DNA of 64,000 nucleotides from Pseudovibrio exalbescens DSM 16456 (GTDB taxonomy: Bacteria; Pseudomonadota; Alphaproteobacteria; Rhizobiales; Stappiaceae), in the NCBI RefSeq assembly GCF_000422785.1, contig NZ_AUGS01000011.1:1-64000 (forward strand). Direction: 5' to 3'. The position numbers and the translations under genes were made by a program. This document shows positions 1 to 64,000 of this stretch, one piece after another. The notes beneath the pieces are model-generated. The model had not been told where the DNA came from, ran no database searches, and was given only the letters and a program-made list of their open reading frames with translations. Position 1 is the first letter of the stretch. Every line of letters begins with the position of its first letter.

Positions 1-312
1 GCCCTACTGGATATGCCTTTCCGCAAACCTCGGCTGTTCCTGGCTGACAAGGGATACGATGGCGATGCAGTGCGCCAAAGCCTGCTGCTGGCTGGCATCA
101 GCCCTGTCATTCCGCCAAAGTCAAACCGCAGGGAACCGATACCTTGCGACTTCCGGGCCTACAAGGACAGGAACCGGATCGAGCGCATGTTCAACAAGGT
201 CAAACAGTTCCGCAGGATCGCTACACGATACGATAAAACCAAAGCGTCCTTCGAAGCTTTCCTCAATCTCGCGGCTGCACGTCTCTGGCTACGAAACTTT
301 GTCAACAGAGCC
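1..312 (+). mobile_element. 3' end of an IS5-family insertion sequence (left part outside window)
   Basis: The window opens inside a transposase frame that stops at 313-315. The arm TTTGTCAACAGAGCC at 298-312 looks like the right terminal inverted repeat of an IS427-like IS5 element, whose other end would read GGCTCTGTTGACAAA. The next bases complete a CTAG (312-315), typical of the short target sites used by this family. Sequence beyond it belongs to a disrupted permease gene read on the other strand, so the junction is visible. The left end and the other target copy lie outside the window. Confidence 0.8.
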
Positions 313-315
313 TAG
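1..315 (+). CDS. IS5-family transposase, C-terminal part
   Basis: The open frame runs from the first base without an upstream start, so the protein begins outside the window. About 104 residues remain. They hold the end of a DDE transposase core: FLADKGYD (the second catalytic Asp region), then YKDRNRIERMFNKVKQFRRIATRYDK, which contains the third acidic residue in the R-x-x-I-E-R-M-F signature of IS5/IS427 transposases. The stop codon overlaps the element's end, as is usual in these compact elements. Many IS427 elements make the full enzyme from two overlapping frames by frameshifting; this would be the second frame. Family assignment is secure from the motif; the subgroup is inferred. Confidence 0.85.
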   Translation, partial: ALLDMPFRKPRLFLADKGYDGDAVRQSLLLAGISPVIPPKSNRREPIPCDFRAYKDRNRIERMFNKVKQFRRIATRYDKTKASFEAFLNLAAARLWLRNFVNRA

Positions 316-1127
316 GGTGATACTGTCGGGGAACTCGCCAAAGGCAACCAGTCCGGCCAATATGGCCCATACCAAACTGGAGTAGTTGAACGGAGAAATT
401 TTTGACGCATCCCCAAACGAGAAGGCTTTGATAACCGCATAGTGACCGAGTCCTGACAAGGTGCCGATGAGCAAGATTAACAGCCAACCTCAAGGTTGGG
501 CGCCTTCCAAAAGAACGGTACGATGAGCGATGAGAGCACGCCTCCGACGAGCGCGGTGCAGTACAGCACCGTGGAGGGCTCATCATAACGGTTGGCGTAG
601 CGGGCAGCGATATGTCCGAGAGAGTAGATGACGGTTGTAGCTAGGGCAATAAGTGAGCCCAGCTGCAACACGCCAAAACCTGGTTTGACGATCAAAACAG
701 CGCCTACACACGCTAAAGAAATTGCAGCCCATTGGGTTCTGTTCACACTCTCCCCTAGCAGGGGTACAGAAAAAGCCGTGACCAACATCGGGCCCAATAG
801 GCCGATGGCGTGCATATTTGCCACAGGTATCAACTGCAGCGTTGCCACGCTACCGATGCTGGTTAGAAACACGATAATTGCACGCAGATACGTTGCTTTC
901 GGGTTTTTCGGGCGCACGAATTTCGGTACCTTCGGGGGGAGCACCAAAGTCATGAGAACCAGATGAATAAACAGTCGTGCCCAGACAACTTGGAGCACCG
1001 GGTAAGTTTGAGTTAGGTGACGTGCAACAGTGTCAGTGCAGACAAACAAGAGCATGCCGCAGACCAACCAAACAATTCCATAGCGGACCCGATTTTCAGG
1101 GGCGCCTTCCGTAGCGACAGCACTCAT
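313..1127 (-). pseudogene. Disrupted DMT/EamA-family permease
   Basis: Reading leftwards from an ATG at 1125-1127, the protein starts MSAVATEGAPENRVRYG and shows successive hydrophobic helices typical of the drug/metabolite transporter (EamA) superfamily. The frame closes at 477-479 after NLEVGC. The following DNA in another frame continues the protein (WLLILLIGTLSGLGHYAVIKAFSF is the expected second-repeat EamA signature), so a small indel near 483-490 has shifted the frame. The continuation then ends where the IS5 element is inserted, losing the last few dozen residues. Both lesions argue for a non-functional gene. A start at 1214 is possible but would overlap the GH31 gene and lacks a better ribosome site. 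The substrate is unknown. Confidence 0.8.
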
Positions 1128-1200
1128 AGTGAAGTTTCCCAAGAAGCAAGCAAGGGGCGACTGTTGCCCCTTGCCATTGGTTGAAATGACGAAATTCGCT

Positions 1201-3708
1201 CTAGTCGTCTTCATCCTCGATGGTCATACCTATGAGATCGAAATCCTCAAAGCTCACAACCACCTCATAGTCATCGATGATGTTTGGATACTTGATCTTC
1301 ACAGCGGAGGTTGTCGCATCATAGATCCAGCCGGTGTCAGCGTCTGCCCACTTCTTACGATCCAAGAACTGTTGGATGCGGTTGCCATTGACGGTGACCC
1401 AGAAAGCACCCTTTTCTTCGTTGATTACTTCAAGGACAATTTCTTTGATGGCGCTCTGGTAGGTCCCTTCCTTTCGGAAATTGAGGATGGTCTGGTCCCC
1501 TGCTGTCAGTTCCACATGTGTCTTTAGGTAAGTGCCGGACTTAAACTCGTTGGTCTTTCCGTCATCTTCATAGAGCGTGGAGGTGTTGTCCCTGCGTGGC
1601 GCAATGATGAGATTGAGATGTTCTATCTCTTCCTTGGCGATGGAGAACAGCCCGGTAGTGGTAGGGACGATTGCATTGTCGCGCAGGAACATGGGAATGG
1701 AGTTCATATCGACGTCCAGCTCAATTTCTTGCCCGCCCTTGTAGCGCTTGCGCGTGGACCAGTCGTACCAGTCAGAGCCCTCTGGCAAATAAACCTTGTG
1801 TCGATTTACGCCCTTTTCGACCACGTTGGCCACCATGATGGATGGTCCAAACATGAATTGCACACCCTCATTGTCGATTGTGCCATCCTGTTGGAATTCA
1901 TAGACAAGAGGACGCATGATTGGCGAGCCAACATCATGAGCTTCATACATGAGAGAGTACAGGTAAGGCACCAACTGATAGCGCAATTGAATGGCTTCCC
2001 TGATGGTGCCTGTATATTGCTCGTACATCCACGGCTCTGTCACCGTATTGTTGGTGTTGCAGGAGTGGATTGAAAAGCGCGGCATGAAGATGCCGTTTTG
2101 TACCCATCGCACGAGCAGTTCTGCTTCAGGGGATGGTCCCTGAAAGCCGCCAACGTCTGAGCCTTGGTTCGCAACACCGGATAGACCCATGCCAAGGATA
2201 GTGGCGATGTTGTATTTTAAAGTCTTCCATTGCGACGGGTTGTCGCCAGCCCATGTCTGCGCGTAACGCTGGATACCCGGACCACCTGACCGGCAAATAA
2301 CATAGGGACGCTCATTTGGTGTTGTTTCGGCAACGGCGACGTGGCTCATCCTGGACATGAGGTTTGGCAGGATTGCCTTAACTTCACCAACTGGTCGGGG
2401 CTTTCCGTCCCCATCAACCTGCGCGAGATGATCGGACAGATCGTATTCGCAGTTGTCATTCCAGATCGACGAGGTGCCATAGCAGGTCAGATTTTTCACG
2501 ATCATCTGTTTCCAGATTTCTCGACCTTTCTCATTGGTGAAATCTAAAAATGACCCTGGGCCACCCCACCACCGGTCTACATAGGTATCCGACCCATCCT
2601 GGGTTTTTATAAAGGCATCGCCGTTCTTGAACTCATCGTAATACGGATGGGTGCATAGTATTCCCGGTTTGATGTTGGGCGACACCATGACCCCTTTCTC
2701 CTTCATGCGTGCAAAGAAGCCTGCAGGGTCCGGAAAGCGTTTGGTGTTCCAAGTGAAAAAGTAGCGCAGGCCGTCTGCCCCGACAGTGTAGCCTGATGAG
2801 AGCTGGAACCCGTCAACTGGGATACCTTCTTCGAAATTCTTGTCGATGAAGCCGATGATTTCATCGTCGCAGTTCTCAGGCAGCTCGGAGTAATACATTG
2901 TCGAGCCAAGATATCCTAGTGAGTACTTCGGTGGCATGACTGTTTTGCCGGTCAAGTCGGTGTAACGTTTCACCACTGATGCCAGGTCCGGGCCATTAAT
3001 GAAGAAGAGATCGATGTCTCCACCGTCAGCGGTCCAATAGCTATAGTGGTGCCAATAGTTGGAGTGCTCTCCGCCCATGTCGAACTCAGATTGCCACAGA
3101 TTGTGGTAGAACAGGCCTACAGCCTGTCGGTTCGCACCTTTCAGCTTGATGTAAAACGGGATGTGTTTGTAGAGACAGTTTTGACTTTCCGCGTCGTATC
3201 CAAGTGCATCCTTTGGAGCCATGCGCACTCGTCGGCCATGCTTGTCGAGGCAGCCAGAAGTCTCGACAAAACCATAGTATCGGTCATCGATCTCCCGTTC
3301 CACGTAGTGGTAAACTCGTCCCAAGTGATCCTTGGCGAAGGACTTCTCCTTGAGGTCCTTATGTAGAAGGTTTCCCTCTTTATCGGTAATTTCAATGCCG
3401 AACGGATCTTTGGTGATCGACATATTCACTGTGCCCGTGGAGAAGATGTAACGCTTCTTTCTTTCCTCCACATTAGGCGTAATCGGCGTCACTCGTGTCC
3501 GCTCGTCTTTCAAAAAATCATCCAGATGATCGTCCCAGGCAGTCATTGTCAGGACATAAGATGCTTCTTCGAAGGTGCCATCAAACGAGGCCCGAATACG
3601 AATGATATCATCGGTCAAGAATACCAGTCGAACTGTTGGCCCATCCGTGATGAGGTCAACGTGTTCTGGCGCCCTTTTCACATCAAGAAGTTTTTTCGCC
3701 GTGATCAT
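1201..3708 (-). CDS. Glycoside hydrolase family 31 alpha-glycosidase
   Basis: An 835-residue GH31 enzyme with the full architecture: N-terminal beta-sandwich (about 1-250), (beta/alpha)8 catalytic barrel (about 255-600), then C-terminal beta domains. The nucleophile is Asp418 in IWNDNCEYD and the acid/base is Asp489 in WAGDNPSQW. No signal peptide is present, so it probably acts in the cytoplasm on imported oligosaccharide or glycoside. It is the last gene of the dctPQM run (60 bp after dctM). GH31 covers alpha-glucosidases, alpha-xylosidases, alpha-galactosidases and sulfoquinovosidases, and specificity cannot be read here. The neighbouring TRAP system usually carries acidic solutes, which hints at a negatively charged glycoside; this is inference. 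Confidence 0.9.
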   Translation of the reverse strand: MITAKKLLDVKRAPEHVDLITDGPTVRLVFLTDDIIRIRASFDGTFEEASYVLTMTAWDDHLDDFLKDERTRVTPITPNVEERKKRYIFSTGTVNMSITKDPFGIEITDKEGNLLHKDLKEKSFAKDHLGRVYHYVEREIDDRYYGFVETSGCLDKHGRRVRMAPKDALGYDAESQNCLYKHIPFYIKLKGANRQAVGLFYHNLWQSEFDMGGEHSNYWHHYSYWTADGGDIDLFFINGPDLASVVKRYTDLTGKTVMPPKYSLGYLGSTMYYSELPENCDDEIIGFIDKNFEEGIPVDGFQLSSGYTVGADGLRYFFTWNTKRFPDPAGFFARMKEKGVMVSPNIKPGILCTHPYYDEFKNGDAFIKTQDGSDTYVDRWWGGPGSFLDFTNEKGREIWKQMIVKNLTCYGTSSIWNDNCEYDLSDHLAQVDGDGKPRPVGEVKAILPNLMSRMSHVAVAETTPNERPYVICRSGGPGIQRYAQTWAGDNPSQWKTLKYNIATILGMGLSGVANQGSDVGGFQGPSPEAELLVRWVQNGIFMPRFSIHSCNTNNTVTEPWMYEQYTGTIREAIQLRYQLVPYLYSLMYEAHDVGSPIMRPLVYEFQQDGTIDNEGVQFMFGPSIMVANVVEKGVNRHKVYLPEGSDWYDWSTRKRYKGGQEIELDVDMNSIPMFLRDNAIVPTTTGLFSIAKEEIEHLNLIIAPRRDNTSTLYEDDGKTNEFKSGTYLKTHVELTAGDQTILNFRKEGTYQSAIKEIVLEVINEEKGAFWVTVNGNRIQQFLDRKKWADADTGWIYDATTSAVKIKYPNIIDDYEVVVSFEDFDLIGMTIEDEDD

Positions 3709-3768
3709 TTCAAATCTCCCGTTGCGTGCGGAGGAGCCGATAGCCGGCCCATGCCTTGTTTGTTTGCG

Positions 3769-5091
3769 TTAGAGTAGTCCCAAAAGCTTCGGTAGGCCGG
3801 TAGTGATTGCAGGCACATAAGTGACTAGCATCAGCGCTGCGATGAGGACTGCAAAGAATGGAAGCAGAGGCTTGAAAACTTGTTCGATTGTCACGCCGCC
3901 CACGCTACAGCCAACGAACAGTACCGCGCCAACGGGTGGTGTCATGTTTCCGATGCCGAGGTTGAAAATCATCATCAGGCCAAAATGCACGGGATCCATT
4001 CCAAGCTCAGTGGCAATTGGCAGGAAGATCGGAGTAAAAATCAACACGGCCGGTGTCAGGTCCATAAAGGTGCCAACGAGCAGTAGACAGACATTCATGA
4101 TGAGAAAAATCACGATGGGGCTGTCGAATTGCATAAGGCTCTCTGCGATTACATCCGGAATACTTGTGATGGCCATGACATAGGACATAATGCCGGACGC
4201 TGCGATCAGAAACAGGATTGACGCGCTCATGACGACGGTAGATCGCAGAACCTCAACATATTCCTCCCAGGATGCCATGCGATAAACTAGCGACAGCAGG
4301 AAGGAATACACCGCAGCGACCGCTGCACCTTCAGTTGCGGTGAATACGCCTGCCACAATACCGCCTATCACGATGACGACCATCATCAAGCTGGGCAACG
4401 CATCTAGTGCGATTTTTACGCCCTCAGAGAAGCTTGACCGTGGCGCTAGTGGATACCCTGCCCTCTTGGCGATGACAAAGGCCACAATCATGATGGACAG
4501 ACCCATCAAGATGCCGGGACCGTAGCCACCTATGAACAGCGCGGAGATGGAGGTGCCCCCTGACACAAGTGAGAACAGAATAAGCGGACCACTTGGTGGG
4601 ATAAGAATGCCACAAGGGGCACTGGCAATATTGACCGCTGCAGAGAAAGATGGATCGTAACCTTCTTTTTCTTGCAAGGGGGCCATTGTACCGCCTACGG
4701 CTGCAGCTGCAGCAATTCCCGACCCAGAGATGGAACCAAACAGCATGTTTGCGATGACGTTGGTGTGCGCCAAAGACCCTGGAAGACGGCCGCTGACCAG
4801 CTTTGACAGATTGACCAGACGGATGGCGATGCCGCCCTTGTTCATGAGGTTGCCAGAGAGAATGAAGAAGGGAATTGCCAACAATGTAAAGCTGTCAATG
4901 CCTGCAAACATCTTCTGTGTTGCGACAAAGTAAGCCGTGTCAGCGGGCATGAAGAACAAGGCCGTGAGGATTGAGGAGACGGCGATGCCGACAGAGATTG
5001 GTACGCCGGTGATGAGGAAAGCGAAGAACAGTCCAAACAGAGACAGAGCTGCGAACAGTGCTTCGTCCATAAAGCTGAAGATAATGTCCAT
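3769..5091 (-). CDS. dctM: TRAP transporter large permease subunit (DctM-like)
   Basis: A 440-residue, highly hydrophobic protein of the DctM family, the ion-coupled membrane channel of a tripartite TRAP transporter. Recognisable stretches include GIDSFTLLAIPFFILSGNLM, GSISGSGIAAAAAVGG and PPSGPLILFSLVSGG, all family hallmarks, and length is normal. It follows dctQ by 13 bp and precedes the GH31 gene, so the order on this strand is dctP-dctQ-dctM-GH31. It would use a sodium gradient to take up solute delivered by the periplasmic DctP. Confidence 0.95.
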   Translation of the reverse strand: MDIIFSFMDEALFAALSLFGLFFAFLITGVPISVGIAVSSILTALFFMPADTAYFVATQKMFAGIDSFTLLAIPFFILSGNLMNKGGIAIRLVNLSKLVSGRLPGSLAHTNVIANMLFGSISGSGIAAAAAVGGTMAPLQEKEGYDPSFSAAVNIASAPCGILIPPSGPLILFSLVSGGTSISALFIGGYGPGILMGLSIMIVAFVIAKRAGYPLAPRSSFSEGVKIALDALPSLMMVVIVIGGIVAGVFTATEGAAVAAVYSFLLSLVYRMASWEEYVEVLRSTVVMSASILFLIAASGIMSYVMAITSIPDVIAESLMQFDSPIVIFLIMNVCLLLVGTFMDLTPAVLIFTPIFLPIATELGMDPVHFGLMMIFNLGIGNMTPPVGAVLFVGCSVGGVTIEQVFKPLLPFFAVLIAALMLVTYVPAITTGLPKLLGLL

Positions 5092-5104
5092 GATCGATGC
5101 TCGC

Positions 5105-5602
5105 TCAGCGCTCGCCTGCTTCGAATTCGCGGTCTTTGCCGGTGAACTCGAGAATGGCGTTTATTCCCTGAAGGATGAAAACCAGTACCGCGGTAATTGG
5201 AAGGATCAGATAGACCTGTCCCATGGCTAGCCGCATGATTGGCGAGAACTGCGTCATGGTTGAATCCACGGCTCGCATGCCGCCCAGAAAGAGGATGAAG
5301 TAGGCAAAAAACAGGACTACCAGATTGTTGAAGAGGACTATCGCCTTTCGGCGCCACCCTGTCAGGGCATCACGAAAATACGTTAGAGCAAGATGTTGTT
5401 TGATGCCGAAGGCGTAGGCCGAGCCGAGAAGAGCCATCCAAATCATGGAAAAGCGAAGAAGCTCTTCTGTGAAAAGCGCAGGTTGCTGGAGCACGTAGCG
5501 GGTGAAGACTTGCCAGACCGCCAAACCAACAAGGATGACCAGCATGACAGAGGTTATTACCGCGAGCGCCCTTTCGAGAGTTCTTTTTATCGTGAAAAGC
5601 AT
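5105..5602 (-). CDS. dctQ: TRAP transporter small permease subunit (DctQ-like)
   Basis: A 165-residue four-helix membrane protein matching the small TRAP subunit. It opens with an amphipathic helix and VFTRYVLQQPALFTEELLRFSMIWMALLGSAYAF, the conserved W-x-V-F-x-R-Y / E-E-x-x-R region of DctQ. A strong ribosome site (GGGAGGT) precedes the ATG at 5600-5602. It sits 150 bp after dctP, separated by a hairpin terminator-like element, and 13 bp before dctM. Confidence 0.93.
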   Translation of the reverse strand: MLFTIKRTLERALAVITSVMLVILVGLAVWQVFTRYVLQQPALFTEELLRFSMIWMALLGSAYAFGIKQHLALTYFRDALTGWRRKAIVLFNNLVVLFFAYFILFLGGMRAVDSTMTQFSPIMRLAMGQVYLILPITAVLVFILQGINAILEFTGKDREFEAGER

Positions 5603-5695
5603 AGTCGACCTCCCTAGTCGGCCGAAGACAACTCATTGCTTGGACTTTTGCTCAAAGCGCTGAGATATCTTCCTAATGCTTATTGCTCTAGATGG

Positions 5696-5732
5696 AAAAA
5701 AGGGCGGCACCAGATAGCACCTGAAGCCGCCC
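5696..5732 (-). terminator. Hairpin with U-run between dctP and dctQ
   Basis: On the minus strand the arms GGGCGGC and GCCGCCC enclose a 17-nt loop and are followed by six T residues (the A-run at 5696-5701). This has the form of an intrinsic terminator placed 20 bp after the dctP stop. Inside an operon it would allow partial readthrough, giving more binding protein than permease. Confidence 0.75.
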
Positions 5733-5752
5733 ATTTTGAATGATACGCCGGT

Positions 5753-6730
5753 TTATTGTGCCGCCAGGATTTCACCGACCAGAGTGTCGATCGCCGGGTC
5801 CTTACGGTATTCATCGTAAAGTGGCATGACCGCTTTGCGGAAGGCATCCTTTTCGGGATAGGAAATCTGAACGTTCAGCTTTTCTTCTGCCTCTACAACA
5901 GCCTTGGCGACAGCCGCCTGCCATACTTCCTTGTGAAACGCGGTGGCATTGCGGGCTGCTTCGCGAACAATTGCTTCCTGCTCGTCACTGAGCTTTTCCA
6001 GGCTCTTGTTGGAGATGACCAGAAAGTCAGGGATGCGCCCGTGTTCGTCAAAGGAGTAATATTTGACCACTTCACCGTGACGCCCAAGCGTCAACGCGGT
6101 TGGATTGTTTTCGGCGCCGTCAATAACGCCTTGCTGCAGTGCAGTGTAGATCTCGCCATAAGCCAGAGGCGTGGGTGTGCCGCCCATTAGCTCAACCATG
6201 CGAATTGAGGTATGGCTGTTCATGACGCGGATCTTTTGTCCCTTCAAATCATCCGGGTGATTGATGGGCTTTTCTTTGGTGTAGAAACTGCGTGCGCCCC
6301 CATCAAAGAACGTCAGGCCTACAAAGCCGCTATCTGCGGATGCTTGATAAATTTTATCGGCGACCGGTCCCTCCATGACCTGGTAGAATGCTTCTTCGCT
6401 TTCAAACAGGTACGGAAGCGTGAAGGCTTGGTAGACGGGATTGAAGTTTTCCAGCGAGGACGCCCCCACGCGTGTCATGTCAACCGCCCCATTCTGGAGC
6501 TGTTCCAATACCTCACGTTCCGAGCCAAGAACGCCGTTCAAAAACAGTTTGATTTTGACTTCGCCATCAGTCTTTTCCGCTACTTCTTCTGCGAAATGCT
6601 GCAGCGCCTGACTTGTGGGATGATCTGCGGCCAGATTATGCGCCAATTTCATGCGAATAGTTGCATTCGCATTGCCGGCGACCATCGCCATTGTGGCTGC
6701 TGCAGCCAAAGTGCAAAGCGTTCTTTTCAT
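5753..6730 (-). CDS. dctP: TRAP transporter periplasmic solute-binding protein (DctP-like)
   Basis: A 325-residue DctP-family binding protein with a clear signal peptide (Lys-Arg followed by a hydrophobic run, cleavage likely after GNANA near residue 23). The core contains KIRVMNSHTSIRMVELMGGTPTPL and GVIDGAENNPTALT, the region holding the arginine that normally grips a carboxylate in this family. The segment resembles binding proteins for uronates and related sugar acids, so an acidic sugar or acidic glycoside is the best guess at the ligand. It is first in the dctPQM-GH31 run and is divergent from the lacI-type regulator, across a region holding two identical-core operators. Confidence 0.93.
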   Translation of the reverse strand: MKRTLCTLAAAATMAMVAGNANATIRMKLAHNLAADHPTSQALQHFAEEVAEKTDGEVKIKLFLNGVLGSEREVLEQLQNGAVDMTRVGASSLENFNPVYQAFTLPYLFESEEAFYQVMEGPVADKIYQASADSGFVGLTFFDGGARSFYTKEKPINHPDDLKGQKIRVMNSHTSIRMVELMGGTPTPLAYGEIYTALQQGVIDGAENNPTALTLGRHGEVVKYYSFDEHGRIPDFLVISNKSLEKLSDEQEAIVREAARNATAFHKEVWQAAVAKAVVEAEEKLNVQISYPEKDAFRKAVMPLYDEYRKDPAIDTLVGEILAAQ

Positions 6731-6849
6731 GATTTTTCTCCCAATGCGGCATCCCGGATAGGTTGTGTCTTTGCTTGATCTCCCCGAGGGGTTTTAAAGC
6801 TCACGCCGTCCACGGTTTACCGGTAGCTCCAAATGATTGCCAGTTCACG

Positions 6850-6868
6850 GTATCAAAACGTTTAGATT
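6850..6868. promoter_or_regulatory. LacI-family operator, copy 1 (dctP side)
   Basis: The 19-mer GTATCAAAACGTTTAGATT contains the palindromic core AAACGTTT, with the central CG step typical of LacI/GalR operators. It matches copy 2 at 17 of 19 positions and lies about 120 bp upstream of dctP. Confidence 0.7.
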
Positions 6869-6992
6869 CTTCAAGTACGTAATGAGGCGTATAAGATCGC
6901 CGGTGTATATCACTAATAAGCGCAGATATCGGCTATTTATTGAGGCGTAAGTGTTTTTCTTTATTGCTTGTACGGCTTATTTCAAACTAAGT

Positions 6993-7011
6993 GTATTGAA
7001 ACGTTTAGATT
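6993..7011. promoter_or_regulatory. LacI-family operator, copy 2 (regulator side)
   Basis: The 19-mer GTATTGAAACGTTTAGATT repeats copy 1 in the same orientation 143 bp away, a spacing close to fourteen helical turns that would allow looping by a tetramer or paired dimers. It lies 70 bp before the regulator's ATG, suggesting autoregulation. Confidence 0.7.
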
Positions 7012-7080
7012 GAATTTCGTCGATTGAGTGGAATGTGGTAGGTCTGTGCCAATTCATTCAATCAAAGGAAGGTACGTACG

Positions 7081-8088
7081 ATGGCCACCATGCGCGACGT
7101 TGCAAAAGCCGCTGGCGTTTCAATTGCAACAGTCTCTGCTGTCATTAACAAAACCACGAAGGTGAGCGCTGAGCTCACTCAGCGGGTTAATGATGCCATC
7201 AAAGAGGTCGGGTATCGGCCGAATGGCGTTGCGCGCAGTTTGAAGATGGGTGCGACTCCAACTATCGCCTGCATTCTGCCGGGTATTACAAACCCGGTTT
7301 TTGCAGAGATGGCACAGACAATAGAAAGCGAAGCCAACAAAAAAGGTTATGCCGTATTTGTTTGCAACGCTCTGGAAGATAACGCTCTTCAAGACAAGTA
7401 TCTACAATTCGCAAGTTCAATGCGGCCAGTGGGCGGAATTATAATTCCGGCGGCCGGATCAGAAATCGATGTTGAGGCCATTCAACGAGAAATTGGTGTT
7501 CCCTTTGTGGTGCTTGACCGTGCTGCACCGGATACCAAAGCCGATAGCATTGTAGTCGACAACTATGACGCCGCATTCAATGCTGTTAACTATCTGATTT
7601 CATTAGGACACAAGCGAATTGGCGCGATAGCGTCGTTTCCGTACAGCTTTACCTCTCGAGACCGAATTCGTGGTTATCGAAGTGCCATGGAGCAATCAGG
7701 GCTCGATACCACCGGATTGGTAAGAGAAAACTGCTCAACAGTCGAACGGGCCCAATCTGCGGTCTTTGAGTTGATGTCGTCGCAGAACCCACCAACCGCG
7801 TTGTTCGCGACTTTCGATCACGCAGGTTTGGGAATTGTGAAAGCGCTCAATCGGCTTGATTTGCGCATGCCCGATGAAGTCTCCGTAATAACCTTCGACG
7901 GCGGCGCATGGGCAGAGGCAATCAATCCAAACGTTACATCAGTTCGTCAGCCGGCCACGCAAATGGGTTCAGAAGCGGTTCGCCTCCTTTTGGAGCGAAT
8001 TGATGCAACTGAACCCATGTCACACCGCCGGCTGATGCTGCCAACCGAGTTTATTGTTCGAGGGTCCTGCGCACCTCTTTTCAGCTAA
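7081..8088 (+). CDS. LacI-family transcriptional regulator
   Basis: A 335-residue LacI/GalR regulator. The N-terminal helix-turn-helix is MATMRDVAKAAGVSIATVSAVIN, followed by the hinge helix region NGVARSLKMG and a periplasmic-binding-protein-like effector domain (VPFVVLDRAAP, GHKRIGAIASFP, ALFATFDHAGLGIVKAL, VSVITFDGGAW). It faces the dctP operon and leads the isomerase-epimerase genes on its own strand (52 bp to the next start). It most likely represses both arms until a sugar from the pathway binds. The matched operators in the divergent gap are its probable sites. Confidence 0.92.
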   Translation: MATMRDVAKAAGVSIATVSAVINKTTKVSAELTQRVNDAIKEVGYRPNGVARSLKMGATPTIACILPGITNPVFAEMAQTIESEANKKGYAVFVCNALEDNALQDKYLQFASSMRPVGGIIIPAAGSEIDVEAIQREIGVPFVVLDRAAPDTKADSIVVDNYDAAFNAVNYLISLGHKRIGAIASFPYSFTSRDRIRGYRSAMEQSGLDTTGLVRENCSTVERAQSAVFELMSSQNPPTALFATFDHAGLGIVKALNRLDLRMPDEVSVITFDGGAWAEAINPNVTSVRQPATQMGSEAVRLLLERIDATEPMSHRRLMLPTEFIVRGSCAPLFS

Positions 8089-8140
8089 GCCGTTAGGATA
8101 GCTACAGCCTGCGCCGGTCCCCTGTCTTTGGGAGTTTAAA

Positions 8141-9667
8141 ATGAGAAGAAAAGTCGCGATCTACTGGCCGGGTGAATATGTCAGTGCCCCAAACGAGCTG
8201 GCGCGGCCGCAGGTTGAAGAATCTACCCGGCAAATGGAAAAGGCCCTAAAAACACTGGGCATGAACCCATATCGTGTTGGCGATTTTATTGACCGCCCGC
8301 ACAAGGGCATCGAAATGTTGGGTAACATTGATGACCCGATGATTGGCATTCATTGCCACTGGGTTTGGGGGTCTCATGTTGTTGACGGGGTTGTTGGCAA
8401 GGATAACCCCTTGCTGCTGGCCAGTAACTTTAATCGAAAGTGGCCAGGGCTCGTTGGTATGCTCAATACCTGCGCTTGTCTGGAAAGTGTTGATCGGCCC
8501 TACAGCCGTATCTGGACTGATGCAGCGGATTGGTCGGAAAATGATGAATTCATGGCGCGTCTGGAAGAATGGGCGACTACAGGGCGTATTCACTACCCTG
8601 AAGACGACTTGTCCTTTAGTGCGCCGATCAGTCCCGCCGCGCATGAGATCGCGCTCAAAACTGCCGAGGACATTCGTCGGCGTCGCATCATGATGATGAT
8701 GCTGGGTGATACTTCGCAGGGTATGGTCAACTCCTATTTCGGCACTCGTCTCCTCACCAAATATGGCTTTACAGAAAACAAAGTGGATCAGGCCTGGGTG
8801 ATCGAATGGGGCAAGAACGTCTCGGAAGCGCGTATCGATGCGGCCCTGCAGTTCGTCAAAGACAAGGGTGTGACATTCCACTGGGAAGAAGAAGAGCTTG
8901 ACGGCGGTGACTTCAGGGAAGAGCACACCCGTGAGCAACTGCGCGACTATCTTGCTGTTTTGGATATGGCGAATGAGTTTAAGGCCGATTGCATGGGGTG
9001 GCAGTTCCAGATTGGCCTTCTTGGCCTGCGTCCGGCCTCTGATTTTGCTGAGGGACTTTTGAACTCTCAATGCCGACCAGAAGGCAATGGTGATACCATC
9101 GTGTGTGCCACTGAGGCAGACCAAGGCAATGCCATGCCTGCTGAACTATTAAAGCGTTTATTGAAGGGCAAAGGCCTAAACCAGTCTGTTTTCATGCACG
9201 ACACCCGTTGGGCTGGCGAGCACGATGGTCGCACCGTATGGATGTTGTGCAACTCCGGCAACGGAGGCGCGTACGCCTATAATCATAATCCGGACAGTCT
9301 TGAAGGGGTGCACTCTTATCGTCAGGTCCGTCGCAAGTTTAAAATCCCTGGCGGTACCTTTGCAGGCTATGCGCTTCCAGGCGAAATTACCTGGGCGCGT
9401 ACGTTCTTGAAGAATGGCGAGTTATGGATGGATATTGGCCGTGGTGAAGTTGTCGACATCCCGGAAGACAAGCGTCAGGAATGGTGGAATGGCGCAACCC
9501 CGCAATGGCCGCTCATTACCGCTTATTTAGGTGTCGAGCGTGATACCATCATGGCACATTACATGAGTAACCACATCGCCCTTTGTTACGGCGATGTCTT
9601 TGAGGAAATGGTAGCTTTGAGCCAGGAACTTGGCTTTAAAGTTCGCATTTTCGGTCAGAACGCTTAA
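8141..9667 (+). CDS. L-fucose/L-arabinose isomerase-like sugar isomerase
   Basis: A 508-residue protein of the FucI/AraI superfamily (COG2407-type): MKVAxYWPG-like start, DDPMIGIHCHWVWGSHVVDG, LLASNFNRKWPGLVGMLNT, and a C-terminal half with the mixed beta domain. Members interconvert aldose and ketose with a divalent metal. It is not close enough to classical FucI (about 590 residues) or AraA to name a substrate. A GGGAG ribosome site precedes the ATG. It is followed after 16 bp by a 3-epimerase gene, so a ketose product would be available for C3 epimerisation. Some unrelated sulfosugar pathways use isomerases of this broad class, but nothing in this sequence proves that here. Confidence 0.85.
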   Translation: MRRKVAIYWPGEYVSAPNELARPQVEESTRQMEKALKTLGMNPYRVGDFIDRPHKGIEMLGNIDDPMIGIHCHWVWGSHVVDGVVGKDNPLLLASNFNRKWPGLVGMLNTCACLESVDRPYSRIWTDAADWSENDEFMARLEEWATTGRIHYPEDDLSFSAPISPAAHEIALKTAEDIRRRRIMMMMLGDTSQGMVNSYFGTRLLTKYGFTENKVDQAWVIEWGKNVSEARIDAALQFVKDKGVTFHWEEEELDGGDFREEHTREQLRDYLAVLDMANEFKADCMGWQFQIGLLGLRPASDFAEGLLNSQCRPEGNGDTIVCATEADQGNAMPAELLKRLLKGKGLNQSVFMHDTRWAGEHDGRTVWMLCNSGNGGAYAYNHNPDSLEGVHSYRQVRRKFKIPGGTFAGYALPGEITWARTFLKNGELWMDIGRGEVVDIPEDKRQEWWNGATPQWPLITAYLGVERDTIMAHYMSNHIALCYGDVFEEMVALSQELGFKVRIFGQNA

Positions 9668-9683
9668 GGCAGGAGAGACTGAA

Positions 9684-10583
9684 ATGCGCAATCCAATCGG
9701 AACCCATATTCAGGTCTGGAGTGCAACGTGGTCGGCGGACGATGTCCGCCGTACTGCCGAGAAAGCATCCGACTGTGGCTATGATTATCTCGAGCTTCCT
9801 GTTCGCGATCCACATTCTCTGGAAATTGAGGGTATCGCAAAGGCTTTGCAGGACAATAATATGTTCTGCTGTACACCATTTCTGCACACCAAAGAAACAG
9901 ACATCGGGAGTGAAGACAAGAGCATTGCGGCCAAGGGCGAGGCTTTGATGCTCGATGCACTAAGCGCGGCCCGAGACATGGGTTCAAAACACATCACCGG
10001 CCCCTCCCACACTTGTCTTGCCAAGCACGACGTCATGCGTAGCGATGCCGGTCGACGCAACGCTATTGAGGTGTTGCAACGGGTTGCTGAACGCGCAAGT
10101 GAGATGGGGCTCTCTCTGAACTTTGAGTGTCTGAACAGATATGAGAGTAACTTCTCTACGACTTGTGCAGAAGCATTGGAGATGATTGAAGCTATAGGCC
10201 GGGATAATTGCTTTGTGCATCTGGATACCTTTCATATGAATATCGAGGAGCCAGATCCCGTTGCAGCCATCAAGCGCGCCGGCGATCGCTTGGGCTACTT
10301 CCATTTGGCGGATAACTATCGCGGCTATCTGGGCACCGGGTCAATCGACTTCCAGTCCATCTTTCGTGCACTGCGTGATGTGAACTACGAGGGGCCGATT
10401 GCGCTGGAAGTATTCTCGTCTGCTATCACAAATCCGGTGCACTCCGCACGGCTGGCAATCTGGCGCGATACCTGGTCCGACAGCATCGACATGGCGCAAC
10501 ACGCCATGCAGTTCATTCGATGCCAGATGGATACCGCGGATCGCCGTATCGATGCGGCCCTTCAAACTGAAGTAGCGAGGTAA
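9684..10583 (+). CDS. D-tagatose/D-psicose 3-epimerase-like protein
   Basis: A 299-residue TIM-barrel (xylose isomerase-like, AP-endonuclease 2 superfamily). The four metal-binding residues of ketose 3-epimerases are recognisable in context: Glu in LNFECLNRYESNF, Asp in FVHLDTFHMNIEE, His in GYFHLADNYRGYLG and Glu in IALEVFSS. The ATG at 9684 is chosen because AGGAGA precedes it; the open frame extends further upstream but overlaps the isomerase gene. The product would invert C3 of a free ketose made by the preceding isomerase. No kinase or aldolase follows in the window, so the fate of the epimer is unclear. Confidence 0.87.
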   Translation: MRNPIGTHIQVWSATWSADDVRRTAEKASDCGYDYLELPVRDPHSLEIEGIAKALQDNNMFCCTPFLHTKETDIGSEDKSIAAKGEALMLDALSAARDMGSKHITGPSHTCLAKHDVMRSDAGRRNAIEVLQRVAERASEMGLSLNFECLNRYESNFSTTCAEALEMIEAIGRDNCFVHLDTFHMNIEEPDPVAAIKRAGDRLGYFHLADNYRGYLGTGSIDFQSIFRALRDVNYEGPIALEVFSSAITNPVHSARLAIWRDTWSDSIDMAQHAMQFIRCQMDTADRRIDAALQTEVAR

Positions 10584-10618
10584 GGAGGTGCTGGTTGCGG
10601 AACACAGCCCCCTTTCAT

Positions 10619-10656
10619 GCCCGTCATCTGTATTCATGGGGGATCAGATGACGGGC
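10619..10656 (+). terminator. 12-bp perfect inverted repeat between epimerase and fucU genes
   Basis: Arms GCCCGTCATCTG (10619-10630) and CAGATGACGGGC (10645-10656) can form a strong stem with a 14-nt loop. Pyrimidine-rich DNA and a T5 run follow some 20 bp later, before the next gene. It may act as a partial terminator or RNA-stabilising hairpin; a protein-binding palindrome is also possible. Confidence 0.6.
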
Positions 10657-10691
10657 CTCCTGCTTCTAATCTCTTTTTGAAGACTAGTGTG

Positions 10692-11117
10692 ATGTTGAAA
10701 ACCGTCAGCCCAGTTCTGTCACCTGAAATCCTTTATGTATTCGCTCGCATGGGTCATGGTGACGAAGTTGTCATTTCTGATGCGAACTTTCCTGCTGCTT
10801 CGCGCGGAATTGAGTGCATCGAGGCTCCCGGTATTACGGTATCGGACCTCTTGCACGCATCATTACCCTTGTTTCCTCTGGATTACCGCTTCAAATGTCC
10901 TGCTTTCAGCATGTCGTCTAAAGAGGACACATTGGAGCTGTCTGAGGCAGCATGGGACTATAAGAAAATTATTCAGAAACATGAAGGAGATGGTGTCGGT
11001 GTCGCGCCCCTGCTCCGCCAAGATTTCTATGATCGCGCCTTGAACGCGTTCTGCGTGATCCGTACGGGAGATCGTCGCCGATTTGCCAACATTATCCTAC
11101 GTAAAGGCGTGGTCTAG
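10692..11117 (+). CDS. RbsD/FucU-family sugar mutarotase
   Basis: About 141 residues, the usual FucU/RbsD length. Family features include an N-terminal LSPEILYVFARMGHGDEVVISDANFPA, where His and Asp belong to the active-site signature, and a C-terminal RTGDRRRFANIILRKGVV. The enzyme interconverts anomers of a reducing sugar, speeding isomerase use. The ATG at 10692 gives the normal length; an upstream start at 10617 would translate the hairpin. It completes an isomerase-epimerase-mutarotase set on this strand. Confidence 0.9.
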   Translation: MLKTVSPVLSPEILYVFARMGHGDEVVISDANFPAASRGIECIEAPGITVSDLLHASLPLFPLDYRFKCPAFSMSSKEDTLELSEAAWDYKKIIQKHEGDGVGVAPLLRQDFYDRALNAFCVIRTGDRRRFANIILRKGVV

Positions 11118-11403
11118 TGCCCTTCATGGCGGGCGAAGCGCGCGGCTTCGTCTATGTCGACCGCTTGTTTTTCAAAATGGCGGTTGACCTGCGACTGACA
11201 TTTCTATAGTTCATGAAATAAAGAAATAATAACGCAGTTGGGTTGTGCCTAAACGCGTGAGCCCCATCAGTTCAACTTTGGCGTCGTGTCGAGGCGTTTT
11301 TTTGTTTTGTGCGCTACCCGTCGGCGAATTCGTTTTGAAAGATGTCCTTTTGTTCGTTTCAACGAAAAGACGCGGAGGCTTCCGACGAAGTGAAATAGTA
11401 CCA
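11118..11403. other. Non-coding gap between fucU-like and arsH genes
   Basis: A gap of 286 bp. The arsH frame stays open upstream into it, but that part has no similarity to ArsH and no ribosome site, so it is treated as leader. No operator resembling the arsR palindrome was seen here. Confidence 0.5.
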
Positions 11404-12162
11404 ATGGCGGAATGTTCACGGCTGCTTTCCCAACACACGACACAGAGGAGACCACGGTTGGCGGATCCCAGACCCGATTGTTTCAAAACAATTGATGAAA
11501 ATGAGCTGTTCCCAAGTTCGCGCGCGCGTCATGCGCCGCGTATCCTTATTCTTTATGGTTCTTTGCGAAAGCGAAGCTATTCAAGATTTGCCGCGGAAGA
11601 GGCCGGACGCATCCTGACCTCCCTAGGCGCGGAGGTGAGGTTCTTTCACCCCAACGACCTGCCTTTGCCGGATTCTGTGAGTGATGAACATCCAAAGGTG
11701 CAGGAGTTACGGGAGTTGGTGATGTGGAGCGAGGGTATGGTGTGGTGCAGCCCTGAGCGACACGGAGCAATGACCGCGATCATGAAAGCTCAGATAGATT
11801 GGATTCCTCTATCCCTTGGCAGCGTAAGACCGACGCAGGGCAAAACACTGGCTGTTATGCAGGTATGTGGGGGAAGTCAGAGCTTCAATGCGGTCAATCA
11901 GCTTCGAATACTGGGACGCTGGATGCGCTTGCTCACCATTCCGAACCAGTCCTCTGTGCCCAGAGCATGGGATGAGTTTGATCAGGACGGTCGCATGAAG
12001 CCTTCTGCTTACTACAACCGGATTGTGGATGTGATGGAGGAACTGGTCAAGTTTACTCTCCTGACCCGGGACAGTCACGCGTACTTGGTGAACCGGTACT
12101 CAGAGCGCGTGGAAAGTCATGCCGAGTTGTCGGCACGGGTAAATCAGAGCTCCGCTACGTGA
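11404..12162 (+). CDS. arsH: ArsH, NADPH-dependent FMN reductase/organoarsenical oxidase
   Basis: About 252 residues when started at 11404, normal for ArsH. The flavodoxin-like core is plain: [21 protein letters not shown] (phosphate-binding loop GSLRxxSYS), [24 protein letters not shown] and [34 protein letters not shown], all diagnostic ArsH blocks. ArsH enzymes oxidise trivalent methylarsenite and aromatic arsenicals to less toxic pentavalent forms. The gene converges on the arsR-permease-thioredoxin operon. The start is uncertain because no strong ribosome site is visible. Confidence 0.92.
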
Positions 12163-12168
12163 CAGGCT

Positions 12169-12194
12169 AGCCCCAGCCACATGGTGCCGGGGCT
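12169..12194. terminator. Bidirectional hairpin between convergent arsH and thioredoxin genes
   Basis: Arms AGCCCC (12169-12174) and GGGGCT (12189-12194) flank a partly self-complementary loop, placed between two converging stop codons. There is no T-run, so confidence is moderate. Confidence 0.45.
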
Positions 12195-12232
12195 TGGCGT
12201 TCAGCATGGACGGCGATCATTGAAACGAGGCT

Positions 12233-12472
12233 TTATTGGGCCGTTAGCCAACCTTCGAGCTTGGCGACCTCTGGCAAGCCTCCGGTATGAACAAGGTTGC
12301 CGTCAATCTCGATGCCCGGTGTGGACATGACACCGGCCATGGCGATTGATTTCGCGTCAGTAATCTTTTCGATTGTAACCTCGACACCAAGCTGACTTGC
12401 TGTGTCGTGGACCATCTGTTCAGCGGTCTCGCAACGTTTACAGCCGGGACCATAGACTTTGACATTCTTCAT
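12233..12472 (-). CDS. Small thioredoxin-like redox protein
   Basis: A 79-residue protein of the MTH895/TM0996 small glutaredoxin-like family: beta strand KNVKVYGPGC, then the CxxC motif GCKRCETAEQM (Cys10, Cys13) and the cis-Pro segment MSTPGIEIDG. It lies 11 bp after the permease gene. Genes of this type commonly accompany CSCSS permeases, where they may reduce a thiol or metalloid bound by the permease; that role is inferred. Confidence 0.88.
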   Translation of the reverse strand: MKNVKVYGPGCKRCETAEQMVHDTASQLGVEVTIEKITDAKSIAMAGVMSTPGIEIDGNLVHTGGLPEVAKLEGWLTAQ

Positions 12473-12483
12473 GCAATGTTCCT

Positions 12484-13542
12484 TCAGATTATTAAGTTGA
12501 ACAGAAAACCAGTGGCAAGAATGCCTGCCGACACAACAGCTATGAAGATTGCGATCAGTCGGTAGGTAAGCACTTGCTTTAGAATTATCATCTCGGGTAG
12601 TGAAAGCGCGATCACGCTCATCATGAATGCGAGCGTAGTGCCGAGTGCAGCCCCTTTGCCGAGCAGTGCCTCAACGATCGGTATAACGCCTGCTGCGTTC
12701 GTGTACATTGGCACTCCCACCCCGACTGCAGCAGGGACAGACCACCACGTTTCCCCGCCCATGATCTGCAGCATCAGTGTTTCGGGGACATAGCCGTGGA
12801 TTAAAGCGCCAATCAAGATACCAACAACGACCCATAACCAGACCTTGCCGACGATCTCTTGCACCTGAGTTGCCCCGATCTTAAGGCGGTCTGCGAAAGT
12901 GAGCCTAGCGTCAGGTACGTCTCCAACTGGAGCTGTGTTTAGCTCGCGTACCCAGTCTTGCAGGTAGCGCTCCAAGTTCATTTTGCCCAGAACAAAGCCA
13001 GCCACAGTGGCAATGGAAAAGCCGAACACGAGATAAATTGTGGCAATCTTCCAGCCCACCAGACCGTAAAGCAGCCCAAGTCCTACCGGTCCTACCATGG
13101 GGCCGGCGATAAGAAAGGAAAAGGTTACACCAAGCGGGATGCCCGCTGAGACGAAACCTATAAACAGAGGAACCGACGAGCACGAGCAAAATGGCGTCAG
13201 CACACCAAGCGCGGCGGCCAGTGGATACCCCCATACTTGACGCTTGCCAGCAAGGATAGCCCGCGTCTTCTCGGGACTGAACCAACTGCGGAGCACGCCA
13301 GTGACGAACACGATTGCGATGAGAAGCATAAGTACTTTGGGAACGTCATATACAAAGAATGCTATAGCTTCACCAGCGTGGCTGTCCCGTTCAACCGGGA
13401 AGAGCTTTGTCACCCATTCAGAAAAAATAACCAGCTGTCCATAAAGAATAAACCAGATCAATGCGCCGACGGGAAGGCTGGAATACCACGCCCATACTGG
13501 CATCCCTCGTGGAACTTGCTGTCCCCTTGTGTTGGTAGTCAT
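12484..13542 (-). CDS. arsP: ArsP/SO_0444-type permease (DUF318)
   Basis: A 352-residue membrane protein with about eight to ten helices. It carries the family signature GVLTPFCSCSSVPLFIGFV, a cysteine-serine cluster in a membrane helix, and a second repeat with GVGVPMYTNAAGVIPIVEALL. ArsP permeases export trivalent organoarsenicals such as methylarsenite. The start ATG overlaps the arsR stop by four bases (ATGA), so translation is coupled. Together with ArsH and ArsR this favours organoarsenical resistance over inorganic arsenite; no ArsB, Acr3 or ArsC is present. Related DUF318 permeases of unknown substrate are the main alternative. Confidence 0.8.
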   Translation of the reverse strand: MTTNTRGQQVPRGMPVWAWYSSLPVGALIWFILYGQLVIFSEWVTKLFPVERDSHAGEAIAFFVYDVPKVLMLLIAIVFVTGVLRSWFSPEKTRAILAGKRQVWGYPLAAALGVLTPFCSCSSVPLFIGFVSAGIPLGVTFSFLIAGPMVGPVGLGLLYGLVGWKIATIYLVFGFSIATVAGFVLGKMNLERYLQDWVRELNTAPVGDVPDARLTFADRLKIGATQVQEIVGKVWLWVVVGILIGALIHGYVPETLMLQIMGGETWWSVPAAVGVGVPMYTNAAGVIPIVEALLGKGAALGTTLAFMMSVIALSLPEMIILKQVLTYRLIAIFIAVVSAGILATGFLFNLII

Positions 13543-13847
13543 GCAGTTTTCCTTTGGGTGGCCTTTTCTGCTGCCAAAACCGCGTCGATCACCGCTGCAA
13601 GTTCAGGTGCCAATTCCGGATTCCGTCGATAACGCACCCATTGTGCGTCCCGGCGGTCAATCACGAGACCGGCTTCACGTAATGCTTTCATGTGCCTGGA
13701 CATACGGCTCTGGCTGGCTTCCAGCCGCGCCATCAGCTCACAGACACAATGCTCACCACCATCCCAAATGATGGCAAGGGCGTCACGGCGGATTGGTTCA
13801 GATATTGCGTTCAGTATCTCTTGCATGTTGATAGGAATATGCATCAA
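13539..13847 (-). CDS. arsR: ArsR-family metalloregulatory repressor
   Basis: A 102-residue winged-helix protein. It has HCVCELMARLEASQSRMSRHMKALREAGLV, in which the C-V-C of the ELCVCDL-like metal-binding box begins the recognition region, and a winged tail with VRYRRNPEL. It overlaps the permease start by four bases and is preceded by an ATATGCG inverted repeat, its likely operator. Binding of arsenic(III) or an organoarsenical to the cysteines would release it. Confidence 0.9.
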   Translation of the reverse strand: MMHIPINMQEILNAISEPIRRDALAIIWDGGEHCVCELMARLEASQSRMSRHMKALREAGLVIDRRDAQWVRYRRNPELAPELAAVIDAVLAAEKATQRKTA

Positions 13848-13852
13848 ACCGC

Positions 13853-13872
13853 ATATGCGCCTTGACGCATAT
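13853..13872. promoter_or_regulatory. Probable ArsR operator
   Basis: Arms ATATGCG (13853-13859) and CGCATAT (13866-13872), separated by 6 bp, lie just upstream of the arsR start. This is the position and form of an ArsR/SmtB-type operator over the promoter. Confidence 0.6.
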
Positions 13873-14203
13873 CAAGTGCTGTAGAAATATCTGGCCGATT
13901 GTTTGTGGAGTTCATCGCCTGGAAACATGCAGATAGGCCTGTGGATTTACGAGGCCCAAAAAAACGCGTCGTACATCCAACGGCATGAAGTTGTGCCACC
14001 TTGCTTGTTTGCATGAAAAGTGACGGGAGCGAACGGTCGTTGGCAGTGATTTTTTGAAAGCACTCACAATGCGCATTCGCACATGCTGTTGAACCGCTGA
14101 TTATCGCAACGCTTCAAAAGGCGGCGTCCACTCTACGTAAATGCGGAGCTGTACATTGCTGTCGCACCGCATCCAAAATGACGATTAATGGAAAACGTTA
14201 ATG
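13873..14203. other. Non-coding gap between arsR and ectB
   Basis: About 330 bp downstream of ectB and upstream of arsR. It should contain the arsR promoter. No convincing gene, RNA or strong terminator was seen. Confidence 0.5.
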
Positions 14204-15487
14204 CTATTCTGCGGCCACATGGGCGGCAGGGGCGATTTCTTGTGCGGCATTGAGGAGGATTTGAAGGCCTTCGTGAATTTGGGTATCTGGTGTTGTCAGT
14301 GGGGCCAGCACTTTAACCACTTCATCGTGTGCGCCTGACGTCTCAATAATTAGCCCATCCTTGAAGGCTCGGCGACATATTGCTGAAGCTATATTTCCTG
14401 AACCAACGTCTAAGCCAAGCATCATGCCTTTGCCTTTTAGACGTGCGCCAGGGATGGTCTCAGCAATTCGCTTCAATCCGGTCGTCACGATTTGGGAACG
14501 TCGGTTGATGTCGTGTTGAAAGCTGTCGTTGCTCCAGAATTTCTCTATCGCGATGCGAGCTGTAACAAATGCGTGGGTGTTACCGCGAAACGTGCCATTG
14601 TGCTCTGCGGGCCCCAGAATGTCATGTTTTGGCCTCACCAACACGAGCCCCATGGGTAACCCAAATCCTGAGATCGATTTGGCAAGGGTAACAATGTCAG
14701 GAGATACGCCCATCTCCTCAAAAGAGAAGAAAGGGCCTGTGCGCCCACAGCCGGCTTGAACATCATCAATAACGAGAAGCGCTCCGTGCGTTCGAGCAAG
14801 TTCAGCGACCCCTCGCAACCAGTGATCGCTGGCTACATTCAACCCGCCTTCTCCCTGCACAGTCTCGAGCAGGATCGCTGCGGGTGCATCAAGCCCGGAT
14901 GACGGGTCTTGGAGCAGTCGTTCAAGTAACTCCAGAGATGCAGCGCCGTTAACGTAACCGTCAAATGGTAACCGTGAAATGCCACTCAGGGTGGCTCCCG
15001 CACCCGCGCGATGGTAACTGTTTCCAGTCGCGGCCAGTGCACCCAGCGTCATGCCGTGAAAGCCGTTGGTAAAGGCAATCACATTGCTGCGCCCAGTAAC
15101 CTTGCGGGCGATTTTTAAAGCTGCTTCTACAGCGTTTGAGCCTGTAGGCCCTGTAAACATGACCTTGTGATCGAGATTCCGAGATTTTAAGATACAATTT
15201 TCAAATGCTGTAATGAAGTCAGCCTTAGCCTGAGTATGCAGGTCAAGACCATGGGTGATCCCATTCCCGCTAATGTGCTCGATCAGAGCAGCCTTCATGT
15301 CCGGGTCATTGTGTCCATAGTTCAGAGCTGAACACCCAGCAAGAAAATCAATAAAACGCTGCCCTTTTGTGTCCCATAACTCTGAGCCTTGAGCAGTCGT
15401 GAAGATGGCATCAAATGTGCGACAGTAGCTTCGCACTTTAGATTCTCGACGCGAGAAAATGGTTTCAATTTCGGTCGTCTTGGACAT
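14204..15487 (-). CDS. ectB: L-2,4-diaminobutyrate:2-oxoglutarate transaminase EctB
   Basis: A 427-residue class III aminotransferase closely matching EctB: FDAIFTTAQGSELWDTKGQRFIDFLAGCSALNYGHN, TGPTGSNAVEAALKIARKVTGR, LVIDDVQAGCGRTGPFFSFE and the PLP lysine in TLAKSISGFGLPMG. It converts aspartate-semialdehyde and glutamate to 2,4-diaminobutyrate, the first step to ectoine. Unusually it is last in the cluster, 228 bp after ectC, instead of sitting between ectA and ectC. That spacer contains no gene I can support, so ectB may have its own promoter. Confidence 0.95.
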   Translation of the reverse strand: MSKTTEIETIFSRRESKVRSYCRTFDAIFTTAQGSELWDTKGQRFIDFLAGCSALNYGHNDPDMKAALIEHISGNGITHGLDLHTQAKADFITAFENCILKSRNLDHKVMFTGPTGSNAVEAALKIARKVTGRSNVIAFTNGFHGMTLGALAATGNSYHRAGAGATLSGISRLPFDGYVNGAASLELLERLLQDPSSGLDAPAAILLETVQGEGGLNVASDHWLRGVAELARTHGALLVIDDVQAGCGRTGPFFSFEEMGVSPDIVTLAKSISGFGLPMGLVLVRPKHDILGPAEHNGTFRGNTHAFVTARIAIEKFWSNDSFQHDINRRSQIVTTGLKRIAETIPGARLKGKGMMLGLDVGSGNIASAICRRAFKDGLIIETSGAHDEVVKVLAPLTTPDTQIHEGLQILLNAAQEIAPAAHVAAE

Positions 15488-15715
15488 AACTCAGTTCCTG
15501 TGTTGAATTAGATCGTGGGGCCACAGGATATGTCTTATATTTGGGGCGCCTGTTTCAGGACGTGCTTTGATCATCCATTTAGAAAATTAGATAATATTAC
15601 AGGAGATCTTGAGCATCTGTACTCGTGTCTAATATGTTGACACCGTTTCTCACCCAATTATTGTCAAGACTATCAGTCTTTTTTTCTTGCAGTTTCATAG
15701 CTTCAGCACTCGAAA

Positions 15716-16117
15716 CTACTGTGCTGCAACCTTCGCCGGTGGGTAAGCTCCGTCTTCGTCGTGGTCCTCTCGTCCGGTCACTGGTGGATTGAATACGCAA
15801 ATGGCACGAAAGGTTGTGAGCGGACGAAGCGTGTGGCGATCGTGCTTGTCGAGTAGATACATATCTCCTGGGCGGATCATATGTACTTCGCCTGTGTCTC
15901 TGTTTGTGAGCTCACACTCACCTTCAACACACAATACAGCTTCAAAATGGTGCTTGTACCAAAGATCTGTCACCGTTCCCGGGTAAACTGTGGTCTCATG
16001 GAGCGAAAAACCTACCTTGTCGTCTTCAAGTATAAGGCGCTTACTACGCCAGGTGCCCAGTGCTCCCTTGATATCTCTATCTGTATCGGTGATCCCCTCT
16101 AAAGATCTTATGATCAT
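15716..16117 (-). CDS. ectC: Ectoine synthase EctC
   Basis: About 133 residues, full EctC length, starting [30 protein letters not shown]. It is a cupin enzyme that cyclises N-gamma-acetyl-diaminobutyrate to ectoine. Core blocks include [20 protein letters not shown] and [19 protein letters not shown], with the conserved metal-binding Glu, Tyr and His context. The ATG at 16115-16117 is preceded by GGGAGAA; the longer frame from 16159 has no support. It lies 38 bp after the acyl carrier protein gene. Confidence 0.95.
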
Positions 16118-16155
16118 TTTCTTCTCCCAGTTTTGTTGAGTTTTGCATATTCGTC

Positions 16156-16425
16156 TCAAGCAGCGTCTTTTACGGATACCAAGAAGCTCGAGTATCCACC
16201 CACTGTCTCGAAATCCTTGATGTCGAGTTCTTCCGGATCCACATGGAAGCCCAGCATGTCTTCCAATTCCATGAGGGTTTCAAGCATGCTCATGGAATCG
16301 AGATGAAACTCACTGAAGAGGTTCATTTCATCGGATAATGGTGGGATCTGCTCTTCAAGAACTGAAGCTAGAGCTTTTCGGAGTTGCTCTCTTGCCTCCT
16401 GCTGCGTCAAGGGCTTGTCAAGCAT
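16156..16425 (-). CDS. Acyl carrier protein
   Basis: An 89-residue four-helix carrier protein. The phosphopantetheine attachment serine is Ser44 in [20 protein letters not shown], a clear LDSM-type site. Its start overlaps the end of the AMP-ligase gene by 8 bp, so the two are translationally coupled and the ligase almost certainly loads this carrier. It is a stand-alone carrier, not part of a fatty-acid or NRPS megasynthase. Comparable ligase-carrier-decarboxylase trios exist in butirosin side-chain biosynthesis (BtrJ/BtrI/BtrK) and in exosortase-associated loci. Confidence 0.9.
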
Positions 16426-17950
16426 AGGTTTCTATCCCCTCTGTAGTGGTCTTTTTCGCCCTTTCAGCCTCCATCAGGCTGATTAGTGCTTTTCGGTCGT
16501 ATTTGTTATTTGCAGTCCTCGGCATGTCGTCGATGAACCGCACTTTCTCGGGTAGCTTGTGGCGTTCGAGCCGGTTTGCGAGAAATGGCAGAAGGTCAAA
16601 CTCTCCACTTGGAGCGCATACAAACAGCGTCGCGGCACGGTTTTTCGCGGGAGGCACCATGACAGCGTGATGGACTTCTGGTGCTTCAGTTGCAGCGGCT
16701 TCGATTTCTGAGCAGCTGACACGAAAGCCTCTTATTTTGAAGATATCATCCCGGCGACCTTGGCAATAAAGGTAACCTTCTTCGTCCATCCATCCGTAAT
16801 CACCGCTGTGAAGGCGTGGTAGCGTTGCGTGTTGCTTTCGGTATGTTTGCTGAGTCAGGTCGTCGTCTTTCCAGTACCCGGCCATCATGTTGGCGCCATA
16901 CACCACGAACTCACCTACCTCACCTGCTGGCAAAGGAGTGCCGGTGTCGTCTACAACTTCGACACGCGTGCCTCGCAGTGGCTTTCCGCAGGTTCCCGGC
17001 CTTTGCAAGTCACCGTCTACCGGCGTAATGCTGACGCGCTTGCATTCGGTAAGCCCGTACATGAGTTGGAAACCCAGGTTCGGAAGCGCAGTGCGTAGAG
17101 TCTTGATTGACTCTGGTGAGGGTGCCCCGCCGGTATTCGTTATGAGCCGCAATTTTGGTAGACCACTTGGCTTGCGTTTGGACATCACGGCCAACGCATC
17201 TATCATCGGAGGAACCGCAGGCAGGACGTGCGCTTCACTATTCTTAAGCGCTTTGAAAAGCCCGAGGCCACCGACTTCCGGATCATCCAGCCAAAGTGAT
17301 GCGCCGCTCTCAATCGCGAGAAAGACCTGATAGAGGCCGTAGTCGAACGACAATGGCAATGCACAAAAAATCCGGTCTCCGACTCTGTAGTCAAGTGCTT
17401 CAGCGATCGCGCCGATGGAGAATGTCATTTGCCTATGCAGGCAGGTTACGCCTTTGGGACGACCGGTGGAACCTGAGGTGTAGATCATGCAGGCGAGATC
17501 TTCAGAAACGATATCAGGATCAAACTTTGTCAGCTGCGTCTGAACTACCTTAGACGGACGGTGCTCCAAGGGGTTCGGGAGATTTTGTCGTTTGTTGCCA
17601 TCGCGGGCAATCCATTTCCCGGCGACGTGAGAGATTACCAAACGTGCCTCGGAATTTCCTTCGATATAGGCCAGTTGTTCTGGAGGTGTAGAAGGATGAA
17701 CTGGTACAAAACACCCACCCACCGCGCTAATGGCATAGATGAGTACGACCGAAATGGGATCGTTTTTGGCTTGAATGATTATTCGGTCCCCGCGCTCAAC
17801 ACCTTGTTCGGATAACCAGATAGCCATTGCGTGGGCGCGCTCGGCCAACTCGGACAAGGATAGCGACACGCTATCGGTTTCGATGGCGATGCGTTCTGGC
17901 TCTGTAGTTGCGGCACGATCAAGACGTTCATGTAGTAAAGCCATAGTCAC
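16418..17950 (-). CDS. AMP-forming amino acid/acyl ligase (ANL superfamily)
   Basis: A 510-residue adenylation enzyme. The A3 loop is YTSGSTGRPKG (157-167), A5 is YGLTE (298-302), the hinge region is GRRDDIFKIRGFRVSCSEIE, and the catalytic lysine is in A10, NNKYDRKAL (Lys483). It activates a carboxylate as an adenylate and passes it to a thiol, here presumably the carrier protein encoded next. The GTG start overlaps the decarboxylase stop (GTGA); an ATG two codons later is possible. Overall form resembles the exosortase-associated ligase type and NRPS adenylation domains. The substrate cannot be read; an amino acid such as aspartate is plausible given the context. Confidence 0.9.
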   Translation of the reverse strand: MTMALLHERLDRAATTEPERIAIETDSVSLSLSELAERAHAMAIWLSEQGVERGDRIIIQAKNDPISVVLIYAISAVGGCFVPVHPSTPPEQLAYIEGNSEARLVISHVAGKWIARDGNKRQNLPNPLEHRPSKVVQTQLTKFDPDIVSEDLACMIYTSGSTGRPKGVTCLHRQMTFSIGAIAEALDYRVGDRIFCALPLSFDYGLYQVFLAIESGASLWLDDPEVGGLGLFKALKNSEAHVLPAVPPMIDALAVMSKRKPSGLPKLRLITNTGGAPSPESIKTLRTALPNLGFQLMYGLTECKRVSITPVDGDLQRPGTCGKPLRGTRVEVVDDTGTPLPAGEVGEFVVYGANMMAGYWKDDDLTQQTYRKQHATLPRLHSGDYGWMDEEGYLYCQGRRDDIFKIRGFRVSCSEIEAAATEAPEVHHAVMVPPAKNRAATLFVCAPSGEFDLLPFLANRLERHKLPEKVRFIDDMPRTANNKYDRKALISLMEAERAKKTTTEGIETYA

Positions 17951-19647
17951 ACCCCAACTTTCTTGCTGCGGTTCGGCATAGGCACGACGATCAGACCACG
18001 TGCGGTTGCTACCCGTTCCGGGGGATGAACGGCTTCAACAGATGATGACCCCGAGTTTGTGGACCTTACAGTGCGCAAAGCCTCTACTTCTACGAAACGA
18101 CGTAGCCTTTTTTGTCGGGTCACGCGCGCTCGGACAGTGATGAAATCGCCTGGCCGTGTTGGCCGAAGAAACTCGACGCTTTCCCAGTTTTGCAAAAGGC
18201 TTTCATCTCCATCTTGCACGGCGGCCAAACCGGTTACTGCATCTCCAAATAGTTTCAGGATGTGAGCTCCATCCACAATGCCGCCACCATAATGCGCATC
18301 TGAGGCTGAAAGCCGGACTGAGATTGTGAACTCCTTGTTTTGCGGAGGAAGGGGTAAGTCCCCAGGAAGTCTGTAGGCGGCGATAATATCGTTTACCTCG
18401 TCACCAGCACGCACGAGGTGCAGATCTCCACCATCAAGAAGAACTTCATTTGGATAGCCATGGCTTAGAAATCCTGTCGGTGAGGCGCTGGGGCCATATG
18501 CTCCTGAGCAAATGATCGCCAGCACATCACCTTCTTTAACGTCGCCTATGCTGGTTTTCCGAGCAATGGTGTCGCTGGGTGTGCAAAGAGGGCCTGTCAA
18601 AGTTGTTTTTTGCGATGTTTCTGAAGCATCCCGACTAAGATTCACAATAGGGAATGAACGTTTTGCAAATCCACCTACGCCTACAGCAGCCATGTGGAGG
18701 TTCGTACCTCCGTCGGCTATAGCAAAGTGCTCCCCACGCGAAACCTTGGTGTATCGCACTGTTGTCAGAAGAGCACCGCACCCGGCCGACAAGTAACGCC
18801 CAAGTTCTATTATGATGCGCGTGGACGGATTGTTGCGTTTGAAACTTGCAACTGCAGAATTTATACCGTTGGCTAATTTTTGTATGTCGAGAGGGGATTC
18901 ATTGTCGAAGTATGGCACACCAAATCCACCTCCAACATCTACAACCTCTATCGGAGTGCCGAGTGTCTTGGACAGGCGCTCCGACATATCCAATATCTTC
19001 TCTGTATTCTCGATGATTGGCTCGGCTTCCAGATATCGTGTGCCCATGTAAACATGGAAACCCATAACCCGGACGAGTGGAAGCGCGCTCAAGGTGTCCC
19101 GCAGATCAGGTACCTGTTCTATATCAATCCCGAACTGACGTGGTTTCCCGCTCATTGTCAGTCCTGATCCGCCGGTTTTAAAATCCGGATTGATCCGAAG
19201 CATGACATTAATAGGATGTCGTGCGCTCAGTTCCCCCGCTTGCTCATTGATGATTTCCAGCTCTCGGCTGGATTCTGCAACAATCGCAAATATACCAAAC
19301 CTGATGCAGTCGGAGATTTCCTCGGTGCTTTTTGCCGGCCCTACAAAAATGATGTCATTTGGATTGATGCCAACACGAATTGCCGTATGAAGTTCGGCCA
19401 GCGATGAAACCTCTGCGCCAGCTCCGCAAGACCTAAGGCAGTCCACAATCGCTGCGTTAGGGTTCGCCTTCAACGAGTAAAGCAGGTCAACAGATGAATC
19501 TATTTTGCCACGCAGGTCATTGAAGTTTTGTCGAATGTAGTCAGCGCTGTATACGAAGGCTGGCGTGCCGTATTTCTCTACTATATCCTTGGCTACTTGC
19601 TCACCAGGTACCCAGCCGCCGTTTTGATCATGGAGGTTGAAGGTCAT
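17947..19647 (-). CDS. Fusion: fold-type III PLP decarboxylase + C-terminal hotdog (ammonia-lyase-like) domain
   Basis: 566 residues from the ATG at 19645-19647, which follows AAGGAGG and overlaps the ectA stop (ATGA). Residues 1-430 are a DapDC/ornithine-decarboxylase-type enzyme: PLP lysine Lys60 in YSLKANPN, glycine loop VVDVGGGFGVPY (about 236-246), IELGRYLSAGCG, active-site Cys355 in GPLCTPSD and SGAYGPSASPTGF. Residues about 438-560 form a separate domain with SDAHYGGGIVDGAHILKLFGD and ESVEFLRPTRPGDFITV. This reads like 3-aminobutyryl-CoA (Kal) and beta-alanyl-CoA ammonia-lyases of the hotdog fold. I infer decarboxylation of a carrier-bound amino acid followed by, or balanced against, loss or addition of ammonia at the beta position. 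The fusion is not one I recognise from described enzymes. Confidence 0.82.
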   Translation of the reverse strand: MTFNLHDQNGGWVPGEQVAKDIVEKYGTPAFVYSADYIRQNFNDLRGKIDSSVDLLYSLKANPNAAIVDCLRSCGAGAEVSSLAELHTAIRVGINPNDIIFVGPAKSTEEISDCIRFGIFAIVAESSRELEIINEQAGELSARHPINVMLRINPDFKTGGSGLTMSGKPRQFGIDIEQVPDLRDTLSALPLVRVMGFHVYMGTRYLEAEPIIENTEKILDMSERLSKTLGTPIEVVDVGGGFGVPYFDNESPLDIQKLANGINSAVASFKRNNPSTRIIIELGRYLSAGCGALLTTVRYTKVSRGEHFAIADGGTNLHMAAVGVGGFAKRSFPIVNLSRDASETSQKTTLTGPLCTPSDTIARKTSIGDVKEGDVLAIICSGAYGPSASPTGFLSHGYPNEVLLDGGDLHLVRAGDEVNDIIAAYRLPGDLPLPPQNKEFTISVRLSASDAHYGGGIVDGAHILKLFGDAVTGLAAVQDGDESLLQNWESVEFLRPTRPGDFITVRARVTRQKRLRRFVEVEALRTVRSTNSGSSSVEAVHPPERVATARGLIVVPMPNRSKKVGV

Positions 19648-20198
19648 GCCATGGCCTCCTTGCGAGATGCAGCAATTGAAAGCCGCGGCGCACGTTCTAT
19701 TCTTGCGTCCTGCGGCAGACAAATACGCATGAGCATTTCATCGTGATGTTGATCATCTTCAGTCGATAACAAACTGCCTGGATACAATAATTCTTCTTCA
19801 ACCCGTCCGTTCAGGCGTTTTGCCAAGGATTTCATCAGAACGCGTATTGGTTTGTTGTCATTGTCAACCGAGGCTTCGATCTTGGTGGCACCGTTGTCGA
19901 TTTCTCTCCGAACCGCAAAATCAATCATGTCGACGCCCAGCCCAGCTACACCATGTCGATGTTTGGTTGCTGTCTGCCAAAGAAAGTATGTATCAGGATG
20001 AGTTGGGGATCTGAATCCAGTTAGAAAGCCAATGACTTCTTCGTCACGGATCGCGACGACGGAATGGGGCGCAAAGTGTGAACACCATAACGCATAGGCA
20101 TACTTGCTGTTTCGATCCAGCCGCGGAGTGCTGTCAACAAGACGAATGATGTCTTTAGCATGAGACAGACTAGGACTTTTGAACTGAATATTACTCAA
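19644..20198 (-). CDS. ectA: L-2,4-diaminobutyrate N-gamma-acetyltransferase EctA
   Basis: A 184-residue GNAT enzyme matching EctA: VDSTPRLDRNSKYAYALWCSHFAPHSVVA, then GFLTGFRSPTHPDTYFLWQTATKHRHGVAG and EASVDNDNKPIRVLMKSLAKRL. It acetylates diaminobutyrate with acetyl-CoA. It starts 54 bp after the MFS gene and its stop overlaps the decarboxylase start by four bases, tying the ectoine pathway physically to the carrier-protein module. Confidence 0.95.
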   Translation of the reverse strand: MSNIQFKSPSLSHAKDIIRLVDSTPRLDRNSKYAYALWCSHFAPHSVVAIRDEEVIGFLTGFRSPTHPDTYFLWQTATKHRHGVAGLGVDMIDFAVRREIDNGATKIEASVDNDNKPIRVLMKSLAKRLNGRVEEELLYPGSLLSTEDDQHHDEMLMRICLPQDARIERAPRLSIAASRKEAMA

Positions 20199-20252
20199 GG
20201 AACTTCCCTTTCCTGAATTACATCTATCTAAGTTTTCTCCAGTTATTGGTGT

Positions 20253-21509
20253 TTAGCTTTGGGCCTGAACTTGGGTCTTTGGGGCGTAGGAACTGGTAAA
20301 CACGACGACACAGGCCATCAGACACAGAACTCCGGAGACGTACCAAAGCGGATCGTAGTTCCCGAACACCAGCCAGATCATGCTGCCCGACATTGCCATC
20401 AGGCCGGCCCCCAACTGATGGAAAGCGTTGATCCAACCGAATATTGATGGGCCGTCATAGCCATAGACGCGATTACAGATGGCGATAATTGGAGGCACAG
20501 TTGCCACATCCATGACACCGAAGATGATGGCGAAGGTTACAATTCGGGTGTCGAATACCCCCACGAGAATGGAGGGCAACCAAAGAAGGGTTAGCGCGCG
20601 AACCAAAAAGGCGACGGTGAGTATCGTGCGCACATCGATGCGATCTGTCAGCCAACCTGAAAGCGTCGTGCCAAAGACATTGAAAATGCCGATCAACAGC
20701 AACACGGAGGAAGCTGCCGTGACGGTCAAACCGCATATGGTTGCCGCCATTGTGAAATGGCTCCACATGATGCCGTTTGTTGTCGCGCCACAAATCAAGA
20801 ACAGAACAACCAAACTCCAGAATATGCGGGTACGCATTGCGGTGAGCAGGCTTTTGAAAACTTCTTGGTAGAGGTGCGTCTTTCCAGTGGGTGCTGCGCG
20901 GTCTGGCTGATCGACGTCTTCAGGTTCGCGCAGGAACAATGCATTGATCCCTATGGCACATGCCGCAATCAGCGCGGACCCGATGAGAGGAGCCCGCCAG
21001 CCATAGAGCTGCATGACTTCAGACCAAAATGGCAAGAGGGCGAACTGGCCGAAGACGCTAGAGGCCACAAGAAAACCGGCAATTGTTCCTTGTCGGTTCG
21101 GGAACCAGGTTTTTACGATGAGGCCGCCGTAGGCCATGGTCAGGCACCCGGTTCCAATCCCGATAATGAACCCCCACACCAAATTGAAAACAACCGGTTG
21201 TGGGAACAGGACGACAAGGGACCCAGTAACAAGCATAGCAAGTGCAATGTTTGCAACCCGGGCTATACCATAGCGCCGCATGACATATATCGAGAACGGT
21301 GCTGTCAGCCCGTAAAACAGCATATTGATTCCAATGCCGGGGCCGACTGTATCGACGCCCCAACCGATTTCCGCAACAAATTCGGTCGTTAGTAGCCCTG
21401 CAAGCGTGGTGTAAGAGCCGGCGGCGATGATACTCGTCATACAGGCGATGAGAGCACCGCGCTGAGGTGCCGAAAGTGAACCCGCACGGCTTATTTTTGC
21501 AGTTGGCAT
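20253..21509 (-). CDS. MFS transporter
   Basis: 418 residues with twelve predicted helices. It carries a cytoplasmic loop between helices 2 and 3 (MRRYGIAR) and resembles the oxalate/formate-type and monocarboxylate group of the major facilitator superfamily (WGFIIGIGTGCLTMAYGGLIVKTWFPNRQGTIAGF). The start at 21509 is chosen for a GGGGA site 5 bp upstream; a TTG at 21524 is weaker. It heads the ectA operon and is divergent from the LysR gene, so it probably moves the operon's product or a precursor. The direction of transport is unknown. Confidence 0.88.
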   Translation of the reverse strand: MPTAKISRAGSLSAPQRGALIACMTSIIAAGSYTTLAGLLTTEFVAEIGWGVDTVGPGIGINMLFYGLTAPFSIYVMRRYGIARVANIALAMLVTGSLVVLFPQPVVFNLVWGFIIGIGTGCLTMAYGGLIVKTWFPNRQGTIAGFLVASSVFGQFALLPFWSEVMQLYGWRAPLIGSALIAACAIGINALFLREPEDVDQPDRAAPTGKTHLYQEVFKSLLTAMRTRIFWSLVVLFLICGATTNGIMWSHFTMAATICGLTVTAASSVLLLIGIFNVFGTTLSGWLTDRIDVRTILTVAFLVRALTLLWLPSILVGVFDTRIVTFAIIFGVMDVATVPPIIAICNRVYGYDGPSIFGWINAFHQLGAGLMAMSGSMIWLVFGNYDPLWYVSGVLCLMACVVVFTSSYAPKTQVQAQS

Positions 21510-21679
21510 AGTGTCCCCGTTCAATCAAGCAACTCACGACTCAGTGGATTTACGCAGATGAAATGACCGAGTCCCTTGACACCACTGCGTAAAGGAACGT
21601 ACTCGAACAGGACAAACTATGGTTTCTTTCGCGTGGAGTAGTTTTACTATTGAGTTGGCACAAAAGGTCGCCAGGAAGT
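21510..21679. promoter_or_regulatory. Divergent promoter region of the ect/MFS operon and lysR gene
   Basis: 170 bp between two divergent starts, the usual place for a LysR-type binding site and both promoters. No exact T-N11-A palindrome stands out by eye. Confidence 0.5.
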
Positions 21680-22591
21680 ATGCCACCACTCAACTGGATG
21701 CGAGCATTTGAGGCAGCCGCCCGCCATTCCAGCTTTAAACTTGCCGCAGATGAATTAAACGTCACACCGGCAGCAATCAGCCAACAGGTTCGCTCCCTCG
21801 AAGGCTTTTATGACGTTAAGCTGTTTGTTCGCCAGACCAGAGCCTTGGAGTTGACCCGGATTGGCAAGCTCGCTGCACCTTTGATGTCGGAAGCATTGGA
21901 TAACTTCGCCGAAGCCTGCTTTGTCATAAAGAACGATATCCAGCGTGATTGGCTTACTCTCACTGCGCCGTTCACCTTCAGTATGAAGTGGCTCATGCCT
22001 CAACTGGAAAGGTTCAACGAAGAATATCCGCAAATCGAGATCCGGATAAATGCCACCGATGACCTCATCGATCTGGCGCATGGCGAGGCCGATATCGGCA
22101 TCCGGTATGGCGATGGCAACTACCCTGATCTGGATGTGCAGAAGCTTATGGACGGGGCTTATCACGTAGTGGCAAGCCCGGACTTTCTTCAAAAGCATGG
22201 AGGCTTGAAGAGGCCGGCCGAGTTGTTGAACCACACCTTGTTGCATACGGACTGGCGCGGCAGCCCGGATTTTGTACCTAATTGGGAGATGTTGTTGAAG
22301 AGTGCGGGTGTGCCGGTTTCTGACTTGGCGGCGAGCAAGGCGCACAAATTCTCAAATGAAATGATGTCTATCGATGCGGCTGTTACAGGTTTGGGCATTG
22401 CCTTGGTCAGCCATGCAAATGTCAAAGACGAATTGAAGTCGGGGCGCTTGGTTAAGGTCTTTGAAGACTCGGCTCTCAACGCAAAGAAATTTGACTATTA
22501 CATCGTTCGTGCAAAAGATGCGGCGGGATCCAAAAGCGCTGCTATTCTACATTCTTGGCTTTGCGAGCATGCGACGAATAGTTTGGAATAA
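21680..22591 (+). CDS. LysR-family regulator (GcvA-like)
   Basis: About 303 residues from the ATG at 21680, beginning MPPLNWMRAFEAAARHSSFKLAADELNVTPAAISQQVRSLE, a GcvA-type winged helix. The effector domain follows (LTLTAPFTFSMKWLMPQLERFNEEYPQIEIRI, EADIGIRYGDGNYPDLDVQKL). It is transcribed away from the MFS-ectA operon and is its probable regulator. Its co-inducer is unknown. An upstream TTG at 21650 would add ten residues not typical of the family. Confidence 0.9.
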   Translation: MPPLNWMRAFEAAARHSSFKLAADELNVTPAAISQQVRSLEGFYDVKLFVRQTRALELTRIGKLAAPLMSEALDNFAEACFVIKNDIQRDWLTLTAPFTFSMKWLMPQLERFNEEYPQIEIRINATDDLIDLAHGEADIGIRYGDGNYPDLDVQKLMDGAYHVVASPDFLQKHGGLKRPAELLNHTLLHTDWRGSPDFVPNWEMLLKSAGVPVSDLAASKAHKFSNEMMSIDAAVTGLGIALVSHANVKDELKSGRLVKVFEDSALNAKKFDYYIVRAKDAAGSKSAAILHSWLCEHATNSLE

Positions 22592-22625
22592 TCCATTTCT
22601 CAGCGTGTATTACGGTTGTGCTGGT

Positions 22626-23186
22626 TCATGTTTTTCTTACATCAGTGGGGCTTACTTTTGTTTCAGGCAAGTCATCTGTTGTCGCCGCAGCTCCCCGCGC
22701 GACTTCAGGATTGGTATCCGGGTCTGGCGCACCATCCCTGCCAAATCGTACGCTGAATGCCGGTGTCTTGTGCACCAGCCAGTATGAAATACTTGCTGTA
22801 AAGACCAGCGCAGCCAGCCCGAACAACTCAAGATACCCGGTTTTATCCATGTCGAGAATGATGACTTTTCGGGCGACAGCCATCAGCGCTGTTGCGATAA
22901 CTATCTTCACATGGATCACATCCTCGCGAAGGTAGATTGTGATGTTGATGAAGATCTCAATCGCGATGAGAACGGCCATGAAGGCGCCGAATGTCGCCAA
23001 GATATCGGGGATTGTCAGTATGAATGCGGGTGGTTCCAATACCCGCTGATATAGTGTCCACGCAACATCGACGACCCCCATGAGAATAACGGCGACCATC
23101 ATGATGGCGAGCAATCTCACTGCCCAGTGAATGACGCGTTGAAGCGCGATGATCAGAGGTTCTTTATCCGGGCCGTGATCATGCAT
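22626..23186 (-). CDS. PsiE-like membrane protein
   Basis: 186 residues with four hydrophobic helices and a hydrophilic acidic tail. The region FGAFMAVLIAIEIFINITIYLREDVIHVKIVIATALMAVARKVIILD is the conserved PsiE (phosphate-starvation-inducible E) block. Function in this family is unknown. Its start overlaps the antiporter gene end by 8 bp, so it is the fourth gene of a stress/ion operon. Confidence 0.82.
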   Translation of the reverse strand: MHDHGPDKEPLIIALQRVIHWAVRLLAIMMVAVILMGVVDVAWTLYQRVLEPPAFILTIPDILATFGAFMAVLIAIEIFINITIYLREDVIHVKIVIATALMAVARKVIILDMDKTGYLELFGLAALVFTASISYWLVHKTPAFSVRFGRDGAPDPDTNPEVARGAAATTDDLPETKVSPTDVRKT

Positions 23187-24882
23187 TGGTGCTTTCCATG
23201 TGCTCCTTCAGGCGGGCGACTGCTTGGTGTGCCGCGTCATAGAATGGCAAAAGTATCAAGGTCGCCCCTTTCTCCCGCAGTATGTCTTGATCGTGGGCAT
23301 GCTGTGTTGAGATCGCAATGCCTCCAGCATAATTCTGTTGCTTCAAGCCTTCTATAAGGGACAGGCGGGGATCTTCATGAGTTACGCCGATATCATGCTG
23401 CGGCATTGCTGACACGATCCACTTCACACCTTTCAGTGGCAGGCCAGCCACAAATGCCGGATCGCACGCATCACCGTAAATCGCTGCAGCGCCTTTATTG
23501 CGCCATTGCTTGACAACCTCCGGATTGAAATCAACGACAAGAAGCTTGAAGCCCTCCTCCTGAAGGTAATGCGCGATCGCCTTCCCATAACGCCCCAAGC
23601 CGAATACAAGAACGTCATACTGCCCTGCCGGTATGGCTTGTTTTTCCAGCTTCAACTCACGGAAGGGGTTGCGGCGCTCAAAGACACCGAGCAGAGGCTC
23701 GAGCTTCGCGTAAAGGCTGTGGGAGTAGGTAATCATGTAAACCGAAAGAGAGATTGTTATAAGCCCCACCAACGTGACCAGGCCGAGGGATTCAGCTGAT
23801 ACGTGGCGGAGTGTAAGCCCCATCGCCATAAAGATGAGCGAAAACTCGCTGATCTGAGCAACTGTTAGGCCGGCCAGAAAGCCGGTTCGTTTTCGATATC
23901 CCATCAAGCCCATTATGACCATTACGATGAGCGGATTCCCGATCAGGACAAAGAGAGAGAAAACGACTGCTGGGACAATTTGAGCGCCCAACAAGCTCAG
24001 ATCCAACTGAGAGCCTAATGCAATGAAGAAAAACAGAAGCAAGAAATCTCTCAGGCTGGACAGGCGCGCAACAATTGCTTCCCTGAATGGTGTAGAGGCC
24101 AGAGATATGCCGGCCAACAAACCACCCAACTCCTTGCTGAAGCCCAATTGGCTGCCAATTGCCGCCAACAATGCTGCCCATGCGATAGCGAAGGTAATCA
24201 GCAACTCCTGTGAATGGGCAATGCGGCTCACCAGTGGCGTTGCAATGAAACGGATGAACAGCAAAACAAAGCCGAGCATCAAAAGACCATAAAGCATGAC
24301 CGTGGCGATGTGCCCAAGTGCTGTGCCTTCAGCCCCCTCCTCCACCCCAACGCCCAAGGCGGACAGGGCCATCATGGCAAGTACCACGACCACATCCTGA
24401 ACAATCAGGAATCCGATCGCGATGCGACCATGAAGGGAGTCCACTTCCCGTTTGTCTGACAAAAGTTTGACGATGATAATCGTGCTGGAGAAGGTAAGAG
24501 CTATGGCCACATAGACCGAAGTTATAACTGACAAGCCCAATGCCAGACCGATGATAAACCCTAAAACAGATGTGAAGGTTACCTGCCCCAAACCTGTAGC
24601 CAAAGCGACTGGTCCAAGGGTTCTGATCAGCTTCAGGTCCAGTTTCAAACCAACAAGGAACAACAGGACAGCGATACCCAACTCGGCCAGAAGTTGAATG
24701 TGTTCATGTGTTTGAACGATACCAAGCGCAGATGGCCCTGCCAGTACACCAACGGCAATGAAGCTGACGATCATGGGTTGCCGTAGCACCATGCCGACCA
24801 AGCCTACCGCTGCAGCCAAGGTAAGAAGTGCGGTCACTTCGTAAAACGGAGAGGTGTGGATCAGATTGCTGACGATGTTCAT
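23179..24882 (-). CDS. CPA2-family cation:proton antiporter with TrkA-N domain (Kef-like)
   Basis: 567 residues. Residues 1-390 form a Na/H-exchanger-type membrane domain (HIQLLAELGIAVLLFLVGLKLDLK, GFLIVQDVVVVLAMMALSALG, GFSKELGGLLAGISLAS). The C-terminal part is a Rossmann TrkA-N/RCK domain beginning VLVFGLGRYGKAIAHYLQEEGFKLLVVDFN. Kef-like proteins exchange potassium or sodium for protons and are gated by nucleotide or glutathione-type ligands. The start overlaps the ATPase stop by four bases. The cation is not determinable from sequence. Confidence 0.9.
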   Translation of the reverse strand: MNIVSNLIHTSPFYEVTALLTLAAAVGLVGMVLRQPMIVSFIAVGVLAGPSALGIVQTHEHIQLLAELGIAVLLFLVGLKLDLKLIRTLGPVALATGLGQVTFTSVLGFIIGLALGLSVITSVYVAIALTFSSTIIIVKLLSDKREVDSLHGRIAIGFLIVQDVVVVLAMMALSALGVGVEEGAEGTALGHIATVMLYGLLMLGFVLLFIRFIATPLVSRIAHSQELLITFAIAWAALLAAIGSQLGFSKELGGLLAGISLASTPFREAIVARLSSLRDFLLLFFFIALGSQLDLSLLGAQIVPAVVFSLFVLIGNPLIVMVIMGLMGYRKRTGFLAGLTVAQISEFSLIFMAMGLTLRHVSAESLGLVTLVGLITISLSVYMITYSHSLYAKLEPLLGVFERRNPFRELKLEKQAIPAGQYDVLVFGLGRYGKAIAHYLQEEGFKLLVVDFNPEVVKQWRNKGAAAIYGDACDPAFVAGLPLKGVKWIVSAMPQHDIGVTHEDPRLSLIEGLKQQNYAGGIAISTQHAHDQDILREKGATLILLPFYDAAHQAVARLKEHMESTNA

Positions 24883-27569
24883 AGCGCCTCACTCCGTGAT
24901 CGAACAAAGTACTTTTCGGTCTCCAGCACCAGAAGAACGGCTATGCCGAATGCAACAACCTGAAGGCCCTGTGGTATTGTCAGTGGGCTGGCAGAAAAGA
25001 AGATCTGCATGAACGGAGAATAAGTGAAGAGGAACTGAAGTGCTGTAACTATGGAGATGGCCCAAAGAACGGCTTTGGTACCCAGCACTCCGCGCAATGT
25101 TAGAGAGGTTCTGTGAATGTACCGTACGCTGAACAGATAAAAGATCTCCATCACGACGAGGGTGTTCACAGTCATGGTTCGCGCCGCCTCCAGACCTACT
25201 CCTTGCGCACGCGCGAGAAAGAACTGACCGAAAACACCTGCCGAAAAGATCAGCGAGACGAAGAGGATCCGCCAGACCAGAAACCCCGAGAGCATGGGTT
25301 TGTTTACGGGCCTCGGAGGTCGTTTCATAACCTGTGGCTCAGAAGGCTCGAATGCCAACGCCATGGCAAGCGCCACCGAACTGACCATATTGATCCAGAG
25401 AATTTGTACGGGTGTTATTGGCAGAGTCATTCCGGCCAAAATGGCAATGATGAGGCTCAAGGACTCGCCGCCGTTGACCGGAAGCAGAAACGAGATGACC
25501 TTGGTCAGGTTGTCATAGACAGTCCGCCCCTCTTTCACCGCGGCGGCAATTGATGCAAAATTGTCATCAGCCAGCACCAGTTCAGCTGCTTCCTTGGCAG
25601 CCTCACTTCCTTTTTGCCCCATTGCAATGCCAGCATCAGCACGTTTCAGCGCCGGTGCATCGTTCACGCCATCACCCGTCATGGCAACGGTCATGCCATG
25701 TGATTGCAAGGCCATGACGAGCCGGAGCTTGTGCTCAGGACTGGTTCGAGCAAAGACGTCAGTCTCCATTACAACCGATTTCAGTTGAGCATCATCAAGC
25801 GCATCTATCTCGACACCCGTGAGAACCCGCCGGGTCTTGTGGAGACCTATTTGCTTGCCGATCGCTAAGGCAGTTGCGGCGTGGTCGCCCGTGATCATTT
25901 TCACGGTGATGCCAGCCTGATGACACTCATTTACCGCGGTGATGGCCTCATGTCGTGGCGGGTCTATCATGCCGACCATGCCTACAAGTGTGAGACCCTG
26001 CTCCACATCTGCATATTCCAGGACAGTATGGGCTGGTTCGACCGGTTTGATCGCAAAGGCGAGAACCCGCTGCCCCTTGGCTGCAATGGTTTCTGCCTGA
26101 TCTGTCCAGTAAGCGCTGTTGACAGCCTCGGTGTGGATACCATCACTCCACTGCCCCGAACACATCTCAAGTATTCGTTCAGGCGCTCCCTTGACGAAAA
26201 TGAAGGCCTTTCCTTCGTGGTCGTGATTGAGCGTTGCCATAAACCGGTGTTTTGAATCGAACGGTATCCGATCAGTTTGCGTCCAGTGTTTCCTTGTGGT
26301 GTCGCTGGAACTTCCCAGTTTTTCGGCAAAAGCCAGCAGCGCGCCTTCCATTGGGTCGCCTTCGACCTGCCAAATTCCCTCACGCTCATGAAGAAACGCA
26401 TCGTTGCACAGAACGGCCGCTTGAGCCAATCGCGCCAGCACCGGATGATCCGCCCCGCTGATGGGCTGATCATCAAGGTTGACAGGACCGTCAGGTTCGT
26501 AACCACTTCCGTCGACAGTGAACACATATTTTGGGGACAGGGCAGAGGCCACCATCATCTCGTTGCGTGTCAACGTACCTGTCTTGTCGGTACATATGAC
26601 CGAAACCGACCCGAGCGTCTCGATTGCTGGCAGCCTTCGGACAATGGCGTTGCGTTTTGCCATCGCCTGAACCCCAATGGCAAGTGTTATGGTCAGTACT
26701 GCGGGCAAGCCTTCCGGAATTGCGGCAACGGAAAGACCAACAACGGCCATGAAGACGTCGTTGAAAGGGTGCCCTTGAACGAAATACCCCAGTGCTAAAA
26801 TGACCGCTGACAACGATAGAACAAACGCTGTCAACCACTTGGCGAAAATGCCCATTTGGCGAACCAACGGCGTCGTGAGGTTTTCGACTTGAGACAGCAT
26901 GCCGCTGATCCGGCCAATTTCAGTTTCGCCCGCTGTTGCCACAACAACGCCCATGCCCTGACCCGCTGTGACCAGCGTTCCGGAAAAAGCAAGGCCCAAA
27001 CGGTCCCCCAAGGCGGCGTCTTCCGCAGTTACGGCTGTGGTCTTGTCGCTCGGCACAGATTCACCAGTCAGCAATGCCTCTTGGATTTGCAAGCCGTGGC
27101 TATCGAAGAGCCGCAAGTCAGCCGGAACTTTATCGCCAGCTTCCAGAAGTACCACGTCACCGGGAACAAGCTCCTCCCCCGCGATGCTAAGGCGGCGGCT
27201 GTCTCGCAGCACATGCGCGCGTGGCGCCAGCATGGTGCGTATGGCCTCCATGGCTCTTTCGGCCTTGCCTTCCTGCAAAAAACCAATCACGGCATTCACG
27301 ATGACGACGGCGAGAATGACGGAACTGTCAATGAAATGTCCAAGCAGCAGAGTAATGGCCGCTGCGGAAAGCAGTACATAGATGAGAATATTGTGAAACT
27401 GCAGAAGGAAGCGCTTCGCGCCACTGCGTTTTGGCGGTTCTGGTAGGCGATTGGGCCCGATCTCTTGCAGCCGCCGGTGCGCCTCCTGTGCTGTTAGACC
27501 GTCAGCAGTTGTCTTCAGATGCTTCAGCGTACCTGGTGCAGACAGGCTATGCCATGGTTGCCGTTCCAT
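24879..27569 (-). CDS. P-type cation-transporting ATPase (P2-like)
   Basis: 896 residues with every P-type landmark: TGES (168-171), the phosphorylation site Asp328 in ICTDKTGTLT, PEGLP in helix 4 (285-289), KGAPE, MITGDH and MTGDGVNDAPALKRADAGIAMG. The layout is that of PMR1/SERCA-like P2 pumps. The helix-6 region reads LWINMVSSVALAMALAFEP, where the calcium pumps have an N-L-V-T-D pattern, so the usual Asp ligand is absent and the ion may differ from calcium. It lies 15 bp after the universal stress gene and overlaps the antiporter start. Confidence 0.9.
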   Translation of the reverse strand: MERQPWHSLSAPGTLKHLKTTADGLTAQEAHRRLQEIGPNRLPEPPKRSGAKRFLLQFHNILIYVLLSAAAITLLLGHFIDSSVILAVVIVNAVIGFLQEGKAERAMEAIRTMLAPRAHVLRDSRRLSIAGEELVPGDVVLLEAGDKVPADLRLFDSHGLQIQEALLTGESVPSDKTTAVTAEDAALGDRLGLAFSGTLVTAGQGMGVVVATAGETEIGRISGMLSQVENLTTPLVRQMGIFAKWLTAFVLSLSAVILALGYFVQGHPFNDVFMAVVGLSVAAIPEGLPAVLTITLAIGVQAMAKRNAIVRRLPAIETLGSVSVICTDKTGTLTRNEMMVASALSPKYVFTVDGSGYEPDGPVNLDDQPISGADHPVLARLAQAAVLCNDAFLHEREGIWQVEGDPMEGALLAFAEKLGSSSDTTRKHWTQTDRIPFDSKHRFMATLNHDHEGKAFIFVKGAPERILEMCSGQWSDGIHTEAVNSAYWTDQAETIAAKGQRVLAFAIKPVEPAHTVLEYADVEQGLTLVGMVGMIDPPRHEAITAVNECHQAGITVKMITGDHAATALAIGKQIGLHKTRRVLTGVEIDALDDAQLKSVVMETDVFARTSPEHKLRLVMALQSHGMTVAMTGDGVNDAPALKRADAGIAMGQKGSEAAKEAAELVLADDNFASIAAAVKEGRTVYDNLTKVISFLLPVNGGESLSLIIAILAGMTLPITPVQILWINMVSSVALAMALAFEPSEPQVMKRPPRPVNKPMLSGFLVWRILFVSLIFSAGVFGQFFLARAQGVGLEAARTMTVNTLVVMEIFYLFSVRYIHRTSLTLRGVLGTKAVLWAISIVTALQFLFTYSPFMQIFFSASPLTIPQGLQVVAFGIAVLLVLETEKYFVRSRSEAL

Positions 27570-27584
27570 TTATGCCCCACCCCG

Positions 27585-28523
27585 TCAGAACGCCTTGACC
27601 GGCGATACAAAACCTTGGGGCTTGAGTGCCATCAGCGAACAACTGAGTTGTTGGACAATGTTTTCTGCCGTGTTGCCAAACATGAAACCGGGAATGCCGG
27701 TTCGGGCCACCGTTCCCATGACGAGGATATTTACTTTGTGATCTCGGACAAACCTCGGAATTTGGTCAGAAGGATCACCTCGAAGATGATGAACGCGGTG
27801 GGGGCCGTGAATGCCCGACGTATTGATAAGATTCAGCAGCGCAGCGCGATGGTCCGTTTTTGCTTTCAGAACGGTTTCTTCAATTTTGGTATCTGGCGTT
27901 TTCACCCAGACATTCTTGCGAAGATACCCTTCGAATTCATAGTCCCAACAGGAAATGATGTGCAGATCACCGCTACAGCTATCTGCAAGAGAGCGTGAGA
28001 GCTCCAACATCCGTTTGGACAATTGTTCTGTAACGGGTTCCTGAGTTTCGGGGTCAATGGCCACCGCAACCTTGATGTGTTGGCGCGAGTGACTGATAGG
28101 CTTGCAAAGCCAGACCGGCACTGGACATTTACGCAGCAGCTCCATGTCGATTGCCTTGAAACCACCCCTTTTATCGCGAGGTTCAGCTTCTTTGATAACC
28201 AGATCATGTCCGTGTTGAATTACTTCTTGTATGACTTTTATTGCTGGCGTTCTGTCGGCAACCAAGGTCAATCTGATATCCACTGCATCATGCGGAAGCT
28301 CAAGCGCGGCTTTTGTCGTGTCAATAGATTGTTCAACTTGCTCTAACAGCAAGGTCTCATAGTTTTTCTGATAATTCGGGAATTCTCTAGGAAACTCCGG
28401 TCCCACAACCATGACCTTCAGCGGTGCTGCGTTGTTGCGGGCCAAGCTTAATGCTTGCTTCAAGCCTTCCGTATCATCTGCGGTGCCATGGCTAACGTAG
28501 AGCAAATTATGAAAATGACGCAC
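27585..28523 (-). CDS. Tandem universal stress protein (UspA x2)
   Basis: 312 residues with two Usp folds. The first covers residues 1-140 (LLYVSHGTADDTEG; ADRTPAIKVIQEVIQHGHDLVIKEAEP). The second runs to the end and has the ATP-binding-like motif VNILVMGTVARTGIPGFMFGNTAENIVQQLSCSLMALKP (G-2x-G-9x-G-S/T type). It is first in an operon with a P-type ATPase, a Kef-like antiporter and a PsiE-like protein. The product probably signals or binds nucleotide during energy or ionic stress. Confidence 0.9.
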   Translation of the reverse strand: MRHFHNLLYVSHGTADDTEGLKQALSLARNNAAPLKVMVVGPEFPREFPNYQKNYETLLLEQVEQSIDTTKAALELPHDAVDIRLTLVADRTPAIKVIQEVIQHGHDLVIKEAEPRDKRGGFKAIDMELLRKCPVPVWLCKPISHSRQHIKVAVAIDPETQEPVTEQLSKRMLELSRSLADSCSGDLHIISCWDYEFEGYLRKNVWVKTPDTKIEETVLKAKTDHRAALLNLINTSGIHGPHRVHHLRGDPSDQIPRFVRDHKVNILVMGTVARTGIPGFMFGNTAENIVQQLSCSLMALKPQGFVSPVKAF

Positions 28524-28886
28524 TTAGAGGCCCCGCAACTAGTAATATTATGGGTTCTTATAAGTAATATATGTTTATTCCCCGCGGCTATTAGCATTAC
28601 GGATGATGGCGCAGGATGCAATTTGCCACATTTCGGGGTCTGGCATTACTTTTGATGTATTGCGTTTAATGGTGAAATAATTATTTGATTTATATTTATG
28701 ATATCCTGCAAAAACGTATATTATAACAAATTTATAATAGGATGAGTATTGCGATATCTTATTAAATCAAGATGTCGTAATAATTTTATTTGCTTCCGGC
28801 TCTGCTTTGGTCGTTTTTGGCCCTGTATGACTTGGGAAGTTAGTTATTATTCAGCCTTGGCGGGTCACTTTTTCGCGCTCACGCAA
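28524..28886. other. AT-rich non-coding region upstream of the usp operon
   Basis: About 360 bp, visibly richer in A and T than the flanking genes, especially 28640-28790. It should hold the usp operon promoter. I looked for a TTGAT-N4-ATCAA box and found only poor matches. No gene or structured RNA was recognised. Confidence 0.5.
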
Positions 28887-28914
28887 CACCCCCTATGGCA
28901 TACCATAGGGGGTG
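28887..28914. terminator. 12-bp perfect stem downstream of pepT
   Basis: Arms CACCCCCTATGG (28887-28898) and CCATAGGGGGTG (28903-28914) with a 4-nt loop start 10 bp past the pepT stop on the minus strand. The stem is very stable but lacks a T-run on either side. It is a terminator or 3'-end-protecting hairpin. Confidence 0.7.
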
Positions 28915-28923
28915 AATTGTTGC

Positions 28924-30162
28924 TCAAGCCTTGTCGGCAACGATTTGCACGATCCGCCGTGTCACATCATATGATTTCTGGAAAGCTGAAAGCGGCAGAA
29001 ATTCAAAGCATGAGTGGAAGTTGTGGGCACCCGTGAAATAGTTTGGCACGACCAAGCCCATTTGTGACAAGGCCGAACCATCAGTGCCACCACGCATGGC
29101 AATTGTTTTGGCCTCCACACCTTCTGCCTTCATGGCCTCGTAGATCTGCCCGATTGAACGGTGGTCCTTGTCTACCGAGTTGGAGATGTTGCTGTAAACG
29201 TCTTCTATCGTGAATTCGATCTTCGCTTTTGGGTGAAGACTGCGGATTTTTTCGACAACTTCACCAACCTTTGCCTTGCGCGCTTCATACGAAGCCAGGT
29301 CATGGTCGCGGATCAGCATTGTCATATCACAGGTGTTCTGATTACCTTCAATGCCGCTGAACCACCAATATCCATCGCGACCTCTCGTGCACTCCGGCGT
29401 TTGAGTGCGGTCAAACTCGCCAATGATGTCCTGAGCCACGAGAATTGGATTGACCAGTACACCATAGGCCGACATCGGGTGGGCAGTCACGCCTTGGATT
29501 GAAAAGGAGACTGTTGCGGCGTTGAAAGTCTCGTAGACCACTTCTCCCAGTTCGCAGCTATCAATAGTGTATGCGTAATCGACAGGAAATCGGCTGAGAT
29601 CAAGGCGCTTGGATCCAACAAGCCCGATTTCTTCATCAGGAACAAAGGCCACGTAGATATCGCCATGATCATCACCGCTTGCAACCAACTGCTCAACCAG
29701 TGTCATGATCACAGTGACCGACGCTTTATTGTCGGCGCCCAACACACTTGTGCCATCGCTGAAAATGATATCTTCACCCACGTAGCGCTGTATTTCCGGG
29801 TTGTTTTCAGCGCGTAGCCAGATGTCCTTTTCAGTGTTAAGGCACAAGTCCTCGCCTTCGTAGCGCAGGATTTGCGGCTTGATATCGGGGGACAGGCTGA
29901 CATCGACCGTATCAAGGTGGGCGACGAAACCAATTTTGTCGACGCCTGAGACCGTACCTGGAAGATGGGCGGTTAGAATGCCATTGTCATCGATGTAGAT
30001 GGACTTGAGTCCGAGTGCCTTCAGCTCATCAGCCAACAAGCGAGCCAGTTCAAGTTGCCCTTCGCTCGATGGAACCTGACCGGTGCCCGCCTTGCTCTGG
30101 CTGGAAATCGAGACATAACGGAAAAATTTTTCGGTCAATACCGATGTGATCGGGTTGCCCAT
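28924..30162 (-). CDS. pepT: Peptidase T (tripeptide aminopeptidase)
   Basis: About 412 residues, normal PepT length. Zinc-site motifs are present: VAHLDTVD, SDGTSVLGADNKASVTVIMTL and VPDEEIGLVGSKRLDLSRFP, then AMRGGTDGSALSQMGLVVPNYFTGAHNFHS near the end. It is a cytosolic di-zinc enzyme removing the N-terminal residue from tripeptides. The start at 30162 has a GAGG site and matches the family N terminus (ITSVLTEKFFRYVSISSQS). It follows the AbgT transporter by 72 bp, suggesting joint use of a peptide-like substrate. Confidence 0.95.
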   Translation of the reverse strand: MGNPITSVLTEKFFRYVSISSQSKAGTGQVPSSEGQLELARLLADELKALGLKSIYIDDNGILTAHLPGTVSGVDKIGFVAHLDTVDVSLSPDIKPQILRYEGEDLCLNTEKDIWLRAENNPEIQRYVGEDIIFSDGTSVLGADNKASVTVIMTLVEQLVASGDDHGDIYVAFVPDEEIGLVGSKRLDLSRFPVDYAYTIDSCELGEVVYETFNAATVSFSIQGVTAHPMSAYGVLVNPILVAQDIIGEFDRTQTPECTRGRDGYWWFSGIEGNQNTCDMTMLIRDHDLASYEARKAKVGEVVEKIRSLHPKAKIEFTIEDVYSNISNSVDKDHRSIGQIYEAMKAEGVEAKTIAMRGGTDGSALSQMGLVVPNYFTGAHNFHSCFEFLPLSAFQKSYDVTRRIVQIVADKA

Positions 30163-30199
30163 GCTACAGAACCTCAAGTCTTTTTCTGAAATGAATGAG

Positions 30200-30217
30200 G
30201 GCGGCTGATGCCGCCCT
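30200..30217. repeat. Hairpin between abgT-type gene and pepT
   Basis: Arms GGGCGGC and GCCGCCC with a 4-nt loop lie in the 72-bp gap after the abgT stop. On the plus strand a T-rich run follows. It is probably an intercistronic stem affecting mRNA stability or readthrough. Confidence 0.5.
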
Positions 30218-30234
30218 GTTGTCTTTTAGTGGCT

Positions 30235-31794
30235 TCAAGCCGGGGTATAGACGTACCCGCTATCAAAGCCGAGGGGAATACCCAAAGCCCAGAACAGATA
30301 AAGCGTCACAGTCATCGCAATCAACAACCCGACGGTGTAGGGCAGCATCATGGAGACCAAGGTCCCCACCCCGGTTTTGGAGCAGTATCGCTGACAGTAC
30401 ATGATGATCAGCGGATAGAACGCAAACAGCGGTGTAGAAACGTTGATCGCACTATCAGAGATACGGAACGAGGCCTGCGTCAACTCTGGTGAGATGCCGA
30501 CTGCCATCAGCATTGGCACGAATACTGGAGCCAAGATTGCCCATTTTGACGATGCAGAAGTGATCAGGATGTTGAGACAAGCCGTCAGGAACACGATGCC
30601 AAGTATGGTGATCTGCGAAGGCAGATTGATGGAGCGCAGGAAGTCTGCACCCGCCATGGCGATCAGGGCGCCGATCTGCGACTGGCCGAACACGTAAAGG
30701 AATTGGGCGCAGAAGAAGCAGAACACCATGAAGCCAATCAGAGTGAACGTAACCGACTCCATTGATTTGGTGATTTCGGAGGTATCCTTGAAGCTTCCTG
30801 CTACCTTGCCGAATACAATACCGGGCACGGCGAAAAAGATGAACAGCAGTGGCACGATGATCTGCATGATCGGTGCCTGCGGTGATGTCATGGAACCATT
30901 CGGCGCCCGCAGCATGGAATCTTCTGGGTACAACAGCACCAAAAGGCCCACCATCATTGCCAGCATGAAAAAATTCGCAATACGAAAAGCTCTGGCCTCG
31001 ACCGGGGTCACGCTTTCATGAACTGCCTTGTCTTCTTCCTCCGGCTGCGTGTCCACGGGCATGTATTTTTGCAGTCTCGGCTCGACAATCTTTTCCGTTA
31101 TGTACCAGCAGACGCCGATCACCCCAAAAGTGGACCCAAACGAGATGAAATAGTTGCAAAGCACATTGACTGAATAGGTTGGATCGATGATCCGAGCCGC
31201 GCTCTGCGTAAAGCCCTGCATGATTGGGTCGATCATGGAGGGTGTGAAACTTGCAGCAAAGCCCCCTGCAAGCCCCGCAAACGCTGCGGCAATGCCAGCC
31301 AGCGGATGTTTGCCAGAGGCATAGAACATGAAGGCCGCGATTGGCATCAAGAACACGTAGGCACTATCGGATGCAATGTGACTTACAACACCCACGAAAA
31401 TTACCGAGGGGGTTACAAAGCGCTGCGGCGTGATGGAGAGCAATTGCTTCAACAACGTGCGCAGATAGCCGGACCCTTCTGCAATGCCAATACCCAAGGT
31501 CGCAACGATGACGATGCCGAGTGGTGGGAAGTTAATGAAATTTTTGACCAGATTCTGCGAAAGGCCCAAAAGTTCTGCGGGCGCCAGCATGTTTTTGATC
31601 TGGATGGCTTCGCCACTCACAGGATGGATGTAACCAAAGCTGATATAGGACAGAAGCCAAGATGCGATTGCGGCGATGCAAAGCGCATAGAAGAACAAGA
31701 TGGTGATGTTGGGCAGGCTGTTGCCCAGTCGCTCAATAGCGCCGAGAACACCGGTTGATTGGCCAGCCTCCGGGTTTGCCGATTGTATGGACAT
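30235..31794 (-). CDS. AbgT-family transporter
   Basis: 519 residues, many helices, matching the AbgT (p-aminobenzoyl-glutamate transporter) family. It has GAIERLGNSLPNITILFFYALCIAAIASWLLS at the start, GVVSHIASDSAYVFLMPIAAFMFYASGKHPLAGIAAAFAGLAGGFAAS, and a second re-entrant region ITSASSKWAILAPVFVPMLMAVGISPE. Family members import p-aminobenzoyl-glutamate or export sulfa drugs. Pairing with PepT favours uptake of a dipeptide-like compound. A GAGGGG site precedes the ATG. Confidence 0.92.
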   Translation of the reverse strand: MSIQSANPEAGQSTGVLGAIERLGNSLPNITILFFYALCIAAIASWLLSYISFGYIHPVSGEAIQIKNMLAPAELLGLSQNLVKNFINFPPLGIVIVATLGIGIAEGSGYLRTLLKQLLSITPQRFVTPSVIFVGVVSHIASDSAYVFLMPIAAFMFYASGKHPLAGIAAAFAGLAGGFAASFTPSMIDPIMQGFTQSAARIIDPTYSVNVLCNYFISFGSTFGVIGVCWYITEKIVEPRLQKYMPVDTQPEEEDKAVHESVTPVEARAFRIANFFMLAMMVGLLVLLYPEDSMLRAPNGSMTSPQAPIMQIIVPLLFIFFAVPGIVFGKVAGSFKDTSEITKSMESVTFTLIGFMVFCFFCAQFLYVFGQSQIGALIAMAGADFLRSINLPSQITILGIVFLTACLNILITSASSKWAILAPVFVPMLMAVGISPELTQASFRISDSAINVSTPLFAFYPLIIMYCQRYCSKTGVGTLVSMMLPYTVGLLIAMTVTLYLFWALGIPLGFDSGYVYTPA

Positions 31795-31811
31795 AAGAAT
31801 GTTTCCCCTCG

Positions 31812-31838
31812 GGCGCCGGTTGAGGAGGAACCGGCGCC
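31812..31838. repeat. 10-bp inverted repeat in the leader of the abgT-type gene
   Basis: Arms GGCGCCGGTT (31812-31821) and AACCGGCGCC (31829-31838) lie within 20-45 bp of the transporter's ATG and about 85 bp after the dehydratase stop. It could be a terminator for the upstream gene or a leader hairpin. The T-run is on the plus-strand side only. Confidence 0.5.
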
Positions 31839-31922
31839 GGATCCTTTTCGTAACTCTACGGTGCTAATAACTCTTGAGGCGAAACTATGGCAACGCAGGG
31901 TTAATACGGATTTTTGCTAAAC

Positions 31923-32894
31923 CTACGCGGGTGTAACCCCTGAGAGGATTTCAGCGAAGGGCTTGCTGTCGATATTGGATCCGGTCAAAATGACACCCGC
32001 ACGACCACCTGAAAGGCGGCTTTTTTCCTTCATTAATCCCGCTAAAGCGGCTCCGCCGGCCCCCTCCGCGATATTGTGTGTGTCCTTATAATAAATCCGA
32101 ATGGCCTCTGAGATTTCCTCCTCAGTTAGTTGAATAATTCGCGCAGCACCGGCCCGGATGATATCCAGTGGCTCGGGTTGCGGATCCCTGCAAGCCATTC
32201 CGTCCGCGAAAGTTTTTGCGCTCGGGGTTCCAACTGGGCGCCCCGCTTCATAGGACAACGCGAATGCCGGAGCATTCTGGGCCACTACGCCCACGATCTC
32301 GGTTTTCAATCCCAGCAGATCACGCATTGTTATCAACCCGCATATCCCAGAACCCATGCCGATTGGTGCATAGACCACATCCAGATCGGCAACATCGGAG
32401 AACAGCTCATGGGCGTAGGTTGCAACACCCAAAACGAGCGCAGGATGGAACGGCGGCACGATATGGTAGGCCCGTTGCTCGGCAATACGTGCAGCAATGG
32501 CACGGCTTTCGTCAAAGTCGCGCCCGGCGCAAATCAACTCGGCACCCAGGCCTTCCATTGCAGCGTTCTTTTCCAATGAGTTGCCTTGCGGTACGACTAT
32601 GACCGCCGGGATCCCGAAGTGCTGTGCGGCCATGGCAATAGACTGTCCGTGATTGCCGCGAGTTGCGGTTACTAATCCTTTTGGTAGGGCGCCAGCACGG
32701 TCCAAAGCATCAAGATAAACCAATCCGCCTCGAACCTTGAATGCACCAACTGGCGTATGGTTTTCGTGTTTCACGAAGACCTTTACTCCGCTCCGTTTTT
32801 CCAACAGTGGCCACGCATAGGTTGGTGTTGGTGGAACAAACGGGTGAATCAAATCCGATGCTCGAGATACTTCTTCAAGTGAAAATAACGTCAT
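31923..32894 (-). CDS. Threonine/serine dehydratase-like PLP enzyme
   Basis: 323 residues, fold-type II. The PLP lysine is in PVGAFKVRGGLVYL, the asparagine loop is ATRGNHGQSIA, and the phosphate loop reads APIGMGSGICGLI in place of the usual G-G-G-G-L. It lacks a C-terminal ACT domain, so it is of catabolic type. It would deaminate threonine, serine or a beta-hydroxy amino acid such as hydroxyaspartate to a keto acid. The gene is divergent from an AraC regulator and upstream of abgT and pepT on the same strand. Confidence 0.88.
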   Translation of the reverse strand: MTLFSLEEVSRASDLIHPFVPPTPTYAWPLLEKRSGVKVFVKHENHTPVGAFKVRGGLVYLDALDRAGALPKGLVTATRGNHGQSIAMAAQHFGIPAVIVVPQGNSLEKNAAMEGLGAELICAGRDFDESRAIAARIAEQRAYHIVPPFHPALVLGVATYAHELFSDVADLDVVYAPIGMGSGICGLITMRDLLGLKTEIVGVVAQNAPAFALSYEAGRPVGTPSAKTFADGMACRDPQPEPLDIIRAGAARIIQLTEEEISEAIRIYYKDTHNIAEGAGGAALAGLMKEKSRLSGGRAGVILTGSNIDSKPFAEILSGVTPA

Positions 32895-33009
32895 TTCTCC
32901 GACCTATTGGGTTGCAAGAGGCCGAAACATGCGGGCAGAGTAGCTGCGGGTCTTTCAAAAATCTGATGTAAAAGACTGGCCAGACCAAAGGGCCTTGGAA
33001 ACTAGGTTG

Positions 33010-33822
33010 ATGACTGTAGCGATGCCAATTCAACAGCGCCCCCGCTCGGCGCGGCGTATGGACGTGCCGGGAGCCAGCCTGCAACTGCTTCCGGGCGCTT
33101 CTTACGCTGTTCGCGTTACTCCTTCGCGGCCCAGGATCGGCTTCGCATTTGAAACCCAGCGCGGGTTGCACGCGTTCGGGTCCGACCGGTTGAAGGCGTT
33201 TCAGGCAAGTGCCAACAGCATGGCATATACTCCTTCCGGGTGTGATATCGTCTCTCACTCTGAAACCGGTGGTGAGTATTTGGTCGTTGAGTTTACCGAC
33301 CCCTTGGCGCAATCGGGCTCAGAGCAATTTACTGGAAGAGTGATCCCGCAATCAATTGATATAGCGCGCCTACTTCGGTGCTGGTTGCTGCAAATGGATC
33401 CGGTTGATCCTCTGGAGACGGAGTACGCCTTGGAACGCTTGAAAGCGAGTGTTTTCGGGTGCGAAAATGCAACAGACGGCACAATCGAGCCAGGGCGTTG
33501 GATGACCACGCGTCGCTTGAAAATCATTGAAGATGAAGTGGAAGCGCGGCTGAACACGCAGGTATCTGTTGAGACGCTGGCGTGTGCTCTGGGTCTGTCC
33601 TCGGGCTTTTTCAGCAGAGCGTTCAAAGAGGCCACGGGCAAGCCCCCGCATGACTACATCATCGAGCGTCGTTTGGCTCGGGCTAGGCTTCTGATCTCGA
33701 CGGGTGAGCAAAGCCTGGCAGAAATCGCGAGCGCTTGCGGGTACGCATCCCAAGCGCATTTGACCAGCCAGATGCGACAGCGTTTGGGTCTGACGCCAGG
33801 AGCACTGCGCGAACGTAGTTGA
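33010..33822 (+). CDS. AraC-family transcriptional regulator
   Basis: About 270 residues. The C-terminal third carries the double helix-turn-helix: VSVETLACALGLSSGFFSRAFKEATGKPPHDYIIERRLARARLLI, followed by SLAEIASACGYASQAHLTSQMRQRLGLTPGALR. The N-terminal part looks like a poorly conserved cupin-type effector domain. It is transcribed divergently from the dehydratase gene across roughly 100 bp and is the likely regulator of that gene. The ATG at 33010 is preferred over a TTG at 32995. Confidence 0.9.
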   Translation: MTVAMPIQQRPRSARRMDVPGASLQLLPGASYAVRVTPSRPRIGFAFETQRGLHAFGSDRLKAFQASANSMAYTPSGCDIVSHSETGGEYLVVEFTDPLAQSGSEQFTGRVIPQSIDIARLLRCWLLQMDPVDPLETEYALERLKASVFGCENATDGTIEPGRWMTTRRLKIIEDEVEARLNTQVSVETLACALGLSSGFFSRAFKEATGKPPHDYIIERRLARARLLISTGEQSLAEIASACGYASQAHLTSQMRQRLGLTPGALRERS

Positions 33823-33886
33823 AGCGAGTGACATCTGGATTTCACTTGCCCCGCGTTCTCAAGCACGTTGCTTCCCCTTTCCACCA

Positions 33887-34780
33887 TTAGGCAAGTACCG
33901 TGAGGGCCCCGGGGTGAACCTTGAAAGAAATCTCGGAGGTCAGCTCGCATTCTTCACCGTCTATCAAAGCTGTCAGGTTCTCATCGCCGTTGGACATGGC
34001 TACGTTGACTTGTTTCAATGCTTTCACAAGAACGCACTCATTGTCTTCAGCTCGACCAATCAGCGCATCAACCACCAAACGCAATGTTTGTGCGGTTGAG
34101 CCGGTCGTCGCGGCATATATTCCCAAGACCCCGCCTGCGGGATTGTCGGCAAATGGCGGCATGGCGGGGGTGAAGAGGTTGTTGGATATGGACAGGCTTT
34201 GAAATTCTCCGGAAATTTGCCAGTTTTCGGGGCCCGTCAATCTCGCATGTAGAATTGGCGGGGATGCGACGGTTTCGGCTATTCCTTGGGCTCCAGCCAG
34301 AATTTTACCGATGCGCGTTTCATAACCAAGCTCTTCACGGGTCTTAACGGCCTCATGATGTAAGCCGATGGAAAACTGATGGACGAACGGGCGGTTGCCA
34401 GCAGTAGCTATGTCGACGGATCGTGGAGAAGCCTGGGCCAATTTGTCGACGGCTTGGTCCAAATCAAGCGGCATGCGCAGTGCTCTCGCGAACAGATTCA
34501 TTGTTCCGCCTGGCAGAACACCCAGTGCCTTGTCGTGTTGCCATGCAAGCCCTGCTGCAGCGGAGATTGTTCCATCGCCTCCGGCCACGATCAAGCCGTC
34601 TGCGCTCTCGTCTTGTGCGGCGCGTTCAAGCACATCTTGTAGCTCGTCAGAGTGGACGCCCATAACCTCAACGGTATGGCCATGATCAACGAAGCGTTTC
34701 TTCAACCCATCTTCGAAGTCGTCGCGGTCGATATTTCGAAGCGATCCGCTTTGAAAATTCAAAACAGCCGTGAGGCGCAT
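33887..34780 (-). CDS. Diacylglycerol kinase-family lipid kinase (YegS-like)
   Basis: 297 residues. The nucleotide-binding signature GLIVAGGDGTISAAAG and the adjoining ALGVLPGGTMNLFARAL are characteristic of DAGK/YegS/sphingosine-kinase catalytic domains. The C-terminal beta-sandwich ends in LIDGEECELTSEISFKVHPGALTVL. It would phosphorylate a membrane lipid. It begins 29 bp after ecfG on the same strand, so it is probably part of the nepR-ecfG transcript and the stress regulon. Confidence 0.9.
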   Translation of the reverse strand: MRLTAVLNFQSGSLRNIDRDDFEDGLKKRFVDHGHTVEVMGVHSDELQDVLERAAQDESADGLIVAGGDGTISAAAGLAWQHDKALGVLPGGTMNLFARALRMPLDLDQAVDKLAQASPRSVDIATAGNRPFVHQFSIGLHHEAVKTREELGYETRIGKILAGAQGIAETVASPPILHARLTGPENWQISGEFQSLSISNNLFTPAMPPFADNPAGGVLGIYAATTGSTAQTLRLVVDALIGRAEDNECVLVKALKQVNVAMSNGDENLTALIDGEECELTSEISFKVHPGALTVLA

Positions 34781-34795
34781 TGGCCTGCCTTCCTT

Positions 34796-34825
34796 TAAAT
34801 GGGTGCCTGCTAAATGGGTGCCTGC
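34796..34825. repeat. Perfect 15-bp tandem duplication at the ecfG 3' end
   Basis: TAAATGGGTGCCTGC occurs twice head to tail (34796-34810 and 34811-34825). The duplication spans the end of the ecfG reading frame, including its stop, so the final codons are repeated just after the stop. It looks like a recent slippage or local duplication. Confidence 0.9.
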
Positions 34826-35364
34826 GCGGTTGCGATGCCTGTGATCTCGCTCTCCGGACCGAACTCTGCACCATTTCCAACCTGCATCAAGTCGCAGAGG
34901 CGACTTCTTGCCCGGTTGACGCGGCTCTTCAAGGTACCCAACGCACAGCCACAGATTTCCGCTGCTTCTTCGTAGGACATGCCCAATGCACCGACAAGCA
35001 CGATGGCTTCGCGTTGGTCCTCAGGCAATTGCTTGAGAGCCGCTCGAAGGTCTTTCAGATCAAGTGAGGAGGGTTGCTCCGGCAGAACCGCAAGTCCGTC
35101 CGCATAAGATGGATCGCCGGAGGACTGCTCACGCCCCTGCTTTCTTGCTTGCGTCAGAAATTCATTTCGTAGGATGGTAAACAGCCATGCTCGCAGGTTG
35201 GTGCCGGGCTCAAACGAACTTTGTTTGGACCACGCCTTCATGAGTGTGTCTTGGACAAGGTCATCTGCCCTGTCCGCACTTCCGGAAAGGGAACGCGCAA
35301 ATGCGCGCAAACTTGGCAGATGGCCGAGCAACTGAGATTTGAAAGATGGAGCTTCCTCATTCAT
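34810..35364 (-). CDS. ecfG: General stress response sigma factor EcfG
   Basis: 184 residues, ECF sigma with region 2 (LPSLRAFARSLSGSADRADDLVQDTLMKAWSKQSSFEPGTNLRAWLFTILRN) and region 4 (LPEDQREAIVLVGALGMSYEEAAEICGCALGTLKSRVNRARSRL). This is the EcfG/RpoE-like sigma of the alphaproteobacterial general stress response. It starts 7 bp after nepR. NepR binds and silences it until phosphorylated PhyR takes NepR away. Promoters of the GGAAC-N17-GTT type, which EcfG sigmas recognise, occur around this locus, including upstream of nepR itself. Confidence 0.95.
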   Translation of the reverse strand: MNEEAPSFKSQLLGHLPSLRAFARSLSGSADRADDLVQDTLMKAWSKQSSFEPGTNLRAWLFTILRNEFLTQARKQGREQSSGDPSYADGLAVLPEQPSSLDLKDLRAALKQLPEDQREAIVLVGALGMSYEEAAEICGCALGTLKSRVNRARSRLCDLMQVGNGAEFGPESEITGIATAQAPI

Positions 35365-35371
35365 GGTGATC

Positions 35372-35608
35372 TCAGTCCTTTGCCTGCTGTTTCGACTTTT
35401 GCTCCGCCTTCTCCAGTTGGTCGAGAAGGTCGATAAACCGTTCAGGAATGGGTTCTTGTTCCTCAGACTTGAACAAGTCCTTCAGCTTTTGCGAGATGGA
35501 TGCGAGCGCAAGGTTCTGGTCAGGTGTTCCGTCATTTGAAACCTGTCCATTCGCGCCAGCAAGTTGCCCGTTTTCTGCGCTTTTGTCTGTCATGGATGAT
35601 GCCGCCAT
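35372..35608 (-). CDS. nepR: Anti-sigma factor NepR
   Basis: A small protein of 73-78 residues whose conserved core is ISQKLKDLFKSEEQEPIPERFIDLLDQLEKAEQ, the two helices NepR uses to clamp EcfG or PhyR. Flanks are Gln/Asn-rich and disordered. The start is ATG at 35606-35608 or 35591-35593. The EcfG promoter at 35631-35655 would place the transcript start near 35624, ruling out the longer frame from 35647. It precedes ecfG by 7 bp. Confidence 0.9.
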   Translation of the reverse strand: MAASSMTDKSAENGQLAGANGQVSNDGTPDQNLALASISQKLKDLFKSEEQEPIPERFIDLLDQLEKAEQKSKQQAKD

Positions 35609-35630
35609 AATCGCTAGTGTTCGGTATCGA

Positions 35631-35655
35631 AACGTGAGGGATGGCAAAAAGTTCC
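35631..35655 (-). promoter_or_regulatory. EcfG-type promoter of nepR-ecfG
   Basis: On the minus strand GGAAC (35655-35651), a 17-bp spacer and GTT (35633-35631, preceded by C) match the EcfG consensus GGAAC-N16/17-CGTT. It implies autoregulation. Confidence 0.88.
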
Positions 35656-35663
35656 AATACGAG

Positions 35664-35688
35664 GGAACTTTTTCTTCTGTTCAGCGTT
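35664..35688 (+). promoter_or_regulatory. EcfG-type promoter of phyR
   Basis: GGAAC (35664-35668), 17-bp spacer, CGTT (GTT at 35686-35688). It is back-to-back with the nepR promoter, the two -35 elements being 8 bp apart. Its position shows that phyR translation starts at 35732, not at upstream ATGs. Confidence 0.88.
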
Positions 35689-35731
35689 TGTGTCTATGTC
35701 GTCCAAAGAGGGACAGTTTGAGGTAAAAAGC

Positions 35732-36520
35732 ATGACACTATCCGTTCGCGTCGCAACGCACCTTCCCTACTTGCGGCGCTACGCGCGCGCCGTAACTGGC
35801 ACTCAAACGGCTGGTGACGCCTACGTCACAGCTATTCTTGAGGCGCTTATTGCCGATATCTCCGCCTTTCCTGACTGCCAAAATGACAAAGTAGCTCTCT
35901 TCAAACTCTTTTCCGATTTCTATCAGTCTTCAAGCGTCGATGCGCCTCAGCCAACGTCTCCATGGAAGTGGGAGCAGAAAATGGCTTCACGGTTGCAATA
36001 CACTCACCCGCAGGCACGACAAGCATTGCTGTTACGCTTGATTGAAGAGTTCACAGTGCGGGAGATAGCTGAAATTCTCTCCGTCTCTGAAGAGAAGGCG
36101 CAAACGCTTCTGGAGATAGCAGAACAGGAAGTTGCCAAGGAAACCGAAGCGGATATCCTGATCATTGAAGATGAACCGCTCATCGCGATGGATATTGAGC
36201 GCCTCGTCTCAGATCTGGGCCACAAGGTGGTTGGCGTCGCACGCACAAAAGATGATGCCGTGGCTCTATGGTCAAAAGAGCGTCCATCCATGGTGCTCGC
36301 GGACATCCAGCTTGCAGATGGGTCCTCAGGCATTGATGCAGTAAATGACATCCTATCGGAAACGGACATACCGGTAATTTTCATAACCGCGTTTCCAAAG
36401 CGTCTGCTTACCGGTGAGCGGCCAGAGCCTGCCTTTCTCGTGACCAAGCCTTTTAGGGCAGATGCGGTCAAGGTGTTGATCAGCCAAGCTCTTATGTTTG
36501 GAACCGATATACCCTCCTAA
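35732..36520 (+). CDS. phyR: PhyR, anti-anti-sigma response regulator
   Basis: 262 residues: an N-terminal sigma-like domain (1-130; LPYLRRYARAVTGTQTAGDAYVTAILEAL and FTVREIAEILSVSEEKAQTLLEIAE) fused to a C-terminal receiver domain (DILIIEDEPLIAMDIERLV, phosphoacceptor Asp191 in LADIQL, ITAFPKR, VTKPF). Phosphorylation opens the protein so that its sigma-like part captures NepR and frees EcfG. GAGGT lies 8 bp before the chosen ATG. A terminator follows the gene. Confidence 0.96.
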   Translation: MTLSVRVATHLPYLRRYARAVTGTQTAGDAYVTAILEALIADISAFPDCQNDKVALFKLFSDFYQSSSVDAPQPTSPWKWEQKMASRLQYTHPQARQALLLRLIEEFTVREIAEILSVSEEKAQTLLEIAEQEVAKETEADILIIEDEPLIAMDIERLVSDLGHKVVGVARTKDDAVALWSKERPSMVLADIQLADGSSGIDAVNDILSETDIPVIFITAFPKRLLTGERPEPAFLVTKPFRADAVKVLISQALMFGTDIPS

Positions 36521-36546
36521 CAGTGTTGTTCTGTTTATTGAGCACG

Positions 36547-36576
36547 AAGCAGCGGCCCGTTGGTCGCTGCTTTTTT
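36547..36576 (+). terminator. Intrinsic terminator of phyR
   Basis: Arms AAGCAGCG (36547-36554) and CGCTGCTT (36565-36572) with a 10-nt loop, followed by six T residues. It sits in the convergent gap with the small DUF1328 gene and may serve both. Confidence 0.85.
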
Positions 36577-36742
36577 ATCTGCGCCCGCGTGCTATCTGCG
36601 CAATGGTTGAGATGACGAACAACACGATCGCGACGAAGAAAACCAATTTAGCGATGGAAACGGCCGTACCGGCGATACCGCCAAATCCGAGGATCGCCGC
36701 GATTAGTGCGATGATCAGAAAGAAAATTGCCCAGGAAAACAT
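36575..36742 (-). CDS. DUF1328 small membrane protein
   Basis: 55 residues, [22 protein letters not shown] then a second helix and a basic RGRR tail, the standard DUF1328/YtjA pattern. Function is unknown, but members are widely stress-induced. The EcfG promoter at 36774-36798 gives a leader of about 25 nt to the ATG at 36742 and excludes the longer open frame from 36775. Confidence 0.88.
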
Positions 36743-36773
36743 ATAGGCCTCCGTGTTTGCTCTATGTGTGACC

Positions 36774-36798
36774 AACTCATCGGATAAATTTTTGTTCC
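36774..36798 (-). promoter_or_regulatory. EcfG-type promoter of the DUF1328 gene
   Basis: On the minus strand GGAAC (36798-36794), 17-bp spacer, GTT (36776-36774). It matches the elements at nepR and phyR except that A replaces C before GTT. Confidence 0.8.
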
Positions 36799-36831
36799 TT
36801 CATTCTGATTTCAGATCAATAAAAAAAATTT

Positions 36832-36857
36832 GGAACCAAATCCATATCCAGTGAGTT
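36832..36857 (+). promoter_or_regulatory. Near-consensus EcfG-type promoter
   Basis: GGAAC (36832-36836) and GTT (36855-36857) are 18 bp apart, one longer than usual, 34 bp before the small membrane protein's ATG. It is plausible but weaker than the others. Confidence 0.5.
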
Positions 36858-36890
36858 TAACAGTTGAAACCGACAGCGGAGGTTGAACTC

Positions 36891-37076
36891 ATGGAATATG
36901 GAATAATAGGAATAATAATTCTTATTCTTGATATTTACGCGGTCGTCCAAGTCATCTCGAGCTCCGCTTCAGGAGGTTCAAAAATACTTTGGATTTTAGG
37001 AATCCTCATCTTCCCGGTTCTTGGCTTTATCGTTTGGGCCTTCGCCGGACCAAGAGGTGGCCGCGCCGCCATATAG
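36891..37076 (+). CDS. Small PLDc_N-type membrane protein
   Basis: 61 residues: two hydrophobic helices (IIGIIILILDIYAVVQVI and ILWILGILIFPVLGFIVWAFAG) joined by a polar turn, ending GPRGGRAAI. This is the phospholipase-D-nuclease N-terminal-like (PLDc_N) small membrane protein pattern, found alone in many proteobacteria. A GGAGG site lies 8 bp before the ATG. It probably forms a stress-induced unit with the PRC-barrel gene 60 bp downstream. Function is unknown. Confidence 0.8.
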   Translation: MEYGIIGIIILILDIYAVVQVISSSASGGSKILWILGILIFPVLGFIVWAFAGPRGGRAAI

Positions 37077-37136
37077 GCAGAGCGCCGCTGGCCATTCTTA
37101 CCTCGAAAACAAACGAAACACAGTAAGGAGGACGTA

Positions 37137-38069
37137 ATGATCCGTACGATTTTGACATCCACCGCACTCGTAGCTCTTGTTGCATCGCCTGTCATGGCGG
37201 CTGATACGCCGAAACCGGCAGCAAAAACCGAAGCGCCGATGGAGCAAAGCGTCGGAAACACAAATCACAGCGAAGTCTATTTGCTGGAGGTTATGTCTCT
37301 CAAGAATGAACAGAAAATGGGCTTTCTTGCATCCAACTTGATGGGTGAAAATGTCTTCACGGCGGGCGCCAATGGCGATGAGAGCATTGGTGAAGTTAGT
37401 GACCTGATTTTGGACCAGAACGGCGAAGCAACCATGTCCATCATCGGAGTTGGCGGCTTTCTTGGCATTGCCGAGAAGGACGTGGCAGTTGACTTCGATC
37501 GGCTGCAGATGAAATCGACCGATAAAAATCAGTTCCGCATTACCACGGATTTGACCCGCTCGGAGCTAGAGAATGCCGAGGCGTTCCAACGCCCAGACTA
37601 TCTGCCCCGGTGGATGTCTGAGGCCTACATTGCCGATAAGTTCACTGCTGCCAAGCAATCAACCTCAGAAAGTTTTGAGCAGGTTGGCGACACGATTGCC
37701 GACATGGGGTCGGAAACGATGAAGTCTGACTGGCTGACGGACAAGACGCTTGTTGCTTCCGATAGTCTTACCGCTGATCGAGTTCTAGGAGCCCCCGTGT
37801 TTGGGCGCACATTTGAAACGATGGGCGAAGTCGGTGACGTAGAGGTGTCGACAGATGGCAAGGTGGATGCAGTCGTCGTTAATGTCGGAGGCTTCTTGGG
37901 TCTGGGTGAGAAGCCGGTTGCACTGCCCTTCAAGGATCTGTCTCTTTACGAGGATGAGAGTGGCGCCCTGGTTGTGATGGTGCCCCACAGTCAGAAAGAA
38001 CTGGAAAATGCACCAACGTATGAGCCGGCCAAATATAAGGCTGATCCATCCAGTGTGCTTGTTAAGTAA
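37137..38069 (+). CDS. Exported protein with two PRC-barrel domains
   Basis: 310 residues with a signal peptide (cleavage likely after SPVMA near residue 21) and a Pro/Lys-rich linker. Two similar barrels follow. The first (about 65-135) has GFLASNLMGENVFTAGANGDESIGEVSDLILDQNGEATMSIIGVGGFLGIAEKDVAV. The second (about 215-285) has VLGAPVFGRTFETMGEVGDVEVSTDGKVDAVVVNVGGFLGLGEKPVALPF. PRC-barrel proteins of this kind are periplasmic and often stress-linked in rhizobia. AAGGAGG precedes the start. A terminator follows. Confidence 0.88.
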   Translation: MIRTILTSTALVALVASPVMAADTPKPAAKTEAPMEQSVGNTNHSEVYLLEVMSLKNEQKMGFLASNLMGENVFTAGANGDESIGEVSDLILDQNGEATMSIIGVGGFLGIAEKDVAVDFDRLQMKSTDKNQFRITTDLTRSELENAEAFQRPDYLPRWMSEAYIADKFTAAKQSTSESFEQVGDTIADMGSETMKSDWLTDKTLVASDSLTADRVLGAPVFGRTFETMGEVGDVEVSTDGKVDAVVVNVGGFLGLGEKPVALPFKDLSLYEDESGALVVMVPHSQKELENAPTYEPAKYKADPSSVLVK

Positions 38070-38096
38070 TCACATTTCTTGAATACGGAACGGATG

Positions 38097-38126
38097 CCCC
38101 GCTTGTTACAAGCGGGGTATTTTCTG
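38097..38126 (+). terminator. Intrinsic terminator after the PRC-barrel gene
   Basis: Arms CCCCGCTTG (38097-38105) and CAAGCGGGG (38109-38117) with a 3-nt loop, followed by TATTTTCT. Confidence 0.82.
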
Positions 38127-38226
38127 TTCGGTGTTATAGGTGCTTTTGGCATTTGCCAGAGAGTGTAATAGGGTCCCGAACCCGATCAATTTTCAGTCGC
38201 AAATGACTGCAGTTTTCCGAAAGCCA

Positions 38227-40038
38227 ATGACAGAAATGCATTTTGACCTTAGTGAACCCTTTCCGTTCCTGCCGCCTGCATGGAAGCCCGCCTTTGGGGT
38301 TCTGCATGGCATGTCGGATGCATTGCTTGCTCTTGCATTTTTTCTCATTCCAATAGCGATTTTCCGCTTTATCCGGTTGCGGCCAGACTTGGGGCGGGGC
38401 ACTCATCGCGTGGCAAATTTGCTGATCGCTTTTACGGTGGGTTGCGGGATTACGAAGGTTATAGCTTTGGCTTCGTTGTGGTGGCCACTTCAAATCATCG
38501 AAGGCGTTGCCTCAACATTGACTGCGCTTGTTGCCATTGCTGCGGCTATTTTGATCTGGCCAATGATGCCCAAGCTGTTGTCGCTTCCCTCGCACAGACA
38601 GTTGCAGGCTGTGAATGCGGAGTTGCACCTTCTCAATGAAGAGTTGAACACGATTGTTGCCATGAGAACCGCTGAAGTGGAGGACGCCAATAGGCGCCTT
38701 TCTCTTGCGTTGAAAGGTGCCAATGTCACTGCTTTCACTCAAAACAAGAACCTTGAATATACTTGGGTGCAAAACCCAAAGGTGAGAGCAACAGAAGCCG
38801 AGATATTGGGTTTGACAGATGATCAACTTATGCCGGAGGACGTGGCTGAGATTACGCGCCCGTTGAAAAAGGAAGTGTTGGCGACGGGAGAAAGCCGTTC
38901 CACCTTCTTGGCGCTTCCGACCGAGGAGTTCGGTACCGTTTATTTGCATTTGGTCGTACATGCGTTGAGAAATTCTGAAAACGAAATAACGGGCCTTCTT
39001 GGAACGGCGACAGACATCACCGAGAAGAACCTCTATGAGATCCGCCTCGCCGCGTTGACAAGCCAGTTGGCAACGGCAAACAAACGTTTTGAAACAGCCA
39101 TTCGAGAGTCCCTGATTACTGTCTTCGAACAAGATGCTGAACTGACATACAACTACATTGCCAATCCTCCTGCGGAGAGCAGCCAGGAAGATTACATCGG
39201 TCGCACCGATGAAGAGGTTTGGTCACTGGAAGATCGCTTCAGTATCATTCCGCTCAAGAAACAGGTTCTGGAAACGGGCGAAGCCTGTTCTGCTGAGGTG
39301 GATGTTGTGATTGGCGGGCAACAAAAGAGCTATGATCTCAGTCTGGAGCCCATATTGGATGCAGACAAGAGGGTGACCGGCCTGATTGGCACAGCGGTTG
39401 ATCTCACTCACAAACGAGAGCAAGAAAACCACATGAGGTTGATCATGCGGGAGTTGTCGCACCGCTCTAAAAACCTTCTGGCGGTCATTCAGGCGATGGC
39501 AAGTCAAACCGCCGCGAGCGCCCGCTCAAAAGATGAGTTTTTTGAAAGTTTCTCGGCCCGTTTGCAGGCCATGGCAGCCTCCCACGATCTGCTCGTTAAT
39601 CATTCTTGGTATGGCGCTACTTTGGAAGAGTTGGTTCGCACACAGGTAAGCCAACAACTGGCACCAGGGGGAGATCAACTCGTTGTGTCGGGACCTCCGG
39701 TGGAACTGAACAACGAGGCAGTTCAGAACATGGGATTGGCGCTACATGAGCTGGTAACTAACGCTGCCAAATACGGCGCGCTCTCTGTTCCTGACGGGCG
39801 CGTTGAAGTGCGTTGGGAGGCAGTTGAAGATGGCGTGCGTTTCATCTGGCAAGAAAGGGACGGCCCCGTCGTTTCCCAACCGCAACACAAGGGGTTTGGT
39901 ACGACCTTGCTGGAAAAGGTTGTTGGCCCGGCTTTGGGCGCTGAGACCACACTGTCCTACGACGCGGAAGGCCTCCGCTGTTCTTTCACAATAGCCCCTG
40001 CCATGTTGCGGCGGGGTGGTTCCAATGCGACGCCTTGA
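38227..40038 (+). CDS. HWE/HisKA_2 sensor kinase with ethylene-receptor-like membrane domain and two PAS domains
   Basis: About 603 residues. Residues 20-120 form three helices arranged like the sensor of plant and cyanobacterial ethylene receptors (LHGMSDALLALAFFLIPIAI; LIAFTVGCGITKVIALASLWW; ILIWPMMPKLLSLPS). A coiled coil and two PAS-like domains (about 165-285 and 310-425) follow. The kinase begins MRELSHRSKNLLAVIQAM, the HisKA_2/HWE phosphoacceptor block, then LHELVTNAAKYGAL and FIWQERDGP. Cys73 matches the copper-binding Cys of ethylene receptors, but the partner His is Lys77. Kinases of this class phosphorylate PhyR, so its place here suggests control of the stress response. The start is ambiguous (38203, 38227 or 38236). 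Confidence 0.85.
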   Translation: MTEMHFDLSEPFPFLPPAWKPAFGVLHGMSDALLALAFFLIPIAIFRFIRLRPDLGRGTHRVANLLIAFTVGCGITKVIALASLWWPLQIIEGVASTLTALVAIAAAILIWPMMPKLLSLPSHRQLQAVNAELHLLNEELNTIVAMRTAEVEDANRRLSLALKGANVTAFTQNKNLEYTWVQNPKVRATEAEILGLTDDQLMPEDVAEITRPLKKEVLATGESRSTFLALPTEEFGTVYLHLVVHALRNSENEITGLLGTATDITEKNLYEIRLAALTSQLATANKRFETAIRESLITVFEQDAELTYNYIANPPAESSQEDYIGRTDEEVWSLEDRFSIIPLKKQVLETGEACSAEVDVVIGGQQKSYDLSLEPILDADKRVTGLIGTAVDLTHKREQENHMRLIMRELSHRSKNLLAVIQAMASQTAASARSKDEFFESFSARLQAMAASHDLLVNHSWYGATLEELVRTQVSQQLAPGGDQLVVSGPPVELNNEAVQNMGLALHELVTNAAKYGALSVPDGRVEVRWEAVEDGVRFIWQERDGPVVSQPQHKGFGTTLLEKVVGPALGAETTLSYDAEGLRCSFTIAPAMLRRGGSNATP

Positions 40039-40054
40039 CCAATTTCGGGGCGGT

Positions 40055-40273
40055 TCAGGATGAACTGCCCATATCGGACAGGGCTTGATCAATCTCTGCC
40101 ATCAGATCTTCACCTTGCGTTCGCGAGATAATGCTAGACCGCGTTTGCCGTCTGAGCTGAGCCCTCCACGCTTTCAAAGCTGATTTCTTCTGGTCTGTGG
40201 TGAGTATATCATCACGAACGAGATCCAGAGGTCGGCCAAATCCTGCGAAATTTCGTCCAAATGTGTTGCTCAA
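40055..40273 (-). CDS. Small stress-associated protein of unknown function
   Basis: 72 residues, soluble and charged, with the core PLDLVRDDILTTDQKKSALKAWRAQLRRQTRSS. That pattern, L-V-x-D-x-x-L-x-x-x-x-K-x-x-x-L-x-x-W, recurs in small rhizobial proteins of unknown role. An exact EcfG-type promoter lies about 75 bp upstream, which supports a real, stress-induced gene. It converges with the sensor kinase gene. Confidence 0.7.
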   Translation of the reverse strand: MSNTFGRNFAGFGRPLDLVRDDILTTDQKKSALKAWRAQLRRQTRSSIISRTQGEDLMAEIDQALSDMGSSS

Positions 40274-40350
40274 GATGTCCTCAATTGAGGCTTGGGGTGT
40301 TCACTGTAAGATCTACCTCTTTGACAGGCGATGCATGTTCTCACAAAGAC

Positions 40351-40375
40351 AACGCAGAACCTGAAGAATGGTTCC
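40351..40375 (-). promoter_or_regulatory. EcfG-type promoter of the small 72-residue protein gene
   Basis: On the minus strand GGAAC (40375-40371), 17-bp spacer, CGTT (GTT at 40353-40351). Confidence 0.82.
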
Positions 40376-40495
40376 ACGTTTTTGCCCCAACTTTGAACGA
40401 ATTTGTCCAAAATTGCGATTTTTGGATGTATGTTACCTGCGCTGCTCGCGTTTCACACGAGGAGCATGAGCCTGTCCGGTGGGGACATCCCCGCC

Positions 40496-41077
40496 TTACA
40501 GGAGCAGAATTGTGGCAGTGGATGCTGCTGCTGAACCGATAAAGCCCAGTAAAACAATCAAGCCATCACGTGTTGCCAATCCCAAGGAGAGCAACATAAT
40601 GGCGCCTCCTGGAAGAGCTGCTGCGAAAGGGATCAAACCTGCGGGGATCACTAGCAGGGCAAGCACTACGCAAATCAAGGCAATAATGCGGGGCATAGGG
40701 TCTTGGATGGCCCAGTTCATTCGATCACCCACAAACCGGTCAATACCGGAGGCATAAGGCGAGAGCTTGTCCAGGGCCTCGTGCAGCTTGTCAGGCGGTA
40801 TGGGTCTTTTGGTAATCACGGTTGGAAGCCACAGGCTTTGTGTCCCCCAAATCATTTGCATGGAAAGTATGATGATCAATGCCGCCATCAACAAGGGCAC
40901 ACCTGGAATTGCGCCGATAGGCGATATCAGGATCAACGCGCTCACAAATAGCAACGGCCCAATGGCACGATAGCCGATGGCGGACAAGACTGTGCCAATG
41001 GTGATGTGTTCGGTCTCCGCCGCCTCCTTCAGGTGATCAAGGATTCCACTCAAGCTCGTGGTTGATGTAGAGCTCAT
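40496..41077 (-). CDS. ExoD-family membrane protein
   Basis: 193 residues matching ExoD: an N-terminal soluble helix (LSGILDHLKEAAETEHITIGTVLSAIGYRAIGPLLFVSALILISPIGAIPGVP), then further helices and ITKRPIPPDKLHEALDKLSPYASGIDRFV. ExoD affects exopolysaccharide production and alkaline tolerance in Sinorhizobium. The start overlaps the stop of the preceding secreted protein gene by four bases (ATGA), so both come from one EcfG-promoter transcript. Confidence 0.88.
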   Translation of the reverse strand: MSSTSTTSLSGILDHLKEAAETEHITIGTVLSAIGYRAIGPLLFVSALILISPIGAIPGVPLLMAALIIILSMQMIWGTQSLWLPTVITKRPIPPDKLHEALDKLSPYASGIDRFVGDRMNWAIQDPMPRIIALICVVLALLVIPAGLIPFAAALPGGAIMLLSLGLATRDGLIVLLGFIGSAAASTATILLL

Positions 41078-41460
41078 TCTGTTGCCCCTTTACGATCAGG
41101 GAGGGGGGCCGTGCTGCCTATCAGGTGGACATCAAATGCGGCGGCCTTGGCCTCCTCAGTCGTGATGGCAGGCAGTTGTCTGTTCTTGAACAAAACGGTC
41201 TGGTTCGGGTGATGCTTGCCTGTGTGCACTGAATGGCCCCATTGTGTTTTCAACGCGTAGAACGTTCCGGGTTCCGCTTGTATGCGAATTTCACGCACAT
41301 GAGCGAGTTCACCAAGTTCACGACTAGTTACTGCGGTACGAAATTGCTCCTCCGGCTTTAGGGTGCTCTGCGAAGCTCCGGAGGCAAAGGCCATTTCTTC
41401 AAAAGAAAAAATTACGATAGCTGTGCTGAGTATGCCAGCCTTCAAATAATCAACGAGCAT
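41074..41460 (-). CDS. Putative exported protein of unknown function
   Basis: 128 residues from the ATG at 41458-41460, which follows AGGAG at good spacing. A hydrophobic N terminus (YLKAGILSTAIVIFSFEEMAFASG) looks like a signal peptide with cleavage near the A-F-A-S-G segment. The mature part, with GTFYALKTQWGHSVHTGKHHPNQTVLFKNRQLPAITTEEAKAAAFDVHLIGS, is not a family I recognise. It is translationally coupled to exoD and behind an EcfG-type promoter. Confidence 0.7.
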   Translation of the reverse strand: MLVDYLKAGILSTAIVIFSFEEMAFASGASQSTLKPEEQFRTAVTSRELGELAHVREIRIQAEPGTFYALKTQWGHSVHTGKHHPNQTVLFKNRQLPAITTEEAKAAAFDVHLIGSTAPLPDRKGATE

Positions 41461-41486
41461 GATCAATCTCCTATATTCAAAATAGA

Positions 41487-41511
41487 AACGTTCCAATGGT
41501 GATATAGTTCC
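41487..41511 (-). promoter_or_regulatory. EcfG-type promoter of the exported protein-exoD operon
   Basis: On the minus strand GGAAC (41511-41507), 17-bp spacer, CGTT (GTT at 41489-41487). The ATG at 41460 follows after a short leader. Confidence 0.85.
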
Positions 41512-41622
41512 AAGGACATAATATTGAGCGTGACGTATGCTGATAAAAAATTCACGTAGCGATGGAACCTAATTTGTGCTGTTGCATTATTCAGGTGTAA
41601 CAAGCAGAAAAGGAGTTACGCC

Positions 41623-41949
41623 ATGTCTAGTACATTGAATAGAAGCAGCGAACACAACTCCACACAACAAGACCTTCAGAAACAGATCGACACCATTAAT
41701 GAGAGCTTGCAACAAATCTCGAACGCCATGTTGCAGGATCAAGGATCTCCTCAACCACAATGGTCGGAGCGCGCCAAGCAAGCGGCAAATCATGTAGCTG
41801 CCAAATCACACGAAGCTGCTGCGGTTATTGGGGAGCAGGCTCACACGCTGGATGACGCGGTTGTTAATCAACTGCGCAGCAAGCCGTATCTGTCGCTTGG
41901 CATTGCAGCGGGCGTCGGTTTTGTTCTCGCACAGCTATCACGGAAGTAA
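41623..41949 (+). CDS. ElaB/YqjD/DUF883-type membrane-anchored protein
   Basis: 108 residues: a Gln-rich helical N-terminal part likely to form a coiled coil (TQQDLQKQIDTINESLQQISNAMLQ), then a C-terminal anchor SKPYLSLGIAAGVGFVLAQLSRK. The P-x-x-S-x-G-x-A-x-G-x-G-x-L pattern is that of DUF883 (ElaB/YqjD). E. coli relatives tether ribosomes to the membrane in stationary phase. The ribosome site AAGGAG precedes the ATG. The next gene starts 2 bp after its stop. Confidence 0.85.
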   Translation: MSSTLNRSSEHNSTQQDLQKQIDTINESLQQISNAMLQDQGSPQPQWSERAKQAANHVAAKSHEAAAVIGEQAHTLDDAVVNQLRSKPYLSLGIAAGVGFVLAQLSRK

Positions 41950-41951
41950 TC

Positions 41952-42359
41952 ATGTTCGGGTTACTCTCACCTTTCATCGACCTGGCAAGAGCTGAGGTGA
42001 GACGAGCGCAGAGGCAGCTTTTGAAAGCTTGCCTTTGCGCGCTCGGCTTGGGCCTGCTGGCTTTGACCAGCTATGGATTCATCATATCAGCGGCGTTCAT
42101 GGCATTGAGCGAAGTTTACGGACCGGTTGCCTCATGTCTGATCCTTGGTGCACTTACCCTTATTGCGGCCCTCTCAGCTCTGTGTGTTGTCTTGATCCGC
42201 GGGAAATCTAATAGCGGTTACCCAGCAAGCAGATCGCCGGCCCGAAGCGCTCAGCCGTCCTCCAATGTGGTTGGAACTGGCCAAAGTCCATCACCTCTCG
42301 GCGCCCCCGCTCTCTTGGCCTTGACCGCTCTGAGTGCGTTTGTTCTGAGCCGGAAGTAA
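41952..42359 (+). CDS. YqjE/holin-X-type small membrane protein
   Basis: 135 residues: an amphipathic start (FIDLARAEVRRAQRQLLKACLCALG), two long hydrophobic helices, a Ser/Pro-rich linker and a third short hydrophobic end. The arrangement follows the YqjE-like ('putative holin-X') proteins usually paired with YqjD/DUF883 partners, as here 2 bp away. It is not evidence of a prophage. Function is unknown, but likely membrane stress. Confidence 0.75.
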   Translation: MFGLLSPFIDLARAEVRRAQRQLLKACLCALGLGLLALTSYGFIISAAFMALSEVYGPVASCLILGALTLIAALSALCVVLIRGKSNSGYPASRSPARSAQPSSNVVGTGQSPSPLGAPALLALTALSAFVLSRK

Positions 42360-42406
42360 GCTGACAGTTCGTAGCATCAGCGACGACAGGGGATGACCCG
42401 CGACCT

Positions 42407-43069
42407 TTACTCAAGCGCGCTTGGTTTTTTGACAAGGTACTCCGGCAAGTAACAACTGAGGTAAGCGACGGCAGCCCTCTGTCCCTCTTCGGCCATTGTA
42501 TCCGTGATGTTCCCGTGCTCTTGGTGTGAGATGGAATAGATCTTGTCCGCGATTTGTAATGCGATCGCAAATATGTTGCGATCTGCAGGTAGCGGAGGAA
42601 GAACAAACAAACGTTCGTGAAAACCGAAGATACGTTTTCCGAGAACATCGTCATGCAAATAATCTGCATGACTAATCGTACTGATCAGGTGTTGCCCAAG
42701 TATCAAGTCACGTGCGTATTTCTTCCGTCTGTAGTAATCAACAAAACGCTTTTCTACTTCGATCGTGATATCGCGCCAGTTGTTTATTTCAGCGTAGTTC
42801 AACGGCTCATCGAGGGTTTTATCGAAGTCCTCGAATATTTCCTCCGCAAGTTCAGAAAGAAGCGCATTTATTTTCGGAAAGAAATGATAGACTGACGATG
42901 GTGGAATACCTGCCAGATCCGCTACCTGATAAAGCGATAGGTCGCCAACCGGGGTCGTCTCGAGGAGCTCTGATGCTGCGTCGAGAATAATGCGTTTTCG
43001 TTCAACACTGCGAGCCTGAGTTCTCCGCTTTGGCCTTCCGGTTTTTTTTGAAGCACGAGTGTTGGTCAT
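42407..43069 (-). CDS. TetR-family regulator of the agmatine operon
   Basis: About 220 residues. A basic start (KKTGRPKRRTQARS) precedes the helix-turn-helix block RKRIILDAASELLETTPVGDLSLYQVADLAGIPPSSVYHFFPKINALLSELAEEIF. The ligand-binding half is helical and poorly conserved. It is the last gene of the antiporter-aguA-tetR series on this strand. The ATG at 43069 has TAGGGT upstream. It probably senses agmatine or a polyamine and regulates the divergent promoter at 45.7-46.1 kb. Confidence 0.88.
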   Translation of the reverse strand: MTNTRASKKTGRPKRRTQARSVERKRIILDAASELLETTPVGDLSLYQVADLAGIPPSSVYHFFPKINALLSELAEEIFEDFDKTLDEPLNYAEINNWRDITIEVEKRFVDYYRRKKYARDLILGQHLISTISHADYLHDDVLGKRIFGFHERLFVLPPLPADRNIFAIALQIADKIYSISHQEHGNITDTMAEEGQRAAVAYLSCYLPEYLVKKPSALE

Positions 43070-43167
43070 TTTTACCCTAACGTTCAAGCTGGATCTCACG
43101 ACGTGCGAGACCCAGCCTCTCAATTGTAATGTGTTAAACGCATATGATCATGCGGAACACATAAGTG

Positions 43168-44259
43168 TCAGACAGCGGGCACCTGTTGTGTGATACAATG
43201 AATGTTTCCACCACCAAGCAGTATTTCCCGTGCCTCGACCCCGACGACCTTATGATCCGGGAAAATGCCCTCAAGTGTCTGTTTTGCCTTATCGTCCCAT
43301 GCAGGGTCAAGCAACGGCATGACTATGCGTCCATTGGTGATAAGGAAGTTGACGTACGATCCCGCAAGTCGTTCGCCAGCCTCGCGCTCCATGCCATCAC
43401 TCGGATCGATACCGGCCGCCTCTTCAGCCGTCATGTGAAGGGGGCCCGGAACGTGGAGTTTATGTATCTTGAGCTGGCGTCCTTTTGCATCCGTCGCAGA
43501 TGAAAGCACCTCAAAAGCTTCTCTCGAAATCTCATATTGCGGATCTTTGGGGTCCTCACACCAGGAGAGAATGACTTCTCCGGGCTTGGCAAGGTGTATC
43601 AGATTATCAACGTGACCATTCGTTTCGTCGTTGTATAAGCCGCGTGGAATCCAGATGATCTTTTCCAGATTAAGATAGTCTTTTAATACACCCTCCAATT
43701 CCGACTTGCTCAGGCTTGGATTGCGACTTGGGTGGAGAAGGCACTCTTCGGTTACATAAAGCGTTCCTTCTCCGTCCACGTGAATGGATCCGCCTTCCAG
43801 AATGATTGGCGCCCTGTAGTGATCGTCCCCATGAAACTCGCAGATTTTCTGTGCTACCTGATCATCCAGATCCCAAGGGAAGTACAGCCCATCCACGAGG
43901 CCGCCCCAAGCATTGAAACCCCAGTCCACGCCGCGACGCTGCCCTTTGCCATCTACAACATAAGATGGTCCAAAGTCGCGCACCCAGGAGTCATTTGTAG
44001 ATATTTCGACAACTCTGATGTGTGCTGGGAGGCGTGTGCGGGCATTTGCAAACTGCGCTGCGCTAACACCAACGAAAACGGGTGTTTCCTCGGCAATGGC
44101 CTTCGCAACTTCAACAAAAGCTCTTTGAGCCGGTTTCGCACCGTCGCGCCAATTGTCGGGGCGTTCAGGCCAAGTAATCCAAACAGCAGCCTGCGGTTCA
44201 AATTCACCTGGCATTCTGAAGCCATCTTCGCGTGGCGTTGAAGTATGTGTGACAGTCAT
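43168..44259 (-). CDS. aguA: Agmatine deiminase AguA
   Basis: 363 residues, family PF04371. It contains [93 protein letters not shown] and the catalytic cysteine near the end in [13 protein letters not shown]. It hydrolyses agmatine to N-carbamoylputrescine and ammonia. The ATG at 44259 has GGAG 6 bp upstream. It lies 54 bp after the antiporter gene. Confidence 0.95.
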
Positions 44260-44313
44260 TTTTCGCTCCATAGTGAGCCGGACAGTATGGCTCTCCGGCT
44301 TTGAACTTGATCA

Positions 44314-45723
44314 TCAGTTCTTGACTTCCGCGCCTTTTTCGATCTTTTGCCGTTTGATCGCACCGTTCAAAATCCATTCCCCAATGCCGATGGTGATGAT
44401 CACGCCAATGGAAACCGGTGCGCTGTAAGACCAGTCGATGCTACCGATGGGCAGGTCCGGGAAAACGAACAGGACGACCGCCTGCGCAATGAAGAAAAGA
44501 CAGACCGCAACGATCACAACCTGAACGCCAAAACTTCCTGGCACTCGATATGGCCGCTCAACGTCGGGTTGGGATGCGCGCAGCTTCAAATGCGCTGGGA
44601 ACATGAAAATGTACGGCAGCAGGAAGATGCAGGAAGAGAATGCGAAAATTGACCAGAACAACTCGTCGCTTTCGCCTGCAAACAGACCATAGATCAGAAT
44701 GACAGCAGAGGAGACAAGACCGGTAATGACGTTCGCGCCGATCGGTGTGCGATGTACAGGGTGCTCTTTTGCGACGGGTGCTGGCAATTCCCCTGCCTGA
44801 GCGGCCTCCATGGCAGCGCGGGTCGCGCCCATGGTCCAAGTAACCATATTGGCCAGGAAAGTGCACAATGTCAGAATGCCGATTGCATAAACCATGAACT
44901 GGCCAAAAGACCCCTGCCCAAACAGCAGTTTCAATGTTTGGACAATCCCGGCAACCAGTCCAATTTCAGCAACTGGAAGCGCCATCAAAATGCCAATGGT
45001 ACCAAAGACATAAAGGCCGGTAACCAAAGCTGCTGCGATCAGTATGGATTTCGGGACATCTTTGCGTGGATCGCGGATTTCCTTGCCCATTGTGGCGATC
45101 AGCTCAAACCCGAGAAGGTTAAAGACAATAACGGGTAGAAAACCCAGGCCTGAATCGACTGAGGGGGCCATGGTCTTCCAGGAAAACTCGTTGGCAATGC
45201 CATTTCTTGCAGCAAACCAGACGCCGCCTATTCCCAGAACCAGAATAACGAGAACCTTGAAGAGTGCGCCCAGGTTGACAACCCAAACACCCGTATCAAC
45301 GGAGACATTGCAAATCCAAACGGTTAGCCAGGTCAACGCGAGACAAATAACGATCTGGAGCCACAGGTTCATTCCGGGGAAGAACAGTTCGGCAAACATG
45401 CCAGCAAACATTATGTAGACCGCGGGCATCCACAGTGCCACGTTGATCCAATAGTACCAGGTTGTTCGGACTGCCCATTTGTAGCCAAAGGCTCGTTTTA
45501 CCCAATCGTAGATACCTCCTTCATCCGGGTAGGTTGTGCCCAGTTCCGACGAGATTAAACCGTAGGGTATTACGAACAAAATCAGCGTGATCAGCCACCA
45601 GGTAATGGACGACGGCCCAATCGACGCTGATGCCGTCAATCCATCAACTACCAAAACCGCACAGACACTGAATAGCGTTAAACTGGGTAAGCCCATTCTT
45701 TTCTCAGAGCCAGAAGTACTCAT
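44314..45723 (-). CDS. APC-family antiporter, probable agmatine/putrescine exchanger
   Basis: 469 residues and about twelve helices of the amino acid-polyamine-organocation superfamily. It resembles glutamate/GABA- and agmatine/putrescine-type antiporters (SSELGTTYPDEGGIYDWVKRAFGYKWAVRTTWYYWINVALW; FNLLGFELIATMGKEIRDPRKDVPKSI). It leads the operon with aguA, behind AAGGAGA, and faces the carbamoyltransferase gene. Exchange of outside agmatine for inside putrescine would make the pathway self-sustaining. Substrate is inferred from context. Confidence 0.85.
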   Translation of the reverse strand: MSTSGSEKRMGLPSLTLFSVCAVLVVDGLTASASIGPSSITWWLITLILFVIPYGLISSELGTTYPDEGGIYDWVKRAFGYKWAVRTTWYYWINVALWMPAVYIMFAGMFAELFFPGMNLWLQIVICLALTWLTVWICNVSVDTGVWVVNLGALFKVLVILVLGIGGVWFAARNGIANEFSWKTMAPSVDSGLGFLPVIVFNLLGFELIATMGKEIRDPRKDVPKSILIAAALVTGLYVFGTIGILMALPVAEIGLVAGIVQTLKLLFGQGSFGQFMVYAIGILTLCTFLANMVTWTMGATRAAMEAAQAGELPAPVAKEHPVHRTPIGANVITGLVSSAVILIYGLFAGESDELFWSIFAFSSCIFLLPYIFMFPAHLKLRASQPDVERPYRVPGSFGVQVVIVAVCLFFIAQAVVLFVFPDLPIGSIDWSYSAPVSIGVIITIGIGEWILNGAIKRQKIEKGAEVKN

Positions 45724-46131
45724 CTTTCGTCTCCTTATGACGAGTGTTCAAAAGGACGCCGGTGTCTGTGCATGCCCATGAGCTCATTACTAACCGGTAG
45801 ACGATAGCGGCGGACACCTCATCCTCAAAAGGATGATATACGACCGATAAAAATCGCCTTTGAGAAATGTCAAATACCGACATAAATCTATCTATAATTC
45901 ATCAATGCGCAGTCTAATTTGCATTATAGCGACGATAATTTGAAAAAATATAAAGAATATCTGCAATTCCAAGGCGCTAAAAAGATATTTATCGAGTTAT
46001 TGATTATTATCAATGTCGATAAATATCGATTCGGTGTAGCTGTGATATAGCACGGTGTCGCCGAGATTGGGGCGCCCCATGCTTCTGATATTGATGGTCC
46101 GGTGAATGCCGGCACTACTAGGAGCAACAAA
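45724..46131. promoter_or_regulatory. Divergent control region of the agmatine deiminase pathway
   Basis: About 400 bp, AT-rich, between the antiporter and carbamoyltransferase genes. It contains a nested palindrome centred on a perfect FNR/FixK box (separate entry). The TetR protein encoded in the operon probably also binds here. AGGAGC precedes the ptcA ATG. No gene is seen. Confidence 0.75.
46000..46013. promoter_or_regulatory. FNR/FixK/ANR box inside a longer palindrome
   Basis: TTGAT-TATT-ATCAA is an exact match to the FNR/FixK consensus TTGAT-N4-ATCAA. It is embedded in a larger inverted repeat with arms ATATTTATCGA (45985-45995) and TCGATAAATAT (46016-46026). The box lies 118 bp before ptcA and about 280 bp before the antiporter gene, and implies low-oxygen activation. 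Confidence 0.82.
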
Positions 46132-47178
46132 ATGAAAGAGCCAAGTTCCAGCGCCACAAACCTGCAAAAAAGTAATCTCCGCCACTTTTTGACCACCCAG
46201 GATTTCACAAGAAAAGAACTGGAGGACATACTCGACTTGATGAGGCTGCTGAAGGATGCGCGCCGTGAAAACGCCGTGCCGCAGCTTTTCAAAGGCAAGT
46301 CTGTGGCGATGATTTTCGAACAGCCTTCGACCAGGACTCGCGTTTCTTTCGAAACTGCCGCAACTATTCTTGGCGGACATGGTCTTTTCCTGTCGCCAAA
46401 GGACATTCACCTAGGCTCCAAAGAGAGTTTGGCTGACACCGGACGCGTTTTGTCGCGGATGGTGGATGTCATAATGGCCAGAGTGGATGACCATAAAACA
46501 GTTGCAGATCTTGCTAAGTATTCGACAGTCCCAGTGATCAACGGACTTTGTGACTGGCTGCATCCGACCCAAATCATGGCAGATCTTTTCACGATGCAAG
46601 AACACTTGCCCAAAGGAAAGAATTTGAGCGATCTGACCGTTGCGTTTGTGGGTGACGCAACCAACGTTTGCTCATCACTGATGTTTGCCTGCACAAAATT
46701 TGGAATGCACTTCAAGCATATCGGTCCAGAGAAATACCAGGCACCAACCAAATGGCGCGAAATCGCACTGGAAAATATCAACGAATCCGGAGGTCAACTC
46801 ACAATAACTGACGACGTCGCGGCGGTTGAGGGGTGCGATATTATTGTTGCTGACAGCTTCTACTGGTTCGGTCAGGAAGATGAAAAAGAAGAGCGTTTAG
46901 CAGCGTTTATGCCGAAATATGTCGTTACTGAAGATATGATGGCTGCTGCGGGACCGGATGCAATTTTCATGCATTGCCTCCCGGCCAACGATCAGCGGGA
47001 AGTTACGCGTGAGGTCATGGATGGACCTCGTTCGGTCATATTCGATGAGGCGGAAAACCGACTGTCCGCACAAATGGCGCTCTTGGTCTACTTCTCCCAC
47101 AAGGACGTGAAGGAACCGACGCAGGAGCGTGTTCAGGAATTCGAAACTCGCATCAAGAGCTTTCTTGAAAAACTCTGA
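46132..47178 (+). CDS. ptcA: Putrescine carbamoyltransferase
   Basis: 348 residues of the aspartate/ornithine carbamoyltransferase family. The carbamoyl-phosphate loop is QPSTRTRVSFE. FVGDATNVCSSLMFACTKFGMHFKHIGPE, WLHPTQIMAD and FMHCLPANDQREVTREVMDG follow. Overall wording (LGGHG, RVLSRMVDVIMARV, EHLPKGKNLSD, FDEAENRL) is much closer to bacterial putrescine carbamoyltransferase than to ArgF. It would split N-carbamoylputrescine with phosphate into putrescine and carbamoyl phosphate. AGGAGC precedes the ATG at 46132. It is followed by carbamate kinase, which supports the assignment. Ornithine carbamoyltransferase is the alternative. Confidence 0.88.
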   Translation: MKEPSSSATNLQKSNLRHFLTTQDFTRKELEDILDLMRLLKDARRENAVPQLFKGKSVAMIFEQPSTRTRVSFETAATILGGHGLFLSPKDIHLGSKESLADTGRVLSRMVDVIMARVDDHKTVADLAKYSTVPVINGLCDWLHPTQIMADLFTMQEHLPKGKNLSDLTVAFVGDATNVCSSLMFACTKFGMHFKHIGPEKYQAPTKWREIALENINESGGQLTITDDVAAVEGCDIIVADSFYWFGQEDEKEERLAAFMPKYVVTEDMMAAAGPDAIFMHCLPANDQREVTREVMDGPRSVIFDEAENRLSAQMALLVYFSHKDVKEPTQERVQEFETRIKSFLEKL

Positions 47179-47230
47179 AACCTAGTGTGGTGGCGATCAT
47201 CCGCATCGTCACCCTTTCAGGAAGGTTGAC

Positions 47231-48190
47231 ATGAGAATTGTTGTAGCACTGGGTGGCAACGCCATCCTTCAACGCGGCGAACCTCTCGAGTGCGATGTCC
47301 AGCGTCGCAATATCCAGGAGGCCGCTCGCTCAATCGCGCGACTGGCAGAGCATCATCAAGTGGTCCTTAATCATGGGAATGGCCCCCAAGTTGGGCTTCT
47401 AGCTTTGATGAGTGAGGCTTACAAGGATGTGAAGGCCTATCCTTTGGACGCGCTTGGTGCCCAAACCCAAGGATTGATTGGCTTCATGTTCGAGCAAGAG
47501 CTGCGTAATGCGATGCCCGGTCGTGAAGTCTGCACGTTATCCACGCAAACTGTTGTCGATCCCAATGACCCGGCCTTTGAAAATCCAAGTAAATATGTTG
47601 GCCCTATCTATCGTGAAGAAATGCGGGCGGCTGTCGAGGCGGAGCATCCTGATTGGGTATTGCGGCGAGATGGCAACTATTGGCGCCGTGTTGTGCCATC
47701 CCCCAAGCCTATCGAGATATTGGAGTTGGCTTCTCTACGGAATCTGATCGACAAGACTGATGCCACGGTGATTTGCGGTGGCGGTGGTGGGGTTCCGGTT
47801 ACACGCGGTTCAGATGGGGTTTTGCATGGTGTAGAAGCGGTTATTGACAAGGATAGAGCTTCCCGGCTGCTGGCCGAAGGAATTTATGCAGACGCATTCC
47901 TTATCCTTAGCGATGTGAAAGCCGTTGCAACAGACTTCGGTCGTCCGGGCTCGCGGGATATTCATTTTGCTACACCGGACGCATTGGAGCGGTTCGACTT
48001 TCCGCCTGGATCTATGGGGCCAAAAGTTGAGGCGGTATGCCAGTTCGTCCGTCAAACCGGTAAAATAGCGGCAATTGGTGCTCTCAACCAAGCGGCGGAA
48101 ATTCTCGAGGGCAAGGCCGGGACAATTGTCAAACCGGATGTGCCAAACGACCTGATTTACTACGAGGACGTCCTCCCCAGCGTTGCATAA
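47231..48190 (+). CDS. arcC: Carbamate kinase
   Basis: 319 residues, full length. It has VVALGGNAILQRGEP at the N terminus, LNHGNGPQVGLLALMSEA, TQTVVDPNDPAFENPSKYVGP, ICGGGGGVPV and EAVIDKDRASRLLAEGIYADAFLILSDVKAVATDFG. It transfers phosphate from carbamoyl phosphate to ADP, yielding ATP, CO2 and ammonia. It lies 52 bp after ptcA and completes the agmatine deiminase route. A strong terminator follows. Confidence 0.96.
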   Translation: MRIVVALGGNAILQRGEPLECDVQRRNIQEAARSIARLAEHHQVVLNHGNGPQVGLLALMSEAYKDVKAYPLDALGAQTQGLIGFMFEQELRNAMPGREVCTLSTQTVVDPNDPAFENPSKYVGPIYREEMRAAVEAEHPDWVLRRDGNYWRRVVPSPKPIEILELASLRNLIDKTDATVICGGGGGVPVTRGSDGVLHGVEAVIDKDRASRLLAEGIYADAFLILSDVKAVATDFGRPGSRDIHFATPDALERFDFPPGSMGPKVEAVCQFVRQTGKIAAIGALNQAAEILEGKAGTIVKPDVPNDLIYYEDVLPSVA

Positions 48191-48220
48191 AAACTCAATT
48201 CAACGCGTGGTCCTCCGACT

Positions 48221-48252
48221 GCCAGGCCTAATCCCTCAGGGCCTGGCTTTTT
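48221..48252 (+). terminator. Intrinsic terminator of ptcA-arcC
   Basis: Arms GCCAGGCC (48221-48228) and GGCCTGGC (48240-48247) with an 11-nt loop, followed by TTTTT. Confidence 0.9.
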
Positions 48253-48290
48253 CCTGCCAAAATCAAAGCCGGCTTTTATTTCGCTGTTGG

Positions 48291-49685
48291 TCACTGCAGC
48301 ATCTCCATAAGGAAGTCGCGATCGGGAAACTCGATGGCTTCAATGCCACAGTTATCCAAGAGGTTCTTGGCATTCCAGATGAGGCCCAGGAAGGGTGTTG
48401 CCATTACATTGCGGTAGCCGTTGAATAGTGCCTCACATTCATGGGCAACTGCTACTGGATCGCGGACACTCATACGGGTTGCCAGCCCGCTCAGGAGGGA
48501 AAAGCCGGTTACATGGGCGTCATTCTGGTCTTCTTGAGCCTGGAATATCCGTCGCAGATAATGCAGCATCGCCAGTTCGGGATGGCTTTGAAAGACTGCC
48601 TTGAGGCATTCTCCAGTGTGGTACTCTGCAAACCCCTCATTCAGCACCGGTGAGTGAATCCAGGCCAATGCGCCCTCTGCGCTATGTTGCATCGCGGGTG
48701 CGTTTACCAGATGATATAGGTCGTGCGTGGCTTCGTGGCAGAGAATTTCCGCAATTGCGAGAAGCGGAATACCAACGTCCAGCGTTATGGTGGGCTCTTT
48801 CCGAAAAAAGGGCAAGTCGGGAAGCATGTTCCACGAAACCAACCGGCAAGCCGGGTCTTGGTGGTTTCCAAGAACGCAATCCACGGTGCAATCTAAGTCT
48901 TGCAAAGCCGAAAGGTCAGGCCTTTGCAGCTCGGGTGTGGTGGCCGGCAGCGTTTGAAAAAGGCCCTGCCCCCAGTCGAACCAGGAGGGTTCATAGAAAG
49001 CATCGGGAAAGCCCAGAGGACGCTGTGTAATGGCAACGTCGCTGACAGGCGCTGGGGCACGCAAATAGCGGGCCCAATAGCGGGCAATGACATCGCTCAG
49101 GCTTTGCCCCTCATGCCACGGCCGGCCATAGAGGAACTTCGCCAGCCTTAGATGCTTGTCCTTGAATGTTTCTACTCGGTTTTTGAGTCTTCGGTGGAAC
49201 TGAGGATCGCTGGAGGCCAGTGCCTCATCTATTTCTGGGGCCCCCTGATACAAGGCGTAAGCCAGTGTACCGGCGCGATCGGGCGCCGCAGTAAAACCGC
49301 TTTCCCGCTCAATTGCGGCAAAGCTTGGCAAAAATCCTGAACATATGGCCTGAAACTCCGCCTTGAGGGGAACGGGAAGGTCTTTGGCAATCTTCTCCAG
49401 AAACACACCAGTCAGGTCTTCCATAGCCTGTGGAGGGGCAAGGGAAAGTTGACGCAGTGCTGCATAACCCCTGCTCTCTTGGTGCGAGACGTTGATGCCG
49501 AGGTCACGAAGTGCTGGCGGTAGATCAAGAGACAGGTATCGGTCACGATCATGACGCGCCTCATACATGTTGGCTTCTGAGAGCGGTTTGAGAGCCCTTT
49601 CCGCAATAATGAATGGTTTCACGCCAATTCGAGAGGATGTCGCCGGGCTGCTTTTCAGGATTGGGTTCGTGATCCCTATGGTCAT
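48291..49685 (-). CDS. HExxH-motif protein of the peptide-modification locus
   Basis: 464 residues from the ATG at 49685, which has GAGG 6 bp upstream. The middle holds AIAEILCHEATHDLYHLVNAP, a His317-Glu-x-x-His321 metal site in a helix, followed by a Glu/His-rich segment (NEGFAEYHTGECL) that could supply the third ligand. Cysteines and Trp-rich stretches precede it. The protein resembles HExxH-motif proteins found next to radical SAM peptide-maturation genes. Some of those are now regarded as 2-oxoglutarate-dependent peptide beta-hydroxylases and not proteases. Either role would fit. It is the last gene of the rSAM-precursor-HExxH series. Confidence 0.7.
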   Translation of the reverse strand: MTIGITNPILKSSPATSSRIGVKPFIIAERALKPLSEANMYEARHDRDRYLSLDLPPALRDLGINVSHQESRGYAALRQLSLAPPQAMEDLTGVFLEKIAKDLPVPLKAEFQAICSGFLPSFAAIERESGFTAAPDRAGTLAYALYQGAPEIDEALASSDPQFHRRLKNRVETFKDKHLRLAKFLYGRPWHEGQSLSDVIARYWARYLRAPAPVSDVAITQRPLGFPDAFYEPSWFDWGQGLFQTLPATTPELQRPDLSALQDLDCTVDCVLGNHQDPACRLVSWNMLPDLPFFRKEPTITLDVGIPLLAIAEILCHEATHDLYHLVNAPAMQHSAEGALAWIHSPVLNEGFAEYHTGECLKAVFQSHPELAMLHYLRRIFQAQEDQNDAHVTGFSLLSGLATRMSVRDPVAVAHECEALFNGYRNVMATPFLGLIWNAKNLLDNCGIEAIEFPDRDFLMEMLQ

Positions 49686-49828
49686 GGTGAACCTCGCGCG
49701 ACTTGAGGCAGGAATGGCAGATCGGGTCAAGCGTCGAGGGGATCTGCCATCCTTGTGTTTTTCTGAAGGAGCCCCTTACTTCGGGGCGCCCGTTCAAGTA
49801 GCCATGGCCGCTCATTCGGCCTTTGCCG

Positions 49829-50137
49829 CTAGAGCTGTTTTCCGTGGCAATAGCTGCCTTTCGGCGCGCAGTCCTGCGCAACTTGGCAGTTGACCGCGCA
49901 CAGATGCCTCCGGTGGCAATATCTGACCGTGCACATATCAATCTTGCTCTTGCAGCGGTCCGCACCACAGCTGGCTTGCGGAGCGCAGTTGCCTCTGATG
50001 GTTTCGCCGGGGTCCACTTCCGGATCTCTGACCCAGATGAAGTCATTCAGGCCTGCGTCGCGAAGCTTTTCATCGATTTCGTTTTCGAATGTATCGAGAA
50101 AATCACTGAGTTCCTTGGAGAGTTTTGCGTCTGTCAT
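49829..50137 (-). CDS. Cysteine-rich RiPP precursor peptide (candidate)
   Basis: 102 residues from the ATG at 50137, behind AAGGAGA at 7 bp. Residues 1-49 are an acidic, cysteine-free leader (KLSKELSDFLDTFENEID, then a conserved-looking DPEVDPGETIRG). Residues 50-102 form a core with nine cysteines at positions 51, 57, 62, 69, 74, 80, 84, 90 and 97, spaced by 3-6 residues and rich in small, basic and aromatic residues. This leader/core split, placement between a radical SAM/SPASM gene (28 bp) and an HExxH gene, and the strong ribosome site indicate a ribosomal peptide substrate. A weak GCCCC/GGGGC hairpin (49771-49787) follows and could limit downstream transcription. I do not recognise the family. 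Confidence 0.75.
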   Translation of the reverse strand: MTDAKLSKELSDFLDTFENEIDEKLRDAGLNDFIWVRDPEVDPGETIRGNCAPQASCGADRCKSKIDMCTVRYCHRRHLCAVNCQVAQDCAPKGSYCHGKQL

Positions 50138-50165
50138 GTCCCGTCTCCTTTGCTTGCCCTGCACC

Positions 50166-51572
50166 TCACACGGAGGCACCTCCTTCGCTTTGGAGTCTGT
50201 GCCGGAGATCGCTGACATATTTCAACTTTACGATTTCCTCCAGATTCCAGCGAAACTCTGTACACTTATGGCTTGCGTCGCCATGGGCTATCTCCTCATA
50301 AGAACAGCCAGCGATGCATAGGGGCAGATAGGGGCAAGCCCGACATTCTTCGCTTTCAAAGCGATCAAATGCCTCCCATTGTGCAAGTTGAGGGCGATAC
50401 GTTTCCCCCTGCTCACTGAGCTGCCCGACACAAGCATCTCGTTCGCCCACATCGTTCCAGCATTTGTACAGGTATCCATCAGGGTCGATCACAAATGCAT
50501 TTGAGCAAATGGCCCCGCACCCGTTCCCAAGTCTGGGAAAGGTTTCAATATCCTGGCCCCTGGTCAGCGCCTCCATGCCTCTTTGCACTTCGTATTCTGC
50601 AAACTCCCGGCGCGTGTAACAGTTCTCGGCATAGGCTCGAGACGCGTCAGTTACGGCATCAACCTTTCCCGGATACACGTAGACTTTGTCTGACAAGCCA
50701 TCGCTGGCCACCATGTCGCGGATGATATCGAGATCCTCAGGGTTGGTCTTGTCGATGTTGACCCGCAGGCTGATGCGCTCGAAGTATTGACTGGCGGTCT
50801 TCAGGTTTTCATAGATGCGATCAAACGTCCCTCGGCCATTCTTCAGTTTACGCCGCTTGTTGTGAGATGGAGCGGCCCCATCAAGTGTAATCTGAACAAA
50901 GGATACGCCTGTGTTGCTGAGTGTGCGTGCAAGTTCCTCTTCCAGCAAATATCCATTGGTAATCATGGAGCTGCCGAAGTTCACGTTGGCTTCCTTGCAG
51001 GCTTCAAAGAAGTAGCGTTGCAGGTCCAAAACCCGGTCTTTCACCAGGAGTGGTTCGCCGCCGTACCAAGACACGGAAAAGTCGCTCAGATAGCGAAGTT
51101 GCTTGCCCACAAAAGATTTGATGCGCTCCGTTACTTCCGCGTTCATGTGCCGAGATTTGTGGTCCTGATAGCAATAGGGGCAACGGAAGTTGCAGGCCAA
51201 GGTTGGGGCGATTGTGAGCGCAAGCCTGGCACTCCCAAAACGGGCGTTCTGGTCCATGGCCTTCAACAGTCGCCGTTCATCGAGGCTGGCATCAACAACA
51301 AAACCACCGGAATTAAGTGCTTCCACAAGATCGGCGTGCAGCCTTTTGGTGAGGGCCTCCATCGTAATTGGCGAAGCGTCCAGAGCATTGTCCAGCTGCG
51401 CCGCGAGCTGTTTTGAGATGCGAAGGACAGCATTTGTTCTGGAATTGTAAAGCAAACACGCGCCAGATACTTCTCCAAGACTAAATCTAAAGTTGTAGAT
51501 GGATGCTTGCAGACCAGTAACAGGTGGCGCGTTTTTATCTTGATGAATCTGAAGTCTGGGCTTCGTCAACAT
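50166..51572 (-). CDS. Radical SAM/SPASM peptide-modifying enzyme
   Basis: 468 residues from the ATG at 51572 (GGGAGGT upstream). Residues 25-100 look like a PqqD-type peptide-recognition domain (ACLLYNSRTNAVLRISKQLAAQLD). The radical SAM cluster is Cys127-Cys131-Cys134 in LACNFRCPYCYQ. Later blocks are SWYGGEPLL and ITLDGA. The SPASM region is rich in cysteine: GNGCGAICSNAF, YLYKCWND, DACVGQL, ESEECRACPYLPLCIAGCSYEE and SHKC. Such enzymes install thioether or C-C/C-N crosslinks on peptides. The adjacent nine-cysteine peptide is the obvious substrate. Confidence 0.92.
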   Translation of the reverse strand: MLTKPRLQIHQDKNAPPVTGLQASIYNFRFSLGEVSGACLLYNSRTNAVLRISKQLAAQLDNALDASPITMEALTKRLHADLVEALNSGGFVVDASLDERRLLKAMDQNARFGSARLALTIAPTLACNFRCPYCYQDHKSRHMNAEVTERIKSFVGKQLRYLSDFSVSWYGGEPLLVKDRVLDLQRYFFEACKEANVNFGSSMITNGYLLEEELARTLSNTGVSFVQITLDGAAPSHNKRRKLKNGRGTFDRIYENLKTASQYFERISLRVNIDKTNPEDLDIIRDMVASDGLSDKVYVYPGKVDAVTDASRAYAENCYTRREFAEYEVQRGMEALTRGQDIETFPRLGNGCGAICSNAFVIDPDGYLYKCWNDVGERDACVGQLSEQGETYRPQLAQWEAFDRFESEECRACPYLPLCIAGCSYEEIAHGDASHKCTEFRWNLEEIVKLKYVSDLRHRLQSEGGASV

Positions 51573-51998
51573 GGGTAACCTCCCGATCAATAAGAATCGG
51601 ATTCGTATTCCCCTAGGATAAGTCGACGATAATCATTTTTATTGACATGCGTCAATTTGAAAGACGCAATTATTTCATCGAAAATGGGTTATGAATATGC
51701 TTGTTTTATATTTGTTAAATAGTGTTTCAGATCGATTTATATTTTGAAAAAATCTGGAACAACCACAGGCGGAAACATGCCGAGCGCATTTCTTACGCTG
51801 TTGAGCATCCTGGGAATTCCCAGTAAAGCGCGGCGTGCTCTCTGTTCTACTCAGGTCTATGTTTTGTCTTCATTTATATACTTAGCTTGCTGAAAGAAAA
51901 CGGGATCACAACAGTATGAGATCCAACTTTATGCTTATCCAGCGCTCATTGAATGCTACCAGAAGTTGGACTAGCCTCTCTCGCCGAGGGGGCCATTT
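51573..51998. promoter_or_regulatory. Divergent non-coding region between the RiPP locus and alpha/beta hydrolase gene
   Basis: About 425 bp, AT-rich in the middle. It contains an FNR/FixK-like box at 51642-51655 and an isolated 14-bp perfect palindrome CTGGGAATTCCCAG at 51810-51823 of unknown role. No gene is supported. Confidence 0.6.
51642..51655. promoter_or_regulatory. FNR/FixK-like box upstream of the radical SAM gene
   Basis: TTGAC-ATGC-GTCAA is a perfect inverted repeat fitting the relaxed FixK/FNR form TTGA-N6-TCAA. It lies 70-84 bp before the radical SAM start, a suitable position for activation. Confidence 0.55.
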
Positions 51999-52910
51999 AT
52001 GCATTTTCCAGAAGCTGTTTCGTGCGTCGAAGGACGTGCACCCAATCATCGCCTTGTACCAATCGATTGTCATGAAATTCACGTCACCGAATGGGGTAAG
52101 CCCGGCAATCCGCCACTTATTATGTGGCATGGTCTTGCCCGCACAGGACGTGATTTCGATGAACTGGCCGCTGCTTTGTCGCAGGACTGGTTCGTCTTGT
52201 GTCCAGACACGATCGGACGGGGCCTTTCAACCTGGGCCCGTGAACCTGCGACCCAGTATACGATCACTCATTATGCCGATATTGCTGTTCAACTGATTAA
52301 ATCCTACGGGTTCCAGCGTGTCGGTTGGTTGGGAACCTCCATGGGCGGGCTCATCGGCATGCGCATTGCGTCCATGAGTGGGCAGAATTGTCTTTCCTGG
52401 TTGATCATCAACGATATCGGCCCCGAGATTCCGACAGAGGCAATAGAGCGAATTCTCAGCTACTCCAAAACGCCACCGGCGTTCTCTTCGGTAAGTGAGT
52501 TGGAACAGGCGCTGCGGACGGTTTATGCGCCTTTCGGGCCGGCATCTGATGTGTTTTGGCGCCGTATGGCGTTTACCTCTGCCCGACGTTTGCCGGATGG
52601 CACGCTTACCACTCATTTTGATCCTGCCATTGTTCAAATGATGGAAGACAACGACGCGGAACTGGTGAGTTGGGACCGTTGGGAAACGCTGTCACTACCG
52701 GTGCATGTGCTGGGTGGGCGGACCTCTGACATCCTGCTTACGGCGATAGCAGAGCGCATGCGTACCACCGGGCCCCAGCCGAAGGTGACATGGTGGGAGG
52801 ACTGCGGCCATGCCCCAACGCTTAGTCGGACGGAAGATATCCAGATTGTACGCGACATCATAAGTGCGCTGGAGGTGCAAAGGGAGGCGTTGGCGATAGC
52901 CGAGAACTGA
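51999..52910 (+). CDS. Alpha/beta-fold hydrolase
   Basis: 303 residues. It has the oxyanion segment LIMWHGLARTGRDFDELA, nucleophile Ser in GWLGTSMGGLIGM, a likely acid Asp in HVLGGRTSDIL and the catalytic His in WWEDCGHAPTLS. No signal peptide is evident. GAGGGGG precedes the ATG at 51999. It lies 58 bp before the binding-protein gene of a Liv-type ABC operon, so it may hydrolyse the imported compound (an ester, lactone or amide). The substrate is unknown. Confidence 0.88.
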   Translation: MHFPEAVSCVEGRAPNHRLVPIDCHEIHVTEWGKPGNPPLIMWHGLARTGRDFDELAAALSQDWFVLCPDTIGRGLSTWAREPATQYTITHYADIAVQLIKSYGFQRVGWLGTSMGGLIGMRIASMSGQNCLSWLIINDIGPEIPTEAIERILSYSKTPPAFSSVSELEQALRTVYAPFGPASDVFWRRMAFTSARRLPDGTLTTHFDPAIVQMMEDNDAELVSWDRWETLSLPVHVLGGRTSDILLTAIAERMRTTGPQPKVTWWEDCGHAPTLSRTEDIQIVRDIISALEVQREALAIAEN

Positions 52911-52968
52911 GGTCAAGCAATTGGCCTGATGACAGAAACAACCGGAAAAATACGGGAGGGTTCCGGAA

Positions 52969-54147
52969 ATGAAACGCATTATTACCGCACTGGCCTGCGC
53001 AGTGGCCTTGACTGGCTCAGCTGCTGCGGAAATCCGCATCGGTCATGTATACGGCAAGACTGGCCCGCTTGAGGCGTATGCGGCCCAAAGCCATACCGGT
53101 CTGAAGCTGGGACTTGAATACGCGACGGATGGCACCATGGAAATCAATGGTGAGCCCATCAAGTTGATGGAATACGACACCCAGCTGGATCCTGCACGCG
53201 GACGCTCATTGTTGGCCGAGGCTTATGGCGATGACGATGTGCACATTGCCGTTGGTCCGGTCAGTTCCGGTGTGGCTTTGGCAATGCTACCTGTCGCAGA
53301 GGAATATGAACGCTTGCTGCTGGTTGAGCCTGCTGTTGCCGACTCCATTACTGGTTCCAACTGGAACCGTTACATTTTCCGGACCGGGCGAAACTCGTCT
53401 CAAGATGCCATTGCAAACGCTGTCGCGCTTGGCGGGGAAGGCACCGTGGTGGCGACCCTTGCTCAAGACTACGCCTTTGGCCGGGATGGTGTTGCCGCGT
53501 TTCGTGAGGCTCTGTCCGAGACTGGTGCGAACGTTGCCCATGAAGAGTATGTACCTACCGACACGACAGACTTTACCGCAGCAGCAGAACGCATCTTCAC
53601 AGCGATGAATGATGTTGAGGCAGAGCGTAAGTTGCTCTTCATCATCTGGGCAGGTGGGGGTAATCCCATGAGCCAGTTGAACGCGATGGACCCTTCCCGC
53701 TTCGGGATTGAAATCGCAACCGGAGGCAACATCCTGCCTGCGCTTACCGCCTACAAGGAACTGCCGGGGCTTGAAGGCGCGACCTATTACTACTACGAGA
53801 TCCCCGAAAATCCCATCAACGATTGGCTTGTCAAAACCCACTACGAGCGCTTTGGAACACCGCCGGATTTCTTTACTGCAGGTGGAATGGCTGCTGGTCT
53901 GGCTCTGGTGGAAGCGATCCAGCAAGCCGGCGGGTCTGATGATACCGAAGCGCTTATCGAAGCCATGGAAGGCATGCGCTGGGAAACCCCAAAAGGGACG
54001 ATGATGTTCCGGCCGGAAGATCATCAAGCACTTCAGTCCATGTATCACTTCCGCACGGAGGTGCAGGAAGACAAGGATTACGGTGTGCCCATCTTGGTGC
54101 GCGAAATCACCATGGATGAAATGTCCGTGCCTGTTCGCACCGAATAA
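52969..54147 (+). CDS. Liv-type ABC transporter substrate-binding protein
   Basis: 392 residues with a signal peptide (MKRIITALACAVALTGSAAA) and a type I periplasmic binding fold: IRIGHVYGKTGPLEAYAAQSHTGLKLGLEYATDG, VAVGPVSSGVALAMLPVAEEY, ATLAQDYAFGRDGVAAF and IIWAGGGNPMSQL. This family binds branched-chain amino acids, amides, urea or aromatic acids, and the exact ligand is unknown. GGGAGG precedes the ATG. A stem-loop follows the stop, as is common after highly expressed binding proteins. Confidence 0.9.
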   Translation: MKRIITALACAVALTGSAAAEIRIGHVYGKTGPLEAYAAQSHTGLKLGLEYATDGTMEINGEPIKLMEYDTQLDPARGRSLLAEAYGDDDVHIAVGPVSSGVALAMLPVAEEYERLLLVEPAVADSITGSNWNRYIFRTGRNSSQDAIANAVALGGEGTVVATLAQDYAFGRDGVAAFREALSETGANVAHEEYVPTDTTDFTAAAERIFTAMNDVEAERKLLFIIWAGGGNPMSQLNAMDPSRFGIEIATGGNILPALTAYKELPGLEGATYYYYEIPENPINDWLVKTHYERFGTPPDFFTAGGMAAGLALVEAIQQAGGSDDTEALIEAMEGMRWETPKGTMMFRPEDHQALQSMYHFRTEVQEDKDYGVPILVREITMDEMSVPVRTE

Positions 54148-54156
54148 ACCTGAAAA

Positions 54157-54205
54157 GCCTGCCTCGTTAGTGGTTGCAGATGCTGTAGCCACTGACGGCG
54201 CAGGC
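54157..54205 (+). repeat. Stem-loop between binding protein and livG
   Basis: Outer arms GCCTGC (54157-54162) and GCAGGC (54200-54205) enclose a second, nearly perfect stem (GTTAGTGG with CCACTGAC). There is no T-run. It is probably an intercistronic RNA structure lowering downstream expression or protecting the upstream mRNA. Confidence 0.55.
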
Positions 54206-54222
54206 AAAGGGACAAAGCCGAC

Positions 54223-54987
54223 ATGACACAAACCCTTTTGGAAACCGAGGGCCTTTCTGTGCGCTTTGGCGGGCATTTGGCTGTAAATGACGTGAGTTGC
54301 CAATTTCACGCAGGCGAACTTACAGCCATTGTAGGCCCGAATGGTGCCGGAAAAACCACATACTTCAATCTGATTTCGGGTCAAATCCGCCCTACCGCTG
54401 GCAGCGTTCGGTTGCTGGGTGAGGATGTGACACGCGTCAGCGTTGCAGATCGCTGTCAGCGCGGTTTGGGCCGTGCGTTTCAGCTGACCAATCTGTTCCC
54501 GCAGTTAACGGTCTTGGAGAATGTGGCGCTTGTAATGCAGGCGCGCCAGCGCAAGGGATTCAGTTTGTTCTCCATGGCCAGCGCTCATGTTGAAGTGACC
54601 CGTGCAGCCATGGCCGTTCTGGAGCGAGTACGCATGGATACCTTGCGAGATCAAAAGGTGAGCGAGTTAAGCCACGGAAACCAGCGCAAGTTGGAAGTTG
54701 CCATGCTTATTGCGTTGGATCCGCTTGTTTACATGTTTGATGAACCAACCGCGGGCATGAGCATGGATGAGGCGCCCGTGGTGCTGGATCTGATCAGCGA
54801 GCTCAAACATGACAGCGATCGGACCATCCTGCTGGTCGAACACAAGATGGATGTAATCCGCACTCTCGCGGATCGGATTATTGTCCTGCACAACGGGGAA
54901 TTGGCCGCAGACGGCCCGCCAGCGGAAGTAATGGCCTCGGACATCGTGCAGGAAGCCTACATGGGCAAGGAGCTTGAACATGTCTGA
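54223..54987 (+). CDS. livG: Liv-type ABC transporter ATP-binding protein (LivG-like)
   Basis: 254 residues. Walker A is GPNGAGKTT, the signature is LSHGNQRKLEVAMLIALDPLVYMFDEPTAGMS (signature plus Walker B), and the H-loop is LLVEHKMD. LivG-type members carry the H-G-x-Q-R-x-L-E/D signature seen here. It energises the two permeases together with LivF. The stop overlaps the livF start by 14 bp. Confidence 0.94.
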   Translation: MTQTLLETEGLSVRFGGHLAVNDVSCQFHAGELTAIVGPNGAGKTTYFNLISGQIRPTAGSVRLLGEDVTRVSVADRCQRGLGRAFQLTNLFPQLTVLENVALVMQARQRKGFSLFSMASAHVEVTRAAMAVLERVRMDTLRDQKVSELSHGNQRKLEVAMLIALDPLVYMFDEPTAGMSMDEAPVVLDLISELKHDSDRTILLVEHKMDVIRTLADRIIVLHNGELAADGPPAEVMASDIVQEAYMGKELEHV

Positions 54988-55702
54988 TGCCCTGTTGTCC
55001 CTTGAAAATATCAGGACGGACATAGCGCAATATCACATCTTGAAGGGCGTTAGCTTTTCGGTGCCCCGCGGTCAGGTCACCATGCTTTTAGGGCGCAACG
55101 GTGTTGGAAAAACCACGAGCCTGCGCACAATCATGGGACTTTGGCAGGCCAAGGAGGGCACGCTGACGTTCGATGGTGCAGATATCACAGGTGCCCCGAT
55201 TTCTGCGCGCGCCCGCGCCGGAATAGGATTTGTACCGGAGGATATGGGCATTTTCGGCGATCTGAGTGTTGAAGAGAACATGGTGTTGGCCGCAACCAAC
55301 GGCATGCCGGATCCTGCCCGCCTTGAATGGCTGTTCTCCGCGTTTCCCGCGCTGAGAACATTCTGGAAGTCTCAGGCGGGGGCGCTTTCCGGCGGGCAAA
55401 AACAAATGTTGTCCATCGCCCGTGCCATGATTGAGGACCGAAAACTTTACCTGATTGATGAGCCCACAAAAGGTCTGGCACCTGCCATTATTTCCACCAT
55501 GGTTGGTGCGCTGCGTACATTGAAGCAGCAAGGCGCCACGGTATTGATGGTGGAGCAGAATTTTTCGGTGGCCAAAGCGCTGGGAGATCAGGCAGTGGTC
55601 ATGGATGACGGTGTGGTGGTCTGGACCGGTGCCATGGCGGAACTGGCCGAAAGCAGCGCGCTTCAAGAGCGACTGATGGGCTTGAGCATGGAGGCGCACT
55701 GA
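54974..55702 (+). CDS. livF: Liv-type ABC transporter ATP-binding protein (LivF-like)
   Basis: 242 residues. Walker A is GRNGVGKTTSLRTIMG, the Q-loop region is GIGFVPEDMGIF, the signature is LSGGQKQMLSIARAMIEDRKLYLIDEPTKGLAP, and the H-loop is LMVEQNF. The T-K-G-L-A-P after Walker B is typical of LivF. It starts within livG and is followed by livH after 2 bp. Confidence 0.94.
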   Translation: MNMSDALLSLENIRTDIAQYHILKGVSFSVPRGQVTMLLGRNGVGKTTSLRTIMGLWQAKEGTLTFDGADITGAPISARARAGIGFVPEDMGIFGDLSVEENMVLAATNGMPDPARLEWLFSAFPALRTFWKSQAGALSGGQKQMLSIARAMIEDRKLYLIDEPTKGLAPAIISTMVGALRTLKQQGATVLMVEQNFSVAKALGDQAVVMDDGVVVWTGAMAELAESSALQERLMGLSMEAH

Positions 55703-55704
55703 CG

Positions 55705-56736
55705 ATGACCATTGCACCTGAACATAATCCCGTTTTTGCGCGTTTGGGGTGGCGTGATCGGTTGGGACAAAGTGCCCCCTATCTGCTGGTCCCCGTGTTG
55801 ATTGCTGCAGGCTTTGCTGCCATTGGGGCGCCGTCCAGTTGGTTGACACTAACCGTCTCTGGCCTTGCCATGGGCATGATGATTTTCATAATGGCTTCAG
55901 GTCTTACGCTCGTGTTCGGTCTGATGGATGTCATCAACTTTGGCCATGGCGCGTTCATTTCCCTCGGGGCGTACATGGGGGTGAGTGTTCTGTTCTGGCT
56001 CAGCGGCTGGACGGAAGCGGCCTCGCTGGCGCTCAATGTAGGGGCCATTGGCCTGGCCATCCTGGCGGCAATGCTGTTTGCGGGGGCCGTGTCCTGGGCA
56101 TTTGAACGCACGATTGTGCGTCCTGTTTACGGCTCACACCTCAAGCAAATTCTGATCACCGTTGGCGCGTTGATTGTCCTTGAGCAGTTGATCCATGTGA
56201 TTTGGGGGGCTGAGGAGATTTTCCTGTTGCGGCCGGAGTCACTGCGCGGCGCTGTCACCTTCTTTGGCGCGGCTTTGGAAAAGTACCGAATTCTCGCGGT
56301 GGTGATTGGCCTTGGCATTTTCATCGCTATGCGTCTCGTGCTGCGGCACACGAAGATTGGCCTGATCGTTCGGGCCGGGGTGCAAAACGGAGAAATGGTG
56401 GAGGCCCTGGGCTACCGGTTGAGACTGGTTTTTGTCGGTGTCTTCATTGCCGGCTCGGCCTTGGCAGGTCTGGGCGGTGTCATGTGGGCGCTTTATGAGC
56501 AGGTCATCACGGCCGGAATGGGCGAAAACATGATGATCCTCATCTTCATCGTAGTCATCATTGGTGGTTTGGGATCAGTGGAAGGTGCCTTTATTGGCGC
56601 TTTGCTGGTCGGTCTGCTGCAAAACTATGTTGCGTTTCTGGAACCCAAGCTGGCTCTTGTTTCAAACATCGCTTTGATGACCGCCATTCTCATGTGGCGA
56701 CCGCAGGGCATGATGCCAGTTGTGAAGGCGAAATGA
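55705..56736 (+). CDS. livH: Liv-type ABC transporter permease (LivH-like)
   Basis: 343 residues and about eight to nine helices, with GLTLVFGLMDVINFGHGAFISLGAYMGVSV near the start and the loop GLIVRAGVQNGEMVEALGYRLRLVFVGVFIAGSALAGLGGVM, the LivH coupling region. An extra hydrophilic N-terminal stretch of about 20 residues precedes the first helix. It is tightly coupled to livF (2 bp) and livM (1 bp). Confidence 0.93.
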   Translation: MTIAPEHNPVFARLGWRDRLGQSAPYLLVPVLIAAGFAAIGAPSSWLTLTVSGLAMGMMIFIMASGLTLVFGLMDVINFGHGAFISLGAYMGVSVLFWLSGWTEAASLALNVGAIGLAILAAMLFAGAVSWAFERTIVRPVYGSHLKQILITVGALIVLEQLIHVIWGAEEIFLLRPESLRGAVTFFGAALEKYRILAVVIGLGIFIAMRLVLRHTKIGLIVRAGVQNGEMVEALGYRLRLVFVGVFIAGSALAGLGGVMWALYEQVITAGMGENMMILIFIVVIIGGLGSVEGAFIGALLVGLLQNYVAFLEPKLALVSNIALMTAILMWRPQGMMPVVKAK

Positions 56737-56737
56737 T

Positions 56738-57790
56738 ATGTTGACGCGTTTGATCTCTGGCGACACGCCTCGTTCCCCGGTTTTGGCTGCGCTCCTTGGC
56801 GCTATACTGGTTGCGTTGATGTTCGCTCCGTTTCTTTTTCCGGGGGTGCGCGCTCTGGATACTGCGGCCACAATCTGCATTTTCATCTTGCTGGTAGCTT
56901 CCTATGACCTGCTTCTGGGGTATACGGGTATCGTGAGCTTTGCCCATACCATGTTCTTTGGCATGGGAGCGTATGGCGTTGCTCTTGCCTCCATTCATAT
57001 GGGACGCAGCTATGAGGCCTTGATAACCGGCACGGTACTTGGCGCGGCTGCGGCGGCGTTGTTCGCTCTGGTTATTGCCCTGTTTTCCTTGCGTGTGCGG
57101 GCAATCTTTTTTGCCATGATCACCCTGGCTGTTGCGTCAGCCATGGCTGTTCTGGTCAGCCAGCTCTTTCAGATTACTGGCGGTGAAGACGGCTTGACCT
57201 ATCGTATTCCACGGGAGCTGACACCTGCTTTCCGGCTGGGCGAAATCTTCGATACGCGTATTAATGGACGTATCCTCAATTACTATCTGGTGTTTTTCAG
57301 CTGCCTGATGTTGTTCCTGCTGCTGCTTCGGGTGGTGAACTCGCCGTTTGGCAGGGTGTTGCAGGCCATTCGTGAAAACGAATTTCGTGCGCAAGCAATT
57401 GGGTACAAGGTGGTTCTCTATCGCACCACTGCCACCTGCCTATCGGCAGCCATGGCTGCATTGGCAGGCAGTCTTTATGCCATTTGGTTGCGGTATGTGG
57501 GGCCGGATACCACGCTCAGTTTCGAGATCATGCTGGATGTGTTGTTGATGGTGGTGATCGGCGGCATGGGGACCCTTTACGGTGCCGTTTTGGGATCCGT
57601 AATTTTTGTACTGGCCCACAACTACCTCCAGAACCTGATGGGCGCCGGGGCCGAAATGTTCCAGAACATCCCGATCCTGCCAGACCTGATTAATCCTGAT
57701 CGATGGTTGCTTTGGCTCGGCGTGCTGTTCGTTCTGTCGGTGTACTTCTTCCCGACCGGGATTGTGGGTCGGCTGCGCGCAAACCGATGA
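56738..57790 (+). CDS. livM: Liv-type ABC transporter permease (LivM-like)
   Basis: 350 residues, membrane protein. It has SYDLLLGYTGIVSFAHTMFFGMGAYGVALA, VNSPFGRVLQAIRENEFRAQAIGYKVVLYRTTATCLSAAMAALAGSLYA (coupling loop) and LLMVVIGGMGTLYGAVLGSVIFVL, all LivM landmarks. It is the last gene of the operon and is followed by a strong hairpin. Confidence 0.93.
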   Translation: MLTRLISGDTPRSPVLAALLGAILVALMFAPFLFPGVRALDTAATICIFILLVASYDLLLGYTGIVSFAHTMFFGMGAYGVALASIHMGRSYEALITGTVLGAAAAALFALVIALFSLRVRAIFFAMITLAVASAMAVLVSQLFQITGGEDGLTYRIPRELTPAFRLGEIFDTRINGRILNYYLVFFSCLMLFLLLLRVVNSPFGRVLQAIRENEFRAQAIGYKVVLYRTTATCLSAAMAALAGSLYAIWLRYVGPDTTLSFEIMLDVLLMVVIGGMGTLYGAVLGSVIFVLAHNYLQNLMGAGAEMFQNIPILPDLINPDRWLLWLGVLFVLSVYFFPTGIVGRLRANR

Positions 57791-57818
57791 TCTGATGAAA
57801 CTTGCTGTCTCGAGCTGG

Positions 57819-57841
57819 CACCCCGCAGGTTCTGCGGGGTG
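57819..57841 (+). terminator. Terminator-like hairpin after livM
   Basis: Arms CACCCCGCAG (57819-57828) and CTGCGGGGTG (57832-57841) with a 3-nt loop give a very stable 10-bp stem 28 bp past the livM stop. The following DNA has only scattered T residues. Confidence 0.72.
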
Positions 57842-57992
57842 CAATTGTTCCGAGCGCTGAAGTCCCAAGCATGCAATGCATTGCTGGATTGGATCTACGG
57901 CACGGCTTTCATTAGACCGATTGGCAGGCTCTGGGTGGCGTGGTGTTTGTTGTCCCCCCAAATTGCACTTATGCGCTGATCGCAATAAACAT

Positions 57993-58018
57993 ATTTTATG
58001 CCCTAATACGCATAAAAT
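57993..58018. promoter_or_regulatory. Probable HipB operator
   Basis: Perfect inverted repeat with arms ATTTTATGC (57993-58001) and GCATAAAAT (58010-58018) and an 8-bp spacer, the same N8 spacing as E. coli hipB operators though the arms differ. A further half-site GCATAAAA lies at 58064-58071, just before hipB. Confidence 0.7.
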
Positions 58019-58088
58019 AGAAATATGCGATGAATACGATATTGCGACAATATGAAAATTGGCGCATAAAAGGGGCTAGGAGATTGAC

Positions 58089-58340
58089 ATGAGCGACCTA
58101 GCCCGAACCCCAAAGCAGCTTGGGACACTGATCCGCCGTGCCCGTAAGCAACAAGGGTTCAGCCAAGCACAATTGGGCGAAAAATCCGGCCTCAGGCAGG
58201 AAACCATATCCTTGATCGAAACCGGCAATCCGGCAACCCGTATCGAGACGATTCTGGTTGTGTTGGCTGCGCTAGATCTCGAGATCAAGGTCGGCCCCCG
58301 CGCCAAGGTCACCGCAGCCAACATTGAGGACATATTCTGA
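58089..58340 (+). CDS. hipB: HipB-like antitoxin (XRE/Cro helix-turn-helix)
   Basis: 83 residues. The helix-turn-helix is LGTLIRRARKQQGFSQAQLGEKSGLRQETISLIETG, followed by ILVVLAALDLEIKVGPR, typical of HipB. It would repress the operon through the upstream palindrome and neutralise HipA. The stop shares one base with the hipA start (TGATG), indicating coupled translation. Confidence 0.9.
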   Translation: MSDLARTPKQLGTLIRRARKQQGFSQAQLGEKSGLRQETISLIETGNPATRIETILVVLAALDLEIKVGPRAKVTAANIEDIF

Positions 58341-59653
58341 TGGGGCGTCGTCGTACTCACGTGCCCTTAAGCGTATTGTTGAACAACCGCCGGATTGGCA
58401 CCTTGATCAAGGAACCGAGCGGAGCCGTCGTTTTCCAATATGATGAGACGTGGCTTGCTTGGGATTACGCCCTGCCCGTCTCGCTGTCACTGCCACTGCG
58501 CGAGGAGGCCTATCGGGGGGCGCCGGTCGTGGCCGTCTTCGAGAATCTGTTGCCAGATGCGGATGCGTTGCGACGTCGGGTAGCGGAACGCGTCGGCGCG
58601 GCCGGAACCGATGCCTACAGCTTGTTGGCGGCCATCGGTCACGACTGTGTGGGGGCCTTGCAATTCGCCGCAGGAGACGCTCCGGTGGACGACGCCAGCG
58701 CGATCAACGGAGCTGTGGTTGATGAAGTGGCCATCGAAGCGATGCTGAAGGGCTTGGCTCAGGCGCCGCTCGGCCTGTCCCGAGAGGATCCGTTTCGGAT
58801 TTCTGTGGCCGGGGCACAGGAAAAAACTGCGCTTCTCTACCATGAAGGGCAGTGGCTCAAACCTCATGGCACAACGCCCACAACACATATCTTCAAAACC
58901 CAGATTGGCCGCCTGCCCAACGGCATTGACCTGTCTGACAGCGTGGAGAATGAATACTACTGCCTGCGTTTTGCTGCTGCTTGTGGTCTTCCAGTTACTT
59001 CTGCTGCCATGCATACATTCGGAGAAACGAAGGCCCTGGTGATTGAGCGATTTGACCGCCGGTGGACCAGAGATGGCCGCCTGCTGCGCCTACCGCAAGA
59101 AGATTGTTGTCAGGCTCTGTCGGTACCACCAACCCGCAAATATCAAAACGAGGGTGGTCCCGGTCTTGTGGACCTGCTCCAGCTCATGAAAGGCAGTGAT
59201 GATCCCGCTGCAGATCAGGCAACGCTTTTGAAAGCCCAAATGCTGTTCTGGTTGATTGGGGCGACGGATGGGCATGCCAAAAACTTCAGCGTGTTTCTTG
59301 GGCCGGGTGGCAGCTTCCAGCTGACGCCGCTCTATGACATTTTGACCGCCCAGCCAAGCCTGATGAGCCGCCAAATTGATAGGAAGCAGATGAAACTGGC
59401 GTTATCCGTCGGCCGCAACAATCATTACCGCCTCGACCAGATCCATGGTCGGCATTTCCTTCAGACCGCAGAGCAGGCCCGCCTGCCTAAAGGCCTCGTA
59501 CACAACGCCCTTTCGGAAATTGCGGAGGCCGCACTCAAGGCTGTGGAGGTGATGGAACAAGAGCTTCCACCCAACTTCCCATCCATTATTCATGACAGTG
59601 TTGCCGCTGTTGTGAGGGAACGTGCTCGCCAGCTCGGAAGTTCAACAGTGTAA
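58340..59653 (+). CDS. hipA: HipA-family serine/threonine kinase toxin
   Basis: 437 residues, the full HipA length. The autophosphorylation/ATP loop region is ISVAGAQEKTALL (Ser155 aligns with E. coli Ser150), the Lys-containing strand is HIFKTQIG, and the catalytic loop is ATDGHAKNFSVF with metal-binding LYDILTAQ. The N-terminal subdomain has VFENLLPDADALRRRVAERVG. E. coli HipA phosphorylates glutamyl-tRNA synthetase and causes persistence. All key residues appear intact. Confidence 0.93.
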   Translation: MGRRRTHVPLSVLLNNRRIGTLIKEPSGAVVFQYDETWLAWDYALPVSLSLPLREEAYRGAPVVAVFENLLPDADALRRRVAERVGAAGTDAYSLLAAIGHDCVGALQFAAGDAPVDDASAINGAVVDEVAIEAMLKGLAQAPLGLSREDPFRISVAGAQEKTALLYHEGQWLKPHGTTPTTHIFKTQIGRLPNGIDLSDSVENEYYCLRFAAACGLPVTSAAMHTFGETKALVIERFDRRWTRDGRLLRLPQEDCCQALSVPPTRKYQNEGGPGLVDLLQLMKGSDDPAADQATLLKAQMLFWLIGATDGHAKNFSVFLGPGGSFQLTPLYDILTAQPSLMSRQIDRKQMKLALSVGRNNHYRLDQIHGRHFLQTAEQARLPKGLVHNALSEIAEAALKAVEVMEQELPPNFPSIIHDSVAAVVRERARQLGSSTV

Positions 59654-59826
59654 ATCCGGTTGCGAATTCTCGGAATTTGAGGGTGCCTTGAGAAACATTT
59701 GCAAAGGCCCATTGAAATCCAAGACTTGAGGATTGGGTAGAACACTGTCACGTTCACCTTAGGTGAGAATGGAATTCTCGTTCCTGATTGCGATGCGAAG
59801 CGCTCATAGCGACAAGGGCTTTCTCA

Positions 59827-60342
59827 ATGAATGGCAACCACGCGCATTCTCGGTTGGCGGGGGCCCGACCTCCACTCGGGTTTTCTACTCTCGGCGCGAT
59901 GTTTATATCCGGTTTTTTCGCAACCATCGCTTTTGACTTCTGGGGGCAAATCGTTAGCCCGGGTCTTGGTTTCGCAAACCTGTCGCCCCATGGGTTGGCG
60001 CGTAGTTTGTTAAGCACACTAGCTCTTCCGAGCGGCGATTTCGCAGGGTACTTCGTGCATTTTTACCTTGTTGGTCTGATCGGTTATCCCGTTGGATGGA
60101 TGTATATTTTCGCGCCTGTCTGGCGCATGATTTTTGGCGATACAAATTGGCTTCTGCCCTCAGTCATGTATGGCTTTGGACTGTGGCTATTCGCCATCGG
60201 TGGCATCACGTTCGTGGCTGGATTGCCATTTTTCCTTAATTTTACCGGTATTACTTGGGTCGCGCTCGTTGGTCACGTGCTTTACGGCGTCGTTATGGTT
60301 GCTGTCTTGGCCATCATGGACAGGAAGCGTGGCGGCCAGTGA
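59827..60342 (+). CDS. Multi-pass membrane protein of unknown function
   Basis: 171 residues if started at 59827, which has AAGGG upstream; a later ATG at 59899 begins right at the first helix. There are about four to five hydrophobic helices (FISGFFATIAFDFWGQIV; AGYFVHFYLVGLIGYPVGWMYIFAPVW; LPSVMYGFGLWLFAIGGITFVAGLPFF; WVALVGHVLYGVVMVAVLAIM). I do not recognise a named family. It lies 146 bp upstream of the glycosyltransferase gene and may be unrelated to it. Confidence 0.65.
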   Translation: MNGNHAHSRLAGARPPLGFSTLGAMFISGFFATIAFDFWGQIVSPGLGFANLSPHGLARSLLSTLALPSGDFAGYFVHFYLVGLIGYPVGWMYIFAPVWRMIFGDTNWLLPSVMYGFGLWLFAIGGITFVAGLPFFLNFTGITWVALVGHVLYGVVMVAVLAIMDRKRGGQ

Positions 60343-60488
60343 TATTGAGAGGCGGCTGAGAGACCGCCCGTAGCTCCTCAATCAAACGCTCGAGACTACC
60401 CACAGGAAGATCCTCTTTCCCTTTATTTATGAAGGTATAATCAAGACGAGGCACGGTTTACTCTCCAGTGAAAACAGGAGAGCCCGCG

Positions 60489-61916
60489 ATGCTTCCGACG
60501 GACATACTCGTCATTGTCTTTCTTGTCTCTCAGGTCCTGTTTCTCATTGCGGCGTATGTCTTTGCCTTTTCCGGCATAGATGACCTGATTGTGGACGCCT
60601 TGTATTATGGCGGCATTGCATGGCGCTCCGGTCCCTGGGCGGGGCTGAGGCAACAGGATCTGGAACGGGCACATCCCGATGCCTCGTGTCGCCCCCTGGC
60701 GATCATGTTGCCAGCATGGGATGAGGCGGAGATCATTTATCCCGCTGTCAGCCGAATGATCCGCCAGCTGGATTATCCCGCCTACGACATTTTTATCGGT
60801 GTCTATCCAAATGATCCGAAAACCATAGCGAGCGCACGGCGTTTGGAGCAGGAGCATTCCAATGTGTTTGTTGCGGTCAACCCTCTGGACGGCCCTACCT
60901 GCAAGGCGGATTGCCTGAACACCATCCTTGCGGCGATAGCGCAAACGGCCGCCACCAAAGAGCTGACCTATGCAGGCGTGATCATGCAGGATGCAGAGGA
61001 TGTCATGAACGCTCAGGCATTGAGGATCTTCAATCTTGCCCTGTTGGATCATGACGTTATCCAGCTTCCGGTGCTGTCGTTGCGGCGATCTGCAAGGCTC
61101 TTCACGGCTGGCCATTACATGGATGAGTTTGCCGAATTTCACTCAAAGGAAGTTCTGGTGCGGCAAACACTGACGGGGACCGTTCCTGGAGCCGGCGTCG
61201 GCACGTGCTATTCGAACCGCGCGTTGAAAATTGCTGCCGCAGAAGGCGATGTATTCAGTGTGCAGACGCTGACTGAAGACTATGATTTTTCCATGCGGCT
61301 GCACTCCAATAACCTCGGCCATCATATCTTGTGGGTCCGATCTCAAGTAGCAGGTGTAGAGACCCCTTTCGCGGTGACGCAGGAGTACTTTCCTTCACGA
61401 TTTTGGGCCAGCGTTCGGCAGAAAACGCGTTGGACGGTTGGCATCTGTTTTCAGGGCTGGGCGCTGGTGGGTTGGAAGGGAACGTGGTTGGACCGCTATT
61501 TCATGTGGCGGGACAGAAAAATGATCTTCTTCAGTCACGGCATATTTGTCGGCTACATCGCAATCCTGCTCTATGCCGGACTATGGCTATATCAAGTCCT
61601 GTATCCATTTGCCTACCGTCTGCCACCGCTGGTGGAGTTGGATAGTCCGCTTTGGAGCGTCATCTGGTTCAACGTCTTGTTATTTGTGCACCGCGTTGTT
61701 CAGCGTCATATTTTCAGCGGATATCACTATGGCTGGCGGGCTCTTCCCCTGGTCATCCCGCGCTACTTCACTGCCATCTTGATCAACTATCTAGCGATGG
61801 TGCGTGCCATACGTCAATGGCGGCGACACAAGCGAACCGGCGAGCCGATTGGATGGGACAAGACGCAGCACGAGTTTCTTGATGATCCAAGAGCAGCAAA
61901 AGGAGGGGCCCCATGA
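60489..61916 (+). CDS. NrfB-like membrane glycosyltransferase (GT2 type)
   Basis: 475 residues from the ATG at 60489 (AGGAGAG upstream). An N-terminal helix is followed by a GT-A domain: LAIMLPAWDEAEIIYPAVSRMI, acidic metal motif VIMQDAEDVMNA, TEDYDFSMRL and the Q-x-x-R-W-like RQKTRWTVGICFQGW. Three or four helices close the protein (FFSHGIFVGYIAILLYAGLWLYQV onward). It resembles phage N4 adsorption protein B (NfrB/NrfB), a c-di-GMP-linked exopolysaccharide synthase in E. coli; no C-terminal c-di-GMP (MshEN-type) domain is evident here. The stop overlaps the start of the NfrA-like gene (ATGA). Confidence 0.88.
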   Translation: MLPTDILVIVFLVSQVLFLIAAYVFAFSGIDDLIVDALYYGGIAWRSGPWAGLRQQDLERAHPDASCRPLAIMLPAWDEAEIIYPAVSRMIRQLDYPAYDIFIGVYPNDPKTIASARRLEQEHSNVFVAVNPLDGPTCKADCLNTILAAIAQTAATKELTYAGVIMQDAEDVMNAQALRIFNLALLDHDVIQLPVLSLRRSARLFTAGHYMDEFAEFHSKEVLVRQTLTGTVPGAGVGTCYSNRALKIAAAEGDVFSVQTLTEDYDFSMRLHSNNLGHHILWVRSQVAGVETPFAVTQEYFPSRFWASVRQKTRWTVGICFQGWALVGWKGTWLDRYFMWRDRKMIFFSHGIFVGYIAILLYAGLWLYQVLYPFAYRLPPLVELDSPLWSVIWFNVLLFVHRVVQRHIFSGYHYGWRALPLVIPRYFTAILINYLAMVRAIRQWRRHKRTGEPIGWDKTQHEFLDDPRAAKGGAP

Positions 61917-64000
61917 CAGGCAAAGGGCTTCGGCTCGTTGGTGTATTTTGTCTGTTGTTGCTCCACTCCCTCCCTCTTCCCGCTCAGCCTGCAAACGAGA
62001 CTTCGCCTTCTTTCCAGGACCGAGATCGGTACTATCAAGACTTGTTGCAGCAGCTTGGGCCAGAGCAAGGATTTCTTGCCAGCAAGTGGCGGGAATATCG
62101 AAACTACCCTCTTTTGGATCGTGCCTATCGGCTTTTGGCGGCCGGACAGGCAAGCAGCGCACTGGCGGAATTGAACAAAATCCTTGCGGTTGAACCGGGT
62201 AACATGAGCGTCTTGTGGCAAAAGGCGAACATACTGATCACTCTGGGCAGGACAGCAGATGCCAAGAACATTCTAGCCCGGATTTTTACGGCGCGCCCCG
62301 GTTTTGGGCCGGCCTATCTCAGCCTTGCAGAAATTTTCAAGACAGAGGATCGGGATCGCACAGCGGCCAGTTTGTTTCTGGATGCACTGGACACCGGCAT
62401 TTTGTTGCCAAATGACAGGCAAGAGGCCATTCGGGAAACCTTGAGCATAGCGCGCCGGTCCATGAGCCGTGAGTTTGTTGCCTATATCGTGAATCGCTTG
62501 AACGCCATTGAACAGCTAACCCCGCCCGAAGCCTTGCAGGTCGCCCGCCTTCTGAACCAATGGCGTTTAGATGATGAGGGTGATCGCCTGTATCGAGAGA
62601 TCATGGAGGCTGGCCAAAGTGATCAGGTCAAGCGGTTGGCCATTCTGGAACACGCGGAGTTCATGCTGGGTCAAGGCCAACTTGAGCGGGCCATGAAGGA
62701 CCTGGAACGCGGTGAAAACATGCAATTGTTTGCAACAGGCAAGCCAGTGGAGGACGGCGAGCGCGCAGCCTACCAGTATCTGTGGGCCAAGACCTTGATC
62801 GCACTTTCAGATCACGCAAACTTGCGAGAGCGCCTGTCAGACGATTTCTTCGTAAACCTTTCGCTCTTTCGCCGCGTTGAACTGTCCTACAAACTGGCGC
62901 AGCGCGACCAAAAAGCGCTCGCCCTTGCCATGCTCTCGAACCCGGATGGATCCTTTTTGGATACGGCCAGCGCAAGTCAGGAGACCGTCAACGAGTACTA
63001 TCTGGCGGTGTATCAGTTGGCATCGGATCTCAACCGAATTTCGACAGAGCAATCGGCAAGACGCGCGCTTTTGATGTTGAACGTTTCGCCACAAACGGTC
63101 TTGCGCCTGAGCAATATTGCGTTGGACTCGGGTTGGTTGAGCGGTGCATTGCAAATTCTGGAGGATGTCAAAGCACGCACCTCTCCGGCACAGCTGCAAC
63201 AACACCCCATGATATGGGCAGAGTATATGCGCAACCTCAGTCACCTCGCATTGGAGGCGGGCGATAGGGCGAGAGCGGTAACCGCGTTGAACGAAGCCAT
63301 CAGGCTTGATCCGCGTTGGCAGTCTGTCGTGGCTCTGGGGCGCTTGTTGATTGAAAAAGACAGGATGCAAGAAGGTGCGACCTTGCTTGAAAACGGCGTC
63401 TCTCGTGCCGGACCGGTTCCGCCCGGCTCGCCAGATGCCGAGCTGCTAGCAGGTGCTTATGTTGATCTTGCTCGAGCAAAAATCGTAACAGCGCCAGCTG
63501 CGACCGTGTTTCCATTGATCCGCACCGCTTGGGATCTGGCTCCCTCAGAGAGCATTCTTACGGCTGTAGATCAGGAGATCATGACAACACGCGATGGTCT
63601 GACCCTGTTGCCTCGCTGGCTGGATCTGATTGGTGACGAGGGGCCAGACGATCAAACCAAGGCGGCAGCGCTGTTGGTGTTGGCCCGGACGCTTAAAGAG
63701 GAGAAAGATCTGGAAGCGTCACTCACTGTTTACCTGCGATCTATCGACCTGCATCCCGTCAAGGCAGCGGTGCTGGAAGCTGCGTATCTGGCGCTTGATC
63801 TTGATCAGCCCCGTCGTGCCCTCGCTTTGGCGGCGAAGTTGAACGATGGTGAAGATGCCCCGGCTATTACCGCAATAAAGTGTCAGGCAGCAAGCCAACT
63901 GGCTGATAAGGAACAGCAGCTTGTTTGCCTGATGCGTTCTGCTGAAGACCAACCACAAAGCGTTAATGCGCAACTCAACGCCGCTTATGCTGCCTTGGCC
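61913..64000 (+). CDS. NfrA-like TPR protein of the exopolysaccharide/N4-receptor type (3' end outside window)
   Basis: Open from the ATG at 61913 to the window end, at least 696 residues. It starts with a signal peptide (KGLRLVGVFCLLLLHSLPLPAQPA). The body is a long series of helical TPR-like repeats: YPLLDRAYRLLAAGQASSALAELNKILAVEPGNMSVLW, then FGPAYLSLAEIFKTEDRDRTAASLFLDAL and, near 63.25 kb, NLSHLALEAGDRARAVTALNEAIRLDPRWQS. AGGAGG precedes the ATG, which overlaps the glycosyltransferase stop. Pairing with an NrfB-like enzyme identifies it as the NfrA-type partner, which in E. coli spans periplasm and outer membrane and serves phage N4 as receptor. The outer-membrane part would lie beyond the window. 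Confidence 0.8.
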   Translation, partial: MTGKGLRLVGVFCLLLLHSLPLPAQPANETSPSFQDRDRYYQDLLQQLGPEQGFLASKWREYRNYPLLDRAYRLLAAGQASSALAELNKILAVEPGNMSVLWQKANILITLGRTADAKNILARIFTARPGFGPAYLSLAEIFKTEDRDRTAASLFLDALDTGILLPNDRQEAIRETLSIARRSMSREFVAYIVNRLNAIEQLTPPEALQVARLLNQWRLDDEGDRLYREIMEAGQSDQVKRLAILEHAEFMLGQGQLERAMKDLERGENMQLFATGKPVEDGERAAYQYLWAKTLIALSDHANLRERLSDDFFVNLSLFRRVELSYKLAQRDQKALALAMLSNPDGSFLDTASASQETVNEYYLAVYQLASDLNRISTEQSARRALLMLNVSPQTVLRLSNIALDSGWLSGALQILEDVKARTSPAQLQQHPMIWAEYMRNLSHLALEAGDRARAVTALNEAIRLDPRWQSVVALGRLLIEKDRMQEGATLLENGVSRAGPVPPGSPDAELLAGAYVDLARAKIVTAPAATVFPLIRTAWDLAPSESILTAVDQEIMTTRDGLTLLPRWLDLIGDEGPDDQTKAAALLVLARTLKEEKDLEASLTVYLRSIDLHPVKAAVLEAAYLALDLDQPRRALALAAKLNDGEDAPAITAIKCQAASQLADKEQQLVCLMRSAEDQPQSVNAQLNAAYAALA

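Follow-up and report, generated by a model that had tools for sequence, protein, structure and literature searches.

A predicted ectoine-type gene cluster of Pseudovibrio exalbescens with a carrier protein-linked acyl module

Introduction

Ectoine biosynthesis relies on EctB, EctA, and EctC, whose genes are ordered ABC in ectoine operons and whose acyltransferase, EctA, possesses a donor loop with an arginine which we take to function in CoA binding. Not all EctC proteins occur in such a context, as 25% of those in one data set were located outside ect clusters or represented extra copies, and the function of these orphans “is not yet clear” (PMC6344544).

Further relevant systems are those in which an amino acid is processed on a carrier protein, namely, the VinN-VinL-VinO (vicenistatin) and FlvN-type systems for the loading of beta-amino acids, the BolO-BolC-BolN-BolQ system of bolagladin, for which conversion of Asp to isoaspartyl-ACP and then beta-alanyl-ACP has been proposed, and the glutamate-based BtrI-BtrJ-BtrK system of butirosin. 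Here, we describe a locus in Pseudovibrio exalbescens DSM 16456 in which genes of both kinds are combined, located within an analyzed window of 64,000 nucleotides (contig NZ_AUGS01000011.1, positions 1 to 64,000). The operon probably specifies an ectoine analogue whose acyl side is derived from a carrier protein rather than from acetyl-CoA, a pathway whose reactions we infer throughout from sequence comparison.

Organization of the locus

The region from 14204 to 21509 harbors seven open reading frames, all on the minus strand and each with one terminal stop codon, in the order MFS, ectA, decarboxylase-hotdog fusion, ligase, ACP, ectC, and ectB. This single-strand order had been given in an earlier note on this DNA, as had the overlaps between ectA and the decarboxylase gene (ATGA), the decarboxylase and ligase genes (GTGA), and the ligase and ACP genes (8 bp), all of which were borne out. 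The features are as follows (coordinates, strand, description).

20253..21509, minus, MFS transporter, operon gene 1, putative product exporter (418 aa; PF07690, E 2e-33)
19644..20198, minus, EctA-like GNAT acyltransferase with altered donor loop (184 aa, TTG start; TIGR02406, 117.4 bits)
17947..19647, minus, PLP decarboxylase fused to an ammonia-lyase-type hotdog domain (566 aa; BtrK, 4mtu, and NF052388 matches)
16418..17950, minus, AMP-forming ligase, VinN-like (510 aa; VinN 3wvn, E 2.9e-101)
16156..16425, minus, stand-alone acyl carrier protein (89 aa; PF00550, E 2e-8)
15716..16117, minus, EctC-like ectoine synthase, cupin (133 aa; NF009806, 185 vs 128 bits)
14204..15487, minus, EctB diaminobutyrate-2-oxoglutarate transaminase (427 aa; TIGR02407, 590.3 vs 552.2 bits)
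21650..22591, plus, divergent LysR-type (GcvA-like) regulator, putative operon regulator (PF00126/PF03466)

The ligase gene starts at a GTG codon, with an ATG two codons further in, and is adjoined by the ACP gene, while ectC and ectB are 228 bp apart. Homologues of the LysR protein (46% and 48%) adjoin a cluster of Rhizobium gallicum and the remains of one in R. bangladeshense, and the MFS protein has homologues in the R. gallicum cluster (63%) and that of Streptomyces NBC_01208 (43%); the MFS protein of the CA-256286 cluster did not match that of the window at 1e-3. The operon is not distinct in base composition (GC 0.476 to 0.533 across 14 to 22 kb vs 0.445 to 0.548 around it), and a megablast comparison of the flanking DNA with plasmids returned nothing useful.

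Predicted enzymes of the cluster

The nearest solved protein of the window ligase is VinN, whose Asp230, Lys330, and Arg331 have equivalents in the ligases of all six clusters assembled in this study (the window and five plasmids, described below), Asp230 and Arg331 corresponding to D203 and R305 of the window protein. VinN Ser299 is conservatively replaced by Thr in the same six ligases (Thr273 in the window). The pocket Asp and Arg were also present in 9/9 noncluster ligases compared, and these residues therefore do not single out aspartate as the substrate. The ACP carries an LDSM site at amino acids 42 to 45, and all four Streptomyces clusters also carry an annotated gene for a holo-ACP synthase, verified by profile in one case.

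The fused protein comprises a PLP decarboxylase domain (approximately amino acids 20 to 426, with the lysine motif YSLKANPN at 57) and a hotdog domain (approximately amino acids 440 to 562). Its nearest solved decarboxylases are the BtrK structures 7ru7 and 2j66 (E 3e-80 and 4e-80), which upholds one part of the butirosin comparison made in the earlier note; the other part, concerning the ligase, gave way to VinN as the nearer relative. The likeness to exosortase-associated loci also drawn there did not hold, as both exosortase A-associated models remained below their cut-offs (TIGR03098, 296.6 vs 592.35 bits; TIGR03099, 355.4 vs 478.45 bits), and membership of such a locus was ruled out. By profile and nearest structure, the hotdog domain is of the 3-aminobutyryl-/beta-alanyl-CoA ammonia lyase type, beta-alanyl-CoA:ammonia lyase (4mtu, E 1.5e-13) being the sole solved relative found for the domain alone. 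All five hotdog proteins scanned scored below the NF052388 equivalog cut-off of 160 bits (window, 101.8; the others, 109.2 to 145.0), while the motifs AHYGG, VDGA, LFGD, and DGDE are invariant across the six clusters.

The window EctA falls just below the TIGR02406 equivalog cut-off (117.4 vs 120.6 bits) and that of the R. gallicum cluster is also below it (105.4 bits), whereas two scanned Streptomyces cluster EctAs exceed it (137 and 139 bits); 13 of 190 genomes encode an EctA above the cut-off, with scores of 165.6 to 198.6 bits. The best other match to EctA in the P. exalbescens genome reached at most 20.6 bits. The donor-loop Arg is present in 15/15 ordinary EctAs counted and in both solved EctAs aligned but in none of the six cluster EctAs, that of the window having Gly at this site (position 83); the count leaves out L067, shortened by start trimming, and L029, which belongs to another carrier-linked cluster. 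The window EctA retains D28, N30, Y33, W74, Q75, and N115, all of which are identical across the alignment of 22 full-length EctAs. An ACP donor for EctA is not proven by the missing loop Arg alone.

The window EctC exceeds the NF009806 subfamily cut-off and keeps the equivalents of the published iron, substrate, and product residues W21, S23, R25, T40, Y52, E57, Y84, H92, and F106; it has His at N38, as do 17/17 comparators, and the iron ligand Tyr84 is replaced by His in two of the six cluster EctCs. The EctB exceeds its NCBIfam equivalog cut-off, and no further ectB above that cut-off was detected in the genome.

Distribution and origins of the cluster

The earlier note had proposed conservation of the ligase, ACP, and decarboxylase genes beside ectA and ectC in other genomes as a test, and these were indeed found together in R. 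gallicum and four Streptomyces strains. All six functions (decarboxylase, hotdog, ligase, ACP, EctA, and EctC) occur on the respective plasmids, giving six clusters from two phyla, with three arrangements of the hotdog (decarboxylase fusion, AcpS fusion, and free gene). This co-occurrence in two phyla ruled out a chance neighbor beside an ordinary ectoine operon. Among 72,556 plasmid records, the hotdog matched 10 and EctC matched 114, and at least five records carried both among the EctC matches listed (60 of 114), compared with a chance expectation of 0.016 (hypergeometric 2e-12, post hoc). Since two Streptomyces pairs are close relatives, these records represent approximately three independent lineages, including that of the window. 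The gene cluster is rare, with few examples.

In no sampled relative, among 101 relatives and 397 genomes of the order, was the whole fused protein found: the former (E 1e-60) yielded the protein itself and two matches to its decarboxylase part only, and the latter (E 1e-95) the protein itself and one such match. The hotdog was matched in five of 385 genomes of the class, including its own (E 1e-8), the other four matches being used in the hotdog tree only, and the ligase in its own genome only among 398 genomes of the phylum (E 1e-85). In the phylum ligase and order fused-protein scans, at most three candidates were scored per listed genome, and weak relatives of both proteins can consequently have escaped. 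Genome contigs scanned with the fused protein yielded one distant relative, L008, whose 21-kb locus contains a ligase and neither a hotdog nor an ect match; the viral contigs scanned yielded no match. The hotdog locus of Rhodococcus koreensis has two distant ligase-like ORFs (25 to 26%) and no EctA, EctC, or decarboxylase matches.

Phylogenetic analysis placed the six cluster EctAs in one clade (support 100/99), with corresponding clades for EctC (92/92) and the hotdog (85/90). The six ligases do not group together, and a single origin was rejected (AU p 0.024); nor do the six decarboxylases, for which a single origin was not rejected (AU p 0.081). A single origin of the module as a whole was, on these two values, not supported. 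The EctA, EctB, and EctC trees were built without L078 (broken), L024, L025, and L081, an unannotated Mesorhizobium record with EctB, EctC, and only a short EctA match, and the AU tests without long rows (L008 and L027 for the decarboxylase; L008 for the ligase). According to the EctB tree, the clusters acquired their EctB genes on two or more occasions (AU p 2e-44), that of the window being, by its placement, of other origin than those of the Streptomyces clusters, and this repeated recruitment points to diaminobutyrate as the acceptor. An ectB gene is present in only three of the six clusters, being absent from the plasmids of R. gallicum and two Streptomyces strains. Because ectB looks like a later addition, and EctA, EctC, and the hotdog group across the six clusters, the earlier view that the module entered an ectoine operon by insertion is probably incorrect.

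Proposed pathway and alternative explanations

Biosynthesis would be initiated by the ligase, which is predicted to adenylate the beta-carboxyl of L-aspartate and load it onto the stand-alone ACP. The PLP domain would decarboxylate beta-aspartyl-ACP to beta-alanyl-ACP, from which the fused hotdog may remove ammonia to yield acryloyl-ACP. This sequence had been guessed in the earlier note and fits the three nearest solved enzymes, VinN, BtrK, and beta-alanyl-CoA:ammonia lyase. EctB is presumed to convert aspartate semialdehyde to L-2,4-diaminobutyrate, to whose N4 the modified EctA would transfer the acyl group from the ACP, and ring closure by EctC would produce a 2-substituted tetrahydropyrimidine-4-carboxylate, most simply a 2-vinyl “ectoine,” with the MFS protein as putative exporter and the LysR protein as putative controller. 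As a carrier-borne C3 unit from aspartate appears to be fed to the ectoine enzymes, an undescribed ectoine-like product is probable instead of ectoine. No description of this gene combination or pathway was found among the papers listed in searches of openly licensed literature.

It is conceivable, albeit unlikely, that EctA transfers the beta-alanyl rather than the acryloyl group, giving a 2-(2-aminoethyl) ectoine analogue, with the hotdog otherwise employed, for example, in proofreading or hydrolyzing misloaded ACP. The position of the hotdog below the ammonia-lyase cut-off would accommodate this, and VinO- and BolN-type pathways end at beta-alanyl-type ACP units (PMC11284099, PMC7756342); however, the hotdog is present in 6/6 clusters with its motifs invariant, and its sole solved relative is a beta-alanyl-CoA:ammonia lyase. 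Rather improbable is a merely shared operon, in which plain ectoine would be the product of EctABC and a separate acid, either beta-alanine or acrylate, that of the ligase, ACP, decarboxylase, and hotdog. While the EctC and EctB scores, the retained EctC residues, and the two Streptomyces EctAs above the cut-off accord with it, it is opposed by the low scores of the window and R. gallicum EctAs, the absence of the loop Arg from all cluster EctAs, the grouping of cluster EctAs and likewise of cluster EctCs, and a co-occurrence which spans two phyla even though ectB is often missing.

A subsequent coupling of ectoine or N-acetyl-diaminobutyrate with a carrier-bound C3 unit, for which aza-Michael addition to acryloyl-ACP is one conceivable route, appears very improbable. 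The window does harbor a full ect gene set, and the reaction of hotdog ammonia lyases is reversible in principle, but nothing seen in the clusters would obviously catalyze an additional coupling reaction, and the changed part of EctA is its donor-side loop. It seems likelier that the acetyl group of ectoine is replaced than that ectoine itself is extended.

More tentatively, the clusters may define a new class of 2-vinyl (acryloyl-derived) ectoines, electrophilic cyclic amidines formed by an acyl-ACP-dependent EctA and closed by EctC, encoded by mobile clusters common to Actinomycetota and Rhizobium-type bacteria and possibly oxidized further by EctD and a P450 in some Streptomyces strains. 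If the replacement of the acetyl group is correct, we know of no earlier example of ectoine ring enzymes accepting an acyl group from a carrier protein, whereby a route to a stress protectant would have been converted into one to a natural product. The cluster provides four or five concrete enzymes for assay in vitro. The cluster also bears on the question of orphan EctC function raised in PMC6344544.

Comparison with described systems

The butirosin system shares a BtrK-like decarboxylase and a carrier-bound amino acid with the present locus and differs from it in being based on glutamate rather than on the proposed aspartate route; BtrJ is a different type of ligase, and we know of no ect genes in that system. 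The vicenistatin and FlvN-type systems share with the locus a stand-alone beta-carboxyl ligase with Asp230/Arg331 equivalents, a stand-alone ACP, and a PLP decarboxylase, whereas the operon described here lacks a polyketide synthase or methylaspartate mutase, has Thr at VinN Ser299, and continues with a hotdog and EctA/EctC. The initial conversions proposed for bolagladin are the same as those suggested here, but the bolagladin system relies on an acyl-CoA dehydrogenase for desaturation and on an NRPS, in place of an ammonia-lyase-type hotdog and ectoine enzymes. No acyl-CoA dehydrogenase was detected by Pfam among the seven operon proteins, the LysR protein, and four window neighbors, and a bolagladin-type pathway was ruled out on this basis.

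With beta-alanyl-/3-aminobutyryl-CoA ammonia lyases, the window hotdog shares the DAHY, V.GA, GD, and DGD.SL motifs, although the cluster hotdogs are fused to or located beside a decarboxylase or AcpS, score below the equivalog cut-off (five scanned), and presumably act on an ACP thioester. Compared with ectoine biosynthesis itself, the EctB and EctC scores, the EctC binding residues, and the conserved EctA residues are maintained, whereas EctA lies below its cut-off and lacks the loop Arg, a ligase, ACP, decarboxylase, and hotdog are added, and the gene order is A-...-C-B rather than ABC.

Organization of the operon

Inspection of the region confirmed the seven genes named in the earlier note, including their strand, order and claimed overlaps, and each of the seven ORFs harbors a single terminal stop codon.

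14204-21509, minus strand: operon, in the order MFS, ectA, decarboxylase-hotdog, ligase, ACP, ectC, ectB
21650-22591, divergent from the operon: LysR gene

Downstream of ectB, genes for a regulator of the ArsR type and a permease of the ArsP type appear to have no connection with the operon.

Distribution of related clusters

A tblastn search of 72,556 plasmid records with the fused decarboxylase-hotdog protein returned 85 records at E 1e-40, only one of which, Rhizobium gallicum pRgalIE4872a, covered at least 80% of the protein (64% identity). The co-occurrence of the ligase-carrier-decarboxylase module with ectA/ectC, as proposed from the window, was borne out in R. gallicum and in four Streptomyces clusters, their location on plasmids partly reflecting the plasmid collection from which the records were drawn.

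R. gallicum pRgalIE4872a: LysR, MFS, GNAT (EctA), decarboxylase-hotdog, ligase, ACP, ectC
Streptomyces NBC_01208 and S501: decarboxylase, holo-ACP synthase, separate hotdog, ligase, ACP, ectC, ectA
Streptomyces CA-256286 and NBC_00111: decarboxylase, AcpS-hotdog fusion, ligase, ACP, ectB, ectA, P450, ferredoxin, reductase, ectC

With the window operon, these make six clusters that share six functions and represent about three independent lineages, with the hotdog in three gene contexts. An ectB gene was not found on the R. gallicum, NBC_01208 or S501 cluster plasmids, and genes for an ectoine hydroxylase and an MFS protein lie close to the CA-256286 and NBC_00111 clusters. R. bangladeshense p3 (locus L078, 3007-10320) carries IS-interrupted remains of the cluster, whose MFS, EctA, ACP and EctC pieces share 73-85% identity with R. 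gallicum or the window; 19 kb of Streptomyces BHT-5-2 gave matches to the decarboxylase and an MFS gene and to nothing else. Among 101 genomes sampled around Pseudovibrio exalbescens (15 others of the same genus among them), the whole fused protein was present in its own genome only (E 1e-60), two others matching the decarboxylase part alone, as did one further genome in an order-wide search (397 genomes, E 1e-95).

History of the cluster

The window EctB scores above the curated cut-off, being the sole EctB in its genome to do so, and groups with other EctBs from the class to which it belongs (66% to that of locus L075), while those of CA-256286 and NBC_00111 group with an ordinary Streptomyces EctB. 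A single clade of the three cluster EctBs is not seen in the tree and is rejected when imposed (AU p 2.2e-44). The clusters thus acquired ectB from two sources or more, an argument that diaminobutyrate is needed in the pathway. Judged from these sequences, ectB looks like a later arrival, and the 228-bp gap preceding it fits this reading. The earlier note had described the module as inserted into an ectoine operon; the multiple sources of ectB, together with the gap, suggest that this history is reversed.

The six cluster EctCs form one clade (92/92) within a branch which also contains three other actinobacterial EctCs (98/98), and this nesting suggests transfer from Actinomycetota. The hotdog domains likewise form one clade, with moderate support only (85/90). 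The six clusters do not group together in the ligase and decarboxylase trees, each of which requires two changes; the AU test rejected a single origin of the ligase (p 0.024; long row L008, a distant relative, left out) but not of the decarboxylase (p 0.081; long rows L008 and L027 left out). This could reflect either a swap of the loading pair or the rise of related non-ect clusters from within it.

Ligase, decarboxylase and hotdog

The best solved relative of the window ligase is VinN (3wvn; 342.8 bits, E 2.9e-101). With VinN numbering offset by 16 from the solved sequence, its pocket Asp, Ser and Arg fall on the three published places. The corresponding residues of the window ligase are Asp203, Thr273 and Arg305, and the other five cluster ligases also have Asp, Thr and Arg. 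Because the Asp and Arg were present in all nine non-cluster ligases compared, they are markers of a wider VinN-like group and are not specific for an aspartate substrate. The decarboxylase resembles BtrK over residues 24-426 (E 3e-80). For the hotdog, the C-terminal 120 residues of the fused protein, the sole solved match found was beta-alanyl-CoA:ammonia lyase 4mtu, and the nearest NCBIfam model was 3-aminobutyryl-CoA ammonia lyase (window 101.8 bits, cut-off 160); all five hotdogs scanned fell under that family cut-off.

Three other loci (L017, L018 and L026) have long decarboxylase ORFs close to ligase, ACP, KASIII-type and hydrolase genes. The ORFs of Gemmobacter and Tritonibacter bear an acyl-CoA dehydrogenase annotation, and the one on a Rhizobium plasmid is about as long; these are perhaps bolagladin-like dehydro-beta-alanine clusters.

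EctA and EctC

The EctAs of the window (117.4 vs 120.6 bits) and R. gallicum (105.4 bits) lie below the curated cut-off, and the two Streptomyces cluster EctAs scanned lie above it (139.4 and 137.3 bits; 187.8 bits for an ordinary Streptomyces EctA). Other EctA matches in the window's own genome reach at most 20.6 bits. The six cluster EctAs, which form a single clade (100/99), were aligned with 15 ordinary EctAs, 12 of them from the class of the window and the other three from records of Streptomyces, Embleya and Tsukamurella; L067 (truncated by start trimming) and L029 (EctA of another carrier-linked cluster) were also aligned but kept outside the loop count. All 15 ordinary EctAs have Arg then Gly in the loop, and the Arg is also present in two solved EctAs (phmmer alignment). 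Every cluster EctA instead reads RHG[VI][AP]xLG, with Gly at the Arg position. The motif [QR]xxGx[GA] occurs in this loop in 13 of 15 ordinary and none of the six cluster sequences. Residues invariant in 22 full-length sequences include D28, N30, Y33, W74, Q75 and N115. We read this pattern, which is not proof, as a retained acceptor side and an altered donor side, the latter fitting the expectation for an acyl-ACP donor instead of acetyl-CoA.

The L029 EctA (Streptomyces M54 pLBRS, 5133-19166), likewise without the loop Arg, adjoins an enoyl-CoA hydratase-like gene in a locus which also encodes carrier proteins, a VinN-like ligase, a decarboxylase, an acyl-CoA dehydrogenase and an EctB-like aminotransferase; no EctC match was found within its 19 kb.

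The window EctC scores above the curated cut-off. The binding residues of Paenibacillus lautus EctC, as given in PMC6344544, are retained in the window, R. gallicum, NBC_01208 and S501 clusters, all four having His at the Asn38 position, as do the 17 other EctCs compared (17/17). The CA-256286 and NBC_00111 EctCs (L022 17741-18151 and L023 17805-18200) have Ser at this position, and their residue equivalent to the iron-binding Tyr84 is His. All six cluster EctCs differ from the others in having Val44 (Ile, Leu or Met in others) and Asp118 (Val or Thr in others); at a guess, the smaller Val44 might provide room for a larger acyl group.

A second carrier-linked EctC was observed in the genome of the window (L007 8118-13682, contig C9 at about 94-100 kb), where an EctC-like cupin with 38% identity to the window EctC accompanies genes for an AMP-binding ligase, ACP, acyl-CoA dehydrogenase, transglutaminase-like, DsbA-like and SMR proteins and a second SMR-looking ORF; the ligase/ACP/EctC/dehydrogenase/transglutaminase set is shared with a Streptomyces xanthii plasmid (L080). 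An orphan EctC of Rhizobium etli CIAT 652 pB (L079 7001-7387) lies near saccharopine-dehydrogenase-like and D-Ala-D-Ala-ligase-like genes, and similar EctC matches occur in many Rhizobium plasmids.

Proposed pathway and comparison with known systems

The best fit is a route from Asp through beta-Asp-ACP and beta-Ala-ACP to acryloyl-ACP, followed by EctA transfer and EctC closure. Counting against it are the ligase and decarboxylase trees, the moderate support for the hotdog clade and the hotdog scores under the family cut-off. The ligase would convert Asp to beta-Asp-ACP and the PLP domain would yield beta-Ala-ACP, steps with precedent in VinN/VinO and the proposed bolagladin route (PMC11284099 and PMC7756342). 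The hotdog is predicted, by homology, to form acryloyl-ACP, and EctA, given its changed loop, may transfer the acyl group to N4 of diaminobutyrate. Ring closure by EctC, presumed from its conserved residues and from the reported ability of EctC to form rings of other sizes (PMC6344544), would produce 2-vinyl ectoine, which the MFS protein would export. As homoectoine is reportedly hydroxylated by EctD (PMC6890836), a hydroxylated ectoine analogue is plausible for the two P450-containing clusters, CA-256286 and NBC_00111.

No description of such a pathway was found in the openly licensed literature, among the matches listed, nor any paper there on acryloyl-ACP, vinyl ectoine, or BtrK together with ectoine. 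To our knowledge, none of the six clusters has an assay or product. The enzyme families are all known; their combination and the predicted product appear to be new.
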